From assembly GCA_026984935.1 (NCBI GenBank), contig JALSRD010000038.1, forward strand, positions 1 through 62,722: a stretch of DNA of 62,722 nt, written 5' to 3'. Below are positions 1 to 62,722 of this stretch, one piece after another; the stretch's first letter is position 1; each line of letters starts with the position of its first letter. This stretch comes from Desulfobacterales bacterium (GTDB lineage: Bacteria; Desulfobacterota; Desulfobacteria; Desulfobacterales; JALSRD01). The notes beneath the pieces were generated by a model. The model was given only the letters and a program-made list of their open reading frames with translations. It had not been told where the DNA came from and searched no databases. The position numbers and the translations under genes were made by a program.

Positions 1-527
1 GGATCGAGGTGCTCACGCCGCAGGGTGTCGTCTAAAACAGCCTGTGAGTTGACCGTCACCCAGTGGCTCATGCGCCCGGCGGCCACATCCAGAGGTCTGA
101 GAAAGAAAAACCGCTCCTGGTGGGTACCCAGCGCCCGTCGGCTGGTGATCACCAGAGGCACTTGCAAAGCGCGTCCGCACAGCGCGCCTACAAAGGTCAC
201 CAGCGGCAAAAAGGCATGCAGTACCCGGGGCCGGAAGCGATGGGTGAGTGCGGCCAGGCGTGCGGCGCTTAGCGCCAGTTTGTGGGGATGCCGCTTGAGG
301 TCTCCCGGCCGCATTCCGCCGTGGCAGACGGGTACACCGGCGGACTGAAGCATGGGCACGAAGGCGCCACCTGACTGCAGGCAAAACACCCGGCACTGCC
401 AGCCGCGGGCGCATAATCCCGAAGCCAGCAGACAAAGCTGCTTTTCGGCGCCGCCGATGTCCAGCGACCCGATGACGAACAGGACGCGCCGGCTTTCAGG
501 AAAAATGTGCTCAACCAACGGCGGCAC
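1..527 (-). CDS. GT4 glycosyltransferase, N-terminal part (cut by window edge)
   Basis: The minus-strand frame from a GTG at 527 stays open to base 1, giving about 175 codons. Its N-terminus reads VLFVIGSLDIGGAEKQL, the classic opening of GT4 (GT-B fold) enzymes in which the GGAE loop contacts the acceptor. The conserved donor-site EX7E half lies outside the window. GTG 527 overlaps the end of the methyltransferase gene upstream by 17 bases; an in-frame TTG at 518 is an alternative start. There is no ATG near the start of this frame. The protein should be a cytoplasmic sugar transferase, the last visible member of the operon that begins with the Wzm gene. Family is clear; sugar and linkage are unknown. 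Confidence 0.82.
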   Translation of the reverse strand, partial: MPPLVEHIFPESRRVLFVIGSLDIGGAEKQLCLLASGLCARGWQCRVFCLQSGGAFVPMLQSAGVPVCHGGMRPGDLKRHPHKLALSAARLAALTHRFRPRVLHAFLPLVTFVGALCGRALQVPLVITSRRALGTHQERFFFLRPLDVAAGRMSHWVTVNSQAVLDDTLRREHLD

Positions 528-1242
528 GCTTTCCGGGTGGTGCCTTGCGGGCCGCAAAGTAGATGTTGGGCGCTGCAATGGCGGCGCCGAACCGGCCCAG
601 TGCCAGACGCACCAGCCCCTTCAGCTTTTGCGGCAGTTTCCGTCGGCGCAATGACACGAAGGCGCGCACCTGCAGCTGAACGACGCCAAAAAACGGCGCC
701 AGCCGCGCTTCCAGCTTCCCGGCATCAAAAGCGGCGGCATGACCCCAGCGGTGAAACACCTGTCCGCAATGGGGGCACAGCACCATATTCAGGGCCAGAT
801 CTTCCTGGAAAGGCACCGTTCCCAGAAACCAGCCCGCCGGTTTGAGCACCCGCGAGACTTCCTGGAGTCCTGTGTCGAGTTGTGCAGGTTTCAGATGTTC
901 CAGGACTTCGCTGGCCACAACCGCATCGAAGAAATCCGCTTCAAACGGCATCTTCTCAATCACCCCTTGAAAGGCCCGTACTCCGGCGGCGCGCAGTCGC
1001 CGGGTGGTTTCATCGTCCGGATCGAGCGTGTACATGCGCCACTCCAGCTGCCGCCCCCTGCTTTCCAGGTAGCCGTCACCGGCACCGATATTCAGTACCC
1101 TGGCGGAAGCCCCGCGGCATCCCCGGCGCATGGCATCGTTCACGATAAAATCAAGCCGGGCATGGGCACCGCCGAAGCTGTGTGCATGGCGGTTCTGATA
1201 GAAAGACCATAGTCGGTGCTGATCCTGGTTTTGCAGTTTCAT
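511..1242 (-). CDS. class I SAM-dependent methyltransferase
   Basis: A 243-residue protein starting MKLQNQDQ, whose ATG at 1242 overlaps the stop of the upstream flippase gene as ATGA. The frame is open further upstream, but that extension lies inside the flippase gene and looks spurious. The SAM-binding motif I is seen as VLNIGAGDGYLE, followed by an acidic residue in TLDPDD. The stretch FDAVVASEVLEHLKP is the typical Methyltransf_11 post-motif, and LCPHCGQVFHRWGH could hold a metal (Cys-x2-Cys and His). It probably methylates a sugar or a lipid-linked intermediate of the glycan. It is the second methyltransferase of the ABC-transporter block. Substrate is unknown. Confidence 0.85.
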   Translation of the reverse strand: MKLQNQDQHRLWSFYQNRHAHSFGGAHARLDFIVNDAMRRGCRGASARVLNIGAGDGYLESRGRQLEWRMYTLDPDDETTRRLRAAGVRAFQGVIEKMPFEADFFDAVVASEVLEHLKPAQLDTGLQEVSRVLKPAGWFLGTVPFQEDLALNMVLCPHCGQVFHRWGHAAAFDAGKLEARLAPFFGVVQLQVRAFVSLRRRKLPQKLKGLVRLALGRFGAAIAAPNIYFAARKAPPGKRAAVG

Positions 1243-2636
1243 GACACAACCTCCGGTTGCAGCGCTGCTTTGTGCTTTTCGTGGCGCAACGTCGAAGAAA
1301 CCGACCGGTAGATCAGAAGGCAGGAGATCAGGTAGACCACGCTGGTGGAAAGACTGATGCCGGCCACTCCCAGGTAGCGCATGCAAAACAGGTTGCCGAC
1401 AATGTTGGTCACCACGTTTACGGCCGAGATCGCCATCAGGACGTGGTTCTTTTTCAAAGCCGAAAGCAGCCTTACGCCCATGATGCCGGTTATGTAGAAT
1501 GGCATCTGCAGAACATACAGGGCCTGAACGCGGGACACCACTTCGGTATCGGCGGCGGCAAAAGCACCATGCTCGAATGCTGCGGAGACGATCTGCGAGG
1601 AAAAAACGACGACCAGCAGTGTCAGCGGCAGGCAGATCAGGCCGAGCCAGAAAATCCAGCTGCGCAGCATGCTTTCCAGCTGATCCCATTTTTGAGCAGA
1701 GACCAGTGCGGCAAAATGTGGAAATACCGCCGTAGCCAGGGAAAAAGCACCGACACCGATAAAAAAGGCAGTTAGTTTGCTGCCATAACTCAGTACCGCC
1801 ACGCTGCCCGGTCCCAGCATGGCGGCCATGCTTTTGTCGATCAGTTCGCTGGCACTCATCAGCAACGCACCGGCGGCCATGGGAAGAAACTGACGGGCGA
1901 CCTGCCGGGTTGCGGTACCCAAGCGCCAGCGTGGTTTGAAAGGATAGCCCCGGTGAAGCAGAGCCGCTCCCAGCAGCAGAGATTCAACTGCAAATCCGCA
2001 AACCGTTCCATAAACCAGCGCATCGATTCCCAGTGTCTGAACGGTTGCAATCAGAAAACCAATGACCACCGCCGGCACCGCTAACGGCGCCAGCGCGGCC
2101 ATGGCAAAGCGCCGGCCGGCGTTTAAAACCGAAATGCACAGCGAAGAAAAAGCCGAAAAAAAAACGACGGGCAGCAGGCGGTAAAAGAGCATGCGCGTCA
2201 TGGCTACCTTGGTCGTGCTGAAACCCGCGCAGAGCATGGGAAGCAGCAGCGGAAACCCGGCGGCCAGCAGGATCATGACAACCATAATTGCCAGGCCGCC
2301 GGTGGCCAGAACTTCGCCGAACAGCACCCGTGCCTGTAAGTCACCCTTCCGCCGGCACATATCAACATAAGACGGCAGGAAGGCCGCATGCAACGCACCG
2401 CCGAATACACTCACGGCCAGCATGGGCAGGGCCATTGCAATCAGAAAAGCATCCAGGGCATCGGACGTCCCGAAACGGTAGGCCACCACCAGGTGTTGGG
2501 CGGTGGAAGCCATTTTGACGACCAGTGTCAACCCACCCACGGTCAGGGCCGACGAAAGGACTTTCCATTTTTTTGCCAATGCCGGAATTCTCACTAGGAT
2601 GGAGGGTGCCGGACTTGCCGGGGTGCTGGACTTCAT
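1239..2636 (-). CDS. MurJ/MVF-type lipid-linked oligosaccharide flippase
   Basis: A polytopic inner-membrane protein of 465 residues with roughly 12-14 hydrophobic segments. The N-terminal part, with FGTSDALDAFLIAMALP, matches the MurJ/MviN family of the MOP superfamily, which flips undecaprenyl-pyrophosphate-linked intermediates. It is shorter than typical housekeeping MurJ (about 510 residues) and sits among glycosyltransferases, so it is more likely a dedicated glycan flippase (a MurJ-like Wzx) than the peptidoglycan enzyme. It overlaps both neighbours by 4 bases (1239-1242 and 2633-2636), which implies translational coupling. Its presence next to Wzm/Wzt suggests two export routes in one locus. 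Confidence 0.82.
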   Translation of the reverse strand: MKSSTPASPAPSILVRIPALAKKWKVLSSALTVGGLTLVVKMASTAQHLVVAYRFGTSDALDAFLIAMALPMLAVSVFGGALHAAFLPSYVDMCRRKGDLQARVLFGEVLATGGLAIMVVMILLAAGFPLLLPMLCAGFSTTKVAMTRMLFYRLLPVVFFSAFSSLCISVLNAGRRFAMAALAPLAVPAVVIGFLIATVQTLGIDALVYGTVCGFAVESLLLGAALLHRGYPFKPRWRLGTATRQVARQFLPMAAGALLMSASELIDKSMAAMLGPGSVAVLSYGSKLTAFFIGVGAFSLATAVFPHFAALVSAQKWDQLESMLRSWIFWLGLICLPLTLLVVVFSSQIVSAAFEHGAFAAADTEVVSRVQALYVLQMPFYITGIMGVRLLSALKKNHVLMAISAVNVVTNIVGNLFCMRYLGVAGISLSTSVVYLISCLLIYRSVSSTLRHEKHKAALQPEVVS

Positions 2637-5044
2637 CCGTGCCTGCCGTTTTGCTGCACCAGTTCGTCGTACAAAGATTCGATGTTGCGGATCAGATGCA
2701 CCTGGCTGTATTTATTCAGAACAAAGTTCCTGGCGCGCTGGATGCAGTTTTTTATTTCATGGTTCTGTGCATTGACCAGGAACCTGAGACCGGCGGCAAA
2801 CCCGCGGGCATCATCCGGGTTGCACAGCACACCGCGTCTGCACAGGGCAAATCCGCATTTCGGCGGTTTGCAATCCGGGGTTCCCAGCAGGTCCTGCACT
2901 CCGCCGACACGCGTGGCGATCACCGGCACTGCCGCGGCCATGGCTTCGATGATGGATACGGGGGTGCCCTCGTTAACGGACGTGAGTGCCAGGACATTCA
3001 GGTCAGCATACACCCGGGCGACGTCCCGGATCCAGCCGCTGAAGATAAAATGCTGCGTGAGGCCCAGCACCCTGCAGCGGGCCTCTAGCGCCTGACGCAA
3101 TTCACCGTCGCCGACCACCAGAAAGCGTACGGGCAGAGCGGGCGTTTCATCCAACAGGATTCGGGCGGCGCGCAGAAACAAATAGTGATTTTTGATGGGC
3201 ACCAGGCGGCCGATGATACCGACCAGAACGGTTTTTCCAGGCAGATTGAATTTTTCCCGAAAATCACCCTGGTGCGCGGCCGCATGTACAAAAGGATCCA
3301 GATCAAATCCCAGTTCGATACATCTGAACTTATGGGCCGGAGCAATTGAGTACTTTTCGACCAACTCCGCCTTCTGGCTGGCGCTGATGGCGATGATCAC
3401 ATCTGTCAAATGCGCGATGGCCCGTTCAATATGAATGAAAAACAGAGATTTAAAATTGCTGAAGTACCCTTCAAAAACATGGCCGTGAAACGTGTGTACG
3501 GTCTGAATCCTGCGGCCGTGGATCAGGTTGTAGAAGAATACGGTGGTGCGGGCGCCGGAGCCCGCCTTGGCGGTATGCGTGTGCACGATGTCGGGCTTAA
3601 TCCGGTTGATCAGTTTGTAAATTTCCAGAAAAACCCGCAGATCCTTGCCGAGACTGATTTCCCGCTGCAGCTCGGAAATGATGATGGGTTTGGTGGCAAG
3701 TTCGTCGAACAGGTAGCTCATATCCCCTTCCTGCGGGGAAATCTGGCCGCTGACGATAAAAGATTCGAAACGCCCGGGATCCAGCCCCTTGGTCAAAATC
3801 TGCACGTGCAGCGCCGGTCCGCCGATGTTCAGGCGTGAGATGATTCTGAGCACCCGGATTTTTCTTTTTTGGGGAGCCGAACGTGATGGCAGATGGATGT
3901 GGGCGGGGGTGCACACCGGCTGCCGCCGGGTGGCGAGCACCTGCCGGTAGAGCGTAACCACGCTGTCGGCCATACGGTCAACGGAAAAACAGGCCATGAC
4001 CCGTTGTCTTCCAGCCCGCCCGAACTTTGCGCATATACTTGGATGTGCGAGCAGGTAATTTGCAGCCTGCGCCAATGCGTCCGGATCGCCGGCTCTGACG
4101 ACCAGGCCGGTTTCACGATGCCGATTGACGAAAGAAGTACCGGTGTTGACCTCGGTGCAGATAACCGGTTTGCCGCAGGCCATGGCTTCGAGTTGAACGA
4201 TCCCGAAAGCCTCGCTGCGCAGGATAGACGGCAGCACAAAGATGTCACAGGCATGCAGATAGGCGATCATCTCGCTATCGGGCAGTTCCCCCAAAAAATG
4301 GATTTTCCTCTCCAGCCCGGCTTCGGCAACCTGCCGGCGCAGATTCGAATCCAGCGGGCCGGTACCGATCAAAAGCAGGCTGGCATCGATTTTGTGCATG
4401 GCGTCAATCATGACATGCAACCCTTTATAGTACCGGAAACGGCCGATGAACAGGATACTGGGAGAAAATTTTTCCCGGATGGAGCGAATCTTTTCGTTAT
4501 CTCCGGTCCGGCGGTCAAACTTGGCGATGTCGATGCCTAAGGGGATGACCCGGCATTTGGATTCGAATTGCGAAAGCACCTTTGAAGAGTGCACGTAGTT
4601 CCGGGATGTGGCGATAATTGCCTGGCTTCTTTTCAAAAAGCGTGTCAGGAAGGGGGAGTAGACTTCTCGAAGGCGCTTTTGCTTAACGATGTCACTATGA
4701 TAGGTGACCACCACGCTGCGGGAAAAACCCGGTAGAAGCGAGGATATTTCGGCTGTTGGGTTGGGAAAATGGAAATGGATGATATCGACATTGCGGCCCA
4801 GTTCCCGCAGCCAGAACGGAAAAGTTGCGTTCAGCGGTGCCGAGGCGAAACGCCCGATCTGGGGCACCTTGGTGACGGGAATACCGTCGACCTTTATTTT
4901 CTCAAGTACATTGCGCGTGTTGGATACCAGCACCTCAATTTGGACGCCGCGTTTTTTTAGCCCCATCGACAACAGGTTGATGTGGCCTTCGATTCCGCCC
5001 TTAACCGGTGGGTAGTAATCTTTATAGACCTGCAACACTTTCAT
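2633..5044 (-). CDS. fused double GT4 glycosyltransferase
   Basis: An 803-residue protein made of two complete GT4 units. Unit 1 (about 1-375) opens with MKVLQVYKDYYPPVKGGIEGH and has the donor-site pattern SEAFGIVQLEAMACG. A short linker leads to unit 2 (about 390-800), which opens with IRVLRIISRLNIGGPALH and has NEGTPVSIIEAMAAAVP. Both EX7E pairs are intact, so both units may be active and the enzyme could add two linkages in turn, as the fused mannosyltransferase WbdA does in E. coli O9a. It is cytoplasmic or membrane-associated and coupled by 4-base overlaps to both neighbours. The two units are not close relatives of each other, so a fusion of separate genes is likelier than internal duplication. 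Sugar specificity is not readable. Confidence 0.9.
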   Translation of the reverse strand: MKVLQVYKDYYPPVKGGIEGHINLLSMGLKKRGVQIEVLVSNTRNVLEKIKVDGIPVTKVPQIGRFASAPLNATFPFWLRELGRNVDIIHFHFPNPTAEISSLLPGFSRSVVVTYHSDIVKQKRLREVYSPFLTRFLKRSQAIIATSRNYVHSSKVLSQFESKCRVIPLGIDIAKFDRRTGDNEKIRSIREKFSPSILFIGRFRYYKGLHVMIDAMHKIDASLLLIGTGPLDSNLRRQVAEAGLERKIHFLGELPDSEMIAYLHACDIFVLPSILRSEAFGIVQLEAMACGKPVICTEVNTGTSFVNRHRETGLVVRAGDPDALAQAANYLLAHPSICAKFGRAGRQRVMACFSVDRMADSVVTLYRQVLATRRQPVCTPAHIHLPSRSAPQKRKIRVLRIISRLNIGGPALHVQILTKGLDPGRFESFIVSGQISPQEGDMSYLFDELATKPIIISELQREISLGKDLRVFLEIYKLINRIKPDIVHTHTAKAGSGARTTVFFYNLIHGRRIQTVHTFHGHVFEGYFSNFKSLFFIHIERAIAHLTDVIIAISASQKAELVEKYSIAPAHKFRCIELGFDLDPFVHAAAHQGDFREKFNLPGKTVLVGIIGRLVPIKNHYLFLRAARILLDETPALPVRFLVVGDGELRQALEARCRVLGLTQHFIFSGWIRDVARVYADLNVLALTSVNEGTPVSIIEAMAAAVPVIATRVGGVQDLLGTPDCKPPKCGFALCRRGVLCNPDDARGFAAGLRFLVNAQNHEIKNCIQRARNFVLNKYSQVHLIRNIESLYDELVQQNGRHG

Positions 5045-6144
5045 GATTGCATCACTTTCTCCATAGCCGCCAAGGTGTCTTGTGCACAGCGTTGCCAGGA
5101 AAACCGGGTTACGCGCCGCCGCCCGGCGGCAATCAGCCGTTCGCGCAGGGTGCCGTCCGTGATCACGCGTTGCATGGCAGCGGCAATTGCCTGCGGGCTG
5201 CGCGGATCGACTAAAACAGCCGCATTGCCGGCTACTTCAGGCATGCTGGAAACCGTGGAAGTGATGACCGGTGTGCCCAACGCCATGGCCTCCAGGATCG
5301 GGAAACCGAACCCTTCGTACAGCGAGGGAAAAACCAGGCACAAGGCGTGCCGGTAAAGCACAGCGAGCTGGGTCCGGGTGAGATATCCAGTCAGTTTTAC
5401 AAACGGTTTCAGCGGGCTGTTCTCCAGGCGCTGCAGAAAGGCCCGATTCTTCCACCCCCGAGCCCCCACCAGCACCAGATGAATTTTTCGGCGGGCCGGG
5501 TCGAGCAGCCGGTAGGCTTCAAAAAGGCGCTCGAAATTCTTGCGCGGATCCAGCGTACCGACAAACAGCAAGTACCTGGAGGGCAGTTCCATTGCCGGTG
5601 CTGCAGCCGTACGGCTTTTGTCAAACGGCGGTACCCCCGGGTGAATGCAGTGGACCTTGGCGGTCCGCAGATGGTACCAGCGCTGCAAATCGTGCAGTGT
5701 GCAGCGTGCATCCGTAATCACGGCCTGTGCACGCATCAGGGATGCACGCATGAGCAGACGTTCGACCAGCAGGTTGGCCGGGCTCATGGTCCGGGGGTAG
5801 TGCCGGTGTACGACATCGTGGACGGTTACAACGGTCCTGATGCCGGGTAAAAGACCCAGCGGCAGGTGATGTCGGGGGCTCCAGAACAGATCCAGGCCCA
5901 GGCGCATGGCCAAAAACGGTGCACAGCCCTGCATCCAGGCGGTACTGGTCAGTTTCCGGGAAACGTGACCCTCCACTTTGTGCCACATGGGATTGACAAG
6001 GTTGTAGTCGATGCGCGTGTTGGAAATCAGGTAGAAATCGTGATTCCCGCTGGCCGGCTGCAATGCATCGAGCAGGTATTTGAGGTACATCCCGATACCT
6101 GTCAGCCGGTAGCTCAGCGGTCTGGCGTCGATGCCGATTCTCAT
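5041..6144 (-). CDS. GT4 glycosyltransferase
   Basis: A 367-residue single GT4 enzyme starting MRIGIDARPLSYRLTGIGMY, a start typical of the mannosyl- and rhamnosyltransferase branch of GT4. The donor-site motif SLYEGFGFPILEAMALG supplies the EX7E pair, and LFVGTLDPRKNFERL is the usual inter-domain phosphate-binding region. The length is normal for the family. It overlaps the fused GT4 downstream by 4 bases and lies 11 bases after the next GT4 upstream. It is strongly similar in layout to the neighbour at 6156-7322, so the two may be an old duplication adding alternate residues of a repeat. Confidence 0.9.
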   Translation of the reverse strand: MRIGIDARPLSYRLTGIGMYLKYLLDALQPASGNHDFYLISNTRIDYNLVNPMWHKVEGHVSRKLTSTAWMQGCAPFLAMRLGLDLFWSPRHHLPLGLLPGIRTVVTVHDVVHRHYPRTMSPANLLVERLLMRASLMRAQAVITDARCTLHDLQRWYHLRTAKVHCIHPGVPPFDKSRTAAAPAMELPSRYLLFVGTLDPRKNFERLFEAYRLLDPARRKIHLVLVGARGWKNRAFLQRLENSPLKPFVKLTGYLTRTQLAVLYRHALCLVFPSLYEGFGFPILEAMALGTPVITSTVSSMPEVAGNAAVLVDPRSPQAIAAAMQRVITDGTLRERLIAAGRRRVTRFSWQRCAQDTLAAMEKVMQS

Positions 6145-6155
6145 GGATGCATCTT

Positions 6156-7322
6156 TCAGCTGTAAAGCACGTTCCGGTAAACTTCAAGTGTCTTGCGGGC
6201 ACAGCGCTGCCAGGTAAAATTGCGCGCCTGTTGAAGGCTTTTTTCTGACAGCTGCCGGCGTTGGACGGGGTCGTTCAGGAGAGCCGTGAGTGCCAGGGTC
6301 ATATTTTCAACGCTGCAGGGGTCGATCTGCAGCCCGGCATCGCCAACGACCTCCGGCAGCGAGGCGCGTGCGCACACCAGCGCCGGCGTACCGCAGGCCA
6401 TGGCTTCCAGCGGGGGCAGTCCGAAGCCCTCGTACAATGATGGATAGACGAAAAGGTACGCACCGGCGTAGAGGGCGGGCAGCAGCACATCCGGAACATA
6501 TCCCAGCCAGATGAGCTGGCCCCGGCGCGCGAGGTGCTCCATACGGGCGGCAATTCCGGCATGTTTCCAGCCCCGCAGTCCGGCGATGGCCAGCGGCCAA
6601 CGCTTTTTCAGTGATTCAGGCAACCTGTCGTAGGCTTCCAGCAGCAACGGCATGTTCTTACGCGGCTCCAGTGTGCCGACCGAGAGGATATAGCGCCCGG
6701 CCCGCAGCTTCAGCTTGCGCAGCTGCGCCTCGACCGCATGCCTTTCGAACGGATGAAAGCGCGCTGAGACCCCCAGGTGAATCACCGTGATCCTGGCTTC
6801 AGGCACTTTCAGCAGTTCTACAAGTTCGCGCTTGGTGAAATTGGAGTCGGCGATGATCCGCGCTGCCCGCGCCAGCGTGCGCGGGAATTCCTTTTCCAGG
6901 TGCCGCAGGCGCTTTTCCGGATGGGTTTCGGGGTAGCGCAGAAACGACAGGTCGTGGACCGTGACCACCATCGGCCGGATGGTGTTCTCGGCCACGTAGT
7001 TGGTGGCGTGAAACAGGTCAGGGCAGTGCCAGCCGGCTTCCAGTCCGACGGCCAGGCGTTGGGCGTGCTGTTTGAGTCCCGCCGGCAGATTGTCGATCAG
7101 TCGGTCCTTGAGCGTTGTGCCGGTACCTCCTGCAGCAGGTTGCCGGCTGGTGGCCTTTTTCCGGCGGTTCAGACCCAGATAGCGCAGGCGCCGGATGCCG
7201 AAAAAGAAGCGGATGTCTTCACATGCGTCCAGCTGTTCTAAAGCCCTGGCCAGGCGCAGGGTGTAGTTTCCCACACCGGTGCGCGCCTTGAGCAGCGGTG
7301 TGCCGTCCATGGCAATGCGCAT
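6156..7322 (-). CDS. GT4 glycosyltransferase
   Basis: A 388-residue GT4 enzyme with N-terminus MRIAMDGTPLLKARTGVGNY, inter-domain segment LSVGTLEPRKNMPLL and EX7E motif SLYEGFGLPPLEAMACG. An insertion of about 25 residues rich in Arg, Lys and Gly follows the first helices compared with the downstream paralogue. It is expected to transfer a hexose or deoxyhexose from a nucleotide sugar to a lipid-linked chain at the cytoplasmic face. It lies 5 bases downstream of the fused GT4 at 7328-9715 and is clearly in the same transcription unit. Sugar unknown; mannose is plausible given Gmd nearby. Confidence 0.9.
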   Translation of the reverse strand: MRIAMDGTPLLKARTGVGNYTLRLARALEQLDACEDIRFFFGIRRLRYLGLNRRKKATSRQPAAGGTGTTLKDRLIDNLPAGLKQHAQRLAVGLEAGWHCPDLFHATNYVAENTIRPMVVTVHDLSFLRYPETHPEKRLRHLEKEFPRTLARAARIIADSNFTKRELVELLKVPEARITVIHLGVSARFHPFERHAVEAQLRKLKLRAGRYILSVGTLEPRKNMPLLLEAYDRLPESLKKRWPLAIAGLRGWKHAGIAARMEHLARRGQLIWLGYVPDVLLPALYAGAYLFVYPSLYEGFGLPPLEAMACGTPALVCARASLPEVVGDAGLQIDPCSVENMTLALTALLNDPVQRRQLSEKSLQQARNFTWQRCARKTLEVYRNVLYS

Positions 7323-7327
7323 GGCGA

Positions 7328-9715
7328 TCAGAGAATCCTTTTCAGCGCGGGCAGAAAGTTCTGGGCGATGACCATCCAGTCATAGTGCCGGGCGATACAG
7401 CGCCGCGTGCGCTGGATCATGGCGGAAAGGTGCCGCCGGTTGGCGCGCATGCGCAAAAGCTGCTCCGGAAAGGCTTTAAGTTCGGCCAGCACGATGTGTT
7501 CGGCGGTGCCGAAGACCAGGCCGCGCGCTCCATGAGCGGTCGAGAGGATGGGAATGCCGGCTGCGCCGTACTCGATCATCTTCAGGTTGGTGCCGGAACC
7601 GGCGGCCATGGGGTTTAGGGCCACGTCGACGGTTTTCAGGACGCTGTTTTTCACGTCGTCGTCGGACTGCCCCAGCAGGCCGATGTTGGGGGGTATCTTG
7701 CGCGTCTGAAAGGGGTGCCCCACGCTGCCCATAATCAGGAAAAACAGTTCCGGAAGCTGGGTTGCCATGTCCAGCAGGACCTCTACGGCAGCCAGGTTGG
7801 GCGCGTGCCAGCTGCCGGTGAACAGCGTTATGAAGCAGTCCTGGAGGCCCAGCCGCCTTTTTTGCCGCAGCCGTTCGTGCGGGGGGATAAAGCGGATGCT
7901 TTCCATGTCCACGCCATTGGGCACCACGCAGATCTTGTCCGGCGCTGCACCGTAGCGTTCCTGCAGCATGGCGGCGTCGTGCTCGGCACAGGCCGTGATC
8001 AGCTGGCTCTTTTCAATACAGGCCTGCTCCACATCCCGGGCGGCATCGATCAGCTGTAGCCCGTCAGGGCTGTGTGGCAGTGTATTTTTCTTCAGTTCGC
8101 TTTCGACGTTGTGGGCCTCGTAGATCAACGGTCGGTCACACACCTTGCAAATCGCCGGAAAAAGATAAGGGTGCGAGGCGACGACGATATCGGCCTGCGT
8201 ACAGGCGCCTTCCAGGGCTTCCATGTATTCCGGTGTCAAATGGTAGAACCGCGGCAGCAGCACATCGGTGACCGGGATCCCGCCGAGCTTGCGGCAGACC
8301 TCCCGCTCTGCGGCTTCGTGGGCCGCGGACTTTGGTATGCGGATTTCCTTGACCCCGGGGGCGATGTCGCAGGTCAACACAGATTCGCCGGCATGATCCA
8401 GCGTAAGCAGTTCGATTTGGCAGTCCAAAAGCGCCGCCAGGTGGCGGTAAAGGTGATAGATGCGCTGCTGTCCACCGCCCCGGGGCGGAAAGACCGGGAA
8501 ACTGGCGGCCACGCAGATGCGCTTTTTCCTGCGCGCTGCAGGGGTCGCTTTGGCGGGGGCGCTTTCCGCCAGCAACGCGGCCACGGTGCGTTGCCAATTG
8601 ATGGCGCGAACGCGCTTCAAAGCGGCGAGGCCCATTTCGGAGGCCTGTCGCGGGTGACGGCAGATGCTTTCGATGGCCCGGGCCAGTGCCGCAGCCGTAG
8701 GCGCCACACTGAACCCGGTCTTTCCGTCTTCCACGAATTCGTTGGGGCCGCCGGCATCGGTTGTGGTGATCACGGGTTTGGCGCAGCGCATGGCTTCGAC
8801 AGTGATCAGGCCGTAATCTTCTCTCTGGGGCACATACACGACGGCCAGCGCATGGCTGTACAGCTCGACGAGCTGTGCATCGTTGACAAAACCCAGAAAC
8901 ACGATGCGCGGATCATGGGCGGCCATGGCTTTGAGCTTTTGGGCCTGCGGCCCGCTGCCGGCGATTTTCAGTGGAATGTCTGCTTGGACAAGCCCCATGG
9001 CCGCGATGATCAGGTCCACACGCTTGGGGCTGTCCAGGCGGCTGGCGGTGAACAGATAGTCTGCGCGGCCGCGGCGAAACCCGGAAAGATGCGACGGCGG
9101 ATAGATGACTTCTACATCGCAGCCGGGCGGAAAATAGTCCTGCCGCGCCGCGACCTGGTGCGATATGGCGGCAAATTTATGGATGGCACCGGCAGCCAGG
9201 CCGATGCCGTCCAAAAAGTGGATGCATTCCCGGCAGAACGGCCCGGGCAGCAGCAGGTCGCCTGCGGGCAGCCGAGGTGCCGCACGCAGCGCATCGATTT
9301 TTTCGAAAAAACCCGCCAGCGCCTGCCGCTGACCGTAGTGCCGGCGCATGAAGCGCCGCAGTGCATTCAAGCGCGGGTCTGTTCCCTGGTAGGATTCGGG
9401 TTGTCCGCTGAGATAGTAGGTGTCGTACAACCCCCGCAAACGGTGCAGCATGTAACAGATGTGGCGGTCGTGGGCGACCATCCAGGCCGGATACTTGGTG
9501 GAGATCAGCACGTCAAAGTGCGACAGGTCCAGGTGCGCAAAGGCCCGGTAGCTGTCCATGAGGTCCCAGAATCCGCCTTCCGGCGAAGGCAGCTTGATCA
9601 GTTCGGCCTGGTGGCTGGTGTGTTGGTTGATCTGGTCGAGAAGGCCCCGGCAGAGGTTTTCGGCGCCGCCGATGGTAAAGGGTACCGGGCTGGGTGCGAC
9701 GATGGCGATCTTCAT
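7328..9715 (-). CDS. fused double GT4 glycosyltransferase
   Basis: A 795-residue protein with two GT-B units. Unit 1 (about 1-385) begins MKIAIVAPSPVPFTIGGAENL and has REDYGLITVEAMRCAKP. Unit 2 (about 395-795) begins KRICVAASFPVFPPRGGGQQR and has GSGTNLKMIEYGAAG, where the first Glu of EX7E is replaced, as in some GT4 subgroups. Unit 1 is a paralogue of the adjacent single GT4 (9712-10752): both share REDYG, VEAM or LEAM, and GGP-x-EFV. Unit 1 also carries an unusual insert with CRECIHFLDG. It is coupled to the upstream gene by a 4-base overlap. It likely makes two linkages of the exported chain. Confidence 0.88.
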   Translation of the reverse strand: MKIAIVAPSPVPFTIGGAENLCRGLLDQINQHTSHQAELIKLPSPEGGFWDLMDSYRAFAHLDLSHFDVLISTKYPAWMVAHDRHICYMLHRLRGLYDTYYLSGQPESYQGTDPRLNALRRFMRRHYGQRQALAGFFEKIDALRAAPRLPAGDLLLPGPFCRECIHFLDGIGLAAGAIHKFAAISHQVAARQDYFPPGCDVEVIYPPSHLSGFRRGRADYLFTASRLDSPKRVDLIIAAMGLVQADIPLKIAGSGPQAQKLKAMAAHDPRIVFLGFVNDAQLVELYSHALAVVYVPQREDYGLITVEAMRCAKPVITTTDAGGPNEFVEDGKTGFSVAPTAAALARAIESICRHPRQASEMGLAALKRVRAINWQRTVAALLAESAPAKATPAARRKKRICVAASFPVFPPRGGGQQRIYHLYRHLAALLDCQIELLTLDHAGESVLTCDIAPGVKEIRIPKSAAHEAAEREVCRKLGGIPVTDVLLPRFYHLTPEYMEALEGACTQADIVVASHPYLFPAICKVCDRPLIYEAHNVESELKKNTLPHSPDGLQLIDAARDVEQACIEKSQLITACAEHDAAMLQERYGAAPDKICVVPNGVDMESIRFIPPHERLRQKRRLGLQDCFITLFTGSWHAPNLAAVEVLLDMATQLPELFFLIMGSVGHPFQTRKIPPNIGLLGQSDDDVKNSVLKTVDVALNPMAAGSGTNLKMIEYGAAGIPILSTAHGARGLVFGTAEHIVLAELKAFPEQLLRMRANRRHLSAMIQRTRRCIARHYDWMVIAQNFLPALKRIL

Positions 9716-10752
9716 TGCATCAGCTCCTGAATCACCTTCCCCCAGCTGATGCCTAGGTTGCGGTAGTGTTCCAGGCCGGCGGCGCCCATCTCCGCCGCTT
9801 GCCGGCGGTGGCGGTAAAGTTCGTCGATGCAGCGCGCGATATCCTGCGCCCGGGGTTCGACCACGTATCCGGTCTGGCCGGGCACCACGAATTCCAGGGG
9901 CCCGCCGGAGTCACGGCAGCAGATCACCGGTTTGGCGGCCAGCATGGCCTCCAGGGTGACATAACCGTAGTCCTCGCGAAAGGGGCCGAAAAAAACCGCC
10001 AGGCAGCGGGCGTAGCATGCCAGCAGTTCACGGTCGCTGATGGCACCTAGGAGCCGGACGCGCTGTCGGAGCCCGTAACGCGAAATCATTGCAGCGTAAT
10101 AATCGTACATGCCGCCCTCCCCGGCGATCAGGGCCTTGGTCGGAGTGTGGACATGGCGCATGGCCGCGATCAACAGGTCCTGGCGCTTGAGCTTTTCCAG
10201 GCGGCTGGGGAAAAAGACATAGGGTTCGGCTTCGGCGCAATAGAGGTGCGCGGCCAGGCGCGGGGGGTGGTACAAGGGTTGCGAGTCCAGTGCGTTGAAG
10301 CGTTTCAGACGTTCCGAAACCTCTTTTGAGATGGTGTACAACCGCCGGCACTGCGCCAGGCTTTGCGTGTCCTGCCGCCAGATGCGGGCTTTGAGCGCCT
10401 GGCCGGCGGCGGACTGGCGCAGCTCCCGCGACGGTTCCGTGTCCCACAGCTCGTACACGGCACGGTGCTGGTGGATCAGCCAGGCCAGTTTGTGAGGATG
10501 CTGCAGATAGTAGCTGGGGAAGGACAGGCAGATCACACGCTCCACCGGGTAACCGTTGATCTGCGTGAAGTCCTCCGCCTGCCAGGTGTCCATGCAGCGC
10601 ATTACGGCCTCGGGGGGAAAAAAGCGAAACGGCAGTGTGATGCGCTCGGCGCGCAAGCCCCGCAGGCAGAGTTCGGCTTCCAGCTGCGCGGCCAGATCCT
10701 GAGCGCCGCCGTGGATAAAGGGTACCTGAACCGTGGCGATGGCGATGTTCAT
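9712..10752 (-). CDS. GT4 glycosyltransferase
   Basis: A 346-residue single GT4 unit. It starts MNIAIATVQVPFIHGGAQDL and carries FREDYGYVTLEAMLAAKP as the donor site. It is homologous to the N-terminal half of the fused enzyme immediately downstream. It overlaps that gene and the methyltransferase upstream by 4 bases each, so all three are translated together. It is likely cytoplasmic, acting early in the ABC-exported chain. Function by family is sure; sugar is not. Confidence 0.88.
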   Translation of the reverse strand: MNIAIATVQVPFIHGGAQDLAAQLEAELCLRGLRAERITLPFRFFPPEAVMRCMDTWQAEDFTQINGYPVERVICLSFPSYYLQHPHKLAWLIHQHRAVYELWDTEPSRELRQSAAGQALKARIWRQDTQSLAQCRRLYTISKEVSERLKRFNALDSQPLYHPPRLAAHLYCAEAEPYVFFPSRLEKLKRQDLLIAAMRHVHTPTKALIAGEGGMYDYYAAMISRYGLRQRVRLLGAISDRELLACYARCLAVFFGPFREDYGYVTLEAMLAAKPVICCRDSGGPLEFVVPGQTGYVVEPRAQDIARCIDELYRHRRQAAEMGAAGLEHYRNLGISWGKVIQELMQ

Positions 10753-11936
10753 GGGCGATAGGCGATCAGGGCGTAGTCCCGGGATACGCGCACGTAATCG
10801 ATCAGACGCGCGAAACGGTACTCGGAGGCAGGCCGCAGAATTTGCAGGTCACCTTCCCGGGCGAAAAAATAGGCATTGGCGCGTGCGAACCCCCGTGATT
10901 TGGCCGCAAAGGCCAGCGTATCGGGGTGCACGGGATGCCGGTGGGTGGGGTCTCGGTAAAAGTCCCCTGCCCCCACCAGGATGTTGCGCGCGTTGGGCGT
11001 CTCGAAAACCACAACCCCCCCGGGTTTGAGCACCCTCAGGATTTCATCCAACAGGTCAATAAGCCGGTCAAAGGTGATGTGTTCAATCAGGTGAAAGGCC
11101 GTAACGGCGCCCAGACTGGCATCCGGCAATTGCCGCAGATGGCGGATGCCGTCGCCGGCTTCCACGGCCAGGCCCCGCTGCTGACAGTCCTGCAGGAGGC
11201 TCTGGTTGACGTCTACGCCGTAGGCTTCCATCCCCCGCGATGCCAGAAGATCCAGCCATTCGCCGCGTCCGCTGCCGACGTCCAGGATGCGGCGCTCCGG
11301 GGTGCCGGCCCGGGCGGCCTCAATCACCGGCAGGTAGATCTCAAGCCGTTCGGTGACTTCCTCCCGGCTGCCTCTGAACTGGTTCTCGAAGGCCACGTAG
11401 AAAGGGTCGGTCAGATGCTGCAAAGGCTCGGAGGCGCTGGCCGCCGTTTGCGAGTCCGGCAAATCCGGAAGGTCGCTGCGAATTTTCTGCAGCATGTCCT
11501 TAAACGCCCGCTCCTGAAATGTCAGGCGCGCTTTTACATCCGCCATCCCCTTTTCCAGCTGATCGATCTGTTGGTCCTGCATGCGGATGATCAGGTTGAA
11601 TGCCTGCAGCACGGTCTGGTTGAACAGGCGCTGGGGGGTGGTGATCACCTGGGTCAGGAGAATGACCACCCGGGCCACGGCTCGTGCCGCCCGGCGCATC
11701 AAGGGATTGCTGAAACGCTGCATCTCCGGCACGCGGGTGCCCACACGGGCGTTTTCTTCCGCCCGCTGCAGGATCTGGAAAACTTCCGCCCGGTTGAAAG
11801 TAAAACCCGCTGTCGCCGGCGGGCCCGTGGCCGGTGAAGCCCCGTCCAGTCCGGTGATGCGACGGCGGGCCGCATCCTCCCGGATTCTGCTCATGATTTC
11901 CTCGATGGTAGGCGCTGCTTTTGCAGGTGCACTCAT
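10749..11936 (-). CDS. coiled-coil SAM methyltransferase, candidate chain-capping enzyme
   Basis: A 395-residue protein. Residues 1-170 are helical and polar with a short coiled-coil-like stretch at about 118-155 (QDQQIDQLEKGMADVKARL). Residues about 185-390 are a class I methyltransferase with motif I ILDVGSGRGEW (218-227) and acidic motif VDVN (241-244). It lies directly between Wzt and the GT4 genes with 4-base overlaps on both sides. In E. coli O8/O9a a methyltransferase with a coiled coil (WbdD) caps the chain, and Wzt recognises the cap. Position and parts here fit that role, but the kinase domain of WbdD is absent and the helical region precedes the catalytic domain. The capping role is inference; the methyltransferase call is firm. 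Confidence 0.85.
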   Translation of the reverse strand: MSAPAKAAPTIEEIMSRIREDAARRRITGLDGASPATGPPATAGFTFNRAEVFQILQRAEENARVGTRVPEMQRFSNPLMRRAARAVARVVILLTQVITTPQRLFNQTVLQAFNLIIRMQDQQIDQLEKGMADVKARLTFQERAFKDMLQKIRSDLPDLPDSQTAASASEPLQHLTDPFYVAFENQFRGSREEVTERLEIYLPVIEAARAGTPERRILDVGSGRGEWLDLLASRGMEAYGVDVNQSLLQDCQQRGLAVEAGDGIRHLRQLPDASLGAVTAFHLIEHITFDRLIDLLDEILRVLKPGGVVVFETPNARNILVGAGDFYRDPTHRHPVHPDTLAFAAKSRGFARANAYFFAREGDLQILRPASEYRFARLIDYVRVSRDYALIAYRP

Positions 11937-13168
11937 TTTTTTTTCTCCACTTGCAAGCGGGCTTCGACCGGCAGGGCGGCGATGCCGTCAAATGCAAATT
12001 TTCCGGGAATGATTTGAAAAACCAGGCATTGATCCCACCAGTCGCAGTTGCCTTCCAGATGGGTGTACCCCGAATGCACGGCCAGGCTCAGAGAGTAGGT
12101 GCCACGGCCCAGGTTGAGGCCCAGGCGGAAGGTGACGTGCAGCAAATCACCCGGCGCGGCGTGCAGGTCGCCGGTCTTGAGATGAAAGGTGTTGGTGCCG
12201 AACACGTCGTTTCCCATGCGGTCACGGATCATGAAACCCACGGTGGGGTTTTGTATGGCCGTGGAAAACGCCACCGAACAGCAGATGCGGGCATGCTCAC
12301 CGACACGGAAGGCCCGTGCCGGGTGGCCGCTGTCCGCCAACATTTCGACTTCGCGAATACGTGCGGCGCCGCTTCCCGAACGCGTGGATGTCCCGCCGAA
12401 GCCGGACTCCACCTGCCGAATCTGTTCGTCGGCGTTGCGGCGCGCCACCAGTCCGTTGTAGTAGTCCAGCACTTCATCGGGCGTACCGTCCTTCAGCAGA
12501 CGGCCGCCGTCCAAGAGCAACGCCCGTTCACAAAGGGATTTGACCGCGCCCGGGTCATGGGAGACGAACAGCAGTGTGGTGCCCCGGGCTTTAAAGGCGC
12601 GGATACGCTTGATGCATTTGTGCTGGAAATAGGTGTCCCCCACGGACAGGGCTTCATCCACAATCAGGATCTCCGGACGTACGGCCGTGGCCGCTGAAAA
12701 GGCCAGGCGTACCTGCATGCCCGTGGAGTAGACGCGCATGGGCTGTTCCATGTAGTCGCCCAGCTCGGAAAATTCGGCGATCTGCGGCATGCACCGACGG
12801 CTCTCTTCAGCAGAAAGTCCCATCATCTGGCAGGTCATCATGGCATTGGCGCGGCCGGAAAAACTGGGATGAAACCCGAGCCCCAGCTCCAGCAAGGCGG
12901 AGACGCGGCCGTGGATTTCGATCCGGCCACGGGTGGGCTGCGCGGTGCCGGTAAGAATTTTGAGCAGTGTGCTCTTGCCGGCGCCGTTCTGACCGATGAT
13001 GCCCACCGAGTCGCCTTTTTGCACCTGAAAGCTGACGCCTTTCAAAGCCAGACGGTCTTCATGCATGCAGTGCAGACCGAAAGTGAGCCATTCGGCCAGC
13101 CGCGCCCAGTGGCTGGGATAGCGTTTGTACTGCTTGCTGACCTGGCGCACGTCGACCTGTGCACTCAT
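11933..13168 (-). CDS. wzt: polysaccharide ABC transporter ATPase with C-terminal sugar-binding domain
   Basis: A 411-residue ATPase. Walker A is GQNGAGKST (59-67), the signature is YSTGMQ (147-152), Walker B is EILIVDE (166-172) and the H-loop is FVSHD. The C-terminal part (about 250-405) has the Wzt_C pattern GFMIRDRMGNDVFGTNT, a beta-sandwich that in O8/O9a-type systems binds the finished chain end. It works with the permease encoded just upstream (4-base overlap) to flip lipid-linked polysaccharide to the periplasm. Length and order match family norms. The C-terminal domain implies that export depends on the chain terminus, which fits the methyltransferase gene directly downstream. Confidence 0.95.
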   Translation of the reverse strand: MSAQVDVRQVSKQYKRYPSHWARLAEWLTFGLHCMHEDRLALKGVSFQVQKGDSVGIIGQNGAGKSTLLKILTGTAQPTRGRIEIHGRVSALLELGLGFHPSFSGRANAMMTCQMMGLSAEESRRCMPQIAEFSELGDYMEQPMRVYSTGMQVRLAFSAATAVRPEILIVDEALSVGDTYFQHKCIKRIRAFKARGTTLLFVSHDPGAVKSLCERALLLDGGRLLKDGTPDEVLDYYNGLVARRNADEQIRQVESGFGGTSTRSGSGAARIREVEMLADSGHPARAFRVGEHARICCSVAFSTAIQNPTVGFMIRDRMGNDVFGTNTFHLKTGDLHAAPGDLLHVTFRLGLNLGRGTYSLSLAVHSGYTHLEGNCDWWDQCLVFQIIPGKFAFDGIAALPVEARLQVEKKK

Positions 13169-13989
13169 AGTTCATCCACCATATCGCCGGACATCTTGTG
13201 AAAAACCCAGGCACCCAGTATCAGCGCCGCCAATCCCCCTGCCGCGTGCAGGCCGAACACTCCCCAATCCGGCCATTTTCCATGCAGGATGATGTCCTGA
13301 TAAGCGGTTATAAACTGCGTCATGGGATTTATTTCGATAAGCCGGCGCACGCGATCCGGCAAAATAGACACCGGGTAGACGATGGGGGTAAACCAGAACC
13401 AGAACTGCAGGGCGATTTTAATCACGTGATCCACGTCACGAAAAAAGACATTGACCACCGCCATGATGATGCCGAACCCCAGCACATAGGCCTGCTGGAT
13501 GCACAAAAGCGGCACAAATGCCAGTACCGGCCAGCCGGGAAAGCGGCCGATGGCCAGCAGGAAAAACATGAAGATGCCGAAAATGATCACGAAGTTAAAA
13601 GCGCTGGATAACAAAACGATCACCGGCAGCGTGGTGCGCGGGAAATTGACCTCCTTCAAAAGCAACCCGTGGTCCACGAAGATGCGCGGGCAGCGGCCCA
13701 TGAGCTCGGAAAAGAACCCCCAGGTGATGACCCCCGCGCAGATGAACATACCGTACCCCATGGCGTCGGCCACACCGGGCAGCCGTGCGCGCATGATCTT
13801 GGAAAAGATGACGGTGTAGATGAAGATCATGGCCATGGGGTTCAGGATGGCCCAGAGGCTGCCCAGCAAAGAACCCAGGTAGTCACCACGGAATTCGCGC
13901 CAGACCATGCTGAGCACAAAACTGCGGTAATGCCACAGGGCTTTGAACCTTGCGCGCTGGGAAGCCAGAAAATGGTTATGTGTGTGCAT
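13165..13989 (-). CDS. wzm: polysaccharide ABC transporter permease
   Basis: A 274-residue ABC-2 family permease with six predicted membrane helices. The N-terminal amphipathic stretch and VWREFRGDYLGSLLGSLWAILNP are the hallmark of the Wzm/KpsM/TagG group. It forms the channel for Wzt-driven export of undecaprenyl-linked glycan. It starts at ATG 13989 with only a weak ribosome site. It is the first gene of the tightly overlapped block that runs down to base 1. A 64-base spacer with a strong hairpin separates it from gmd upstream. Confidence 0.95.
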   Translation of the reverse strand: MHTHNHFLASQRARFKALWHYRSFVLSMVWREFRGDYLGSLLGSLWAILNPMAMIFIYTVIFSKIMRARLPGVADAMGYGMFICAGVITWGFFSELMGRCPRIFVDHGLLLKEVNFPRTTLPVIVLLSSAFNFVIIFGIFMFFLLAIGRFPGWPVLAFVPLLCIQQAYVLGFGIIMAVVNVFFRDVDHVIKIALQFWFWFTPIVYPVSILPDRVRRLIEINPMTQFITAYQDIILHGKWPDWGVFGLHAAGGLAALILGAWVFHKMSGDMVDEL

Positions 13990-14022
13990 TTAAGACAAGT
14001 CTCAGACTGTCGGATATTGTCG

Positions 14023-14052
14023 GGCGGAGCGGCAGCCCGTTCCGCCTCCGCC
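14023..14052 (-). terminator. GC-rich hairpin after gmd
   Basis: Immediately after the gmd stop codon the minus strand has two GC-rich arms of about 10 bases (14042-14052 and 14023-14032) around a 9-base loop, with one mismatch or bulge. No clear U-run follows on the minus strand, so it is a weak intrinsic terminator or an RNA-stabilising or attenuating hairpin between gmd and wzm. Confidence 0.35.
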
Positions 14053-14053
14053 T

Positions 14054-15037
14054 TTAATGTGCATTCCTGCGGCGCAGATTTTCAAGGTCCGCGTCCACCA
14101 TCATTTTGACCAGCTCGGTAAAAGTAATCTGGGGCTGCCAGCCGAGCTTGCGTTGACCCTTGCTGTAGTCGCCCTTGAGCAGGTGGACTTCAGCCGGCCG
14201 GTAGAACTGTTCGTCGACGACCACGTAATCGCGCCAGTTCAGGCCCAGGTTGTCAAATGTCAATTCCACAAACTCTTCGACTGAGTGGGTTTCATTGGTG
14301 GCGATCACGTAATCATCAGCCTCGGGCTGCTGCAGCATCAGCCACATGGCCTTGACATAATCGCCGGCATAGCCCCAGTCCCGCTTGGCGGCCAGATTGC
14401 CGAGCCTCAGTTCGTCGGCCTGGCCCAGTTTGATGCGTGCCGCCGTGCTGGTGATTTTGCGTGTTACGAATTCAAAACCGCGCCGAGGGGATTCGTGGTT
14501 GAATAAAATTCCGCTGCAGGCAAACAGGCCGTACGATTCGCGGTAGTTGCGGATCAGGTCGAACCCGGCCACTTTTGAGATGCCGTAGGGCGACCGTGGG
14601 TAAAAAGGCGTATCTTCGTTCTGCGGCGTCTGCTTGGCATGCCCGAACATCTCGCTGGTGGCGGCAAAGTAGAAACGGCAGTCCGGCGCCTTTTCCTTGA
14701 TGGCCGACAGCATGAAAAGCGTGCCGTTGATGTTGGTGTTGATGGTGGAAAAGGCATCCTCGAAGGAGTAGCTCACAAAACTCTGGGCCGCCAAATGGTA
14801 GCACTCATGGGGCTTGACCTTTTCCACGGCGCTGAACAGACTGGCGTAGCTTTCCATGGTGGCCGGGTGCAGTGTGATACGGTCCAGAATATGATTCAGG
14901 CGCCAGAGGCGATGGGCGGGGTCTTCCAGAGCAACGCGCCGTACGATACCATGCACTTCGTAACCTTTTTCCAGCAGCAGCTCCGACAGGTAGGAACCGT
15001 CCTGCCCGGTGATTCCGGTGATCAACGCACGTTTCAT
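14054..15037 (-). CDS. gmd: GDP-mannose 4,6-dehydratase
   Basis: An extended SDR of 327 residues. It has the NADP-binding GITGQDGSYLSELLLEKGYEVHG, the substrate region RLWRLNHI, the TSEMFG block and catalytic YGISK. These are diagnostic of Gmd, which converts GDP-D-mannose to GDP-4-keto-6-deoxy-D-mannose, the precursor of GDP-D-rhamnose, GDP-L-fucose and related sugars. ATG 15037 is preferred over the in-frame TTG at 15043 because AAGGAAAA lies at a usable distance. No GDP-fucose synthase or RMD-type reductase is recognisable in the window, so the next step must be encoded elsewhere. It slightly overlaps the upstream ligase gene (stop at 15034). Confidence 0.95.
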   Translation of the reverse strand: MKRALITGITGQDGSYLSELLLEKGYEVHGIVRRVALEDPAHRLWRLNHILDRITLHPATMESYASLFSAVEKVKPHECYHLAAQSFVSYSFEDAFSTINTNINGTLFMLSAIKEKAPDCRFYFAATSEMFGHAKQTPQNEDTPFYPRSPYGISKVAGFDLIRNYRESYGLFACSGILFNHESPRRGFEFVTRKITSTAARIKLGQADELRLGNLAAKRDWGYAGDYVKAMWLMLQQPEADDYVIATNETHSVEEFVELTFDNLGLNWRDYVVVDEQFYRPAEVHLLKGDYSKGQRKLGWQPQITFTELVKMMVDADLENLRRRNAH

Positions 15038-17025
15038 AACCAATTTTCCTTTCTTTGGCCCCGTATGCCGGGCTGGCGGCTGTCCGTTGCCTTTGCCGCG
15101 CTTTTGAGCGCAAAACCAGTCCCGCGTGCGGGGAGGTGATCGTAGAAACTGAAAGGGCCCAGGGCGACACCCAAACGGCGCGTATCGTTTCCCATGCCCT
15201 GCCGTCGGGGGACAAAGGTATGGCTGACGTCGATTTGCAGAAGCACCCGCCGGTTTTTCAGGAGCGGCAGGTCATAGGCCAGCAGCCGAACCTGGGGCTT
15301 GGAAAAATCCAGCTGGCCCACCACCCGGCCGTCAACGCGGATTTTAAGGCGCAACGGCTGGCCGTTTTTCAGCGATGCCGGGTTGACCGCTACCTTGAAA
15401 GCCAGCACGTTTTTTTTCATGAAAACGTGGATGGCTGCGTTTTCCGCTGTCCAGACCATTTCACCCGTGGGCGGCCCCCAGTCTTCGTAGGGGAAATAAA
15501 GTCCGTATTCCCCTTTAAGCGGCCACCAGGCGGCCTGCCGCGTGGCCCGGTAGCCCTGTGCGCCGAAAGCCGTGGCATAAGTGCCTGCAGCAAAAAGCAG
15601 GCTCATCACCAATGCGGTCGCCGCGAAAAATGCTGTGTGCCTTCCGACGGACGCCGGCGACACGGCACAGCCGGCGGCGGTATAAACATATCCGCCAAAA
15701 ATGCAGAAAAGCCAAAGCACATCGGGCAGCAGCAGGTGCGGTCCGGTAAAACAAAGCCCGGCGGTCACCAGCAGGGTCCAGGCGGCCAGAAAGACAGTCG
15801 GTCTTTCCTCTGAGAGGCTGATTCGAGTCCAGGCGCGTTTCAGTGCCCACAGGGGCAGAAAGAAAAGCCCCAGCACCACCGCCAGGCCGGGGATGCCGAG
15901 CTCGGCGCCCAACTGCAGGTAGAGGTTTTCGGCATTGTCCACATAGCCCGGCTTTTCGCCGTGGCGCACGCGCATATTATCCAAATTGCGCCAGAAGCCA
16001 CCCGGTCCCCAGCCGGCCAGCGGCGCGGCCTTGACCAGCCGCAGCGCCTGCAGGCCCAGTTCGATACGGCTGGAAAGCCGCCGCGGGTTGTCTCCCGAGC
16101 GCAGCATCTGATAGGATTGCCGCAGCCGGTCCAGCAGCGGCAGCTGGCGCGAAATCCGGGTGCCGGATGACAGAACGGCGGCCAACAGCAACCCGCTCAG
16201 CAGCACTGCGACCCCTGCCGGCCCCCAACGTCTGGCCATCGAAAGTTTCTCCGTTCGGGCAGGCCGGTATGCCAGGGGAAAACCCAAGGCCACCAGTACG
16301 ATGCCGGCAAATGCCGTACGGCTGCCGACAAGCAGCGCACACCAGGGAATCAGCACCAGAACCAGCCCATTGACAACCTTTTGCAGGCGGCTTCTGGCCT
16401 GGTGCAGAGCCATCCATGCCAGCGGAAAAACAAACACCATGGAGACGGCAAACCCGTTGACGTCGGAGCCCAGACCCGGCGCACGTCCATGCCATACCCG
16501 GACGAAAGGATTTAAAAATCCGACATTGCCATAGGACTGGTAGAGGGCCACCAGCAGCGATGGCAGAAACACCGCCGGAAGGATCGACAGGCTGCGCAAT
16601 GGGTTTTCCGCCCATTGAAAGTATCCCGAAAAAACGACCATGAGCAATCCGAGCAGCAGGTAGAGGCTGCCCGTGCGCAGGAGCAGGCCCTGGCCCCAGT
16701 AGACCGTGCCACGGCCGGCGGTTATATAGGTAGCCGGGCCGAGTGCCCTTAGCGCCGTGCCATGGGCAATCATGGACATGCAAACCCAGGCGGCCATCAG
16801 CAGCGCCAGGGCGGGGAGCATGCGCTGCAGACGTACCCAGGACCGCGCATAGCAGAAGAGCGCCGCCATGGCCAGCAGCACTGCGACGCCCACCAGCAGC
16901 CAGAGGTGCCGTTCGGGCATCCACAGGAAGATTGCGCTGACAACCGCGAAACCAGCCGTGCCTAGCGCCTGTCGGCGTGCGTTTAAGCAAAACGATCTGT
17001 CCGGCCGGGAATGTAAAGGTGCCAC
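15034..17025 (-). CDS. O-antigen ligase/polymerase family protein with beta-rich tail
   Basis: A 663-residue polytopic protein beginning at a GTG (17025), with about 11-12 membrane segments in residues 20-490. The central periplasmic region RLSSRIELGLQALRLVKAAPLAGWGPGGF is the Wzy_C/WaaL signature. Family members usually have 400-470 residues. Here about 150 extra residues (about 510-655) form an extracytoplasmic beta-sandwich-like domain ending in LGVALGPFSFYD. It could ligate finished glycan to lipid A core or another acceptor, or polymerise repeats. Which of the two cannot be decided from sequence. The tail recalls those of several GT-C proteins in this locus. Confidence 0.82.
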   Translation of the reverse strand: MAPLHSRPDRSFCLNARRQALGTAGFAVVSAIFLWMPERHLWLLVGVAVLLAMAALFCYARSWVRLQRMLPALALLMAAWVCMSMIAHGTALRALGPATYITAGRGTVYWGQGLLLRTGSLYLLLGLLMVVFSGYFQWAENPLRSLSILPAVFLPSLLVALYQSYGNVGFLNPFVRVWHGRAPGLGSDVNGFAVSMVFVFPLAWMALHQARSRLQKVVNGLVLVLIPWCALLVGSRTAFAGIVLVALGFPLAYRPARTEKLSMARRWGPAGVAVLLSGLLLAAVLSSGTRISRQLPLLDRLRQSYQMLRSGDNPRRLSSRIELGLQALRLVKAAPLAGWGPGGFWRNLDNMRVRHGEKPGYVDNAENLYLQLGAELGIPGLAVVLGLFFLPLWALKRAWTRISLSEERPTVFLAAWTLLVTAGLCFTGPHLLLPDVLWLFCIFGGYVYTAAGCAVSPASVGRHTAFFAATALVMSLLFAAGTYATAFGAQGYRATRQAAWWPLKGEYGLYFPYEDWGPPTGEMVWTAENAAIHVFMKKNVLAFKVAVNPASLKNGQPLRLKIRVDGRVVGQLDFSKPQVRLLAYDLPLLKNRRVLLQIDVSHTFVPRRQGMGNDTRRLGVALGPFSFYDHLPARGTGFALKSAAKATDSRQPGIRGQRKENWL

Positions 17026-17035
17026 GGTTTTGCCG

Positions 17036-18430
17036 CTAGATGCCGCGAAAGGCGAAGATCAGGGTTTCGATCAAAATGGCGATATCCAGGAAAAAAGACA
17101 CATGCCGCAGGTAGTACAGATCGTAATCCATGTTTTCATGTATGGCCCGCCGTCGGTCTCCGGAAAGCTGCCACATGCCGGTGAGGCCGGGCAGCATCTG
17201 CAGACGTTCCCTTTGGATTTCGTTGTAATTTTTAACGATAAACGGCATTTCCGGACGCGGGCCCACAAAAGACATTTCACCCTTCAGGATATTCAGCAGC
17301 TGCGGCAGTTCATCGAGACTGGTCTTGCGCAGGAACCGTCCGACCCGGGTGATACGCGGATCCTGGTGATCCTTAGGGCTGGGTGCGCAGGGGTCGGTGT
17401 GCTGATGCATGGTCCTGAACTTGTAAACCGTAAAAATCCTGCCGTCGCGCCCCACGCGCTCGTGGGTGAAAATCGCCGGGCCCTGTGAGTCGATTTTAAC
17501 GGCCCCGGCGATGGCCAGCAGCAGCGGCCAGAGCAACAAAAGTGCAACGGCGGCCAGCAAAAGGTCGAAGTAGCGCTTTAAAAAAAGGTAGGCGCCCCGG
17601 CGCGGCTGAGCTTCTTCAACGATGGGCAGGTTGCCGACGGTGAAGATGCGGATGCGGTGCACGAAGAGTTTGTATAAGTTGGGGATGAAGCAGGCCTTGA
17701 TGCCGCACTGTCGGATGCTGTCCAGGATGCGAATCAGTTTATCGGGGCTGACGTTTGATATGGCCACCCATACTTCGTCAACCCGCTGCTCCTGCTTGAG
17801 GCGCAAGAGGTCCCGACCGCTGCCCAGCACGCAGATACCGGATCGACAGTTGAAGCCCGTCTGCCGGTGCCGGTCGCCGGCCTTGGCAGGATCATCATCG
17901 ATGAAGCCGATGGGGGATATGCCCATTCTGGGAGAGTTTACGATGGTGCGGTACAGTGCACGGCCCAGTTCACCGGCACCGTAAATCAGGATCCTCCGGT
18001 TGGTGCCGGACAGGCGGTTGGCCATCGGCAGCAGATGGTACAGGGCCGTTCTTTCGCTGACCACCAAGATCAGCGAAAAAACGTATGACAGGGCCACCGT
18101 GTAGCGCGATATGTAAATCGTGCCGAAATACAAAATGACTGCAAAGAGCAGATAGCTAAAGCTGATCCCTTTGCAGACGCTCTTGATTTCATTGACATTG
18201 AGCAGGCTGGACTCCCGGCGGTAAGCGCCTGCGATCTGCAGGATCACCACGGACGCGGCCGAGGCCAGCAGCGCGGCGGTCAGCACCTGTGCGCTCGTGT
18301 AGTCAACCCGCCGGCCGATGTTGAGTGTGCGGTAGATCTTGTAGGCTGCCAGCATGGCGCTGCAGATGGCTGCAAAATCCACCAACCGGTAAACTGCCGC
18401 CATAAAGAGGCTAAAGGTTTTATGACGCAT
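17036..18430 (-). CDS. polyprenyl-phosphate sugar-1-phosphate transferase (initiating enzyme)
   Basis: A 464-residue protein of the WbaP/WcaJ polyPGT family. It has four N-terminal membrane helices and a CoA-binding-like middle domain ([15 protein letters not shown]). The C-terminal catalytic domain has [42 protein letters not shown] and PGLTGMWQ. It transfers sugar-1-phosphate from a nucleotide sugar to undecaprenyl phosphate and so starts a lipid-linked repeat. ATG 18430 is chosen: it overlaps the upstream GT stop by 11 bases, while the longer frame reads through that gene. It lies 10 bases before the ligase gene. The sugar is unknown; Glc or Gal are usual. Confidence 0.93.
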
Positions 18431-19586
18431 CGGAATGTTCGGGGGGCTGCTGCAGCCACGGCGGCAGTGGCCGGCGGCATAGCTCATAAAAGAGCCGTTC
18501 GTAGGCATCGGTGACCCGGTCCCAGCGGAATACCTGCCGCGCCCGCTGCCGCGCCGCGGCGCGGTATTTTGCCAGCATTTCAGGTCGCTTCAGAAGGTCC
18601 CTTAACAGTGCGTTCAGGCTCTTCGCGCCCTCACGCCCGCGATAGGACAGGCCGGCGGCTGCGACGGTTTCCAGATTTTCAGGCGTGTCGTTCACGATCA
18701 CGCAGTTCCCCAGCGCCATGGCCTCGATTAAGGCCGGATGGGTTCCGCCGACACCGGAGGTTTCCACGAAAGCAGCGGCATGCGATCCCAGTTCGCGATA
18801 GCCCCGGCCGAACACATAGCCCGTAAAGATAATGCGTTCGTCGCCTTGGGCCATGGATTTGAGCTTGTGGATGTAGTCCGCCGCATAGGGCGCATCGCCG
18901 ACGATGACGCATTTCATGGACGTATCCAGACGCCGGAAAGCCGCGACCAGGTGATGTGCACAGTTTTCGGGTACCAGCCGGCCCACGAACAGGACATAGC
19001 AGCGCGGTTTCAGGCCGTGGGCGGCGAGGACGCGGCCGGGCGGCTCGGATGTCACTTCGGAGCCGTACGGGATATAGGGCGGCCGGTGACCAAAGCGTTC
19101 TTGGTAGTAGCGCTGCACCGCCAGCGAGTCCGTCAGAAAGGCGTTGGGCAGCCAGGCGGCCAGACGTTCCGCCAAGCGGATATAAGCCTTGGCGGCCGGC
19201 GGCCATTTTTCGCGTTTCCAGTCCAATCCGTCCACATTTAAAACCGTGCGCGTGCCGCAAAGGCGCGGGATCCAGGTCACCGGACTGTTGCCGGCGATGA
19301 AGTAGAGCCCGACATCGAATTTTTCGGCCAGTGCATGCAGCGAAGAGACGAGGGCGTGCACAATGGTGTCGCCGTACTTGCTGGTGACGGTGGGCAATTT
19401 CAGCAGGCGCATCCCCTTGTAGTACGGTTCATCAAAATGGATGTGATGCCGGCGGCAGTATACGCTGACCTCATGCCCGCGTTGCACCAGGCGCTGACCC
19501 AGCTGTTCGACGCAGGTTTCGAAGCCGCTGTAGCTGGCCGGGATACCGCGGGTACCCAGCATGGCGATTTTCAGGTGGTCCCGCAA
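18420..19586 (-). CDS. GT4 glycosyltransferase, DUF1972 type
   Basis: A 388-residue enzyme whose N-terminus, KIAMLGTRGIPASYSGFETCVEQLG, is the DUF1972 signature seen in rhamnosyl- and other GT4 enzymes next to WbaP-type initiators. The C-terminal half has HSLKSM-like turns and the donor-side segment TSGVGGTHPALIEAMALGN. The start is a TTG at 19586 supported by GGGGAG at 19596-19601, 9 bases upstream. It overlaps the preceding GT2 by 16 bases and the initiator gene downstream by 11. It probably adds the second sugar of the repeat onto the initiating sugar, as in many exopolysaccharide loci (inference). Confidence 0.88.
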   Translation of the reverse strand: MRDHLKIAMLGTRGIPASYSGFETCVEQLGQRLVQRGHEVSVYCRRHHIHFDEPYYKGMRLLKLPTVTSKYGDTIVHALVSSLHALAEKFDVGLYFIAGNSPVTWIPRLCGTRTVLNVDGLDWKREKWPPAAKAYIRLAERLAAWLPNAFLTDSLAVQRYYQERFGHRPPYIPYGSEVTSEPPGRVLAAHGLKPRCYVLFVGRLVPENCAHHLVAAFRRLDTSMKCVIVGDAPYAADYIHKLKSMAQGDERIIFTGYVFGRGYRELGSHAAAFVETSGVGGTHPALIEAMALGNCVIVNDTPENLETVAAAGLSYRGREGAKSLNALLRDLLKRPEMLAKYRAAARQRARQVFRWDRVTDAYERLFYELCRRPLPPWLQQPPEHSDAS

Positions 19587-20605
19587 CGCGTGGCGCTCCC
19601 CTTCTTACAATAGGCAAAGGCGGTTTCGCGGCTCCCAAACCAGGATCCCATGTAGCGATCATCCACGCATCGGCGTTTCATGATCACCCGTCTTTTGGCC
19701 AGTGTGGCCGGCAGCAGTCGTAGCACTTCCCCCAGGGCGGGCAGTGAACGGTGCTCGGCCAGCAGAACGTAACCGACCACCAGCGCATCACGCCATAAGC
19801 TGGGCAGGGCAAAGCGCAGCAGGTTTGCGGTGGTCTGATTTTTAATGCGCATCAGAAAACGGTTTTTCACCGAATGCCTGTTGATCAGCGCCGGGATGCG
19901 ATGTCTTTTGTGCTCCGGCCGCAGCCCGCGGAGGTGATAACCCACTGCCAGTGGGGTATACAGGGCACGCCAGCCCAGCAGTTGTGCACGCCAGGCCAAA
20001 TCGGCATCCTCACGGTAGATCACGAAGGCCTCGTCGAAATACTCCCCTTCCACCCGGATATCCTCCAGCATGCTGCGCCGGTAAAGCGGTGCTGCGCCGG
20101 ACGGCCCGAAAATGTATGCCAGTCGGTCGTACTGCCCCCGGTCGATGGCGCCGGCACCGCGGTCGAAGTGCCGCATCTGGCGTGAAAACCACATCCCGGC
20201 GGAATCGATGCGCGGCGGCTGCAGGGGCTTCAGATTCCGGTCCATGCGCAGCAGCTTGCCAGAAACCATGCCCACCCGCGGGTCCAGTTCGGCGGCTTTG
20301 ACCATCTCTTCGATATACGTGGGCGCCAGGATCATGTCTGCGTTGAGCAGCAGTACATATTGCCCCCCCGCCCGGTCAATGCCCAGATTGTGGGCCCTGC
20401 AGTAATACAGGTTTTGTGAAAAAGCCAGCACTTTCGCATCGGGGTAGTTGTGCCGTACAAACTCGACCGATCCGTCCCCGGAAGCATTGTCCATGAAAAT
20501 CAACTCAAATCCGGACCAGGTCTGGCGTTGAAGGGCCTGCATGCAGGCATCCAGGCACCACCTGGACCGATAATTGAGCACCAGCACACTGACTTGGGGT
20601 GTCAT
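19571..20605 (-). CDS. GT2 glycosyltransferase, WbbL-like
   Basis: A 344-residue GT-A enzyme. It starts VSVLVLNYRSRWCLDACMQAL, has the nucleotide site FMDNASGDGS and the metal site LLLNADMILAP, where the usual DxD is NAD. The C-terminal half has the family pattern IYREDADLAWRAQLLGWR with catalytic Glu/Asp. This is the WbbL/rhamnosyltransferase branch. There are no membrane helices, so it acts at the cytoplasmic face. It is followed 19 bases upstream by a close relative at 20625-21680, so the pair may add neighbouring residues. Donor sugar unknown; dTDP-rhamnose is common in the branch but no rml genes are in the window. Confidence 0.9.
   Translation of the reverse strand: MTPQVSVLVLNYRSRWCLDACMQALQRQTWSGFELIFMDNASGDGSVEFVRHNYPDAKVLAFSQNLYYCRAHNLGIDRAGGQYVLLLNADMILAPTYIEEMVKAAELDPRVGMVSGKLLRMDRNLKPLQPPRIDSAGMWFSRQMRHFDRGAGAIDRGQYDRLAYIFGPSGAAPLYRRSMLEDIRVEGEYFDEAFVIYREDADLAWRAQLLGWRALYTPLAVGYHLRGLRPEHKRHRIPALINRHSVKNRFLMRIKNQTTANLLRFALPSLWRDALVVGYVLLAEHRSLPALGEVLRLLPATLAKRRVIMKRRCVDDRYMGSWFGSRETAFAYCKKGSATRCGTT
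19596..19601 (-). promoter_or_regulatory. ribosome binding site supporting a TTG start
   Basis: GGGGAG on the minus strand lies 9 bases before the TTG at 19586. It is the reason for accepting TTG as the start of the DUF1972-type glycosyltransferase. Confidence 0.6.
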
Positions 20606-20624
20606 GACCGCAATCCCGGATTTC

Positions 20625-21680
20625 TCATGCGCCCGTGGTGTATCCGGATCTGTCCAGCTGCCGTACGATCGGCAGCCGGGCGCGTCGCAGAAGCCCCCGG
20701 CGCGTTAAAATCGCATTGATGTCCCTCAAACTGGCGCGGCGTGCCGGCTGGATGCGCGCACGCTTGCGGCGCATGGCAGGAAACCCCGCCAAGGCATCGC
20801 GGTATGCAGCGAAAATCAGTTTTCCCCTGCCTTTTACGGGATGGTAGACCACAGATGCCAGATTGTAGAACAAAATCTGGGCAAGATACCGGCGCATCAG
20901 CGCCGCGGGCATGTTCTTGATCAGCACCCAGAGCTGGTTGCGGCGCATGAGATAAAACCAGGTCGGTGATTTGCCGATGGTGGCGCCGCCTTTATGGTAA
21001 ACCACCGCTTGAGGCACGAAACGGCAGGCATAGCCGCGCAGTTGTGCCCGGAAGCTCAGGTCCACGTCTTCACCGTTGGCGAAAAAATCGCTGTCCAGCA
21101 ACCCCACATCATCGAGCATGGCCCGGCGGTACATGGCTGCGCCGGCACAGGCGCCGAAGATACTGCACGGCCGCTGGAAACGCGCATCGTCGTTTTGGCG
21201 CCAGCCGCGCTTGATGGCAAATCCGGCGACGTGGAACTGGTCCCCGGCACTGTCGATGATGCGTCGGTTATGGAAATTTAGCATCTTGGAGGCGAACATG
21301 CCGGCTTCGGGGTGCGCGGCGGCAGCCTCGACAAGCTGCGTCAGCCAATTCGGTGAAGCCTCGGTATCGTTGTTTAACAGCGCCACCAGGCGTCCCCCGG
21401 CGGCGCGTATGCCGATATTGTTCCCGGCGCAAAATCCCAGGTTGGCCTGGTTTTCGATGACCCGCACCTCGGGAAAGTGCTGCCGGACATATGCCGGCGA
21501 GCCATCGGTGGAACCGTTGTCCACCAGGATAACCTCTGCGCCTGAAAAGCGCTGACGGCGCAATGACCGCAGGCAGACGTCCAGGTGCGCCTGTCCGTTC
21601 CAGTTGAGCACCACTACACTGACCGTTACCGGCCGGTCCGGCGTCGGTATACGCGGCGATCTATGGCTTCGGATTTTCAA
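20625..21680 (-). CDS. GT2 glycosyltransferase, WbbL-like
   Basis: A GT2 enzyme of about 351 residues. It shows VSVVVLNWNGQAHLDVCLRSL, ILVDNGSTDGS, ALLNNDTEAS and a later FFANGEDVDLSFRAQLRGY. It is a paralogue of the next gene downstream. The frame has no ATG near the start. TTG 21680 is chosen because GGGA lies about 6 bases upstream and the overlap with the preceding gene is then only 20 bases; TTG 21722 would overlap by 62. It likely transfers a deoxyhexose or hexose in the cytoplasm. Confidence 0.88.
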   Translation of the reverse strand: MKIRSHRSPRIPTPDRPVTVSVVVLNWNGQAHLDVCLRSLRRQRFSGAEVILVDNGSTDGSPAYVRQHFPEVRVIENQANLGFCAGNNIGIRAAGGRLVALLNNDTEASPNWLTQLVEAAAAHPEAGMFASKMLNFHNRRIIDSAGDQFHVAGFAIKRGWRQNDDARFQRPCSIFGACAGAAMYRRAMLDDVGLLDSDFFANGEDVDLSFRAQLRGYACRFVPQAVVYHKGGATIGKSPTWFYLMRRNQLWVLIKNMPAALMRRYLAQILFYNLASVVYHPVKGRGKLIFAAYRDALAGFPAMRRKRARIQPARRASLRDINAILTRRGLLRRARLPIVRQLDRSGYTTGA

Positions 21681-22599
21681 TGATTTCCCGGATGGTATAG
21701 GCCGTGTCGTTGGTCTTTTCAAAGTAGATTTTGAGCATGACGTCGGCCAGCAGGCCCGAGATAAACAGCTGGATTCCGGTCAGCACCAGAAAGGCTGCCA
21801 ACAGCGGAAAAGCCGAATTGGACATGTCCTCACCGGTCAAAAAGAGCACCAGCGTATACAGGCAGGTCACAAGACCCAGCAGCAGGCAAACCAGGCCGCC
21901 GCCGCCCAAAAGGTGCAGCGGCCGCACGGCGTACTTATTCCAGAACCATACCGACAGGATGTCCACGAAACCCTTGATAGTCCGCCGCCAGTCGTACTTG
22001 GTTTTTCCGGCAACCCGCGGGCGATGGTTGACGGGCAACTCTCCGATGCGAAACCCCTTGATTTTCAGAAGCGCCGGAATGAAGCGATGCATCTCGCCAT
22101 ACAGACGCACATGTTCGAAACAGCTGCGCCTGAAGACTTTGAGCGTACAGCCGCTGTCGTGAATGCCGTCTTTGAGCAGCACCCTGCGCAGAAAATTGGC
22201 GCCTCGGGAGACAAAGCGCTTGCCGGTATTGTCGCGGCGTTTGACCCGCCATCCGGCGACCACGTCAAGATCGTTGGCCTCAAGGTGCTGCAGCAGCCGC
22301 GGGATGTCGTGGGGGTCGTTCTGGCGGTCCCCGTCCATGGTGACGATGAAATCGTGACTGGCAGCTCTGATGCCGGCGTCCATGGCGGCGGTCTGGCCGA
22401 AATTTTTCTGAAAGCGGATGAGCTTTACGGGCTTCAGGCCGGCCGCGATTTGTGCGGTGCCGTCGGTGGAGCCGTCATCGATGATGATGATTTCGAAACG
22501 GTAACCCTCGGCTTCGCAGACCGCGACAATTTCCTGGTGGACTTCGGCAATATTCTCCGTTTCATTCATGACCGGGATAACGATGGATAGACTTGTCAT
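21661..22599 (-). CDS. polyprenyl-phosphate glycosyltransferase (GtrB/ArnC-like GT2)
   Basis: A 312-residue GT2 enzyme of the DPM1/GtrB group. It has SIVIPVMNETENIAEVH, IIIDDGSTDGT, the metal site TMDGDRQNDP and two C-terminal membrane helices (about 228-255 and 265-295). Such enzymes attach a sugar from NDP-sugar to undecaprenyl phosphate to make a donor for GT-C enzymes on the periplasmic side. The GT-C-like gene at 22795-24696 lies next upstream and is a natural partner. A 195-base gap separates the two. I saw no convincing promoter in the gap. Confidence 0.9.
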   Translation of the reverse strand: MTSLSIVIPVMNETENIAEVHQEIVAVCEAEGYRFEIIIIDDGSTDGTAQIAAGLKPVKLIRFQKNFGQTAAMDAGIRAASHDFIVTMDGDRQNDPHDIPRLLQHLEANDLDVVAGWRVKRRDNTGKRFVSRGANFLRRVLLKDGIHDSGCTLKVFRRSCFEHVRLYGEMHRFIPALLKIKGFRIGELPVNHRPRVAGKTKYDWRRTIKGFVDILSVWFWNKYAVRPLHLLGGGGLVCLLLGLVTCLYTLVLFLTGEDMSNSAFPLLAAFLVLTGIQLFISGLLADVMLKIYFEKTNDTAYTIREIIENPKP

Positions 22600-22794
22600 A
22601 TTTGGATCTACCGTTTTGTTTTCACTGTGCGATGGGAAGCATCGGGGCGTTGCCCAGCGTTTATTGGTTGCTTGGGTTCATCGCGTTTGTTGGGTCCAGC
22701 TCATTCCCGTATCCCTTCAATCCGACCAATCTTCTGCTGTTCCCTGCCGCGCCCCAGACCGCCGGCCGCCATCTGCCTACATGCTTTTATGGAT

Positions 22795-24696
22795 TTATCC
22801 AATTTTGGGTATTCTGCCCAGGCCGTAGCAGAGAAACGAATACGTGCTCAGAAGAAACATGCCGGCCACCAGCAGGTTCAACAGGCCGCGTTGGATGCGG
22901 GGCTCTGTTTGCACCAGCAGGAACGCCGCCATGGCAAAGATCGGCAGAAAATAGCGCCCCTGATTCTGGAGATCGACGTTCCACGAATTCCAGAACGCTG
23001 CGGCCAGCAGCAGCAGGGCGCAGAGTACAGAATTTGCAAGGTGCAGTCTGGTCGCCAGGTCCGTCCGCCACAGAGCAGTGAAAACCAGCAGGGCACCGAA
23101 TGCAATGGCCAGGCCGCGGATCATGTCATAGTAGGCTTTCGATCCGTAAAGGGCCATGTAACCGTAGACCCCGAAGGTGCTCTGGAAGGAAACACGCCCC
23201 CAGCCGTAGCGGTCAAACATCTGTTTTACGGTGGTTCCCTTTCTACGCAGGTTGAGACCGAAATACTGGTCTTTGAGCGGAGTGTCCGGTTTGAATTTTG
23301 GGCGCGCCAGTTTGTTGCGGCAGGCGGTGAGCTTGGCCTGGCGGTTGAAACCATTGCGGTAAACATCCACACCGTAGCGCCCGCCAAGCAGAAACAAAGC
23401 CGCGGCGGCCAGCACGGCCGCACGTTTGAAAGCCTGCCCGGAAATCAAAAACCTGTTTTCATAAAGTTTTATAAGTAAATATAAACACGCATAAAGACTA
23501 AAAAAGTAAAAGTTCAACTTCAACAGTGGCAGCATGGCGAGCAGCAGTGCGCCGCCCGCCAATCCACGCAGGAAGAGACCTGGTGGCGGCTGGTTCTGGA
23601 AAAAGCGCTTCAGCAGGCTGTCCTCTTCGATTAGTTGACGACCGACGACGAAACAGATGAAAAAAGAAAAGGCGTCGGAGTTGAAGTAGCTGAATATGTA
23701 CCAGACCTGGGGGCTGACCAGCAGCGGCAGGTACAAAAGGCGCTGCCGGCCGGTCAGGCACATCCACAGCAAAAGGCCAAAGAGCAGAATATTGAACAGC
23801 CGCAGCCGGAGGTAGTCCGGCAGCGGCAGCGGCCGCAGCAGGGACGCAAATCGGCCGGCGAAAAAATAGGCAATTTCGAAGGAATTCAACCTTGAGACAC
23901 CGTGCACGCTGTAGCTGCGTTCGGTGCCCGGCTGGCAGATCGACGGCGGCAGCCAGTGGGCTTCGTAATAAGCGCCGGCCTGGACATGTACGTATTCGTC
24001 CGGATGCATGTTGAAGCGGCTGACAAATGCCATGGCCAGAATCAGCGCCAACACGAAAAACATCAGGCCGGGAATATAGTCGAAATGGCGTGGAACATGT
24101 GTGGCAAGTTCCATCAGCAGGCCCAGCAACACAGCGGCCAGCAGAATCTGGACTGCAGTTGCCGTCCAGCTGCGTGGCATCAGCAACGGTCGGACATGCA
24201 CCTCGATCTGGGGATCGGGGCCATCAAGGGCGATATCGATGCGCCCCGGTTGGAAAGCCAGATGTTTGACTTGCCGGAGCGGTTTTAAGGTTTTTTGAGC
24301 CGCTGCGGCGGTTAAATGCACGGCCTGAAAAGCTGCCTGCCGGATGTCAATTTGCAAAATGACCAAATGTGCCGGCCTGTCCAGCGGGTCGATACGCAGG
24401 CGGCTGATGTGCCTTAAATTCCCCACAAGGAGCGTATAGCGCGACTGCCGCGGTTGAATCCAGACCGCGGCGGAACGGGATTCACGGTAAGCCTGACCGG
24501 GACCGGCCCAGTAGATTTTGAACGTTCCCGGCGTATCGCTGTGCAAGGTGAGCGTCACCAGTGCCCGCTGGGTGAGCAGCCAGGCGGCGATCGCCAGACC
24601 GCAGAGGAAAAACAGGCAAAGCCGTTTTCTAAGCGTAAAAAAGCCCAATTTTGCTTTTGGCGGCTGTGTCACGGATATGGATGCGGGGTTTGGCAT
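22795..24696 (-). CDS. polytopic GT-C-like membrane protein with N-terminal beta domain
   Basis: A 633-residue protein. One membrane helix (about 27-46) is followed by an extracytoplasmic beta-rich region (about 47-175) containing LRIDPLDRPAHLVILQIDI. About 10 membrane helices follow. The loop after the next helices reads FNMHPDEYVHVQAGAYYEAHW, with an acidic pair (Asp-Glu) like the catalytic first-loop carboxylate of GT-C enzymes. It is probably a periplasmic glycosyltransferase using a polyprenyl-phosphate sugar, possibly the product of the GT2 encoded just downstream. There is no direct motif for substrate. The LRIDP segment recurs in two other polytopic proteins of this locus. Confidence 0.7.
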   Translation of the reverse strand: MPNPASISVTQPPKAKLGFFTLRKRLCLFFLCGLAIAAWLLTQRALVTLTLHSDTPGTFKIYWAGPGQAYRESRSAAVWIQPRQSRYTLLVGNLRHISRLRIDPLDRPAHLVILQIDIRQAAFQAVHLTAAAAQKTLKPLRQVKHLAFQPGRIDIALDGPDPQIEVHVRPLLMPRSWTATAVQILLAAVLLGLLMELATHVPRHFDYIPGLMFFVLALILAMAFVSRFNMHPDEYVHVQAGAYYEAHWLPPSICQPGTERSYSVHGVSRLNSFEIAYFFAGRFASLLRPLPLPDYLRLRLFNILLFGLLLWMCLTGRQRLLYLPLLVSPQVWYIFSYFNSDAFSFFICFVVGRQLIEEDSLLKRFFQNQPPPGLFLRGLAGGALLLAMLPLLKLNFYFFSLYACLYLLIKLYENRFLISGQAFKRAAVLAAAALFLLGGRYGVDVYRNGFNRQAKLTACRNKLARPKFKPDTPLKDQYFGLNLRRKGTTVKQMFDRYGWGRVSFQSTFGVYGYMALYGSKAYYDMIRGLAIAFGALLVFTALWRTDLATRLHLANSVLCALLLLAAAFWNSWNVDLQNQGRYFLPIFAMAAFLLVQTEPRIQRGLLNLLVAGMFLLSTYSFLCYGLGRIPKIG

Positions 24697-24738
24697 GCGG
24701 TCTGGTTGTTTGGGGGCGCTCGGTTCGGTCGGCAGCCG

Positions 24739-25713
24739 CTATTCGAAAGCGCGCGGCACGTTACCTTTAAAGATATACAGGCTCGGGTCGGTGCTGTGGC
24801 CGTCGGCGGTCAGCTGAATGCCGTTGCGGGGCTTTTTTACAGGCGGCCCGATTTCCCAGCAAAAGATGTTGCCGGACAAGACATATAACACGTATCTCGC
24901 ATCATTGGAAATACTTGCGCGTTCGCAGCGGCCGCGGCCGATCAGGTAGCGTGAAGCGGACAGCTTGCCGGATTTGGCGTCAAATTCGGCGATGTAAAGG
25001 GGCCGGGTCAGGCTGCGACGGTTGCGGCGCGTCATGACGATAAAACGGCCGTCCGGTGACCAGGCCGGCCCGCAGTCTCCGGAGCGCATCAACTTGTTGG
25101 TGATATAGCGCTTTTTCACCAGGTCGATAATCATGCTGCGATGCCCGGCATCCCCGGTAAAGGTCAACAGGTACCGGCCGCCAAAGCGCAGGTGGGCGCC
25201 TTGGGAGAGGTGGTATCCCCTATAGGGTGGGCGGCGTTCATCGTGCAGCAGGCGGGTTTTTCCCGAGGCCAGGTCGTAGATCAGCACCTGCCGGAGGTCC
25301 TTACGGTTGATGGCCACGACCCCCTTCCCGTCTTCGGTCCAAAAAGCGCCGGTGGCGTATTCGCTGAACACATCCGTCATTATTTTTCTGGGAGCCGACA
25401 GGTCGTTTTGCATCAGCCACACGCTATGGCCGCGGGTGAACACGAAACGCCGACCGTCGGGGGACCAGCGCGGATTTCCCCCCTTGGTGATCGATCGGGG
25501 CTCCCAGTGCCCGAAACGTGCCGCCGTAACCATGCCCTGCCGCGACCACAGCAAGACTCCGCCCGGAATTTGGCGTGCCAGTTTTTGGCGGGCGGTCAGG
25601 CTTTCAGGCGTGGAAAAGGCGCCGGTGGCGTAAAAATATCCTACCCCCACCCCGGCCAGCGCCAGCAGGCCCAGCAGGAACAGCCCGGACAGGATTTTCC
25701 CGGTGGTTTTCAT
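24739..25713 (-). CDS. membrane-anchored WD40-like/TolB-type beta-propeller protein
   Basis: A 324-residue protein with an N-terminal membrane helix (about 8-30) acting as anchor or uncleaved signal. The rest is propeller blades of PD40 type: GGNPRWSPDGRRFVFTRG, TEDGKGVVAIN and CGPAWSPDGRFIVMTRRN. It lies in the periplasm or outward from the inner membrane. The start at ATG 25713 has AGGAG a few bases upstream. It is 15 bases from the small metal-hydrolase gene upstream and 42 from the GT-C gene downstream. It may serve as a scaffold or glycan sensor. No enzymatic motif is seen, so function is unknown. Confidence 0.75.
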   Translation of the reverse strand: MKTTGKILSGLFLLGLLALAGVGVGYFYATGAFSTPESLTARQKLARQIPGGVLLWSRQGMVTAARFGHWEPRSITKGGNPRWSPDGRRFVFTRGHSVWLMQNDLSAPRKIMTDVFSEYATGAFWTEDGKGVVAINRKDLRQVLIYDLASGKTRLLHDERRPPYRGYHLSQGAHLRFGGRYLLTFTGDAGHRSMIIDLVKKRYITNKLMRSGDCGPAWSPDGRFIVMTRRNRRSLTRPLYIAEFDAKSGKLSASRYLIGRGRCERASISNDARYVLYVLSGNIFCWEIGPPVKKPRNGIQLTADGHSTDPSLYIFKGNVPRAFE

Positions 25714-25728
25714 CAGGGCGGGGTGCTC

Positions 25729-26292
25729 CTAACGGTTGACCGCCGGGGTTTTGCGAAAGCACCACGCGGCGATCAAGGCAAAGGGGACGGTCAGTGCGAT
25801 TTCAAGCCCGATCACATACAGGTTGTGCAGCGAAAAAACATCGGCCAGGAACTGGGCCATGGTGGCGTGATCGAGCACCGAGTGTTTTACGGGCGGCAAG
25901 ATGGGGATCATGAAATAGTGCCCGGAAAAAGGCCACAGAATCGGGATGCCGAAGGGTGGCCGCCCGTCCATGGAAAGCAGGTCTAAAACGAGATGCGAAC
26001 CATACAGGGCCAGCATGTAGCCAAATTCGCGCAGCAGACGTCCACCGCTTTGCAGTTTGATCACGAACGCGGCGGCTCCCGCAAAAAGCAGGCCGGCCCC
26101 GATGCTGTGGCTGATGCCGTGGTGGTACAAGTTGGGCTGACCCATCATGGCACCCGGGATAAAGTCCAGGTCCGGCGCATTGGCGATAAAGGCGTACAGC
26201 CCGATGCGCTTCAGGTTGACCGGCTTGAGCGATCGCGAACGAAAAGAGGCGATCACCCAGCCGGCCAGGCTGTGTCCCACAGGTGATGGCAT
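25729..26292 (-). CDS. membrane-bound metal-dependent hydrolase, YdjM/DUF457 family
   Basis: A 187-residue protein with four or five membrane helices. The conserved metal-ligand pattern of the DUF457/YdjM family is visible: MPSPVGHSLAGW, ANAPDLDFIPG, YHHGISHS and SHLVLDLLS. These histidines and aspartates resemble a phospholipase C-type zinc site. The family is common but biochemically undefined; some members lie in cell-envelope loci. A role in hydrolysing a lipid-linked phosphate is a guess. It is preceded by a 132-base gap after asnB. Confidence 0.8.
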   Translation of the reverse strand: MPSPVGHSLAGWVIASFRSRSLKPVNLKRIGLYAFIANAPDLDFIPGAMMGQPNLYHHGISHSIGAGLLFAGAAAFVIKLQSGGRLLREFGYMLALYGSHLVLDLLSMDGRPPFGIPILWPFSGHYFMIPILPPVKHSVLDHATMAQFLADVFSLHNLYVIGLEIALTVPFALIAAWCFRKTPAVNR

Positions 26293-26424
26293 ATTGGTCT
26301 ATTCTCTGGGTTTGTTGGCAAGATCACCGGGATCTTTGCCGCCGGCGGCATCCTTTCTGCAAATCCCGCCGTATGTCACATTCACCTTCAAAGCAGCCTG
26401 TAACCCGGCTAAAACCCGCTGCCG

Positions 26425-28377
26425 CTACAGGCGTGCCGGTGTTGGCAACCAGCCGGCATGCTCCTGAAGGTAATCTTTCAGCGTCTCGCGGCTCTGGTCT
26501 TCGATGTGCATACGGTACCACACTTCGGCATTGCACAAAAGCCACAGGCGGTTTCCGTGGTCCGCTTTCCTGCCCAAATGCGCTGCAAGCAGGTTGTCGA
26601 TGGCGCTGCGCTGCAGGTAGCCGTCGCGCACCAGATGGGCATTTTTTAGAAACAGAGAATAAAGCAGCTTAAACTCCTTTTCAAGCAAATACGTCAGCGC
26701 CGAGGAAAAGCCCTGCTTTTTGTGCCCTATCACGGCCGGCGGCAGAAGCTTTTTTCCCAGTTGGACCTGAATATAGCGCCGCCGGGTGCCCCGGATTTTA
26801 AACTCAGGCGGCAGAGCGGCGCAGAATTCGGCCAGTTCGTGGTCTAGAAAGGGCGAGCGCGCTTCCAGGCCATGGGCCATGGTCATACGATCCAAGATCA
26901 TGTTGGGATGATCGGGCATGCGGGTCATGGCATCCACATAGAGCATGCGATCGATGGCGCGGGCGGCATTGGGGCTGTCAAAATAGGCGGCCAGGTTGGC
27001 TTGCGGGTCAAACAGGCCGATCTGTTTCCGGAACTTATCCGTATAGAGTGTCTTTTTGTAACGGTCGGAAAAATAAAAATAACTCAGACTGTTGGCATAG
27101 CGCCTGCCGCCCCGGTAAAATGACATCTGGTGAATCCAGCGCAGCTTGTGGCTCAGGCTGCGGTACCAGAAGCCTTCCGGCATGCGATCGAGCAGCTTTT
27201 CGATCATGTGTTTGCGCAAAACCTCGGGCAGCAGCGCATAATAGCCGGCATAGATGTTGCCGTAGTAGCGGTCGTAACCGCCGAACAGCTCGTCTCCCCC
27301 GTCCCCCCCCAGCACGACCTTTACTTCGCGGCGCGCCAGTTCGGATATGCTGTACATGCACACCGACAGCGGGTCCGAAGGCTCGTCCAGATGCCAGACC
27401 AGGTCGGGAAGGCCATGCACCAGCGAGGGATTGATGGTCAGTTCGAAATGCCGGCTGCCGCACTGGTCCGACACCATTTTGGCGTAGGGCCGTTCGCTGT
27501 AATCCGCATAGGGCACATCCCCGGAAAAAGTTTTAAACCCTCTTCCGGCCGCGCGGTGCATCATGACCGTCACGATGCTCGAATCCATGCCGCCGGACAA
27601 GAAGGACCCCACCGGCACGTCACTGACCAAGTGGCAGTTAACGGTGGATTCAATGCGTGCCTCCAGTTCGGCCAGCGTGTTGCTGAAGGTTTGCCGCCGC
27701 TTGGGCTCGAAGCGCAGCTGCCAGTAGCGCCGGATGGTCACGCGACCGTTTTGAAATACAAGCCAGTGACCCGGGGCCAGTTTGCGGACATCCTGAAACA
27801 TGGACCGCGGCGGGGTGATGATGCGGATGGTCAGGTACTCGTAAAGCGCGCGGCAGTCCATCTTGCGAAGCTCCGGCTTCAGCGCCAGGAGTGCCTTGAT
27901 TTCCGATGCAAAGACCAGGGATTCGCCGTCGTGGTGGTAGAACAGCGGCTTCTGGCCCAGGTGGTCACGGGCCAGAAAGAGCTTTTCCCGGCGGCTGTCA
28001 TGGATGGCCAGGGCAAACATGCCGCGCAGGTCGCGTACGCAGTCTTCACCCTTCTCTTCGTACAAGTGCAGGATCACCTCGGTGTCGCTGCGGGTTTTGA
28101 AGCGGTGGGCCTGCCGCAGCCCGGCGCGGATCTGCCTGAAATTGTAAATTTCGCCGTTGAAGGTGATCCAGATGGTGCCGTCTTCATTGGCCATGGGCTG
28201 GTGGCCGCCGTCTAAATCGATAATGGCAAGGCGCCGCTGTCCCAGCCCGGCGGTGCCGGCGGTACTGACATACACGCCCTCGTCGTCGGGACCGCGGTGC
28301 CGCAACATGCGGTTCATCCGATGAATGTCGTCTGTAGAAACCCCCTTGGGGTTGATATATCCGTTGATACCGCACAT
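26425..28377 (-). CDS. asnB: asparagine synthase (glutamine-hydrolysing)
   Basis: A 650-residue two-domain enzyme. The N-terminal glutaminase starts MCGINGY with Cys2 as nucleophile and has RLAIIDLDGGHQPM. The C-terminal ATP-pyrophosphatase domain has the PP-loop SGGMDSS (261-267) and VVLGGDGGDELFGGYDR. All catalytic residues are intact. AsnB paralogues are frequent in capsule and exopolysaccharide loci, where they may amidate sugar acids or amino-acid decorations rather than make free asparagine. It is 24 bases downstream of the large membrane protein gene. The amidotransferase call is firm; substrate is open. Confidence 0.92.
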   Translation of the reverse strand: MCGINGYINPKGVSTDDIHRMNRMLRHRGPDDEGVYVSTAGTAGLGQRRLAIIDLDGGHQPMANEDGTIWITFNGEIYNFRQIRAGLRQAHRFKTRSDTEVILHLYEEKGEDCVRDLRGMFALAIHDSRREKLFLARDHLGQKPLFYHHDGESLVFASEIKALLALKPELRKMDCRALYEYLTIRIITPPRSMFQDVRKLAPGHWLVFQNGRVTIRRYWQLRFEPKRRQTFSNTLAELEARIESTVNCHLVSDVPVGSFLSGGMDSSIVTVMMHRAAGRGFKTFSGDVPYADYSERPYAKMVSDQCGSRHFELTINPSLVHGLPDLVWHLDEPSDPLSVCMYSISELARREVKVVLGGDGGDELFGGYDRYYGNIYAGYYALLPEVLRKHMIEKLLDRMPEGFWYRSLSHKLRWIHQMSFYRGGRRYANSLSYFYFSDRYKKTLYTDKFRKQIGLFDPQANLAAYFDSPNAARAIDRMLYVDAMTRMPDHPNMILDRMTMAHGLEARSPFLDHELAEFCAALPPEFKIRGTRRRYIQVQLGKKLLPPAVIGHKKQGFSSALTYLLEKEFKLLYSLFLKNAHLVRDGYLQRSAIDNLLAAHLGRKADHGNRLWLLCNAEVWYRMHIEDQSRETLKDYLQEHAGWLPTPARL

Positions 28378-28401
28378 TGGCTCGACCGGGCTCCTGTTCT
28401 T

Positions 28402-30654
28402 TTATGGGGTGCGGGACGCGGCAGGCGCTTCAAAGTTGATCCGGCGCACTTCCCAGCCATGCTGGGAACAATTCCCTGCTGCGGGTGGATCTGCCGGCAG
28501 AAGTTCCAGGGTTACCTGATCTCCCTCCAGGTTCCCCATGTAGACGGTCGGCAGCAGGATGCGATAAGGCTGCCAGGAATCCGTTAACCGGCGCCGGCTG
28601 ATCGCGTGCCCGTTGAGCAGCACCCGAAAGCCTCTGCCGGGACCTTCCCGAAGGTCGCCCTGGCGCGCCGAAAAGGTCAACAAACGCTTTTTTTGCAATA
28701 CGTCGGAACGTATCCACCGTACGATGCGTGTCGCAACAGCCGTTTTGGGCCGCAGGCGGTAGAGCGCGTATTGCCTGTCCTGATGCACCAGTCGCCAGTC
28801 ATGCGGCAGCTGTTTCCATGGAAAGGGTTTGCGCCATCCGCTGGCCAGCCAGGCCGTGGCCGGGCGGTCAATCAGCAGATAGGTCTGCGGCCAGATCCGG
28901 CGCAGGCGGCGGGTTGCCGCACCGATTTTCCAACTGCGCAAAAGGCCGTTTAATTCGGTAAATTGCCGTGGCAGAAAACCGGACATGCCATTGACCAGGT
29001 AGTGGAAATCGCCGATGGTGTTCATGACGATGTTCGTGCTGATGAACTTCGGTGTGGTCGGAATCTGAAACAGGACACTGTCGTCAGGCAGACTGCGGGC
29101 CTGCTGCATGGTCGTGGAATTGTACAAATCGGCGTAGTGTTCATAACGGTACTTCATGTGCACGCCCTCGAAGACGAGGGTGGCGATCAGAATCGGGAAA
29201 AGCCAGATCAGCCGTTTTTGGGCCCTCACAGCACGGTCGAGCATCAGTGAACTGGAAACGATGAGGTATACCAGCACGATGACGGCAAAGCGTGTCAATC
29301 CGCGCACCACACCGAAAACCGGTGTGGACTCGAACAACCGGGCCAGAGGAGCGCGGGCCAGTTTGATCAGGTGGCCGTCATATCCCACGGTGATCACAGG
29401 GCCCAGGCTGATGAAAAAACACATCACCGCACCGGCAGCCAAACCGGCGGCCAGAATTTTCTGCGGTGTGTCCCGGCCGGGCAGCAAAAGCGTGCCCAGG
29501 TATGTGATCAGCAGCGCCAGCGAAAGCGGGTACAGCAGCGGCGCCGAACGCGAAACCCAGAGAAACTGCCGGAAATAGGCGTTGGCCAGGATGATCGCCC
29601 AGAAGCCCGACCACAACACAAATTTTGTCACACCCACAACGGCAGGCAAAGCATGCTGCCAGGTGCGTCTGCGCATGAAACAGATTGTACCGCGGCCAAA
29701 ATACAGCATCGACAACAGGGCCAGTACGCTGCCGGGAAACAGGTAGGTTTCCGACCAGCGCCTGGGCGGCGTGAACAGATGCCAGATCAATGCCGAGCTG
29801 CGCGTATCCAGGTACATCAGCGGCTGGGCATGGCTGATCATGAAATCCTGCATGTTGCGACTGTAACCGCCTTCTATCCTCAGCTGTACGTAGGGGCGCA
29901 GATAGACCGCACTGACTGCGAGCACGCCGGCCACGATAAGCGCGGCGGTCAGGTAGAACTTTTTCTGCCGTAAAAGCGCACGGTTGGCAGCAAGATGGGC
30001 CACGGCCACAAAAGCCAGGGGAAAGGCCACCATGAAAGTGTAATAGATACAAGAGGTCAGGGAGACCAGAAAACCGGTACAAAAGCCCAGTGCGCGCCCA
30101 AAACCCGGTTTGCGCAGCCAGCGCACCGTCAGCAGCAGCATCAGTGGGATGACGAAAACCAGCGTCATGTTGAATTCGATGTAAAAGGCCATCATGAACG
30201 GCGTCAGGCAGAAAATAAAGCCTGCCAGCCAGCTGACGGTACGGCAAACCTGTAATTCGCGCAGCAGCATGTACATGCACACGCCGGCCAGTGCCCAGAA
30301 GAAGAGCATCGTACCGTTGAAAGCCAGAAACAGGTTGTGTGTAGGGCCCCACAGAGCCGCGTAGACAAAAGATTCGGGCCACAGCATTTCGCCGAAGGCC
30401 AGGGTGCGCAGGTGGGGGTAGAAAAAATTGGCGTCAAAACGGGGGATTAAGATGTTTCCCTTAAAAATATTATGGGCATTCCAAGCCATCCAGTAGCCCA
30501 TGACCTTGGTATCCCAGTGTTTCCCCAGGCCGTCGAAAAAATACGACCGCCAGGGAGGAATGCTGTAGAGCACGGTGGCCGCCAGTACGGTCCAGAGCCC
30601 CAGCTTTTCCAGCAGGCCGGTGAAAAACTCCCGCTTGACAGGCGCATATGTCAT
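28402..30654 (-). CDS. large polytopic GT-C-like membrane protein, paralogue A
   Basis: A protein of about 750 residues with about 12 membrane helices (to about 510) and a C-terminal soluble part of about 240 residues. The first loop has HWDTKVMGYWMAWNAHN and FDANFFYPHLRTLAFGE. The end, about 660-745, has beta-strand pattern TLELLPADPP and WEVRRINFEA like a carbohydrate-binding sandwich. It is unmistakably paralogous to 41319-43556 along its whole length (YFF-GL-HWD, MLFFWAL, EFNM-LVFVIPL, SETYLFPGSVL versus AETYLFPGTVL). It is likely a periplasmic glycosyltransferase or related transferase. ATG 30654 is chosen over TTG 30669. Exact reaction unknown. Confidence 0.72.
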   Translation of the reverse strand: MTYAPVKREFFTGLLEKLGLWTVLAATVLYSIPPWRSYFFDGLGKHWDTKVMGYWMAWNAHNIFKGNILIPRFDANFFYPHLRTLAFGEMLWPESFVYAALWGPTHNLFLAFNGTMLFFWALAGVCMYMLLRELQVCRTVSWLAGFIFCLTPFMMAFYIEFNMTLVFVIPLMLLLTVRWLRKPGFGRALGFCTGFLVSLTSCIYYTFMVAFPLAFVAVAHLAANRALLRQKKFYLTAALIVAGVLAVSAVYLRPYVQLRIEGGYSRNMQDFMISHAQPLMYLDTRSSALIWHLFTPPRRWSETYLFPGSVLALLSMLYFGRGTICFMRRRTWQHALPAVVGVTKFVLWSGFWAIILANAYFRQFLWVSRSAPLLYPLSLALLITYLGTLLLPGRDTPQKILAAGLAAGAVMCFFISLGPVITVGYDGHLIKLARAPLARLFESTPVFGVVRGLTRFAVIVLVYLIVSSSLMLDRAVRAQKRLIWLFPILIATLVFEGVHMKYRYEHYADLYNSTTMQQARSLPDDSVLFQIPTTPKFISTNIVMNTIGDFHYLVNGMSGFLPRQFTELNGLLRSWKIGAATRRLRRIWPQTYLLIDRPATAWLASGWRKPFPWKQLPHDWRLVHQDRQYALYRLRPKTAVATRIVRWIRSDVLQKKRLLTFSARQGDLREGPGRGFRVLLNGHAISRRRLTDSWQPYRILLPTVYMGNLEGDQVTLELLPADPPAAGNCSQHGWEVRRINFEAPAASRTP

Positions 30655-30714
30655 GTTGTGTCGTTTCAAATTATCCGGCGGCGCCGAAATTGATGGAAAG
30701 ATACAAGGTGTTCT

Positions 30715-31746
30715 TCAGCGGTCTTTTCCGGGTGACAGCGGCGTCGTTTCTGGATTGTGGGCTTTGATCCTGCTAAAATCGATACTCCGGCGTGCGCGCA
30801 GGTAGAACAGACCGCCGATGATGCTCAGCGGGATCAGCAGCGCCCGGATCAGCAGCATCATCATCAGGGCCGGGTCGAAATCCATGCCCAGGCTGTGCAT
30901 GACATAGATAAAAGAGCCGTCCAGCAGGCCGATACCGTTGATCGAAACCGGCAGCAGGGCGGCCAGGTTGCTGATGGCAATTCCCAAGACCAGCCGGGGA
31001 ATCGATGACGGGCTGCCCACGGCAACAGAGAGCACCAGCATCCAGGTGAGTGTAAAGAGATGAAATCCGAATGAAATTGCAATCACCTGGCATGTTTTCA
31101 GCAGATGGGTGCGGTAGTCTGATAAAAGCATCAGTACATTTTTCAGTTTTTGCGGCAACCAGCGGCGCTCCGAAAACCAGAAAGCAGCCTTGCCGGCAAC
31201 CGGCAAAAAAATCAGCGGCAGCAGGGCAATGACGCCAAAAGTTACAGTGGCCGGCAGCAGCCAGGGGGGCGACGGGCGGCTGTGGGTATAGACCCAGGTG
31301 CCGCCCGCGGCCCCGAGGACAATCAGCGCCCAGATGCCGGTCAGCCGTTCGCTGAAAACCGCCACCACGGCGCCGGCCCGGTTGGGGCGCTGCCGCGCCG
31401 TGCGGTAAATGCGGTAGACGTCGCCGCCGATGTTGCTGGGCAGGAAGTTGTTGAAAAAAACCGAGGTGAAATAGAACCCGTGCAGCCGACCAAAAGGAAA
31501 ATCGATGCCGTGGATGGAGAGCAGCAGGCGCCATTTGTACGTGCTGATGGTCACCCCCAGCAGCATGCCGCAAAAAACCGTGGCGATCAGCAGTGGATCG
31601 GCGCGCGTCAGCGATGACCAGATCGCGTGCCAGTTTCCCCGCCAGATGATCACCGCGCACAAGGCTACGGTGACCAACGCTTTTGCCAGCAGCACGCCCC
31701 GCCGGGAAGCGGGTTTTTCCTGGGGTGCGGCAGTCGTCAAGTGCAT
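30715..31746 (-). CDS. LPG-synthase-TM/AglD-type flippase-like membrane protein
   Basis: A 343-residue protein with 7-8 membrane helices. It has the family signature FFNNFLPSNIGGDVYRIY and the second conserved block LPVSINGIGLLDG near the C-terminus. It belongs to the UPF0104/lysylphosphatidylglycerol synthase TM family, which includes flippase-like proteins and AglD-like glycan factors. In this locus it may translocate a polyprenyl-phosphate-linked sugar to supply GT-C enzymes (inference). It overlaps the acyltransferase gene downstream of it in coordinate order by 10 bases (31737-31746). Confidence 0.85.
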   Translation of the reverse strand: MHLTTAAPQEKPASRRGVLLAKALVTVALCAVIIWRGNWHAIWSSLTRADPLLIATVFCGMLLGVTISTYKWRLLLSIHGIDFPFGRLHGFYFTSVFFNNFLPSNIGGDVYRIYRTARQRPNRAGAVVAVFSERLTGIWALIVLGAAGGTWVYTHSRPSPPWLLPATVTFGVIALLPLIFLPVAGKAAFWFSERRWLPQKLKNVLMLLSDYRTHLLKTCQVIAISFGFHLFTLTWMLVLSVAVGSPSSIPRLVLGIAISNLAALLPVSINGIGLLDGSFIYVMHSLGMDFDPALMMMLLIRALLIPLSIIGGLFYLRARRSIDFSRIKAHNPETTPLSPGKDR

Positions 31747-32504
31747 TCCCGTATGCGGACGACCTTGGCCGGTATGCCCACGGCAATGGCGCGCTCCGGA
31801 ATATCGCGGTTGACCAATGCACAGGCGCCGACCACGGCGCCGGCGCCGATGCGCACCCCGTCGAGAACGGTGACCCGCGTGCCCAGCCAGGCCTTGTCGC
31901 CGATACGGATGGGCCCCGTGGTGTAGGCTTCCTGATCCATGACGGCCGCCGACGAATCGAACCTGTAGGCGCCGGCACTGAGATAACAGCCGCCGGCGGT
32001 CAGCACCGCCTCGCCCAGCACCACACCGTCCATGGAGACAACCACCGAGTTGCTGCCCAGGCTGGTGCGACGCCCGAAATGGATGGGCCCGCTTTTTGCC
32101 AGCAGCATGCAGTTGCGGTTGACCAGTACGTCATTCTCCAGTACCAAGCCCCCCTGCCCTGCCCCGCGGGCGTCCAGGACACAGTTGTCATCCACGGTCA
32201 CGTGGTTCCCCAGACGGATGCGCCGCGGGTGGCGCAGAACCACGTTGCGGCCGATGATGACGCCGCGTCCGAAAGATTTGAACAGACGGGGATAAAACAG
32301 TTTGCGCAGGTAAAACCCCAGGCCGCCGGGCAGCGGCCCCAGCAGGCTGGTGAGTAGTTCATAGCGCCAGAAAGCGCCGCGGTCCTCATGGCCCCAGGTC
32401 AGTTCCCGGTAGGTCTGGAAAGGCGATGCCTGTCCTAACGAGAGCTTCTGCCGGATGTTGGCCGACTTGTCGATAATTTTGGGGCCATTGGCGGGCGTTT
32501 TCAT
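31737..32504 (-). CDS. left-handed beta-helix (hexapeptide) acyltransferase
   Basis: A 255-residue protein. From about residue 80 on it consists of hexapeptide repeats (VIIGRNVVLRHPRRIRLGNHVTVDDNCVLDARG and later IRIGDKAWLGTRVTVLDGVRIGAGAVVGACALV), ending in the typical AVGIPAKVVR. It resembles the WbbJ/LacA group of O-acetyltransferases that modify sugars with acetyl-CoA. The start at ATG 32504 overlaps the upstream methyltransferase stop as ATGA. The N-terminal 70 residues are longer than the minimal family and could place the enzyme on the membrane. It likely decorates the glycan in the cytoplasm. Confidence 0.88.
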   Translation of the reverse strand: MKTPANGPKIIDKSANIRQKLSLGQASPFQTYRELTWGHEDRGAFWRYELLTSLLGPLPGGLGFYLRKLFYPRLFKSFGRGVIIGRNVVLRHPRRIRLGNHVTVDDNCVLDARGAGQGGLVLENDVLVNRNCMLLAKSGPIHFGRRTSLGSNSVVVSMDGVVLGEAVLTAGGCYLSAGAYRFDSSAAVMDQEAYTTGPIRIGDKAWLGTRVTVLDGVRIGAGAVVGACALVNRDIPERAIAVGIPAKVVRIRECT

Positions 32505-33250
32505 GCGTCGGGCTCCAATGGATCTGTTTTGTGGCACACGGCTGCGATTTTCTTTGTGAAAATCCGGTTGGATTTGCCGTAAAACTTAAAACTCATTCTC
32601 AATACCATTTGAACGACTGCATCCAGTAGCATGCCGACGGTGTTGAGCGGGTTTTCGTAAAAAATATAGAGGTGCAGCGGAAATACACGAATTTTCCCGA
32701 ACCCGCTGTGCTGCAGCACCTGCCGCAGGCTGTATTCGGTCAGCGTATTGTAGTGGTCAAAATTCTGTGCCAGGGCCTCCGGGCCGGTAATGGGATTGGC
32801 GCCGTTCAAACTGTGCACGGCCAGCATGCCACCGGGCCTGAGGCTGCTGTGGCAGAGGGACAGGAAACGCCGGATCTCGTCCTTGGTCAGGTGGTTGAGT
32901 TCCTGTTCCGCAATAAGCACATCGTAGGTGTCCGGATGGCCTTCCAGGTGCGCAAAGGCATTTTCCACCCGACAGTTTAGGCGCCTTGCCCGGGCGTAGG
33001 CGATTTTCTGCGCGTCGCAATCGATTCCCAAAACATTTTTCACGCCTAACTGTCCGATCAGGTCGACAAAGTAGCCCGGACCGCAGCTGATCACCAGAAC
33101 TGCCTGCGACGGCTCCAGCGGCAGGTACTTGAGGTAGTTGCGCCGGTAAAACTTGTTGAAGGTCGTATAGCCTTTTTCGATATTTTCAGGTGCTTCCCAG
33201 AACGAGTCGAAGGGCTCGAAGCGGGCGGTAAGTGCTTTATCGATTTGCAT
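32501..33250 (-). CDS. class I SAM-dependent methyltransferase
   Basis: A 249-residue protein with motif I as VLVISCGPGYFVDLIGQLG, followed by LGIDCDAQKIAYARA and LIAEQELNHLTKDE. In motif I the usual E/DxGxGxG is altered to SCGPG, but the fold pattern is intact. The C-terminal region is rich in aromatic and hydrophobic residues and may touch the membrane. ATG 33250 has a strong ribosome site, GAGAGGAG at 33258-33265. It probably methylates a sugar or lipid intermediate. It overlaps the acyltransferase start by 4 bases, so the two are coupled. Confidence 0.85.
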   Translation of the reverse strand: MQIDKALTARFEPFDSFWEAPENIEKGYTTFNKFYRRNYLKYLPLEPSQAVLVISCGPGYFVDLIGQLGVKNVLGIDCDAQKIAYARARRLNCRVENAFAHLEGHPDTYDVLIAEQELNHLTKDEIRRFLSLCHSSLRPGGMLAVHSLNGANPITGPEALAQNFDHYNTLTEYSLRQVLQHSGFGKIRVFPLHLYIFYENPLNTVGMLLDAVVQMVLRMSFKFYGKSNRIFTKKIAAVCHKTDPLEPDA

Positions 33251-33257
33251 GCCTAAA

Positions 33258-33265
33258 CTCCTCTC
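33258..33265 (-). promoter_or_regulatory. strong ribosome binding site
   Basis: GAGAGGAG on the minus strand lies 7 bases before ATG 33250. It is one of the best ribosome sites in the window and fixes the methyltransferase start. Confidence 0.65.
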
Positions 33266-33311
33266 GGATCGATTTCACGGGCACCGTGGGCGGCGGAAGC
33301 GAACCGGCAGA

Positions 33312-34460
33312 TCAGGCTGTCAGCCGCCGATACTGGGCTTCGTACTGTTGCGCACAGACCCCGATGAAAAAGTTGCGCACATGGCGGCGGTTGAAATCGG
33401 CCATTTGCCGGCGCCTGCCCGGGTCCAGGATCAGGTCCCTGATGCGGTCGGCCAGTTGTTCCGGTTTTCCTACGGGCACCAGCACACCACTGCGCCCGTT
33501 CCCCAGAAAATCCACCTGGCCGCCGTTGTCGTAGCACACCACCGGCAGGCCGGTCGCCATGGCCTCCAGAAAAACGATGCCGAAACCCTCGTGCCAGCTG
33601 GCCGAAACATAAATGTCCGCCAGGTCAAGCAGTGCAAATTTCTCGTTGTCATTCACGTTGCCGAAAAAAAACACCTGGTCGGTCACATTCAGATCGCTTG
33701 CGGTCTGCTCCAGGCCCCCACGCTGCGGGCCGTCACCGATGACCAGCAGTTTGACACGTCCGTCGGCCAGGCGGGCGACGGCTTGAATCAGCTCGTGAAC
33801 GGCTTTGCGGCGGACGAGACGGCCCACCGTGATCAACAGGATATCATCTCCGTCGAAACCATAGCTGGCCCTTTTCGCCGGGACAAAGTGCGGTTCGGGG
33901 ATTCCGTGGGGGATCAGGGCGATGTCGCGCTGCACGTCGAAATACTTTAAAGCACGTCGCCGGATATCCCTTGACATGGTGACCACCGCATCGGAACGGC
34001 GCAGAATAAGCCCCACGGTCTGGTGCAGCATGGGCGCCCGGTGGGGGGACAGCTTTTTGCTGGGATCGTAGATGTCCCCGCCCAGCAACGACACCACGTG
34101 CGGTTTGTGAAAGATTCCGGACAAAAACAGACCGGAGGGCCCCGACGGGACAGCGAACATGGAATGGATCACATCGAAACGCCGCTTTCGCAGGATGCGT
34201 ATGCCGGACAAGAGGCTGGACGGGAAGAAAGCCAGCATGGAAACCAGGCTGGCGGCATTGCGGTCGGATCGGAAAGGCACCGGCACACGGAACAGTTCAA
34301 CGCCGCCTTGCGTTTCATGCGCCGGCTGGTTGCCATAGCGGCTGGTAATGAGCGCGATGCTGTGGCCACGCTCCACCAGCGCTTCGGCCAGCAGTTTATT
34401 CAGCACGCCGCCGCCGCCGCCCAGGGGGGGATATTCATAGTCTATCATCAGAATGTTCAC
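33312..34460 (-). CDS. GT4 glycosyltransferase
   Basis: A 382-residue GT4 enzyme. It starts at a GTG (34460) as MNILMIDYEYPPLGGGGGVLNKLLAEAL, with AGAGGTC-like ribosome site upstream. The Gly-rich loop is the acceptor-side hallmark. The donor side has SWHEGFGIVFLEAMATGLP with both Glu residues of EX7E. Middle segment LLITVGRLVRRKAVHEL is the usual hinge. Cytoplasmic sugar transferase in a unit with the SDR gene 32 bases upstream and the methyltransferase 61 bases downstream. Sugar unknown. Confidence 0.9.
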   Translation of the reverse strand: MNILMIDYEYPPLGGGGGVLNKLLAEALVERGHSIALITSRYGNQPAHETQGGVELFRVPVPFRSDRNAASLVSMLAFFPSSLLSGIRILRKRRFDVIHSMFAVPSGPSGLFLSGIFHKPHVVSLLGGDIYDPSKKLSPHRAPMLHQTVGLILRRSDAVVTMSRDIRRRALKYFDVQRDIALIPHGIPEPHFVPAKRASYGFDGDDILLITVGRLVRRKAVHELIQAVARLADGRVKLLVIGDGPQRGGLEQTASDLNVTDQVFFFGNVNDNEKFALLDLADIYVSASWHEGFGIVFLEAMATGLPVVCYDNGGQVDFLGNGRSGVLVPVGKPEQLADRIRDLILDPGRRRQMADFNRRHVRNFFIGVCAQQYEAQYRRLTA

Positions 34461-34492
34461 GCATGACCTCTGGTTTCGCTCGTATGAAAAGG

Positions 34493-35482
34493 CTACAGCA
34501 GGTTTTGACCCCGGTACCAGGCGGCGGTTTTAGCGGCGCCCCGCTCAAAAGACACGCGCGGTTGAAAGTTCAGCATCGATGCAGCCTTGGCATTGTCGAA
34601 GAGAAAGCTTTTTCGGAAAAAATCCAGCCGGCGGCGGTGCAGCGGGGGCTGAATGCCCAGTGGTTTGAGGGACAGTTCCATGGCCGCCGCCGTGAGCAGG
34701 AAAGGTGTCAGCGGGGCACGCAGGCGCGGCATGCGCTTGCCCATCACCTGGGCAACGGTGCGCACCATTTCCAATGTGGTGAGCGGTTCTTTTCCGGCCA
34801 GCACGAACACCTCGCCCAAAGCCGCCCTTTTTTCAGCGGCCAGCAGAAACCCGTCGATAAGATCCTGCACGAAAATCAGGTGGTGGATGTTGCCGCCGTT
34901 TCCGATGACAAAAAAAGTGCCCCGGCCGATTCCCTTGAAGAGCTTTAACAACCGCCGGTCGCCAGGCCCGTAGGTTTCGGAAATGCGGATGGCAACCACC
35001 GGCAACCGGTCCTTGACCGCCATCACGGCGCGTTCAGCCGCCAATTTGCTTTTGCCGTAGATATTGTCCGGCCACACCGGGGTTTTTTCGTCGATCACGC
35101 CGCCCAAAGCCGAGCCAAAAACGCCGATGGTACTGCCGTGAACGAAGCGCCGCACCCCGGCCAGCATGCCGGCCGCCAGCATCGTCTGGGTGCCGGTCAG
35201 GTTCACATCCCAGAACACCCGGTCCGGCACATTGGCCTCGTGCTGGGCCGCCGCCAGGTGGAAGACCACTTCGATGCCCTTAACGGCCAGGCCGACCTGG
35301 GCCTTGTCGGTCATCGACCCTATTCGGACTTCGGCCCCTTTGGTCTGCAGGAGACGCGCGTTTTCCTTTTCCGCCGGTGTGTTCAGCTGGCCGTAGATGC
35401 GCACGCTGTCACCGCGCTGCAGCAGGTTCAGTGCCAGACGCGAACCGATAAACCCCGTACCGCCGGTAATCAGTGCGTTCAT
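34493..35482 (-). CDS. NAD(P)-dependent epimerase/dehydratase (extended SDR)
   Basis: A 329-residue extended SDR. It has nucleotide-binding MNALITGGTGFIGSRLA, the catalytic YGKSK and the C-terminal segment SFLFDNAKAASMLNFQPRVSFERG typical of the 3-beta-HSD/dihydroflavonol-reductase-like branch of sugar epimerases. ATG 35482 is chosen: GGGGAGG lies at 35496-35502, and the longer frame has no support. It lies 19 bases after the flavoenzyme gene, which suggests that the two act on one substrate (for example oxidation then reduction, an epimerisation). That is inference. It does not look like the RMD or GDP-fucose synthase that would follow Gmd. Confidence 0.85.
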   Translation of the reverse strand: MNALITGGTGFIGSRLALNLLQRGDSVRIYGQLNTPAEKENARLLQTKGAEVRIGSMTDKAQVGLAVKGIEVVFHLAAAQHEANVPDRVFWDVNLTGTQTMLAAGMLAGVRRFVHGSTIGVFGSALGGVIDEKTPVWPDNIYGKSKLAAERAVMAVKDRLPVVAIRISETYGPGDRRLLKLFKGIGRGTFFVIGNGGNIHHLIFVQDLIDGFLLAAEKRAALGEVFVLAGKEPLTTLEMVRTVAQVMGKRMPRLRAPLTPFLLTAAAMELSLKPLGIQPPLHRRRLDFFRKSFLFDNAKAASMLNFQPRVSFERGAAKTAAWYRGQNLL

Positions 35483-35501
35483 TGTCGCAACATCGCCTCC
35501 C

Positions 35502-37175
35502 CTATGCCCATGCCGGGTAGCTCCGGCGAAGATCTGCAATTTCGTTCTGCACTTTACGGCCGTTCCAGCCCAGCTCGCCCGCCATCAGCGCCGCGCAAGT
35601 GGAAACGGCCCGCCGTGACGGCATCTTGCCGCTTCCCAGATCGGTGCGCCGCATAACGACGTCGGAAAGTTTCCGGGCCATTTCGTGGCGTACGGCGTGC
35701 AGCACCTCGCACTGCAGCACATGCGATCCATCGATAGCCGGCGGTTTTAGGGGGACCTGATCCGCCAGTGCCAGCACCCTTGCCCACTGCGAGCCGTAAT
35801 TGCGGCACAGGCAGCGGGCCATTTGGTCATCTATATCCAGCGGTGCGGATTTCCTGGCCCGTGCGACCAGTTTTTCGAAGCTGCCAAAGTCTCCCCCGTA
35901 AATCGGGACGCGCGTCGAATCAACATCCCGCTGTTTCCGCCCCAGGCGCTGCTGGATACGGTCCACGGCGGCAGCCGCCATGCCGCGGGCCGTTGTGGCG
36001 CGTACACCGATCAGGGTCAGCAGGCCATCGACACCATGGGCGCGGGCATGGTCGATAACCTGGGAACGGTGCCCGAAACTGATCTGCCCGGCCGCCTGGT
36101 GCGACTCTTGGCCAAAAAGCGTCAGGCCCATGTTGATCATCAGGATTTCGTTTTCAGACAAGAGCAGTCCCGGATAGGCGCGGTTGACCTCCCGCACGTA
36201 GCCGGAGAGCTCCGCTTTGCTGACCGTCAGGGTTTCCGGAGGCCCGTGCCAGACCTTGTGCCAGACGCCGATCAGGGTGAACTCGCGCCAGGGCACCGCA
36301 AAGAGGTGACGTCCGCCGCGGTCTACCAGTGTGTCGGCATCCTTGGTGTCCGTGGCCAGGGCCAGTCCCGCCGTGCTTTCAAAACGCCTGTTCACGACAA
36401 AGGCCAGGTCCCGCGAGAAAGTGGGTCGCGGCCGAAGGCGCAACCCCAGCCCGGGCTCCATGATGCGGTGGGCCCAGGGTCCGGCCGTGTTCAGCACCAA
36501 CCGCCCCCGGATCTCCAGCGTATTTCCGCCCAGTTCGTCGGTGGCCGTCACACCGAAAACGCGCCGGCCGCGTTTCAAAAAGCCCGTGGCGCGTACATAG
36601 TTGGCGCAAACCGCGCCTTTGGCAGCTGCCGAGTGGATAAAGCTCAACACCAGGCGTGGCGGGTTGTACATCTGTCCTTCTTCGAATACCGCCGCACCGG
36701 TGAGTCCCCGGCGCCGGATTCCCGGAAAACGCCGGATAACCTCGGCGGCGGAAAGAAAACGGCTGGGCCGGATTTTTTTCGCGGGCAAAAGGCCGCGGTT
36801 GCGGTCGACGGTCAACGCGTCATAGAGCAGCATTCCGCTGCCCAGAAAGGCCTTGCCTTTCACGCCGTGGCCGTATGTGGGAATGACAATCGGCAGGGTG
36901 TGCACCAGGTGCGGGGCGATGCGCAGCAGCGCGGATCGTTCCCGGCTGGATTCGCGCAGACGTCGGAGATCGGCATGCTGCAGGTAACGAATGCCGCAGT
37001 GCACCATCTTAAAGTGATTGGCGGACGTGGCGTGCGAAAAATCATGTTTTTCGATCAGCGCCACGGAAAAACCGCGCAGGGACGCTTCCCACGCCGAGCA
37101 GGCGCCAAAGATTCCACCGCCGATCACCACCACGTCAAAGGTGCGGTCAGCCAGGCTGTCAAGGTCGCGAATCAT
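35502..37175 (-). CDS. FAD-dependent oxidoreductase, glycerol-3-phosphate dehydrogenase (GlpD/DAO) family
   Basis: A 557-residue flavoprotein. The FAD site is [14 protein letters not shown] (15-28) with the acidic [28 protein letters not shown], which is the GlpD pattern (ASGTSSRSSKLIHGGLRYL in typical members, diverged here). The C-terminal alpha-helical part of GlpD is also present (about 430-520). Divergence of the Ser/Lys substrate loop and the location suggest a sugar- or polyol-phosphate oxidase of the glycan pathway rather than aerobic glycerol use. It is coupled by ATGA overlap to the SGNH gene upstream (37172-37175). Family firm, substrate inferred. Confidence 0.85.
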
Positions 37176-38275
37176 GAATGTTGGCGGACGCCGGCGGAGC
37201 GCGCGTTTTTTCCGGATCGTGTTGGATGCGTCCGCAGGGGATAGGAAAACCCCCGGAGGTATAAAAGCGAAAAGACCAGCATGGCTAAAAGCATGGCGCC
37301 CATGATGATCGGCCAGGACAGGTAGCCGTCGAGCATCAGGCGGCTGAAACCGATGAGCGGCACCAGCGACAGGCGGATGGCATGCCGGAGCCCGTCGTGC
37401 ATCCGAATGTAATCGGCGATGGGCGGTGAGTAGCGGTAGTAGAGTTTTACGAAAAGCCGGCCGGGCGCGTTGGTGAGCAGGCAGCGGTCCCGGAAACGTG
37501 ACAGCAGTCGCACCTGGGACGCCAACGGCGAACCGAAAGCGGCCGTGGCGATAAAACAGCCTCCCCCCCCGCCTCCGCCGGAATCCGCCGGAGGTGTGTC
37601 GCCACCGCCCCCGTCACCCGGTGACGGTGCCTGGATCGTGTTGAACCAGGTGCCGGACATGACCGCGTAGCCCCGGTCATTGGGGTGAATACCGTCAATT
37701 GTAAACCCGTTCCATCCATTGATCAACGGGCTGTACTGGTCGGACACTTTGATGCCCTTGCCGCCCCCCAGATTGAAAATCTGTGGGTTGTAGACCGTGG
37801 CGATCTCTTTGTTCAGGTGGTTGGCCATGGGCGTGATCGTGGCGATGATCGGCACCTTGTGGTTGCGCTGCACATCGTCGATCATCACCCCCAGATTAAA
37901 AAGCGTGGTCTGGGAGGAGATCCCCGACAGCAGATCGTTGGTGCCTTCCAGAATCAGATAGAAATCCGCTCCCGGGTTCCCAGCCAGCAGCCTGGAAATG
38001 CGAATGACTCCCTCGGCGGTGGTTTCCCCGCTGTTGCCCTGGTTGACAACAATGGCGGGATGTCCATGGGAATTTAACAGCGATTCCAGCCCCGGCTCGT
38101 AGCCGCTTTCGGTAACGCCGTCGGAGTTGACCACACCAAAGGTAATGCTGTCGCCAAATGCGATAAACAGGTCCACGTCATCCGCATGCACCGGAAAAGC
38201 CCAAGTCAGCAGCAGCACGAGCACTACAGCACAGGTCAAGGATATTGAAGTAAGAGAAAGTACCTTTCGCATCAT
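37172..38275 (-). CDS. exported SGNH/GDSL hydrolase with CFI-box C-terminus and membrane anchor
   Basis: A 367-residue protein with a signal peptide (about 1-31, ending VHA). The SGNH blocks are [10 protein letters not shown] (Ser43), [19 protein letters not shown] and [10 protein letters not shown], so the Ser and Asp-His catalytic residues are intact. A Gly-rich linker (about 225-245) is followed by [15 protein letters not shown], the motif of the C-terminal region called CFI-box-CTERM, frequent in deltaproteobacteria. A basic stretch and a hydrophobic helix (about 320-342) follow. It should be a periplasmic or surface esterase, perhaps a deacetylase for the glycan acetylated by the nearby hexapeptide enzyme (inference). 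ATG 38275 has GGGAAG upstream. Confidence 0.9.
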
Positions 38276-38359
38276 CGCTTCCCTCGGATATCCGCGGACC
38301 GTGAAATTTTCGCAGGCGGTGGGAGGATATCCAGTTTTTCTGGCGGCCAGATGGGTTAT

Positions 38360-39343
38360 TTACGGCGCGTCCTTTTTCGGCAGCAGGGTGCGTACCGGCG
38401 CCGACACGCTCCGGCCTTCCGGCGTCAGGATAAAAATGCCCGCCTTCCTGGGGGACTTGATGAACTCGGGCAGCTGCAGCACCGGCACATCCGGCGTACC
38501 GGGTGGTGCGCTCCGGCCTGCATCGGCGACCGGCACCTGTCCCAGCGCGGTTGCCGGAGACCCCTGAGCTGAAGGAATCGCCAGGGTTGCAAGGGGTGCA
38601 TCCGGTGCGGTCTCGGGCTGTGCGATTTCACGTTCAGGTTCCCAGGCGACTCCGTTCCAGCGGCTCTCAAATTGCTTGTAGGTCCCCTGATCGAAACCGG
38701 ACCAGCGTACCCATGGCAGGCCATCATTTCCGATACCGCTGACCGGCTGGATATCCGGTGTGGTATCGTCGCGGTTGATCATGATGGGCTGGCTCCAGTC
38801 CGCTCCGTTCCAGCGGCTGAAATAGATATCATCATCGATGCCGTCAAAGCCCGACCAGATCAGCCACAGTTGATCCTCACCGTCTTCGATGATGGACGCC
38901 GCGAGGTTGCTCTTCATTCCGGTTTCGATCTTGGCCGCATCTGACAGCTGTTGGCCGTCATCGGTGCGGTAGTAAAGGGCCTTTTCCTCCCCCGTCATTT
39001 TCGTCCAGACAATCCACAGCACGCCGTTGTGGTCACGGGTGACGGCCGGCACGATGTTGGCGTCGGAATTGTGAGTGATTTGGAGCTTGGCTGTCCATGC
39101 ACCGTCCCGGTACGAGCTGAGAAAAACCTGGTAGTTGCCGCCGTTGAATTGGGCCCAGACCACATCGGCCGAGAGTCCGGTTGTTGTTTGACTGCCCGGC
39201 CCATCGATGGTTGCTGCCGCCGGTGTCCCGGCAGCACTACAGGTCGCGGCCGCCAAGAGCATTACGATCCCCATGAAAAATGCCCGGCAGGCCTTACGTC
39301 CGGTCCTGCCAGGGAAATGCTTTTCCGCATGAATTTGCAGCAT
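38360..39343 (-). CDS. secreted propeller-like repeat protein
   Basis: A 327-residue protein with a signal peptide (to about residue 39, CSAAG). It has four related segments about 50 residues apart: VWAQFNGGNYQVFLSSYRDG, LWIVWTKMTGEEKALYYR, LWLIWSGFDGIDDDIYFSRW and PWVRWSGFDQGTYKQFESRW. This resembles BNR/sialidase-type propeller blades (Trp-rich outer strands). No catalytic residues of sialidases are seen. The last 80 residues are Pro/Ala-rich and low complexity. ATG 39343 has AGGGG at a good distance and its own candidate promoter upstream. It is likely an exported glycan-binding protein; function unknown. Confidence 0.78.
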   Translation of the reverse strand: MLQIHAEKHFPGRTGRKACRAFFMGIVMLLAAATCSAAGTPAAATIDGPGSQTTTGLSADVVWAQFNGGNYQVFLSSYRDGAWTAKLQITHNSDANIVPAVTRDHNGVLWIVWTKMTGEEKALYYRTDDGQQLSDAAKIETGMKSNLAASIIEDGEDQLWLIWSGFDGIDDDIYFSRWNGADWSQPIMINRDDTTPDIQPVSGIGNDGLPWVRWSGFDQGTYKQFESRWNGVAWEPEREIAQPETAPDAPLATLAIPSAQGSPATALGQVPVADAGRSAPPGTPDVPVLQLPEFIKSPRKAGIFILTPEGRSVSAPVRTLLPKKDAP

Positions 39344-39446
39344 ATCGCCCCTGCCCCCCCTTTTTATGTTTTGCCGGCCTTTCGGTTGTTAATCTGGGTT
39401 ATGGCGCAACTGACCTTCCACCGGCGCCGATTGGCCGGCAGATGAC

Positions 39447-39473
39447 ATTATGCCATTTGCACCTGGCTGTCAA
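39447..39473 (-). promoter_or_regulatory. candidate sigma-70 promoter for the repeat-protein gene
   Basis: On the minus strand a perfect TTGACA (39468-39473) is followed after 15 bases by CATAAT (39447-39452), five of six matching the -10 consensus. The spacer is two bases short of ideal. The start codon at 39343 would give a leader of about 100 bases. It lies in the 161-base gap between the UbiA gene and the repeat-protein gene. Confidence 0.5.
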
Positions 39474-39504
39474 TTCCATTTAACGAGTCTGCGTCCGGGA
39501 AAAA

Positions 39505-40437
39505 TCAGGGCAACCGGACGGTCGGTTGAAAAATGCGGTAGAGAACAGGCAGATGGACCCGGAACAGGATCAGCATGGCCAGGGTACAGCCGGACACGTA
39601 GATGATAAAACCGCGCTGCTTGTAAAGCTGTTCCGGATACTGGGCCGGACTGTCCGGCAGGAAGCCCAGGTTCATGTACCAGCCGATAAATCCGGCGACA
39701 AGCGGTATGGACAAAAGCAGCTCCAGGCGATAGCGCATGATGAACACTCCGAAAAACAGGCCGAAGGCTACCGCATAATAAATGATACTGATCAACAGCC
39801 GCTGCTCGTTGTAGTATCCGAAGCTGTCCCGGTAACGTCTTGCGGTTTCCGGATCCCGGATGCGGCGTAACTCGGCAAAGCGTTTGACGCCCATGAAGAA
39901 AGCCCCGATCATCCAGTAGGCGGCCACCAGCGAAACCGGCGGGAGTTTCGACATACCCGCAGCATACCACCCCACCAGCAGCCGGATGGGATTGTTGACC
40001 GATTCGCTCAACACATCCAGGTAGGGTTTGTCTTTCAGGCGAATGGGCGGGATGTTGTAAAGGCACCCCATGACCCACAGTGACAGCACGGATGCAACAA
40101 ATTCCGCTCCCAGCCGGATTGACAGCCCGGTGCCGATGAGGGCCAGCACCAGCCACTGGATATAGCCGATGCGGACATTGACCAGGCCTGACGGCACCGG
40201 CCGATGCCTCTTGACCGGGTGCAGGGCATCGCGGGGGGCATCGATGATTTCGTTGATGACATAGTTGCTGGAGGCAATGCAGCCGATGGCCAAAAGTCCG
40301 ATGACAATGCGCGGCACGAGGCCGGCCTGGATCTGCCAGTGGTGCTCATAGACGGCCAGCACGATACCGGGCAGGATGAAGATATTCTTAAACCAGTGGT
40401 CGAAGCGTGCGATCTGGAGATAGGGCTTGATGGCCAT
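39505..40437 (-). CDS. UbiA-family prenyltransferase, decaprenyl-phosphate phosphoribosyltransferase-like
   Basis: A 310-residue polytopic protein. First Asp-rich motif is NEIIDAPRD (62-70), followed by HPVKRHRPVPSG; the second region is KDKPYLDVLSESV. The VKRFAELR segment (184-191) matches the KR-x-AEL motif of the subgroup that includes decaprenylphosphoryl-5-phosphoribose synthase. In mycobacteria this enzyme joins phosphoribosyl pyrophosphate to decaprenyl phosphate as the first step to the arabinose donor; in Azorhizobium NoeC has a similar role. Here it may make a ribose or arabinose donor for the GT-C enzymes. The subgroup call is from motifs only. Confidence 0.85.
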   Translation of the reverse strand: MAIKPYLQIARFDHWFKNIFILPGIVLAVYEHHWQIQAGLVPRIVIGLLAIGCIASSNYVINEIIDAPRDALHPVKRHRPVPSGLVNVRIGYIQWLVLALIGTGLSIRLGAEFVASVLSLWVMGCLYNIPPIRLKDKPYLDVLSESVNNPIRLLVGWYAAGMSKLPPVSLVAAYWMIGAFFMGVKRFAELRRIRDPETARRYRDSFGYYNEQRLLISIIYYAVAFGLFFGVFIMRYRLELLLSIPLVAGFIGWYMNLGFLPDSPAQYPEQLYKQRGFIIYVSGCTLAMLILFRVHLPVLYRIFQPTVRLP

Positions 40438-40459
40438 GAGATGCTCTCGAAAAATCAGG

Positions 40460-41299
40460 TTAACCGGTCAGATAGGCGATCAGCGCCTCCTTGCGGGGAA
40501 TTTTCAGCCAGGTTAATTTGTGGTGCCAGATGATCAGGCCCGCAAATCCTGTGCATAAAAGAAACCACAGCAGTTTGACGACGTAGACGCGGCTGGCTGG
40601 TATGTTTCGGCGGATGAAGTTTTCGTCTGAGGCGATGTTCAGCGTGGGCCGCACATGCCCCTTGCTGGCCAGGCGGGCTGCCCCGCCGACCAGTGTAAAT
40701 CGGTTGCTGGTTTTGGGCGTGCCGGCAACCTGCAGTATATCGGCGCCGCGAAAGGCCGCCAGCGGGATCGTCCGCCCCAACACCCGTGTGCCAAAGGAGA
40801 TCTTCAGGATGTCGTAGGATTTCGGCGCCCGGCCGAAGTAAATTTCCAATGCTCTGCGATGTCCCCGCACAGCGGCCGGCAGGCTGAAAGCGATGGTCAC
40901 CGCCTGCCGGCTCGGTGCCCCGTGGACCGTTTTGAAGCAATCCCGGCGGCCGGGGAAAAACTGCCGCAGCAAAAAGTCGGTCGGTCCTGCAATCGAGCGC
41001 AGGGTCACGGAAACAGAGGTTACCGGCAGGCGGTTATGCCAGAGAAACAGGCCGGCAGAAACCAGGATCGACACAAAAACACCGCGCCGGATCTTTTTCC
41101 GGATACCCGGCGAAAACGTACTGGCCAGGTAGCAGCATAGGGCACTGGCCAGCAGACATGCAAGCCAAAAACGGTGAAACGGCCGCTGGCGGGTCAAAAT
41201 GAGTGCCAGCTCGATGCCGAAAAAGGTGGTCAGTCCGATGAGAAGAGAGCTGCCGATGCCATCAGCCGCTTTCTTTGCGGCTGGCCGGATCTCGTCCAT
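40460..41299 (-). CDS. hypothetical membrane protein with central beta domain
   Basis: A 279-residue protein with three N-terminal hydrophobic segments (about 15-100). They are followed by an extracytoplasmic region of about 140 residues with strong beta-strand alternation (VTIAFSLPAAVRGHRRALEIYFG and NRFTLVGGAARLASKG) and one C-terminal helix (about 240-262). ATG 41299 is chosen, 19 bases after the stop of the upstream gene; ATG 41362 would overlap that gene by 44 bases. No known family recognised. It lies between a UbiA gene and a GT-C-like paralogue, so it may be an accessory subunit that holds sugar or lipid substrates (inference). Confidence 0.6.
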   Translation of the reverse strand: MDEIRPAAKKAADGIGSSLLIGLTTFFGIELALILTRQRPFHRFWLACLLASALCCYLASTFSPGIRKKIRRGVFVSILVSAGLFLWHNRLPVTSVSVTLRSIAGPTDFLLRQFFPGRRDCFKTVHGAPSRQAVTIAFSLPAAVRGHRRALEIYFGRAPKSYDILKISFGTRVLGRTIPLAAFRGADILQVAGTPKTSNRFTLVGGAARLASKGHVRPTLNIASDENFIRRNIPASRVYVVKLLWFLLCTGFAGLIIWHHKLTWLKIPRKEALIAYLTG

Positions 41300-41318
41300 G
41301 GCGATGGGCGTCTGGATG

Positions 41319-43556
41319 CTATCGAGCCGCCGCAAAGTAAACCTCCTTGACTTCCCAGGCATGCGCCGCGCTGACCGTGCCGGGTGTTTTGAGCAGCTCC
41401 AGTTTTACTTCATCACCCGCCAGGCGCCCCATGCCTTGCTTGGGCAGTGGTATGTGGTAGCTGTGCCACCGGGCGGTGACGGTTTCCCTGTCGATTTCCC
41501 GGTTGTCCAGCAGGATGTGCACATAGCGGCGGCAGTGGGCGCATTTCAGGAGATGGGCGGAGAAGCACAAAACCGGGTGTTTTCTCAGCATATCGAAACG
41601 GACGCGGCGCACGATCGATGTGGTGGTCATTTTCCTGCTCCGCAGGGCGTAAAGCGCATACAGATCATCCTGGTCCAGCAGTTGCCAGTCCTTTGCAAGT
41701 TTTTCCTCAGGGAAAGGCTCGTGCCATCCTTTTGAAAGCCAGTATTTTGCCTGCTTGTCGAGCACCAGGTAAACCGGTGGCCAGATCTGGGACAACCACC
41801 GGGTGATCTTGTCCAGCTGCCAGCCGGTTTTTTCCCAGAAAAACAGCCGCTGGTAATCGGGAGGCGTAAAGCCCGAGTATCCGTTGACGAGCAGGGGGAA
41901 GTTCCCGATGGTATCCATGGCAATGGTGGCGTCCACGGTGCGCACGGCGGCGGGCAGCTGGAAAATTACGCTTTCTTGCGGCAATTGCTGAATTTTACGC
42001 ACGATCCTGGATCGTACGATATAAGAATAGTTGGTGTAGCGGTATTTCATCATGGAAGCCTCGTAAACGAGCAGGCTCAGCAGCAGCGGAAACAGCCAGA
42101 TCAGGCGTTGATACCTCCGGACAAGCCGGCTCAAGGTGATGCAACCGGCCACCAGCAGGTAGATCAGAATAACGATCGCAAAACGCGTCAATCCCCGCAC
42201 GGCGCCGAACAGCGGCACCCAGGCGGCGATATCGGCAAAAGGCCCGCGGGCCACATCCAGGCGCACGGCATCGGGGGCGACGGTAATCAAGGGACCCAGG
42301 CTGACGAAAAAGCAGAACACCGCGGCAGCGCCCAGGCCTGCAAGGAACAGTTCGTTCCGATTGTCATCGTGTATCCGGAAAACACCTAAACCGTAAAGCG
42401 CGATCAGGGCAAAAGAAACCGTGTACAGCCATCGGTCGAACAGCGCCAGCCAGGCCACCCGGCCGTAGAAGGCATGTACACCGATGGTCGTCCAGAACAC
42501 GGCCCACAGGATGAACTTGGCTCCGGCCAGCAAATTTTCTGTCAAGCGCCTGGATTGCGCGCGCCTGACGAAGCGCAGCAGCCGCGCTGCCAGAAAGATC
42601 AGCGCCAGGATCCCCAGTACCGTGCCGGGAAAAAGATAGGTCTCCGCGGTGCGCGTGCGTGGTGTCGTGAAAAGCGGATAAATCAGTGCGGCGCAGTGGG
42701 TGTCCAGGTAGTGCATGGCCTGGGCATGGTGCTTGAGATAGTCCACGGCGGTGCGGGCGTAGCCGCCGTGGATGCGCAACAAGGCATAAGGGTAGAGATA
42801 GACGCCGGACACACCCGCCACACCGCCGACGATCGTGGCCAGCGAGAGCCAGAAGTTGCGCGCGAAAAACAGGTTGTGGTGGTTAGCCATGAAGGCCGCA
42901 AACACGAAACATAGAATGATAACGGACATGAATGTAAAGTACAGGCACGATGTAGCTGCCAGCCAGAACCCGGCCACGAACCACAGGGCATTTTTGATGT
43001 CCGGCTGCCGCAGCCAGCGGATCCACAGCCAAAGCAGGAGTGGAATCACAAAGACCAGCACCATGTTGAACTCGACATAGTAGCGCATGCGGTAGGGCAG
43101 CAGGCAGAACACAAAGGCGCCCAGATAGCTGACGGCGCGGCACACGTCCAGTTCGCGCAGCAGGGCGTACATCGTCAGGCCCGAAAGGGCCCAGAAAAAC
43201 AGCATGGAGGCGTTGAAGCCCAGGAAAAGGTTTTTTGAAACTGCATAAAGCGCTGCATACACAAATGACTCCGGCCACAGCAGTTCGGAAAAAGCCAGCG
43301 TATAGGCATGCGGGTAGAGAAAATTGGCGTGATAATCCGGCCGCAGGATGTGTCCGCGCAGGATGTTATGGGCGTTCCATGCCATCCACTGGCCCATCAG
43401 CCGCGGATCCCAGTGATCGGCCAGCCCGGTGAAAAAGTAGGCCCGCCAGGGCCGTACGCAGTACAGGATCACCACAGCCAGCAGAACAAACAGCAGCAGC
43501 ATCTCGACGGTACGCCGGATGAGCGGTGACAAGTTTCGCGGATCCGAAGCGGTCAT
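41319..43556 (-). CDS. large polytopic GT-C-like membrane protein, paralogue B
   Basis: A 745-residue protein, full-length paralogue of 28402-30654. It has about 12 membrane helices and a first loop HWDPRLMGQWMAWNAHN with an acidic residue in the GT-C position. A soluble C-terminal part (about 505-745) follows. The C-terminus again ends in strands DEVKLELLKT and WEVKEVYFA, a carbohydrate-binding-like sandwich. The two copies are 11 kb apart with other genes between, so this is not a fresh tandem duplication. It is probably a periplasmic glycosyltransferase or a related transferase. It starts at ATG 43556, 35 bases after the spermidine-synthase-like gene. Confidence 0.72.
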   Translation of the reverse strand: MTASDPRNLSPLIRRTVEMLLLFVLLAVVILYCVRPWRAYFFTGLADHWDPRLMGQWMAWNAHNILRGHILRPDYHANFLYPHAYTLAFSELLWPESFVYAALYAVSKNLFLGFNASMLFFWALSGLTMYALLRELDVCRAVSYLGAFVFCLLPYRMRYYVEFNMVLVFVIPLLLWLWIRWLRQPDIKNALWFVAGFWLAATSCLYFTFMSVIILCFVFAAFMANHHNLFFARNFWLSLATIVGGVAGVSGVYLYPYALLRIHGGYARTAVDYLKHHAQAMHYLDTHCAALIYPLFTTPRTRTAETYLFPGTVLGILALIFLAARLLRFVRRAQSRRLTENLLAGAKFILWAVFWTTIGVHAFYGRVAWLALFDRWLYTVSFALIALYGLGVFRIHDDNRNELFLAGLGAAAVFCFFVSLGPLITVAPDAVRLDVARGPFADIAAWVPLFGAVRGLTRFAIVILIYLLVAGCITLSRLVRRYQRLIWLFPLLLSLLVYEASMMKYRYTNYSYIVRSRIVRKIQQLPQESVIFQLPAAVRTVDATIAMDTIGNFPLLVNGYSGFTPPDYQRLFFWEKTGWQLDKITRWLSQIWPPVYLVLDKQAKYWLSKGWHEPFPEEKLAKDWQLLDQDDLYALYALRSRKMTTTSIVRRVRFDMLRKHPVLCFSAHLLKCAHCRRYVHILLDNREIDRETVTARWHSYHIPLPKQGMGRLAGDEVKLELLKTPGTVSAAHAWEVKEVYFAAAR

Positions 43557-43591
43557 TATTTCAGTCTTGCCGATGAAAATGGATGACCTCC

Positions 43592-45973
43592 TTAGGATAC
43601 GTTCCTGAAGGATCTGAACAGCAGAAAAGCGGTCAGATAGCAGGCCATGGCGATCATGAGCGTGTGGGTAAAGCCCAGGTAAAGCGACAGGATGACGCTC
43701 AGAAACCCGCCGATGACCGTGAACAGACCGTTGATCCCCCAGGCCCAGGCGATGGCCTGGTTTTTATGGGGTGTCCGTGACAGCCGTAATACACCCAGCG
43801 GAAAGGCCATTCCCAGAAAAAAAGCCAGTGGAACGATCATGGCCAGGGCAACGGCGATGCGCACCCACTGGCCGTCTTGCAGAAAAATACCGAACAGGGC
43901 GCCATGCAGGGTTAAAACGAGGCTCGAGGCGACACCGATGCCCAGAAACGGCACCCACCACCTTTTGTCGGGGCCGATGCCCAGCTTCTCGGATGCATAG
44001 CTGCCCACACCGGCACCCACCAGATACCCGAACACCACCGTGGTATAGGCATATAAAGGGTAACCGATCAACTTCAAAAAGAGATGGATGGAAACCAGCT
44101 CAAACAGGATGAACCCCAGCCCCAGCATGGCAAAATAACCCAGAACCTTTTTCTTATGCGCCCATTTTTCGCGGCCGACTCTGGAAAACAGCAGCGGTAC
44201 CAGCACCACCAACAGGGCAAACAAAACCGCCCCGGCACCGACCACATACAGGTGAATGATGTCCATGGGAAAGCCGGCGTGAATCTGTGAGTTCAGCAAC
44301 AGCGCCGTGGACAGATTCAACATATGGGCTTCGTCTTTTTTTAATTTTTTGAAACTGTATTTTAACTTCCGTAAGCAGTTGAAGTAGGGCTTGTCGTCGC
44401 TGCAGGCCGCCAGGCGGTAAGGGACGGCAGCCAGTAGTGCCGGGGGCATGCGGCCTTCAAAGGCCGCCTGAGGCAGAAAGGTTTGGTGGGGGTCAAGGGG
44501 ATCGACCACCAGCGGCGGCAGTTTTTTCTTGAGGGCCTCGATTTCCTCTTTTTTCCAGGGCGACATTTTAATCATGAAGGTCGGCAGGTTGTCCTGGAAA
44601 TCGGGGGCTTCGAACACAGCCACATGTTTTCGGAAATCCGTACGTCCCATCATTTTCCAGGCCACCGCCGCGGTCACCAGCATCTTGGGATAGACATGGT
44701 GGTTGATATGCAGGAGGCCGTCTTTTTTCAAATGGCTGAAGTATTCCACATAGGCCTCGGCGGTCTGCAGGTAGGTGGGGTCCAGGGCACTGCTGCCGGC
44801 GGCGATACTGGAACTGGTATGGTTGCTCATCATCTGGATGATATCGTAGCGCTTGTTGGTGCTGCGCAAAAAAGTGCGCCCCTCGCCTCTTTGAACGTGC
44901 ACCCTGGGATCGTTGAAAACATTTCCGGTAAACTTGGCGTATTTGGTTTTCCCCAGATGCACGACCTCCCCCACCAGTTCGATGCCGTCCACCGAACGGG
45001 CGCCATAGGCCAGCGCGCCCTTCATTTCCATGCCGCCGGCACTGCCGATAATCAGTACATCCTGATGTGTATCGCGCTTTAGAAAGTGGGACGCCACCAC
45101 CGGCCAACCCCAGAAGCCGTTTTTGATATTTCCACGGTCCAGGCTCCGGCGAAGTTTTTTATAGTCCCCGTCAAAGTAGTAGAAGTAGCTGGTCTGCTGG
45201 CCGCCGTCATAGGCGATCCACTTAATGCCCGGCCGGAAATTGATCACGTCGATCCTGGAAATCGGGTCCCAGTAGGTAAGCTCGATTTTGGACTTGTAGA
45301 TCAAAATGCCGCGTTTGTTCATTTGCAGCTCGATGTGATACAGATCCGGCTTGGCAAAAGGTGCCGCCGCCACCACCATACCGGCGATCACAAATACGAC
45401 GCCCCATTTTTTTTGTAAAAACACCCCAGCGGCCAGAAGCGCCAAGCCGGCGCCGAAAATAATCAGGCCCGCCGGTGTTATTTTCGGCAGCAGCGGGATA
45501 ATCAGCAGGCACCCCAATGAGGCACCGAACAGATCAAAAAAATACAGGCGCCGGATGTGCTGCGAGTAGCAGGCAAACACCGTGGTGAGCACCAGACCGC
45601 TGAACAGGAAAGGCAGGGTGGCAAAGAAGACCACGATGAAAATATTGCGAATGGCGTTCAGCGGATAGGCGTTTAGCATGTTCATGTAAAAATGGAACTG
45701 GTGCAGCACTGGGAAAATCGCGATCATGGAAACGGCCAATCCAATGGCAAAACAGGCGATCAGCGCATTGCGCCGGCGGGCGCCGAAGGGGCGCAGCGCA
45801 CCGATGACGCCGGCCAGCCCCAGCGAGAACATGGCCAGTGATATCACCATAAAACCCAGGTTGGGGTACCACAGAACATCGAAAATCTTGACCATGGTGA
45901 GTTCAAACAGCAAGGTGACCATTGCCACCAGGAAAACGCCGGCATTAATGTTCCACTTTTTAATTTCGTTCAC
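43592..45973 (-). CDS. membrane spermidine-synthase-like protein (SpeE fold, non-canonical)
   Basis: A 793-residue protein. Membrane block 1 is about 10-205. A soluble Rossmann domain of about 225-535 has GSAGGMEMK (310-318), acidic IEL (331-333) and GEGRTFL (363-369). Membrane block 2 is about 565-790. In true aminopropyltransferases the segment after GxGG ends in YDVIxxDxxDP with a catalytic Asp. Here it reads YDIIQMMSNHTSSS (376-389) and the Asp is absent. DDKPYF (526-531) is kept. So it should bind SAM or a similar nucleotide but is unlikely to make spermidine. It starts at GTG 45973. Many deltaproteobacteria carry related membrane proteins of unknown role. Confidence 0.8.
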   Translation of the reverse strand: MNEIKKWNINAGVFLVAMVTLLFELTMVKIFDVLWYPNLGFMVISLAMFSLGLAGVIGALRPFGARRRNALIACFAIGLAVSMIAIFPVLHQFHFYMNMLNAYPLNAIRNIFIVVFFATLPFLFSGLVLTTVFACYSQHIRRLYFFDLFGASLGCLLIIPLLPKITPAGLIIFGAGLALLAAGVFLQKKWGVVFVIAGMVVAAAPFAKPDLYHIELQMNKRGILIYKSKIELTYWDPISRIDVINFRPGIKWIAYDGGQQTSYFYYFDGDYKKLRRSLDRGNIKNGFWGWPVVASHFLKRDTHQDVLIIGSAGGMEMKGALAYGARSVDGIELVGEVVHLGKTKYAKFTGNVFNDPRVHVQRGEGRTFLRSTNKRYDIIQMMSNHTSSSIAAGSSALDPTYLQTAEAYVEYFSHLKKDGLLHINHHVYPKMLVTAAVAWKMMGRTDFRKHVAVFEAPDFQDNLPTFMIKMSPWKKEEIEALKKKLPPLVVDPLDPHQTFLPQAAFEGRMPPALLAAVPYRLAACSDDKPYFNCLRKLKYSFKKLKKDEAHMLNLSTALLLNSQIHAGFPMDIIHLYVVGAGAVLFALLVVLVPLLFSRVGREKWAHKKKVLGYFAMLGLGFILFELVSIHLFLKLIGYPLYAYTTVVFGYLVGAGVGSYASEKLGIGPDKRWWVPFLGIGVASSLVLTLHGALFGIFLQDGQWVRIAVALAMIVPLAFFLGMAFPLGVLRLSRTPHKNQAIAWAWGINGLFTVIGGFLSVILSLYLGFTHTLMIAMACYLTAFLLFRSFRNVS

Positions 45974-45975
45974 GC

Positions 45976-47667
45976 CTAGCTCTTTTCATTGTGATTTGGT
46001 GGCCCCTGGCAAAGGTGGAGCCACAAGGCCCAGTCCTGCCGGTCGGGAGTTGCAAAACCGGCAATACGGCCGGCCTTGATGACGTGGTTTTTTGCCGGTG
46101 CTAAGCGGCCGCTGCGTGGGTTGAGCCACCGGGCCAGAAAGGTACCGGAAGTCGTCGAAAGGTCGATGCCGAATTTCCCGCCCTGCATGGCGTACACGAG
46201 ATATTCATGTCCCGGGTCGGACAGGCACCAGGTTGTCGGAGACGTCGGCCGGACCCGATCTGCCGGCCGCATGTGCCATAGCGAATCCGCCATGTGTCTG
46301 CGGATAAAATTGTAGGTCGGCTGGATCACGCGGCACGCTTCAGGCGATTCGTAAGACCGGGGGTCTTTTCCGCCCGCATAGGGCATCTGTCCGATCAGCA
46401 ACGAGCCGCCGGCCATGAGAAAGGCCCAGGATTCCCTCCGCCCGGCGGGTATCTGGTGTAAAATCGCCTTATGCGGAAACCGGTCACGGTATTCACGCAC
46501 CTGGCGGTATATCTGCTGTGCCGTGGTGCCGTCGGGGGCGCGCATGCCGTGGCCGACATAGCGCTGGAGCTGCAACCGGATATTCCGCATCTGTGCACTG
46601 CCCGCAGCGGCGGTAAAGGCGCCCGTGAAACGACCCGGAATCTGGCGTCCGCCCGCCGGCGCGAACAGCCGACCGTCAGGGGTATACCACCAGTAGCGCA
46701 GGTCGATCACGGAGATCCGCCCCCGGCGCGTAGGATCCGCCAGCACGGCATCGACAACATCCCTGGTGCCGTTGACAGCCACCAGCACACGCTGGTGGTG
46801 TGCGTCCTCCCATGCAAAGACCGTGTCCAGCCAGAAGCGCATGAAGCTCAATGGGCCGGTATATTCCTGGCTGCACAAAAAAACCACGTTATGGTTGTAC
46901 CCCAACACGTCCAGGGTCTTGTTGATGTACATCCGGTGCAGCTTGCGGCGCACGGGGTTCGTGGTGTCGTAAAAGGCATCGGCCGCCGGAATACGATCGG
47001 GCAAAGCGGTTTGCTGGATGCAGTTGGCCGGCCGCCAGGGGAAATCCACGTAATGCGCCTGGCGTTCGAGCAGCGCGTGCTGCATGTACTGGTTGTGAAA
47101 AAGGATCGTGCCCTTGCGGTCGCACAAATCGGCAAAGGCTTTCAGACGTTTGAAATACCAACTGTTGAAACGCGTCAGATCGTAGAGCGGCAGGCCGTCA
47201 GCGGCCCTGCCGATGCGGCTGCGCGCCCAGGGCTGCTCCAGAAAAGGCCCCACGGCGTGCGCATCCAGGCGCGGGCGCGTGTCATGGGCATCCCGGCGCC
47301 GGTCGTACCAGAGGCCGAAATTGTGTTCGAACCCCGGATAGGCGAAGCGCAGCATGGCGTCTGTCAGTTTGTCCAGGTCTTCGGTGCGGTTGGGTCCCAC
47401 CCTGCCGGGCGCGTTGCGCGTAATGTTGGGACGCCGGCCCGCCCGCCACCAGCCGTTGTGCTGGGCATAGCCCCAGATGATACGGCCGTTTTGCACGAAC
47501 CAGCCGTTTTCGATGGTCAGCCCCCGACGGCCTGCCGCTCCGGCAGGCTGCGCAGCGCCGGCAAGCAGGACCGGCAGGCAGATACACAGACACAGGGTGT
47601 AAAAGCAACGTTTGCACAAATTCGCCAGATCACCCATTCGCTTCAATTTTTCATGCGATGCATTCAT
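45976..47667 (-). CDS. secreted TIM-barrel glycoside-hydrolase-like protein
   Basis: A 563-residue protein with an N-terminal signal or anchor (about 21-44). The body has the look of a (beta/alpha)8 hydrolase: FLCSQEYTG with Glu268 at a strand end, ISVIDLRYWWYTPDG, and a small C-terminal beta domain with FGIDLSTTSGTFLARWLNPRSG. The last element resembles the collagen-binding or IPT-like tail of some putative glycosidases. No family can be named. It is separated by 2 bases from the spermidine-synthase-like gene and by 128 from a GT-C gene. It may trim or edit the glycan in the periplasm (inference). Confidence 0.65.
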   Translation of the reverse strand: MNASHEKLKRMGDLANLCKRCFYTLCLCICLPVLLAGAAQPAGAAGRRGLTIENGWFVQNGRIIWGYAQHNGWWRAGRRPNITRNAPGRVGPNRTEDLDKLTDAMLRFAYPGFEHNFGLWYDRRRDAHDTRPRLDAHAVGPFLEQPWARSRIGRAADGLPLYDLTRFNSWYFKRLKAFADLCDRKGTILFHNQYMQHALLERQAHYVDFPWRPANCIQQTALPDRIPAADAFYDTTNPVRRKLHRMYINKTLDVLGYNHNVVFLCSQEYTGPLSFMRFWLDTVFAWEDAHHQRVLVAVNGTRDVVDAVLADPTRRGRISVIDLRYWWYTPDGRLFAPAGGRQIPGRFTGAFTAAAGSAQMRNIRLQLQRYVGHGMRAPDGTTAQQIYRQVREYRDRFPHKAILHQIPAGRRESWAFLMAGGSLLIGQMPYAGGKDPRSYESPEACRVIQPTYNFIRRHMADSLWHMRPADRVRPTSPTTWCLSDPGHEYLVYAMQGGKFGIDLSTTSGTFLARWLNPRSGRLAPAKNHVIKAGRIAGFATPDRQDWALWLHLCQGPPNHNEKS

Positions 47668-47686
47668 TGTCGCTCTGATTCAGCGC

Positions 47687-47703
47687 GTTGCGCTCAGCGC
47701 AAC
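47687..47703. other. short perfect inverted repeat upstream of the glycosidase-like gene
   Basis: GTTGCGCTCAGCGCAAC is a 7-base arm palindrome with a 3-base centre. It lies 20 bases before ATG 47667 in the 128-base gap. It could be an operator or an RNA hairpin near the ribosome site. No T-run follows, so not a terminator. Confidence 0.3.
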
Positions 47704-47795
47704 GGGCGTTGCCGCCGGCCGCCCTGCCCTGTTTCCAAAGCAACCGGCATTCATCTGCCGCTCTCCGGGATTCATGCGGTTACTACAGTGCAGGG

Positions 47796-49970
47796 TTAAA
47801 GAAACATGAAAAGCCGAAAAGCCGTCAGCACATAGTACCCGCAGCCTGCGATGCGCACATACCGGCTGCCGTGCATGACAAGACCGATCAGCAGGGCATC
47901 GATCAGCACCAGTACACCCATGGGCAGGTGGTAGGTGATATCCGGCGGATGGATGCCGTACGCGAGCAAGATGACCGCCACCAGGGTGGCCACGGAAACC
48001 GCGATCAGCGTGGCAGCCGAACATACGGATCCGGCACCTGCCGCCGCAGGGCTGTTTTGCGGCACCTGATTCTTATGCGGCAGCACCCGGGCCAGGAGCG
48101 CCAGAAAGGCCAAAGGATACAAGACAAAGGCCGCGTAGTTGAATTCATACTGGTCCCAGAGCAGCAAACCCCGTTTCGCATGGTGCCTGGCAAAGGTGCG
48201 CACCAACTCCCGTATTTCAGCCAGCCGCAGGCTGTGCGTCAGTCGTTCGATACGCTGTGGCAGCTGCTGCGAAAGGGGGATTTTTTCGAAAAAAAGCTCA
48301 GCGGATTTTCCCAAGCCAGCAGGTGCCGAATAGCCGGCCAGAAAATGCTCCTTGATCAGGGTGTAGTTTTCATGCAGGTAAAAATGTTTGACCATGGACC
48401 ACGGCAGGTTGGCGGCGGCGAAAACCAGCACCAGCAGGCCGGCGGCACTTATACAGCGCGTCCAGGCTTGGCGGTGGTCTTTTAGCTGCCGCCAGACGGC
48501 CAGCAGGAAGAAAAGCGGAATCCCCAAGGCGCTGCCGGCATGCATGTTGGCGCCGATGCCCAGCAGCATTCCGGACAATCCCCAGTCCGCAAGCCGCAGG
48601 CTGCCACGCATCATTAAATACAGGCCGCCCAAAAAAAAAGCCGCGCCGGCCATCTTGTACCAGGTCAGGTAATAATTGACCAGGATAAAGGCATTCAACG
48701 AAAAGGCCGCCATGAACAATAGGCGGCTTGACAATCCGGTATAGCGCCGTGCAAACGCCAGCGCCGGGAACAGCACCAGCAGGTTAAAGCCTGCGCCGAT
48801 CATGGTATAGACCAGGTAGGAGTTGGCTAAAAGCTGCGAAAAATTTCGCAGCATAACACGCCAGACCGCGTAAATTACACCGGGCAGTATGCCGCGATCT
48901 GCGACGTCGTATATCAGCTGGTGGTTGCCGTAATATTTTTCAAATGCTTCACCATTGGAAATGGCCACTCCGTTGACATATTGGAAAACGGCGTCGTGGG
49001 CGTGAAAGGCATTGAAGGTCTTGGGTCCCGCGATGCTGGTGTACCATGTATTTTCCAGCGGCAGATTGGCATTATGCGCGATCAGAAAGCACACACCCAA
49101 GAGTAACAGGATGTAACCGGCCAGTTCGCTCCGCGTTTCCCGCAAGCGGGACACAAAAGCGGCATGCCGCCTGAAAAATACATTCAGAGTGGTGAGCAGC
49201 GGCAGGCCCAGGAAGATAAAGCCACAGACTGCCAAGTCCGGGTGCGGCAGATGCAGCCTGTACCATAAAAGCCATATCAGATAGGCGGCAAGGTAAAACC
49301 CCACGCTGTAGGCCATGAACAGCACCTGGAAAGTGTTGTCCCGCGTATGCTCACCATGGATCAGGGAATACAGGAGCATTCCAGGCAGCAGGATAAGAAG
49401 CGCCAGGATCACGGCGATGGCATACACCCAGATGGATTTGTCCCGCCAGCCGGCCGGGTGCAGGGAAACCGCACGCAAAACGGCGGTGCCGTAGTGTTCG
49501 CCGCTTTCAAAGTCGATCCGCAGCGTGTCATAGTCGCCGTCCGGCAAAAGCGCGTTGTATTCGTGCCGCAGGGCGCCGGCCTTTCCCACCGGAAGCGCGA
49601 TGAAGCGCGACCGCATATACGGCTGCCCCTCAAACCCGAGGTAAATGCGGATCTGACGGATCTTTTCAAGTCGTCCAAAGGACAGGTGCACCTTGGTGTG
49701 CTGCACACGGCCCTGCAACGGGATGACGAAATAGGGGTTGTGCCGCAACGCATAGCGCATGGTAAGCTGGGAAGCGGTGCGGGACAGAACTTCGATGGCA
49801 TGAAACTCACGAATGCTGTCCAACCCGATGGTGCCGGTGGTCCGGCGCGGCACCGGGCGCCATCCGCGGAAAGCCGAGAAAACAAGTGCCGCGGCCAGCA
49901 CAAAGAGCACACTGAACAGCACTGGAAAAAAAGCGGTCGATTGCGGCCGGCGTGGAACAACTGATGTCAT
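47796..49970 (-). CDS. polytopic GT-C-like membrane protein with N-terminal beta domain
   Basis: A 724-residue protein. A membrane helix at about 14-33 is followed by an outside beta-rich region (about 40-160) with DTLRIDFESGEHYGTAVLRAVSLHPAG. About 11 membrane helices follow. A large loop has KTFNAFHAHDAVFQYVNGVAI, with the Asp of HAHD as a candidate catalytic carboxylate. The architecture equals that of 22795-24696. It lies 20 bases downstream of the HAD-UbiA gene, so it may use the phosphoribosyl-lipid-derived donor. It is a likely periplasmic glycosyltransferase without a known family name. Confidence 0.7.
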   Translation of the reverse strand: MTSVVPRRPQSTAFFPVLFSVLFVLAAALVFSAFRGWRPVPRRTTGTIGLDSIREFHAIEVLSRTASQLTMRYALRHNPYFVIPLQGRVQHTKVHLSFGRLEKIRQIRIYLGFEGQPYMRSRFIALPVGKAGALRHEYNALLPDGDYDTLRIDFESGEHYGTAVLRAVSLHPAGWRDKSIWVYAIAVILALLILLPGMLLYSLIHGEHTRDNTFQVLFMAYSVGFYLAAYLIWLLWYRLHLPHPDLAVCGFIFLGLPLLTTLNVFFRRHAAFVSRLRETRSELAGYILLLLGVCFLIAHNANLPLENTWYTSIAGPKTFNAFHAHDAVFQYVNGVAISNGEAFEKYYGNHQLIYDVADRGILPGVIYAVWRVMLRNFSQLLANSYLVYTMIGAGFNLLVLFPALAFARRYTGLSSRLLFMAAFSLNAFILVNYYLTWYKMAGAAFFLGGLYLMMRGSLRLADWGLSGMLLGIGANMHAGSALGIPLFFLLAVWRQLKDHRQAWTRCISAAGLLVLVFAAANLPWSMVKHFYLHENYTLIKEHFLAGYSAPAGLGKSAELFFEKIPLSQQLPQRIERLTHSLRLAEIRELVRTFARHHAKRGLLLWDQYEFNYAAFVLYPLAFLALLARVLPHKNQVPQNSPAAAGAGSVCSAATLIAVSVATLVAVILLAYGIHPPDITYHLPMGVLVLIDALLIGLVMHGSRYVRIAGCGYYVLTAFRLFMFL

Positions 49971-49990
49971 GATTTTTTGGCTTCCTGCGT

Positions 49991-51460
49991 TTAAATGGCC
50001 AGCAAAACAAATATCAGTGCCAGCGCAGCTACTGCCAGGCTGGCAACATCATGCAGCGCAAACACGATGGGGTCTTCGTGCATTTCCATGCGCCCGGCCA
50101 GCAGCCAGACCCGGCTGATCCAATAGAGGATCAGCGGGCACAGCGCCCAGAGCATATAGGGGTGTCGGTACAGGATTCGGACCTGTGCGCTGTTGATATA
50201 CAAGGCCATCACCAGTACGGCCAGATAGCCGCTGCAGCCGCCCAATACGCGCATGGTTTCCAGATCGTGGGTCCAGTACCCCCGACCGGCAATTCTTTTC
50301 AGCTTCCCGGCGTCGTTGAGCGGTGCAAGCTCCGAGTAGCGCTTGACGATGGCCAGGGAAAAAAAAATAAACATGGCAAATGCCAGCAGCCAGAAGGAAA
50401 TCTGTATGGAGGTGGCGGTGCCGCCGGTGATCAGGCGCAGGGTATACAGCCCCGACAGGAGCAACACATCGATGACCGGCAGGGTCTTCAATTTCATGGA
50501 ATAGAGCAGCGAAGACAGCACATAAACCGCCATGAGTGCCCCGAAAAGCGGCGGCAGGGAGAGGGCCAGGGCAAAAGCGGTCGCCATCAGCAGGGGAACG
50601 GCGGTCAATCCTGTCAGCAACGAGAGGTCACCGGCGGCAAAGGGCCGCAGGCGCTTTCGCGCGTGCCCGCGGTCGGCGGACAGGTCGAGCAGGTCATTCA
50701 GCAGGTAAACTCCGGCGGCGCACAGTGAAAAGGACAGAAAACCGATGCCCGCCGCCTTGACCAGGCGCGGCTCCCCAAAACGGTGCGACATGATCAGCGG
50801 AACGAAGAGCAGCAGGTTCTTGAGCCATTGGTGCATGCGTACGGCCCGTATCAGCGCCCGCCAGCGCGCGGATTGCAGCCCAAAAACCTGCGTCCTGCCG
50901 GTAGTCTCCCGGGCGGCGCGTTGTACACGGGCCGGCGCATTGACGACAATCGCCTTTCTGGCATGCGGCCATATCTTCAGGTCCGAGCGGTCGTTGCCCG
51001 CATAATCGAAGCCGCGATCCCCGTAGCGCGCCTGCAACGCCTTCAGCTTGGCGCTGCCGCGCAGGTTGATGCCGTCGCGGCTGGCCAGCACGTCATCGAA
51101 AAGGCCTATATGCTGTGCCACCTTCCGGGCGATTTTTTCATCGGCCGCCGTAACCAGTATCAGCCGCCGTCCGGCCGCCTTCTGCCTGCGCAGGTAATCG
51201 GTGAAATCGGTTTGGTAGGGTAATAAATCCACAGGAAGATCGACGCGCCGGGCAATCTCGCGCTTGAAATTGGCTTTGCCCCCAGCCAGCCAGGCCGGTA
51301 CCTGGAGCAGGCTCCAGGGGCGCTGTTTGACCAGCACCAGGAAAGACTCCAGCAGGGTATCCGTGCGCACCAGCGTGCCGTCTAGATCCACGCACAGCGG
51401 GATCTTTGCAGATGCGCCGTTGTCGGGTGTTGAGGATGGATCACAGGTGGTTTTGTGCAT
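49991..51460 (-). CDS. HAD phosphatase-UbiA fusion, phosphoribosyltransferase-like
   Basis: A 489-residue fusion. The N-terminal HAD domain (about 20-180) has all motifs: VDLDGTL with Asp25 and Asp27, VTAAD with Thr104, and YAGNDRSDLKIWPHA. The C-terminal UbiA domain (about 200-485) has NDLLDLSAD (255-263), ARKRLRPFAAGD and VKRYSELAP (372-380). It also has the start MHQWLKNLLLF typical of the decaprenyl-phosphate phosphoribosyltransferase group. One chain could make phosphoribosyl-lipid and remove the 5-phosphate, two steps that are separate proteins in mycobacteria. That coupling is inference from domain order. It is the second UbiA enzyme of the window. Confidence 0.88.
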   Translation of the reverse strand: MHKTTCDPSSTPDNGASAKIPLCVDLDGTLVRTDTLLESFLVLVKQRPWSLLQVPAWLAGGKANFKREIARRVDLPVDLLPYQTDFTDYLRRQKAAGRRLILVTAADEKIARKVAQHIGLFDDVLASRDGINLRGSAKLKALQARYGDRGFDYAGNDRSDLKIWPHARKAIVVNAPARVQRAARETTGRTQVFGLQSARWRALIRAVRMHQWLKNLLLFVPLIMSHRFGEPRLVKAAGIGFLSFSLCAAGVYLLNDLLDLSADRGHARKRLRPFAAGDLSLLTGLTAVPLLMATAFALALSLPPLFGALMAVYVLSSLLYSMKLKTLPVIDVLLLSGLYTLRLITGGTATSIQISFWLLAFAMFIFFSLAIVKRYSELAPLNDAGKLKRIAGRGYWTHDLETMRVLGGCSGYLAVLVMALYINSAQVRILYRHPYMLWALCPLILYWISRVWLLAGRMEMHEDPIVFALHDVASLAVAALALIFVLLAI

Positions 51461-51564
51461 GGCCAGAAGTTTTTTCGCCGGCGCTAGGTTTCACGCATAG
51501 CACGATTCAGCACCAGGCGCGGGATCTTCGCGACGGTTTCTACGCACGTATTTTTCGGACCGCA

Positions 51565-53367
51565 TCAGCGGTAGGCGAAGTCTTCGCGTTTCAAACTCAG
51601 ATTGGGGTTGTAAAAAGGATCGCCGGCCTCCAGAAGTTGGCGCCATTTCGCCTGGAAATAAGCGATTTCGCGCTGAAAACGTTCTCTTTTTGCCGGGGTG
51701 GTTTCATATCCGCGGCTGGCGGATTCGTAGTGGTAGGCCTCGCAGAACGGCGTAAAAATATTCCACAATCCCCGGCTTCTCAAACGCAGACAGAAGTCGA
51801 CATCATTTAAGGCGATCGTCAGATTCTTTTCATCCAGACCGCCGGCCTCCAGATAAAGCTCCTTTTTCACCATCAACAGGGCGCCGGTTACGGCGCTGAC
51901 ATTCTGTATCACCTTCAGGCGGCTCATATATCCCGGAAGATTCCGATGGACATGGCGATGCGCGTGGCCGGCAAAACCGGCAATGCCGACAACCACTCCG
52001 GCGTGCTGGATCTTGTCGCTGCCGTAGATCAGTTTCGCGCCCACCGCCCCCACTTCGGGCCGTTGCGAGTGCTCCAGCAGTGCTTCGATCCAATCGGCCG
52101 TAATCACCTCGATGTCGTTGTTCATCAGTACCACGTGGGTTCCTGCAACCTGTTTCACGGCGGCATTGTTGATGCGCGAGTAGTTGAAGGGTTCGTCAAA
52201 CTCCATGAAACGCACGCGGGCATCGCCGCGCGCCAGGCGCTGCATCAAACGAAAAGTCTCGACCCGGCGGCTGCCGTTGCTGATGCCCAGGATATCAAAA
52301 TGGGCGTAGGTGGAACGTTCCAGTACAGAACGGACGCATTTTTCCAGCATATCCGGTTGATCGCGGAACGGTATGATGATGCTCACGTGCGGCTTGGCAG
52401 CAATCCTTCTTTTCACACGGTAAAAAAACGGCTGGTAGCCGTCCAGGACTTCGGCGTCAATCTTTTTTCGCTCCAGCGCGGCGACTAGCGCCCGCCGGCC
52501 GGCTTCATGCGCATAGGTCTTGGCGCCGGGGTCGGCGCTGGTCGAGCCGGCAATCGAACGCCATCGATAGAGTACCCGCGGAATGTGGTAAACCCGATTG
52601 GCGCGCTCCGCGGCCTTTAAAATCAGGTCGTAATCCTGGGCACCGTCACAGGTGCCGTCGAAACCGCCGATTCGGTCAAAAAGGGTTTTTTTAATCACCA
52701 GCAGGTGGGTAATGTAATTGTGCGAAAAGAGCAAGTCCGGTGAAAAGTCGGGCTTGAAATGCGCACTGAGGACCTTGCCCGCGGAACTGATCAGCTCTTC
52801 ATCCGAATACAGCACTTCAGCGCCGGATTTGCAGATGGCCTTGGCTGTCTCGTAGAGGGCATCCGGCGCCAGTTCATCGTCATGGTCCAGAAAGGTCAGG
52901 TATTCGCCGCCGGCCAACCGTGCAGCCGCATTGGAGCATCCCGCAATGCCGTGATTTTTTTCCAGCATGACAACTTTGATGCGCTGATCCGCGGCCGCCA
53001 GTGCCGCTGCAGCCCGGCGCGTCTCAGCATTCGGTGAGGCGTCGTCGGCCAGACACAATTCCCAGTAGGGGTATAGTTGCGTTTGCACCGAAGCCACGGC
53101 CTTGGCCAGCCATTTCGGCGACACGTTGTAAACCGGCAGGATTACGCTGAACAAGGGTTTGCGGGAAAAGCCCTGGATATCGCTCTGAATTTGCCCCCGC
53201 TCCCTGGCACCGAATTTAGGTCGATTGGCCTCGTTGTAAAACCCGGCCACGGGCCTTCCGATCATCTGCCAGAGACGCAGTTTTGCATGATAGCGCAGTT
53301 TCAACAAAAAGAGGCGCACGCCATCTTGCCGGAGCCGGTTTGCAGCTTTGCGAAGCATCTCAAGCAT
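51565..53367 (-). CDS. GT2 glycosyltransferase with two GT-A domains
   Basis: A 600-residue enzyme. Domain 1 (about 60-290) has FSVILPVYNVSPKWLAKAV, LADDASPN and FLDHDDELAPDALYE. Domain 2 (about 320-560) has VSIIIPFRDQPDMLEKCV, VLMNNDIEVITADWIEALL, and LNDVDFCLRLRSRG. Such tandem GT-A enzymes occur in O-antigen and rhamnan loci. ATG 53367 is chosen, overlapping the preceding GT2 stop by 8 bases; the frame upstream of it runs inside that gene. It is followed downstream by 104 bases without a clear gene before the HAD-UbiA gene. Cytoplasmic; donors unknown. Confidence 0.88.
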   Translation of the reverse strand: MLEMLRKAANRLRQDGVRLFLLKLRYHAKLRLWQMIGRPVAGFYNEANRPKFGARERGQIQSDIQGFSRKPLFSVILPVYNVSPKWLAKAVASVQTQLYPYWELCLADDASPNAETRRAAAALAAADQRIKVVMLEKNHGIAGCSNAAARLAGGEYLTFLDHDDELAPDALYETAKAICKSGAEVLYSDEELISSAGKVLSAHFKPDFSPDLLFSHNYITHLLVIKKTLFDRIGGFDGTCDGAQDYDLILKAAERANRVYHIPRVLYRWRSIAGSTSADPGAKTYAHEAGRRALVAALERKKIDAEVLDGYQPFFYRVKRRIAAKPHVSIIIPFRDQPDMLEKCVRSVLERSTYAHFDILGISNGSRRVETFRLMQRLARGDARVRFMEFDEPFNYSRINNAAVKQVAGTHVVLMNNDIEVITADWIEALLEHSQRPEVGAVGAKLIYGSDKIQHAGVVVGIAGFAGHAHRHVHRNLPGYMSRLKVIQNVSAVTGALLMVKKELYLEAGGLDEKNLTIALNDVDFCLRLRSRGLWNIFTPFCEAYHYESASRGYETTPAKRERFQREIAYFQAKWRQLLEAGDPFYNPNLSLKREDFAYR

Positions 53368-54412
53368 CGCGTCGGCCTCCGGACCGGTTCGGCGGCTGAT
53401 TCCGGCCGGCCTTGTTCTCCGGCAGCCAGTGCATGAACTTCCAGAAGAACCTGGCCAGCCGCCATGCCAGCTTCCATTCCCGGGCGTTTTGCAAATGATC
53501 AAGTTCGGCTTCCAAACGCTCGATGTGCAAGTTGCGGTCGCTGATGTAGGTTTCCAGTTTTTCCAAACGATCCCGGAGCTTGTCGATGTCGCGCTGCTGC
53601 TCGCCGGCAGCGAGCATCTTTTCTATCCACACTACGATATGCGCCTGGAATAACGCGTGGTGCTTGCTGAAAATGCGGGCAAACATCTCCACTTTCTGCT
53701 CGCGGCTCTTGCTGCGCACCATGGAGTCGGCCGCCACACGGTAATAAAAGAGAACCTCCGGTATCTGGCAAACTTCGGCACCGCTTTCAATCAATGACAG
53801 CCAGAAATCATAGTCTTCCCAGCCATAGACCATCTCCTCATCGTAGCCCCCTGCCCGCTCCCAATCCTTTTTGCGGAACATGGCTGAACAGAAGATCAAA
53901 TTGTCTAAAAGCATTTGCTCAAGGCTGTACGGCAGCATATTCCAGGGGCCCTGCTGTTCACCGAAAAGCTCGGCCTGACAGTAGACGATACCGACTTCCG
54001 GCCGCGTATCGAGTATGGCGGCGGCTTTTTCCAGATAGGCGGGCGCGATGCGGTCGTCGGCGTCCAGCGGCAGAATGTACTTGCCGGCAGCCTCCCGGAT
54101 CCCATTGTTGCGCGCCGCCGCCAGTCCCTGGTTGGTGGTGTGAATCACCCGGGTTTTCGGCATGCTCAGCTGTTCCAGCAGCATGCGCGTCGCGGTGTCC
54201 GTCGAGCCGTCGTCAACGACAACGATCTCATAATCGGCGATGGTCTGTTGCGCCACCGACGCCAGGGCTTCTTCGATGTATTTCCCCTGGTTGTAGCAGG
54301 GGATGATGATGCTGATTTTGGCCACGATCCTCTTCGGTTCCCCAATATGCGGTTCAATATCCAAACGCCGCGATAACGGCTTTACAAACCAGAAAAAATT
54401 TGAGAATGACAT
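53360..54412 (-). CDS. GT2 glycosyltransferase with C-terminal coiled coil
   Basis: A protein of about 350 residues. The GT-A domain has KISIIIPCYNQGKYIEEAL, VVVDDGSTDTA and the metal site LPLDADDRIAP. The C-terminal 90 residues contain a coiled coil (LRDRLEKLETYISDRNLHIERLEAELDHLQ), then a basic aromatic end that may touch the membrane. ATG 54412 is preferred; a GTG at 54448 would add 12 residues. It faces away from the plus-strand GT2 gene, so the short gap 54413-54482 must hold any divergent promoter, but I cannot point to one. It overlaps the tandem-GT2 gene by 8 bases. Confidence 0.86.
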   Translation of the reverse strand: MSFSNFFWFVKPLSRRLDIEPHIGEPKRIVAKISIIIPCYNQGKYIEEALASVAQQTIADYEIVVVDDGSTDTATRMLLEQLSMPKTRVIHTTNQGLAAARNNGIREAAGKYILPLDADDRIAPAYLEKAAAILDTRPEVGIVYCQAELFGEQQGPWNMLPYSLEQMLLDNLIFCSAMFRKKDWERAGGYDEEMVYGWEDYDFWLSLIESGAEVCQIPEVLFYYRVAADSMVRSKSREQKVEMFARIFSKHHALFQAHIVVWIEKMLAAGEQQRDIDKLRDRLEKLETYISDRNLHIERLEAELDHLQNAREWKLAWRLARFFWKFMHWLPENKAGRNQPPNRSGGRRDA

Positions 54413-54482
54413 CTGACGGGTCGCAAACTCCGGTCGCACCCCGGGCACAGACTGTTCTCAATTCCAAAATTAGGGGCAAGTC

Positions 54483-55196
54483 TTGAAGCTATCCGTTATC
54501 ATTCCCTGTTACAATGAAAAAGACACGATTGGGAAAATCATTTCCGCCGTGCGGGCCGCCCCATACGAGGACAAGGAGATTATCGTCGTCGACGACTGCT
54601 CCAGCGACGGGACGCGGGAGATCATTCAAACCAAATTGTCCGACCGGATCGACATAGCCCTTTACCATGACAAAAACACCGGTAAAGGGGCGGCCCTGCG
54701 CACCGGTATCCGGGCCGCCAGCGGCGACATTATCATTATCCAGGATGCCGATCTGGAATATGATCCCAATGAATATCCAAAGGTAATCGCCCCTATTCTC
54801 AAAGACAAAGCCGATGTCGTATATGGTTCCAGGTTCATGGGCGGTGAACCCCATCGCGTTTTATATTTCTGGCACAGCATCGGAAATGAATTTTTAACGT
54901 TGCTGTCCAACATGCTGACCAATTTGAACCTCTCCGACATGGAGACCTGCTACAAGGCCTTCCGCAGGGAAATCATTCAATCCGTTACGATCGAAGAAGA
55001 CCGTTTCGGGTTCGAGCCTGAAATCACGGCCAAGATCGCCAGATTGAACTGCCGCATCTATGAAGTTGGCATATCCTACTCCGGCCGAACCTACCATGAG
55101 GGCAAAAAAATCAACTGGAAAGACGGGTTTCGGGCCATATACTGCATCTTCAAGTACAACCTTTTCCGCACCAGATCCCTTACGAAGCGCTTTTAG
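54483..55196 (+). CDS. DPM1-like polyprenyl-phosphate glycosyltransferase (only plus-strand gene)
   Basis: A 237-residue GT2 enzyme starting at TTG 54483 with AGGGG 8 bases upstream. It has [41 protein letters not shown] (metal site) and VYGSRFMGG, followed by YKAFRREII and [11 protein letters not shown], the typical dolichol-phosphate mannose or glucose synthase pattern. It lacks the C-terminal membrane helices seen in the other two such enzymes here. It should load undecaprenyl phosphate with one hexose for GT-C enzymes. Its 3' end overlaps the convergent GT-C gene by 17 bases. Confidence 0.92.
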
Positions 55197-57477
55197 ACGC
55201 CAATATCAATGCCACAGAACGTAGCAGGTAGCGACCCGGCCTGCCCCCCGGATCCAGGCGCAGGGGGTTTGCGAGTGCTTTCCGTGGAATCTTGACGAAC
55301 AAGACATTGTCCCCCCCCGCCACGTTTGCGCGAACACTGTGCCCGTGGGCATAGCGCTTTTCATTTCCCATGAGATAAAAAACCTGCAAAACGGTTTTGA
55401 CAGAACTTTTCATCACGATCTTTAAAACGGGCTGCCCGGGATGGGTGCAAGTGATGGGTGGCAGCAGAACCTGCGGATCGACGCCGTATGACCGGATGAG
55501 CAATCCGTCCGGTGCGGATGAAAATGAAACTTGATGCAGCGGTTGGATCCTGCCGAAGCCATGCCCGCCATCCAGTTGGGCGCAAATCCTAAACAACGCA
55601 TGCGCACTCTTTGCGGGATTAAGGTAGAAAGACTTGCCGTCGCCGGATGCCGGCAGCCATCTGCCGCCGGAATGTGGCATGCGTTTGGGCGAAACATCTG
55701 ACACGTAAAGCATGCAGGGCCAGCTGCTCTGCGAAGCGGATTCGATATGGCGCGTCTGCATGCCCTTTTGCATTGCGCGCCAGGTCAAAGGATAGTCGTA
55801 GCTATCGCCGCCGATGATCAGACCGATACGGTTGCATTGCAGCACTCCGGCAGTTTCCAGCAAATGGTCATGTGCGTTTTTCCATCCTCCATTTTTGTAG
55901 TAAGCGGCCTCTCGTGAAGGCCACCGGCCCCAAAAATGGCCCAATTTCAGAGGCCTTGACCAGTTGGTGCAAGCAATAACATACCCCTGTGCCAGGGAAT
56001 AGATCGCAATGGTGCAAAGCGCCACTTCAAATCCTCTGCGAAGTCGGCGGTGGTTGTGCAAAACTTGAAAGACCAGTGCAAAACCAAAAGGCAGTGTAAA
56101 CAACAGTGGCAGTTGAAGACGCGTCAGCCAGATCTGGTTTTTAACCATCAGCCCGAATACCACCCATGCAGCCGCAGGATACAGGGACATCAGTGCCCAA
56201 GAAGAGCTGTGACGTTTTTTTACTACCAACAGAGTCAGCATAAACGACGGCAGCGCCAGACCAATGAGAAGCAGCACCTGCAATGGGTTTCCTACCAAGT
56301 CTTCGTGCGGGAAGAATACACGATCCGTGTATAGTTTGCCCTTAAAGCCAATGGCAAAGAGAGCTGACTTCGCTTTTGGGGCAAAAGGGATGTTTTGCCC
56401 CAAGACCGCTACCGGATTCCATAATCTGGTACTGTTCCATTCTGAAAGCAGTGGATAGACTTCCGGGCGATGGACAGCCTTGATCCCTTTACGCACGATA
56501 TCAGGGCCGGCAATTACACCGGCCGCAATCAGTGCAATCAGCATCCCCGCGGCCACTTTTTTAAATCGGAATCGGGCCGTCATGCCTCTTAGCTGATAAA
56601 GAGAACCTCCGATAAAAAGCGGTGCCGCCACGACCAGGGCGGTGGGCTTTACCAGAAAGGCACTGCCTATCGATGCACCCAAAAGGAAATACTCTCCTTT
56701 CTGCATTCTTCCGATTTTACCACAAAAGATTCTGGCGCCGGAGATCACCACCGCCAAAAACATCATGGAAGCCACCAGATCGTTTTGTGTACTTGTGGCC
56801 TGCATCAGCGCCATGGGTGCGGTTGCACAGATGAGCGTGATCCAGGTCCTCATCCTGCGGGGAAGATGTATCAGCCTGCCGAGGTATTCCAGGGACAGCA
56901 GGATGATGATATACGATAGAAGCTGTATACAATTTGCAAGAAAATCTGATTTTGTGAGAACCTGAAAGAATAGTATCAGGTACTCCGCACCGGGCCCCAT
57001 CACATTCTGGCGGTCGATGGACGTCGGATAATATGCCACACTCCGGTTTTGCATCCAGTGGGCCACGCGCGCCATGTGGTAGGTCATGCTGTCCCAGTTG
57101 TTGGGCGGATATATTAAAGCCGTGAACAGGAGAAGCAGGACAAGTGGAATGATCAGGCGCTGGTATTTCATCTGGTGCTTGATGGATCGGTACAAACATC
57201 GTCCTTTCGCTGCTAAATGACCTCTTGCATGCCGCGTTTCCCACATCAGCCAAACTGCCAGAACACTCAAATGCGAAACGGCAACCCAAGCCGGGGTCAC
57301 AAGATGCGCCAAGCTGAGGCTGTTGTAAAGGACGGATTCCAGCCCGACAAACAGGGCCATGGCAACCGGTAGCGCACCGAGTGCCGGGATTTGGTGCAGT
57401 CGGCGCACAACACACCAGAGCGCAAACCAAGTGGCCAAAAACAGCAGTATCGCAAAAAAAAGAAATAGTGGCGCCAA
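55180..57477 (-). CDS. GT-C glycosyltransferase (ArnT/PMT-like) with C-terminal beta domain
   Basis: A 765-residue protein with about 12 membrane helices (to about 480). The first periplasmic loop has [16 protein letters not shown], where Asp is the likely GT-C catalytic residue, and [13 protein letters not shown]. The soluble tail (about 500-765) ends in [23 protein letters not shown], a beta-strand motif shared with two other proteins of this locus. It likely transfers sugar from a polyprenyl-phosphate donor to the glycan at the periplasmic face. The start is TTG 57477, chosen because the hydrophobic helix begins at once. The gene lies in DNA of lower GC. Confidence 0.8.
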
Positions 57478-57503
57478 GATAGGCCTATAGCTGGGATACC
57501 GCT

Positions 57504-59249
57504 TCAGTGAAGCAGGCGACGAAATCCCCTTTGGAGGTCTTTGCCCCGCATTACGATCTCAAAATCCTTGTAATGAAAGGGCATGCAGGGAATATCAGCA
57601 TTGCCACAGCGGTCTTCAGGTTCAACGGTCAGATTCACCCTCAGTCCGGATGGGAAAACATATTCGGTGATCGGGAATTTTTTATATGCCGGAAGTGGTT
57701 GCGTTGATTGCCGGGCTTTAGGAAGGTTTTGAATCATCAGATGCATACTGGTAAAAAGAATAAACAGCACCGCAGAAAATTGCACAATCTTTTGTAGCTG
57801 GCCTTTGCAGACAGATAGGGGCAGAGCCAACAGCAGGCTTTTTGCGCAAAAAAGGTATCCGGCAGCGAAACGCACATCCGGCGCATTGACAAACCAGAAC
57901 AGCAGTCCCAGGAACAAGACAAGGCAAGCCGGCCAGATCTTCCGGATGATTTTCAGGTACCGGTCCCGAAACAAAGCGCCTAAGATGACATTAGCTGAGG
58001 CAAATATGCCAAGCCTGTACAGCAGTTGCCGATGGGCCTTTGTCCAGTAAAGCAGCCAGAACCAACGACTTTTGGCAGCAAATTTTGGCGGGCTGGTTCC
58101 CGGTGCCCACGCCCAGCTGCGAATCCAGGCAAGCTCACCGGTAACGTAAGATTTGGGAACTTTCCAATCGACATGCAACAGGTCAACAGCGGGGAACGCC
58201 CACAGGAGATATCCGGAAAGGATGATGCCGCGGATGATCCAGGGGACAAGTATCAAACTGCCCGGCACGGCATATCGCAGCATGCCGGTTCCTGTGAAAA
58301 CTATAGGGTGCGATGTTACCCGTTTGCCATTTTTCAGGAAATGGAATCCGGTAAATACGGGAAGCAGGATAAAAGGGACCATACTCAGTTTGACGGTGAT
58401 GCCGAAACAAATCAGCAGGAAACCATGGGGCAAAAGTTCGGTCTTTCTTTGATCCAGGATATCTAAAAACAAAACGGCGAGACTTATGGTCAGCAAAGTC
58501 ACCGTGACATCCGGGGAAAGCGAATTGACAGTGTGCGTGTAGTGAAGGAGATAGAACAATACTACCGCTGAGAAGGTGTTCGTCAGGCAAAATTCCCCCA
58601 ACAGCAAATTCACGAGGCGATAAAACAACATGCCGGCCACCACAACGAACAAGAAACTGTTGAAAACGTGGTAGGACTTATTTTTAAATCTATATACGTC
58701 GAAAAAGGCCGCCGTTAAAAATGAAGCGTTGTTAAAGGCCAGTCTCAGGTGGATGTTCCCGAGGCCCGGGACGGCAGCGTATTTCTTGGCCCATTGGACA
58801 CTCTGAGCGTGGTACAAATCGGTGTCGTATCCGGTTTCATATCCAGTCGAGAAACCGGCGGTGTATAAACCGGCCAGGGAAACGATCGCCGCCATTGCAG
58901 CGGTTCGAATAAATGCCCGCCGGGATCTGCGGATCCATTCCCAGGTGTGAGGTTCTTGCAGTCCATAGAAAAGGCAACTCCGATAGATAGCCCAACTGGA
59001 TTTGCGGTCAATGATCAGCCACAGAGATAAAAGGATAACGACCGCCAAGTGGAAGGAAGCCGTTATTGGTAAAAACAAGTTATAGGCGATGCAAACCATG
59101 GTTATAGCAGCAACACCCAGCCAAACCAGCATATTTATGGAGATTGGCGGCTGCTGGTCTGTGCCCAAGCTCATTAATCGAATGGTAAGCCCGCCGGCTG
59201 CTGCGAATACAAAAAAGAGATAGCCCCAGTATGCACACAACAAAATCAA
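57504..59249 (-). CDS. polytopic membrane protein of the LIC_10190-like type, GT-C candidate
   Basis: A 581-residue protein with about 12 helices. It has GYDTDLYHAQSVQWAKKYAAVPGLGNIHLRLAFNNASF, a segment that typifies a group of membrane proteins in surface-polysaccharide loci. DxxxYH in it equals the first-loop DSMTYH of the next gene, so it may be a GT-C glycosyltransferase. The TTG start at 59249 has AGG about 9 bases upstream. It is 26 bases from the GT-C gene downstream and 19 from the GT2 gene upstream. Transferred sugar unknown. Confidence 0.72.
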   Translation of the reverse strand: MILLCAYWGYLFFVFAAAGGLTIRLMSLGTDQQPPISINMLVWLGVAAITMVCIAYNLFLPITASFHLAVVILLSLWLIIDRKSSWAIYRSCLFYGLQEPHTWEWIRRSRRAFIRTAAMAAIVSLAGLYTAGFSTGYETGYDTDLYHAQSVQWAKKYAAVPGLGNIHLRLAFNNASFLTAAFFDVYRFKNKSYHVFNSFLFVVVAGMLFYRLVNLLLGEFCLTNTFSAVVLFYLLHYTHTVNSLSPDVTVTLLTISLAVLFLDILDQRKTELLPHGFLLICFGITVKLSMVPFILLPVFTGFHFLKNGKRVTSHPIVFTGTGMLRYAVPGSLILVPWIIRGIILSGYLLWAFPAVDLLHVDWKVPKSYVTGELAWIRSWAWAPGTSPPKFAAKSRWFWLLYWTKAHRQLLYRLGIFASANVILGALFRDRYLKIIRKIWPACLVLFLGLLFWFVNAPDVRFAAGYLFCAKSLLLALPLSVCKGQLQKIVQFSAVLFILFTSMHLMIQNLPKARQSTQPLPAYKKFPITEYVFPSGLRVNLTVEPEDRCGNADIPCMPFHYKDFEIVMRGKDLQRGFRRLLH

Positions 59250-59268
59250 TGTAAATTACCTGTGGATT

Positions 59269-60267
59269 TTAAACACTTTTAGATGATACGCCGCTTTCTG
59301 TCTCCTCCGGCCGGTATCGGTTATTAGAGCTACCCTCTCCTGCGGAAGGTCGAAGCGTATATACAGGATGCTGCCGGACATCTTCATAAATTCTCTTGAT
59401 ATATTCTCCATAAATGGCCAGTACCGCAAAAACACCGCAGAACAACAAGCTTGTCAATGCGATAATGGATGTCCAGCCCGAAACCACGCTCCCCTGAAAA
59501 TATACAAACAGGCCATACAGGCTATACGATATTCCGAAAGCGCCCGTGCCGAACATAAGCAGTAAACTTAAGCGCAGAGGAAGGCTTGAAAATGCAAAAA
59601 GTCCATCGCAAGCCAGCTGTATCATTTTAGGCCAGCTATACTTTGATTTCCCCGCGATACGGTCCGGCACAGTGAATTCGACATAAATAGTCGGTAGAGG
59701 CAAAGATGACAACAATACGCGAAGGTTGCGGTATCGATCCGGATAGCGCTTAAGCAGATTGAGCACATCACGCCTGATGATCCGAAAGTCCGAGGCACTT
59801 CCCATAAGTTTTTGTCCCTTGAGTAAAAAATTTACGGCCTGATAATAGAAGCGACTCGCCCAGTCTTTAAAGCGCCCGCCTTGGCTACCTCTGCGAATCG
59901 TTTGAATCACGGCTATCTCTGGGTGCTCAATGAGTTTTCGGACCAGATCTGCTGCAACATCGGCCGGATGTTGACCATCTCCATCAAGCATCAGGACGGC
60001 ATCTCCATGGCACTGATCAAGTCCGGCCACTAGAGCTTTCTGGTGTCCATGATTTCCCCATAAATGAATCACTTGGATCCGGGAATCAGCCATCATCATC
60101 TCATCGAGAATTGCTGACGTACGATCTGCGGATCCATCATCAACAAGGTAATAAGAACATGTAACATCTTGCAGTTGATCCAGCTCAGCAATCAGCCTTT
60201 GCAGAATTTGCCGAGCACAATCCTGCTCATTATAAAACGGAATTACGACGTCGATTCTCATGCTCAT
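59269..60267 (-). CDS. polyprenyl-phosphate glycosyltransferase (GtrB-like GT2)
   Basis: A 332-residue GT2 enzyme with IDVVIPFYNEQDCARQIL, YLVDDGSADRT, the metal site LMLDGDGQHPAD and NHGHQKALVAGLDQ, plus two C-terminal helices (about 230-255 and 265-290). It matches GtrB/DPM-type enzymes that make undecaprenyl-phosphate sugars. ATG 60267 or 60261 are both possible; the longer reading (from 60318) overlaps the PA14 gene by 44 bases and is unlikely. It could feed the three GT-C-like proteins encoded around it. Confidence 0.9.
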   Translation of the reverse strand: MSMRIDVVIPFYNEQDCARQILQRLIAELDQLQDVTCSYYLVDDGSADRTSAILDEMMMADSRIQVIHLWGNHGHQKALVAGLDQCHGDAVLMLDGDGQHPADVAADLVRKLIEHPEIAVIQTIRRGSQGGRFKDWASRFYYQAVNFLLKGQKLMGSASDFRIIRRDVLNLLKRYPDRYRNLRVLLSSLPLPTIYVEFTVPDRIAGKSKYSWPKMIQLACDGLFAFSSLPLRLSLLLMFGTGAFGISYSLYGLFVYFQGSVVSGWTSIIALTSLLFCGVFAVLAIYGEYIKRIYEDVRQHPVYTLRPSAGEGSSNNRYRPEETESGVSSKSV

Positions 60268-60274
60268 AAGCGGG

Positions 60275-60811
60275 TCAATGTTTCGATATAAAAGGCACGG
60301 CAAGAATGGAGCCCGCACGAATTTCGGCTTGAGCGCCGTTCCATTTCAACCTTAGTCTGGCATTTCCAACTTTATCATAATATTCAATTTTGATAGAATA
60401 TTTTCCTTTTTTTAATGTTTTTTGGCCGACTATTGGGAGAAAAGCACGGCCAGCCCAGTTATCGATAATCAGCTTATCGTCAATATACAGCCGGGAGCCG
60501 TCATCAGATTGCAGTTTGAAGTAGTAGATATCAGCAGCCGGTATATGGATATAACCTTTCCAAATAGCTGAAAAATGATCTTTAGGGACGTCTCTGGCAG
60601 GGCTTTGCTTGCCGTAATTGCGATCCACGCTTCGTTCCGTTTTCTTACAAATTAAACGTTCGAAATTTGTGCCCGCGTAGTAACTGACCTTCAGGCCGCC
60701 GGGCAATACCTGCACAATGACCGGTTTTAAAAATGACACAATCCGATCACTGCCAAAAAGCAACAAGAGGGCGATGGCAACATAACCACACGCAAGAATC
60801 TGCCTTTTCAA
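60275..60811 (-). CDS. membrane-anchored PA14-domain protein
   Basis: A 178-residue protein with an N-terminal helix (about 8-36) and a single PA14 domain. The signature is YFKLQSDDGSRLYIDDKLIIDNW, followed by LKKGKYSIKIEYYDKVGNARLRLKW, the end of the fold. PA14 is a beta-barrel often bound to carbohydrate-active enzymes, but here it stands alone, facing the periplasm. The start is TTG 60811 with AGGGA overlapping the stop of the preceding gene, 6 bases upstream. It may present sugar chains to the nearby GT-C enzymes (inference). Confidence 0.88.
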   Translation of the reverse strand: MKRQILACGYVAIALLLLFGSDRIVSFLKPVIVQVLPGGLKVSYYAGTNFERLICKKTERSVDRNYGKQSPARDVPKDHFSAIWKGYIHIPAADIYYFKLQSDDGSRLYIDDKLIIDNWAGRAFLPIVGQKTLKKGKYSIKIEYYDKVGNARLRLKWNGAQAEIRAGSILAVPFISKH

Positions 60812-60817
60812 AGGAAG

Positions 60818-62557
60818 CTATCCCTTCAACCCTGTATCTGCAAAACTGCGCGAATATTTCACGACATTAACTCCGCTCTTTCGGGCATCCCACTTTTTTT
60901 TAAGTATATAGCCCAAGCTTGCAATTCGGAACTTATCCACATCTGCAAGCGTCCTGTTGACAACATATATTTCATCAAAATCCAATCGCTTGGGGAAAGA
61001 GGGCTCCAACACAATTTCAACGGCCGGTCTACGAGGGTATATTCGGAAGTAGTTGCGCTCGACACTGCTTATAGAATGCACAATTTCACCGTTTTTTCTT
61101 ATATTTACATCGTACACCAAATTTGTGTAACGCAGAAAAGGCAGCGCGCCTTCAAAAAATCTCCATTTCGTCTTTTCGGCAATAATGAGTACTTTTTGAG
61201 GTCGATGCATCGAGTCGGCGCGTGATGCGATATCTTGCGAGATTATAGGAACTGATTTACGGTATCCATAATTTTGCTGGTAGAAATGAGATATATTCAG
61301 ACGCTGACTGTTAAAATTTTTCAACATAAAAAAACTTGTACCAATTATCCAAATAATTGCCGCAGCTCGCAGCCCCTGATAAGATAAAAGACGGTAAACA
61401 AATGCTTGCAGCAGAATAATGCTGCAGGCTGCAAAAAAAACCACGGGTAAATAGTATTTGATAAGGCTTACGTCCCATGGCAAATTGATTAATAAAAATC
61501 CAGCGAAGAGCCCGCTGGCTGTAAGCAACAAAAATGAAATATTTTTTAAATTTTTTAAGCTGTTTAAGGAAACTTTTTTGGCCACCGTCCTTAAACAAAA
61601 AATTGCAAACACCCCCCCAACAATTAACATTGGAAGAAGGGGCACATCTTTTGTTAATACATTTGCCGTAAAATCAATTTTATCCCTTATGTTGGGGCCT
61701 ATCAGATAATTTTTTGTCACATAAGCCCCTGATCGATAAAACCACACAGCACTCAAAAGAAAAACCGTGTAAAGGATGTGTAATCCAATATGGCGCAAAC
61801 AAAATCTTTTAAATCCTATCGTTCGATCAGGCTTTTGAAGTAACGCTACCCCCAACACAATGCCAATAACCGGCAATGCAACCACCGTCGTCTCTTTCAC
61901 ACCGTATGCCAACGCTAAAAATATCGATGCGAATATTTCCTGGCCTTTGTTAGGTACTTTTTGTGAAAAGATGTTTCTGATAGAAAAAAGATAGCACGCT
62001 AAAAATAAAAGCTGCGGAATTTCCTGGCTGTCACAATAGTAAATCAATAAATTTTCGCATATGGAAAATGAAAGGGAAAAGTATAAAGGAAGCAACAAAG
62101 CCATCAACAGGCTACCGCTTACCAGCCAGATCATCCACGATATCAATCCTGCAGCTATCGCAAGATTTGCGACCAGAAAGAGGCTGTGTGTTTGTAAATC
62201 ACCGTTTATTCTGTATGAAAGCGGAACATCTGCATTGGGTCGAAAAAAATCACCATTTCGAATCAGTGTTAAAATGAAAGGTGTATTGTAGTATAACCAA
62301 TCGGTCGGTCGAATACGCCCCCAATGTCGCGCATCGCCTTCCAGGGTACCGATGTACGCTGAAAACCCTTCATGCCATATCGAATGCACCACTTCTGTAA
62401 TGTTTCCCTCAGAGATGCGCGTATATCGCAAGTCAGGGGAAAAACTCTGATGGTGCATCAAAGCCAAAAATGCAAAGCTCCAGCAGATGAAAAATAAGCC
62501 AGCTGCTGTTGTTATCGCCCGTCTATGCATATTGGAGTTTGCATGTCTGCGGATCAC
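60818..62557 (-). CDS. polytopic membrane protein, probable GT-C, AT-rich
   Basis: A protein of about 579 residues with about 11 helices and a C-terminal soluble part (about 450-570, KVLIIAEKTKWRFFEGALPF). After the first helix a loop has SIWHEGFSAYIGTLEGDARHWGRIRPTDW with several acidic residues in the GT-C position. No family named. The start is uncertain: ATG 62614 has no ribosome site, GTG 62557 has AGG 7 bases upstream and is used, ATG 62530 is also possible. Lines counted by eye are near 35-40% GC, far below the rest of the locus, so it may be a recent arrival. Confidence 0.7.
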   Translation of the reverse strand: MIRRHANSNMHRRAITTAAGLFFICWSFAFLALMHHQSFSPDLRYTRISEGNITEVVHSIWHEGFSAYIGTLEGDARHWGRIRPTDWLYYNTPFILTLIRNGDFFRPNADVPLSYRINGDLQTHSLFLVANLAIAAGLISWMIWLVSGSLLMALLLPLYFSLSFSICENLLIYYCDSQEIPQLLFLACYLFSIRNIFSQKVPNKGQEIFASIFLALAYGVKETTVVALPVIGIVLGVALLQKPDRTIGFKRFCLRHIGLHILYTVFLLSAVWFYRSGAYVTKNYLIGPNIRDKIDFTANVLTKDVPLLPMLIVGGVFAIFCLRTVAKKVSLNSLKNLKNISFLLLTASGLFAGFLLINLPWDVSLIKYYLPVVFFAACSIILLQAFVYRLLSYQGLRAAAIIWIIGTSFFMLKNFNSQRLNISHFYQQNYGYRKSVPIISQDIASRADSMHRPQKVLIIAEKTKWRFFEGALPFLRYTNLVYDVNIRKNGEIVHSISSVERNYFRIYPRRPAVEIVLEPSFPKRLDFDEIYVVNRTLADVDKFRIASLGYILKKKWDARKSGVNVVKYSRSFADTGLKG

Positions 62558-62722
62558 TGTATTACCTGAATTTTGCAAGCGTCGCGTTTGCCGCATATAC
62601 AAGGCGCAGGGCATGCAGCTGTGGTAGACAGACGCAAATGCCCTGCATCACAGTAGAGGCGGTAAAATCGGCGCTCCCGCAGGGCAGACAATTTTGAAGT
62701 CAAAATGGAAGGTTTCCGAACA
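62558..62722. other. upstream end region, no gene recognised
   Basis: The last 165 bases lie before the first minus-strand gene at this end. I see no convincing promoter, terminator or RNA gene. An in-frame ATG at 62614 leaves open a longer N-terminus for that gene. Confidence 0.3.

Follow-up and report, generated by a model that had tools for sequence, protein, structure and literature searches.

Lipid donors derived from PRPP are a recently recognised route to the pentofuranoses of bacterial glycans. ORF15 of Citrobacter youngae O1 is a biochemically proven polyprenyl-phosphoribose synthase/phosphatase (PRP-PPPRS; Kelly 2024, PMC11127046), and the three-component pentofuranose system consists of a PPPRS, a MATE flippase and a GT136-type GT-C enzyme (PMC11127046). 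The Pseudomonas aeruginosa PA7-type PPPRS serves pilin arabinosylation (PMC11127046). A literature search for further work on UbiA-type polyprenyl phosphoribosyltransferases (PRTs) in glycans returned Kelly 2024 only.

We analysed a 62,722-nucleotide stretch of a Desulfobacterales genome (the window), in which a one-strand glycan locus surrounds two UbiA genes, both encoded on the minus strand. Our main reading, to which we give a probability of about 0.7, is that these genes encode two UbiA-fold polyprenyl-phosphate phosphoribosyltransferases of different clades, which act by the steps set out below. Both are membrane enzymes whose probable role is to link ribose-phosphate to a carrier lipid.

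Gene content of the locus

The original prediction placed the two UbiA genes correctly, and each has a UbiA Pfam match on what we can now add is the minus strand. Its estimate of about seven GT-C-like proteins holds by hydropathy, which finds seven large multi-transmembrane (TM) proteins (at 22795, 28402, 41319, 47796, 55180, 57504 and 60818; ∼8–13 TM apiece), but a Pfam search gave none of the seven a family match of its own, and their GT-C folds are putative. The protein encoded at 47796..49970 (minus strand; ∼12 TM by hydropathy; no Pfam family match) lies immediately downstream of the HAD-UbiA fusion, and the pair is kept in a congener (G091, locus L087). Two genes upstream of the lone UbiA gene, UbiA1, is a GT-C-like gene at 41319..43556 (minus strand; ∼10 TM), whose homologues adjoin UbiA1 in three other loci (L009, L011, L025); a homologue of its paralogue at 28402..30669 (minus strand) adjoins UbiA1 in the congener. 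A profile of the 41319-type proteins found no PDB match for this type or its 28402 paralogue, and a sequence-based GT-C identity for the type was dropped on that empty result. Between this gene and UbiA1 lies 40460..41362 (minus strand), encoding a membrane protein with no Pfam or NCBIfam match; a 29% homologue occupies the equivalent place in L011/L086, and a HAD gene occupies it in L025.

Three polyprenyl-phosphate GT2 enzymes had been proposed, of which Pfam recovers two clear ones, both minus-strand PF00535 proteins: one at 21661..22599 with a C-terminal TM pair, and a GtrB-like one at 59269..60318 with a C-terminal hydrophobic region read in the sequence. In this locus Pfam recognised no MATE-family flippase gene adjoining either UbiA gene. 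A MurJ/MatE-family protein at 1239..2636 (minus strand; PF03023 197 bits, PF01554 48 bits) is a possible but distant flippase candidate, being ∼48 kb off and without linkage to either UbiA gene. Nor are flippases of the MATE or GtrA type among the 25 families commonest near UbiA1, and the idea that one is encoded next to it was rejected. The lack of a linked flippase weighs against our main reading.

A HAD-UbiA fusion of known kind

The 489-aa fusion at 49991..51460 (minus strand) belongs to an established type, PRK08238/PRP-PPPRS: it scores 632.9 bits against NF006088/PRK08238 (curated equivalog cut-off 351), with residues 15–489 aligned to profile positions 7–480, and matches Rv3806c with an E-value of 1e-27. 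It had been described as a UbiA protein fused to a complete HAD phosphatase domain, and this is what we find. The HAD domain (∼residues 20–195; 50876..51403, minus strand; PF12710), with the DLDGT motif, has a SerB-like fold in the predicted structure and intact catalytic residues (D25, D27, T104, K138 and D160), which are invariant in seven homologues. The UbiA domain (∼residues 201–489; 49994..50860, minus strand; PF01040) is structurally nearest to 8j8j and carries the motifs N-D-x2-D-x3-D-x2-H-x2-KR-x-RP and KRYSEL. At the PRPP site of Rv3806c, whose numbering we use for pocket positions, the fusion has R22, K28, Y70, N73, D74, D77, D81, K87, R90, Y138, K143, Y157, K191, R192 and E195; Q135 is replaced by S and K208 by I, both positions that vary within the group. 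These features support the proposal that one chain could both make and dephosphorylate phosphoribosyl-lipid, an activity already published for C. youngae ORF15 (PMC11127046).

UbiA1 represents a separate clade

UbiA1 (39505..40437, minus strand; 310 aa; PF01040, 83 bits) is a lone UbiA-fold protein and a predicted polyprenyl-phosphate phosphoribosyltransferase. It falls below all curated model cut-offs (for DPPRS/PRK08238 at best 88 bits against 351, and 79 against 234) and is therefore not filed in the DPPRS or PRK08238 families. Its motifs are N-E-x2-D-x3-D-x2-HP-x-KR-x-RP and KRFAEL, so that the Asp-rich motif and the KR-x-(A/S)EL segment can be read in both window proteins, as had been reported. 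The assignment of both to the phosphoribosyltransferase subgroup is likewise supported, by residues, profile scores, tree and predicted structures. A profile of 43 UbiA1 members matches Rv3806c at 4.5e-24 and AfUbiA at 1.6e-12, and the predicted UbiA1 model has as its best match PRPP-bound Rv3806c (8j8j_A; Z 26.9, rmsd 2.7, 284 aligned), AfUbiA reaching Z 23.6.

In the tree, which was built without NoeC, PSPA7_6246 and ORF15, UbiA1 (97/99) and the PRT group (96/96) are well supported and the prenyltransferases fall outside, although the branch joining UbiA1 with the PRTs is weak by SH-aLRT (95/65) and the outgroups are long. UbiA1 and HAD-UbiA belong to different clades, and that of UbiA1 spans Desulfobacterota, Gammaproteobacteria, Planctomycetota, Acidobacteriota, Bacteroidota and others.

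Could UbiA1 simply be a quinone, heme or other lipid prenyltransferase of the usual UbiA type, placed in a glycan locus by chance? It has the UbiA fold and weakly resembles BchG and archaeal prenyltransferases, and its second loop (YNxPPxRxKDxPYLDVLSESVNNPIR) is closer to theirs than to that of Rv3806c. Against this, K185-R186..E189 replaces the second Asp-rich motif of prenyltransferases, as in PRTs, and is invariant in the clade; profile and fold both favour Rv3806c; UbiA1 is linked to HAD and multi-TM genes; and besides an MqnP-type enzyme the genome already encodes two further UbiA proteins. We regard such a role as highly improbable.

Of the residues that bind PRPP and lipid phosphate in Rv3806c, UbiA1 keeps the greater part: R22, K28, Y70, N73, D77, K87, R90, Y138, K143 and K191 are retained in the 49 aligned clade members, single alignment gaps aside, and R22, K28, K87, R90, K143 and K191 among them make up the K/R cluster and the lipid-phosphate lysines. 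However, D74E and Y157N are fixed in these 49, Q135G is nearly so, and K208 is not kept. Positions 74, 135 and 157 touch Mg/PPi, the 5'-phosphate and ribose in Rv3806c or relatives, and elsewhere among PRTs position 74 is D, position 135 is polar (Q135 varies among accepted PRTs too) and position 157 is F/Y. These clade-specific changes, the distinct second loop, and the retention of two different UbiA enzymes in one locus favour a PRT scaffold of changed specificity, using another 5-phospho-pentosyl donor or accepting a different phosphorylated lipid, so that the two proteins would supply the locus with two different sugars. We consider this unlikely, given that the residues for PPi, 5'-phosphate and lipid-phosphate are retained (R22, K28, Y70, K87, R90, K191), that the HAD partners of UbiA1 fit a 5'-phosphate, and that PRPP is, to our knowledge, the one common donor of its type. 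We read UbiA1 as representing a second clade of predicted phosphoribosyl-lipid synthases, served by a separate phosphatase.

HAD phosphatases near UbiA1

Of the 55 ORFs lying within 150 bp of UbiA1 clade members, 12 are HAD genes, compared with 7 of 452 distant ORFs, and Pfam tallies agree with this linkage. The adjoining HAD phosphatases are of three types; the C3 type was found by tblastn beside UbiA1 in two genomes (G094 and G165). An adjacent HAD gene is rare in genomes that carry HAD-UbiA, and ∼17 of 47 genomes have neither, a point against our reading. As a phosphatase for UbiA1 we also looked for a HAD of the C3 type at other sites of this genome; the search, run without a positive control, found none. 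Other neighbours in the clade include multi-TM and PMT_2 proteins; the first 715 residues of a 1193-aa fusion in G052 have no credible PDB relative. A bolder and rather doubtful proposition is that the clade is a separate family of phospho-pentose lipid transferases, spread over several phyla and modified in the pocket, which makes a lipid-sugar distinct from polyprenyl-P-Ribf; the 5'-phosphate of this product would be removed by HADs recruited independently from three HAD subfamilies.

Ribofuranose or arabinofuranose

The locus had been likened to mycobacterial arabinan synthesis, a parallel that our data do not support. DprE1 is absent from this 99% complete genome and from its congener (G000 and G091), while five others (G109, G048, G367, G023, G088) were positive in the same search; the genome has no PF04030 match and only three open frames with PF01565 (1001, 608 and 339 aa). 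DprE1/DprE2-type genes adjoin HAD-UbiA in several relatives, a linkage in favour of our reading of the fusion; with DprE1 lacking here, a ribofuranosyl- or another non-Araf lipid is the likely product, and of the two sugars ribofuranose appears likelier than arabinofuranose. The HAD-UbiA product might instead be epimerised to an arabinofuranosyl- or xylofuranosyl-lipid, leading to an arabinan-like glycan, by an SDR (34493) and an FAD oxidoreductase (35502), which lie downstream in the same run and close behind HAD-UbiA in the congener; one SDR serves for Xylf in C. youngae O2. The absence of DprE1 counts against such a route, the FAD protein is GlpD-like (DAO) rather than VAO/DprE1-like, and we set the pair (34493–37175) aside as DprE1/DprE2 stand-ins because the same gene set recurs in several genomes away from any UbiA gene. 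Epimerisation is thus quite improbable.

Proposed pathway and its implications

In the PRPP-based pathway that we favour, each UbiA enzyme would take cytoplasmic PRPP and form polyprenyl-P-ribose-5-phosphate, UbiA1 too using polyprenyl-phosphate as its presumed acceptor. In HAD-UbiA the fused HAD domain would strip off the 5'-phosphate; for UbiA1, which has no such domain, an adjacent HAD gene may act in other genomes, and here the HAD domain of the fusion or another phosphatase may serve. The predicted ribofuranosyl-lipid would then be flipped and used by the GT-C-like proteins encoded near each enzyme, decorating a surface glycan.

While the HAD-UbiA type is already proven in another bacterium, the UbiA1 group is widespread and unrecognised by the standard family models used here. 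Because these curated models miss the clade, phosphoribosyl-lipid synthesis may be commoner than annotated, and may reach Planctomycetota, Acidobacteriota, Desulfobacterota, Gammaproteobacteria and others. HAD linkage offers a simple genomic marker for the clade, and the D74E/Q135G/Y157N set a direct test of how UbiA-type phosphoribosyltransferases select donor and acceptor.

Comparison with known systems

With the UbiA prenyltransferases (AfUbiA, 4tq3; DGGGP synthase, 6m31) the window proteins share the overall fold and first Asp-rich motif, but the prenyltransferases carry a second Asp motif at the place of KR..E in both window proteins, have no K/R cluster, and give lower profile and fold scores. 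Both window proteins resemble Mycobacterium tuberculosis Rv3806c (DPPR synthase) in fold and PRPP-site residues. Rv3806c, however, is not a fusion protein, and its partners Rv3807c and DprE1/DprE2 are here either missing or unrelated. UbiA1 departs from it at D74, Q135 and Y157 and makes up a clade of its own. By description, the PA7-type pathway is alike in being a Gram-negative, lipid-linked pentofuranose route with a GT-C acceptor step, but it makes Araf with DprE1/DprE2-type enzymes, in contrast to this DprE1-less genome. Set beside the published description of C. youngae ORF15, HAD-UbiA has the same HAD-then-UbiA order and the residues tested in ORF15 (the HAD Asp; N, D, D, D; and R, E of KR-x-(A/S)EL), and a GT-C-like gene (putative fold) adjoins it and is conserved with it. 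The present locus departs from the C. youngae system in having no adjacent MATE-type flippase gene, and in also encoding a UbiA protein of a different clade that is not part of a fusion.

The UbiA proteins of the genome

The genome holding the window (3.89 Mb, 99.45% complete; the window is contig C38) encodes five UbiA proteins. The two predicted in the window were confirmed, both on the minus strand and each with a Pfam UbiA match: a lone UbiA-fold protein, UbiA1 (39505-40437, 310 aa), and HAD-UbiA (49991-51460, 489 aa), whose proposed phosphatase domain was likewise recovered as a Pfam HAD match. The others are one further UbiA protein and two fusions, both on the minus strand. One fuses a nucleosidase-type domain (futalosine hydrolase/MTA-SAH nucleosidase-like) to an MqnP-like prenyltransferase (contig C63, locus L001, 1399-2901), which suggests a futalosine menaquinone route in this genome; the other joins IspH (LytB) and a UbiA-family domain in a single 579-aa frame (contig C106, locus L005, 1381-3120).

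UbiA1 is a clade of its own

UbiA1 passes no curated model, its top scores being 88 bits (PRK08238) and 79 bits (PRK12324). A single scan, covering 84,980 species genomes, found 47 relatives at 45-74% identity, assigned to Desulfobacterota, Gammaproteobacteria, Planctomycetota, Acidobacteriota, Bacteroidota, KSB1, Chloroflexota and others, although a large share are MAGs and could be mislabelled; within its own class UbiA1 is uncommon, occurring in 5 of 389 genomes. The profile built from 43 members matched the Mycobacterium tuberculosis DPPR synthase Rv3806c (4.5e-24), AfUbiA (1.6e-12) and DGGGP synthase (6e-6). Mapped onto Rv3806c residues of described role (PMC10994848), R22, K28, Y70, N73, D77, D81, K87, R90, Y138, K143, R160, K191, R192 and E195 are kept in 49 UbiA1 members (one sequence is gapped at R22 and K28), and this set is absent from the MqnP-like, IspH-UbiA and further UbiA proteins of the window genome. 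Relative to Rv3806c, D74 to E and Y157 to N are fixed in the 49 members and Q135 is G in 48; with these pocket changes, UbiA1 may differ in specificity. The predicted UbiA1 model (pLDDT 94.5) is most similar to Rv3806c with PRPP bound (Z 26.9, rmsd 2.7 with 284 aligned), ahead of AfUbiA (Z 23.6).

The subgroup call, originally made from motifs, is consistent with the tree, in which prenyltransferases fall outside two well-supported groups, UbiA1 (97/99) and the polyprenyl-phosphate phosphoribosyltransferases (96/96), but the branch joining these two has support of 95/65 and the outgroups are long. UbiA1 belongs to a clade overlooked by the curated models used here.

HAD genes beside UbiA1

Clustering of UbiA1 neighbours revealed HAD genes from three subfamilies: HAD-IA type (upstream, nine loci), HAD-IB type (mostly downstream, six loci) and YqeG type (upstream, four loci). 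By motif, HAD-like ORFs made up 12 of 55 within 150 bp of UbiA1 versus 7 of 452 farther away (Fisher 2e-8), and Pfam matches among 120 ORFs close to UbiA1 and 120 distant ones were consistent with this enrichment: PF00702 was the most frequent near family (16 members) and PF12710 had 5, while both were missing from the top 25 far families (last entries, 3 members). HAD-UbiA is present in 13 of the 47 UbiA1 genomes, some apparently as fragments; an adjacent HAD occurs in 1 of these 13 versus 17 of the 34 without it (p 0.008), the HAD-linkage p values being optimistic because this split was chosen after the data were seen and related genomes were counted separately. The clade gives a testable rule on the phosphatase partner. 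At one locus of a gammaproteobacterial MAG (L010, 8403-14083), UbiA1 is flanked by apparent ImuB- and DnaE2-type genes, with no obvious glycan locus.

Gene order in the window and in relatives

Transcription runs from HAD-UbiA through GT-C-like 47796, a DUF6298 protein, a SpeE-like membrane protein, the GT-C-like 41319 and the membrane protein 40460 to UbiA1 (numbered genes are named by start coordinate). In the congener, the run that holds HAD-UbiA and its GT-C-like partner does not include UbiA1, which lies on a separate contig with 40460- and 28402-like genes, adjoining a GT4 gene and the AsnB gene. The two sets look like two modules that are close together in the window. In the syntenic locus L025, a HAD gene occupies the position of 40460. 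Large multi-TM proteins are enriched beside UbiA1 (19/111 versus 12/245, p 4e-4; one of the 19 is HAD-UbiA), and several UbiA1 neighbours have PMT_2 matches.

The DUF6298 protein (45976-47667; 381 bits, plus a Collagen_bind_2 match) is possibly a secreted glycosidase-like enzyme inside the locus. The 793-aa protein at 43592-45973 carries a spermidine-synthase-like domain flanked by two multi-TM halves. A set at 26425-37175 (AsnB, LPG_synthase_TM, acyltransferase-like, methyltransferase, GT4, HpnA-like SDR and GlpD-like FAD oxidoreductase) recurs in several relatives without UbiA nearby.

DprE1 and the likely sugar

In four relatives (G048, G109, G367 and G023) a gene for an FAD protein like DprE1, an enzyme of the arabinofuranosyl-lipid route, directly follows HAD-UbiA, and in G048 and G367, the two checked by Pfam, an SDR gene follows as well. 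For the FAD protein of G367, the match to solved DprE1 has E 1e-61 and the score against the NCBIfam DprE1 model is 329 bits, under its cut-off of 500. DprE1 was absent from the window genome, its congener and the three other UbiA1-bearing genomes of the class in a search that matched the positives. The comparison with mycobacterial arabinan synthesis in the original prediction is not supported: since the window genome is without DprE1, the donor is predicted to be ribofuranosyl, or another epimer formed without DprE1, and not arabinofuranosyl.

HAD-UbiA and known systems

HAD-UbiA is an already known kind of protein. It scores 633 bits against NF006088/PRK08238 (cut-off 351) in a profile scan, its top solved relative is Rv3806c (E 1e-27), and its HAD residues D25, D27, T104, K138 and D160 are invariant across seven homologues. 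In its AlphaFold model (pLDDT 87), the predicted membrane half matches Rv3806c and the predicted HAD half matches SerB-type phosphatases.

A 1193-aa single open frame (locus L091, 6952-10533, genome G052), seen in a single genome among the 290 of the order, joins HAD-UbiA to a large multi-TM N-terminal part of ~715 aa without family match. Its HAD motif reads GLNGT and not DLDGT, so its phosphatase is probably inactive; if the N-terminal part were a GT-C enzyme, a donor synthase would be fused to its own user. Three UbiA proteins of 313-361 aa (L077, L082 and L083) fall within the HAD-UbiA clade of the tree and may have lost the HAD part, because their length cannot accommodate a full HAD domain.

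The analysis itself establishes the residues, the predicted folds and the gene linkage. From these we infer that PRPP would be the donor and polyprenyl-phosphate the acceptor, that HAD-UbiA would dephosphorylate its own product, that UbiA1 would leave this step to a separate HAD, and that the lipid with its putative ribofuranosyl-type sugar, once flipped, would be used by GT-C-like proteins for a presumed glycan. Polyprenyl-phosphate ribofuranose is made from PRPP by the Citrobacter youngae polyprenyl-phosphoribose synthase/phosphatase ORF15 (Kelly et al., 2024; PMC11127046), and the HAD-UbiA of the window has the same architecture as ORF15.
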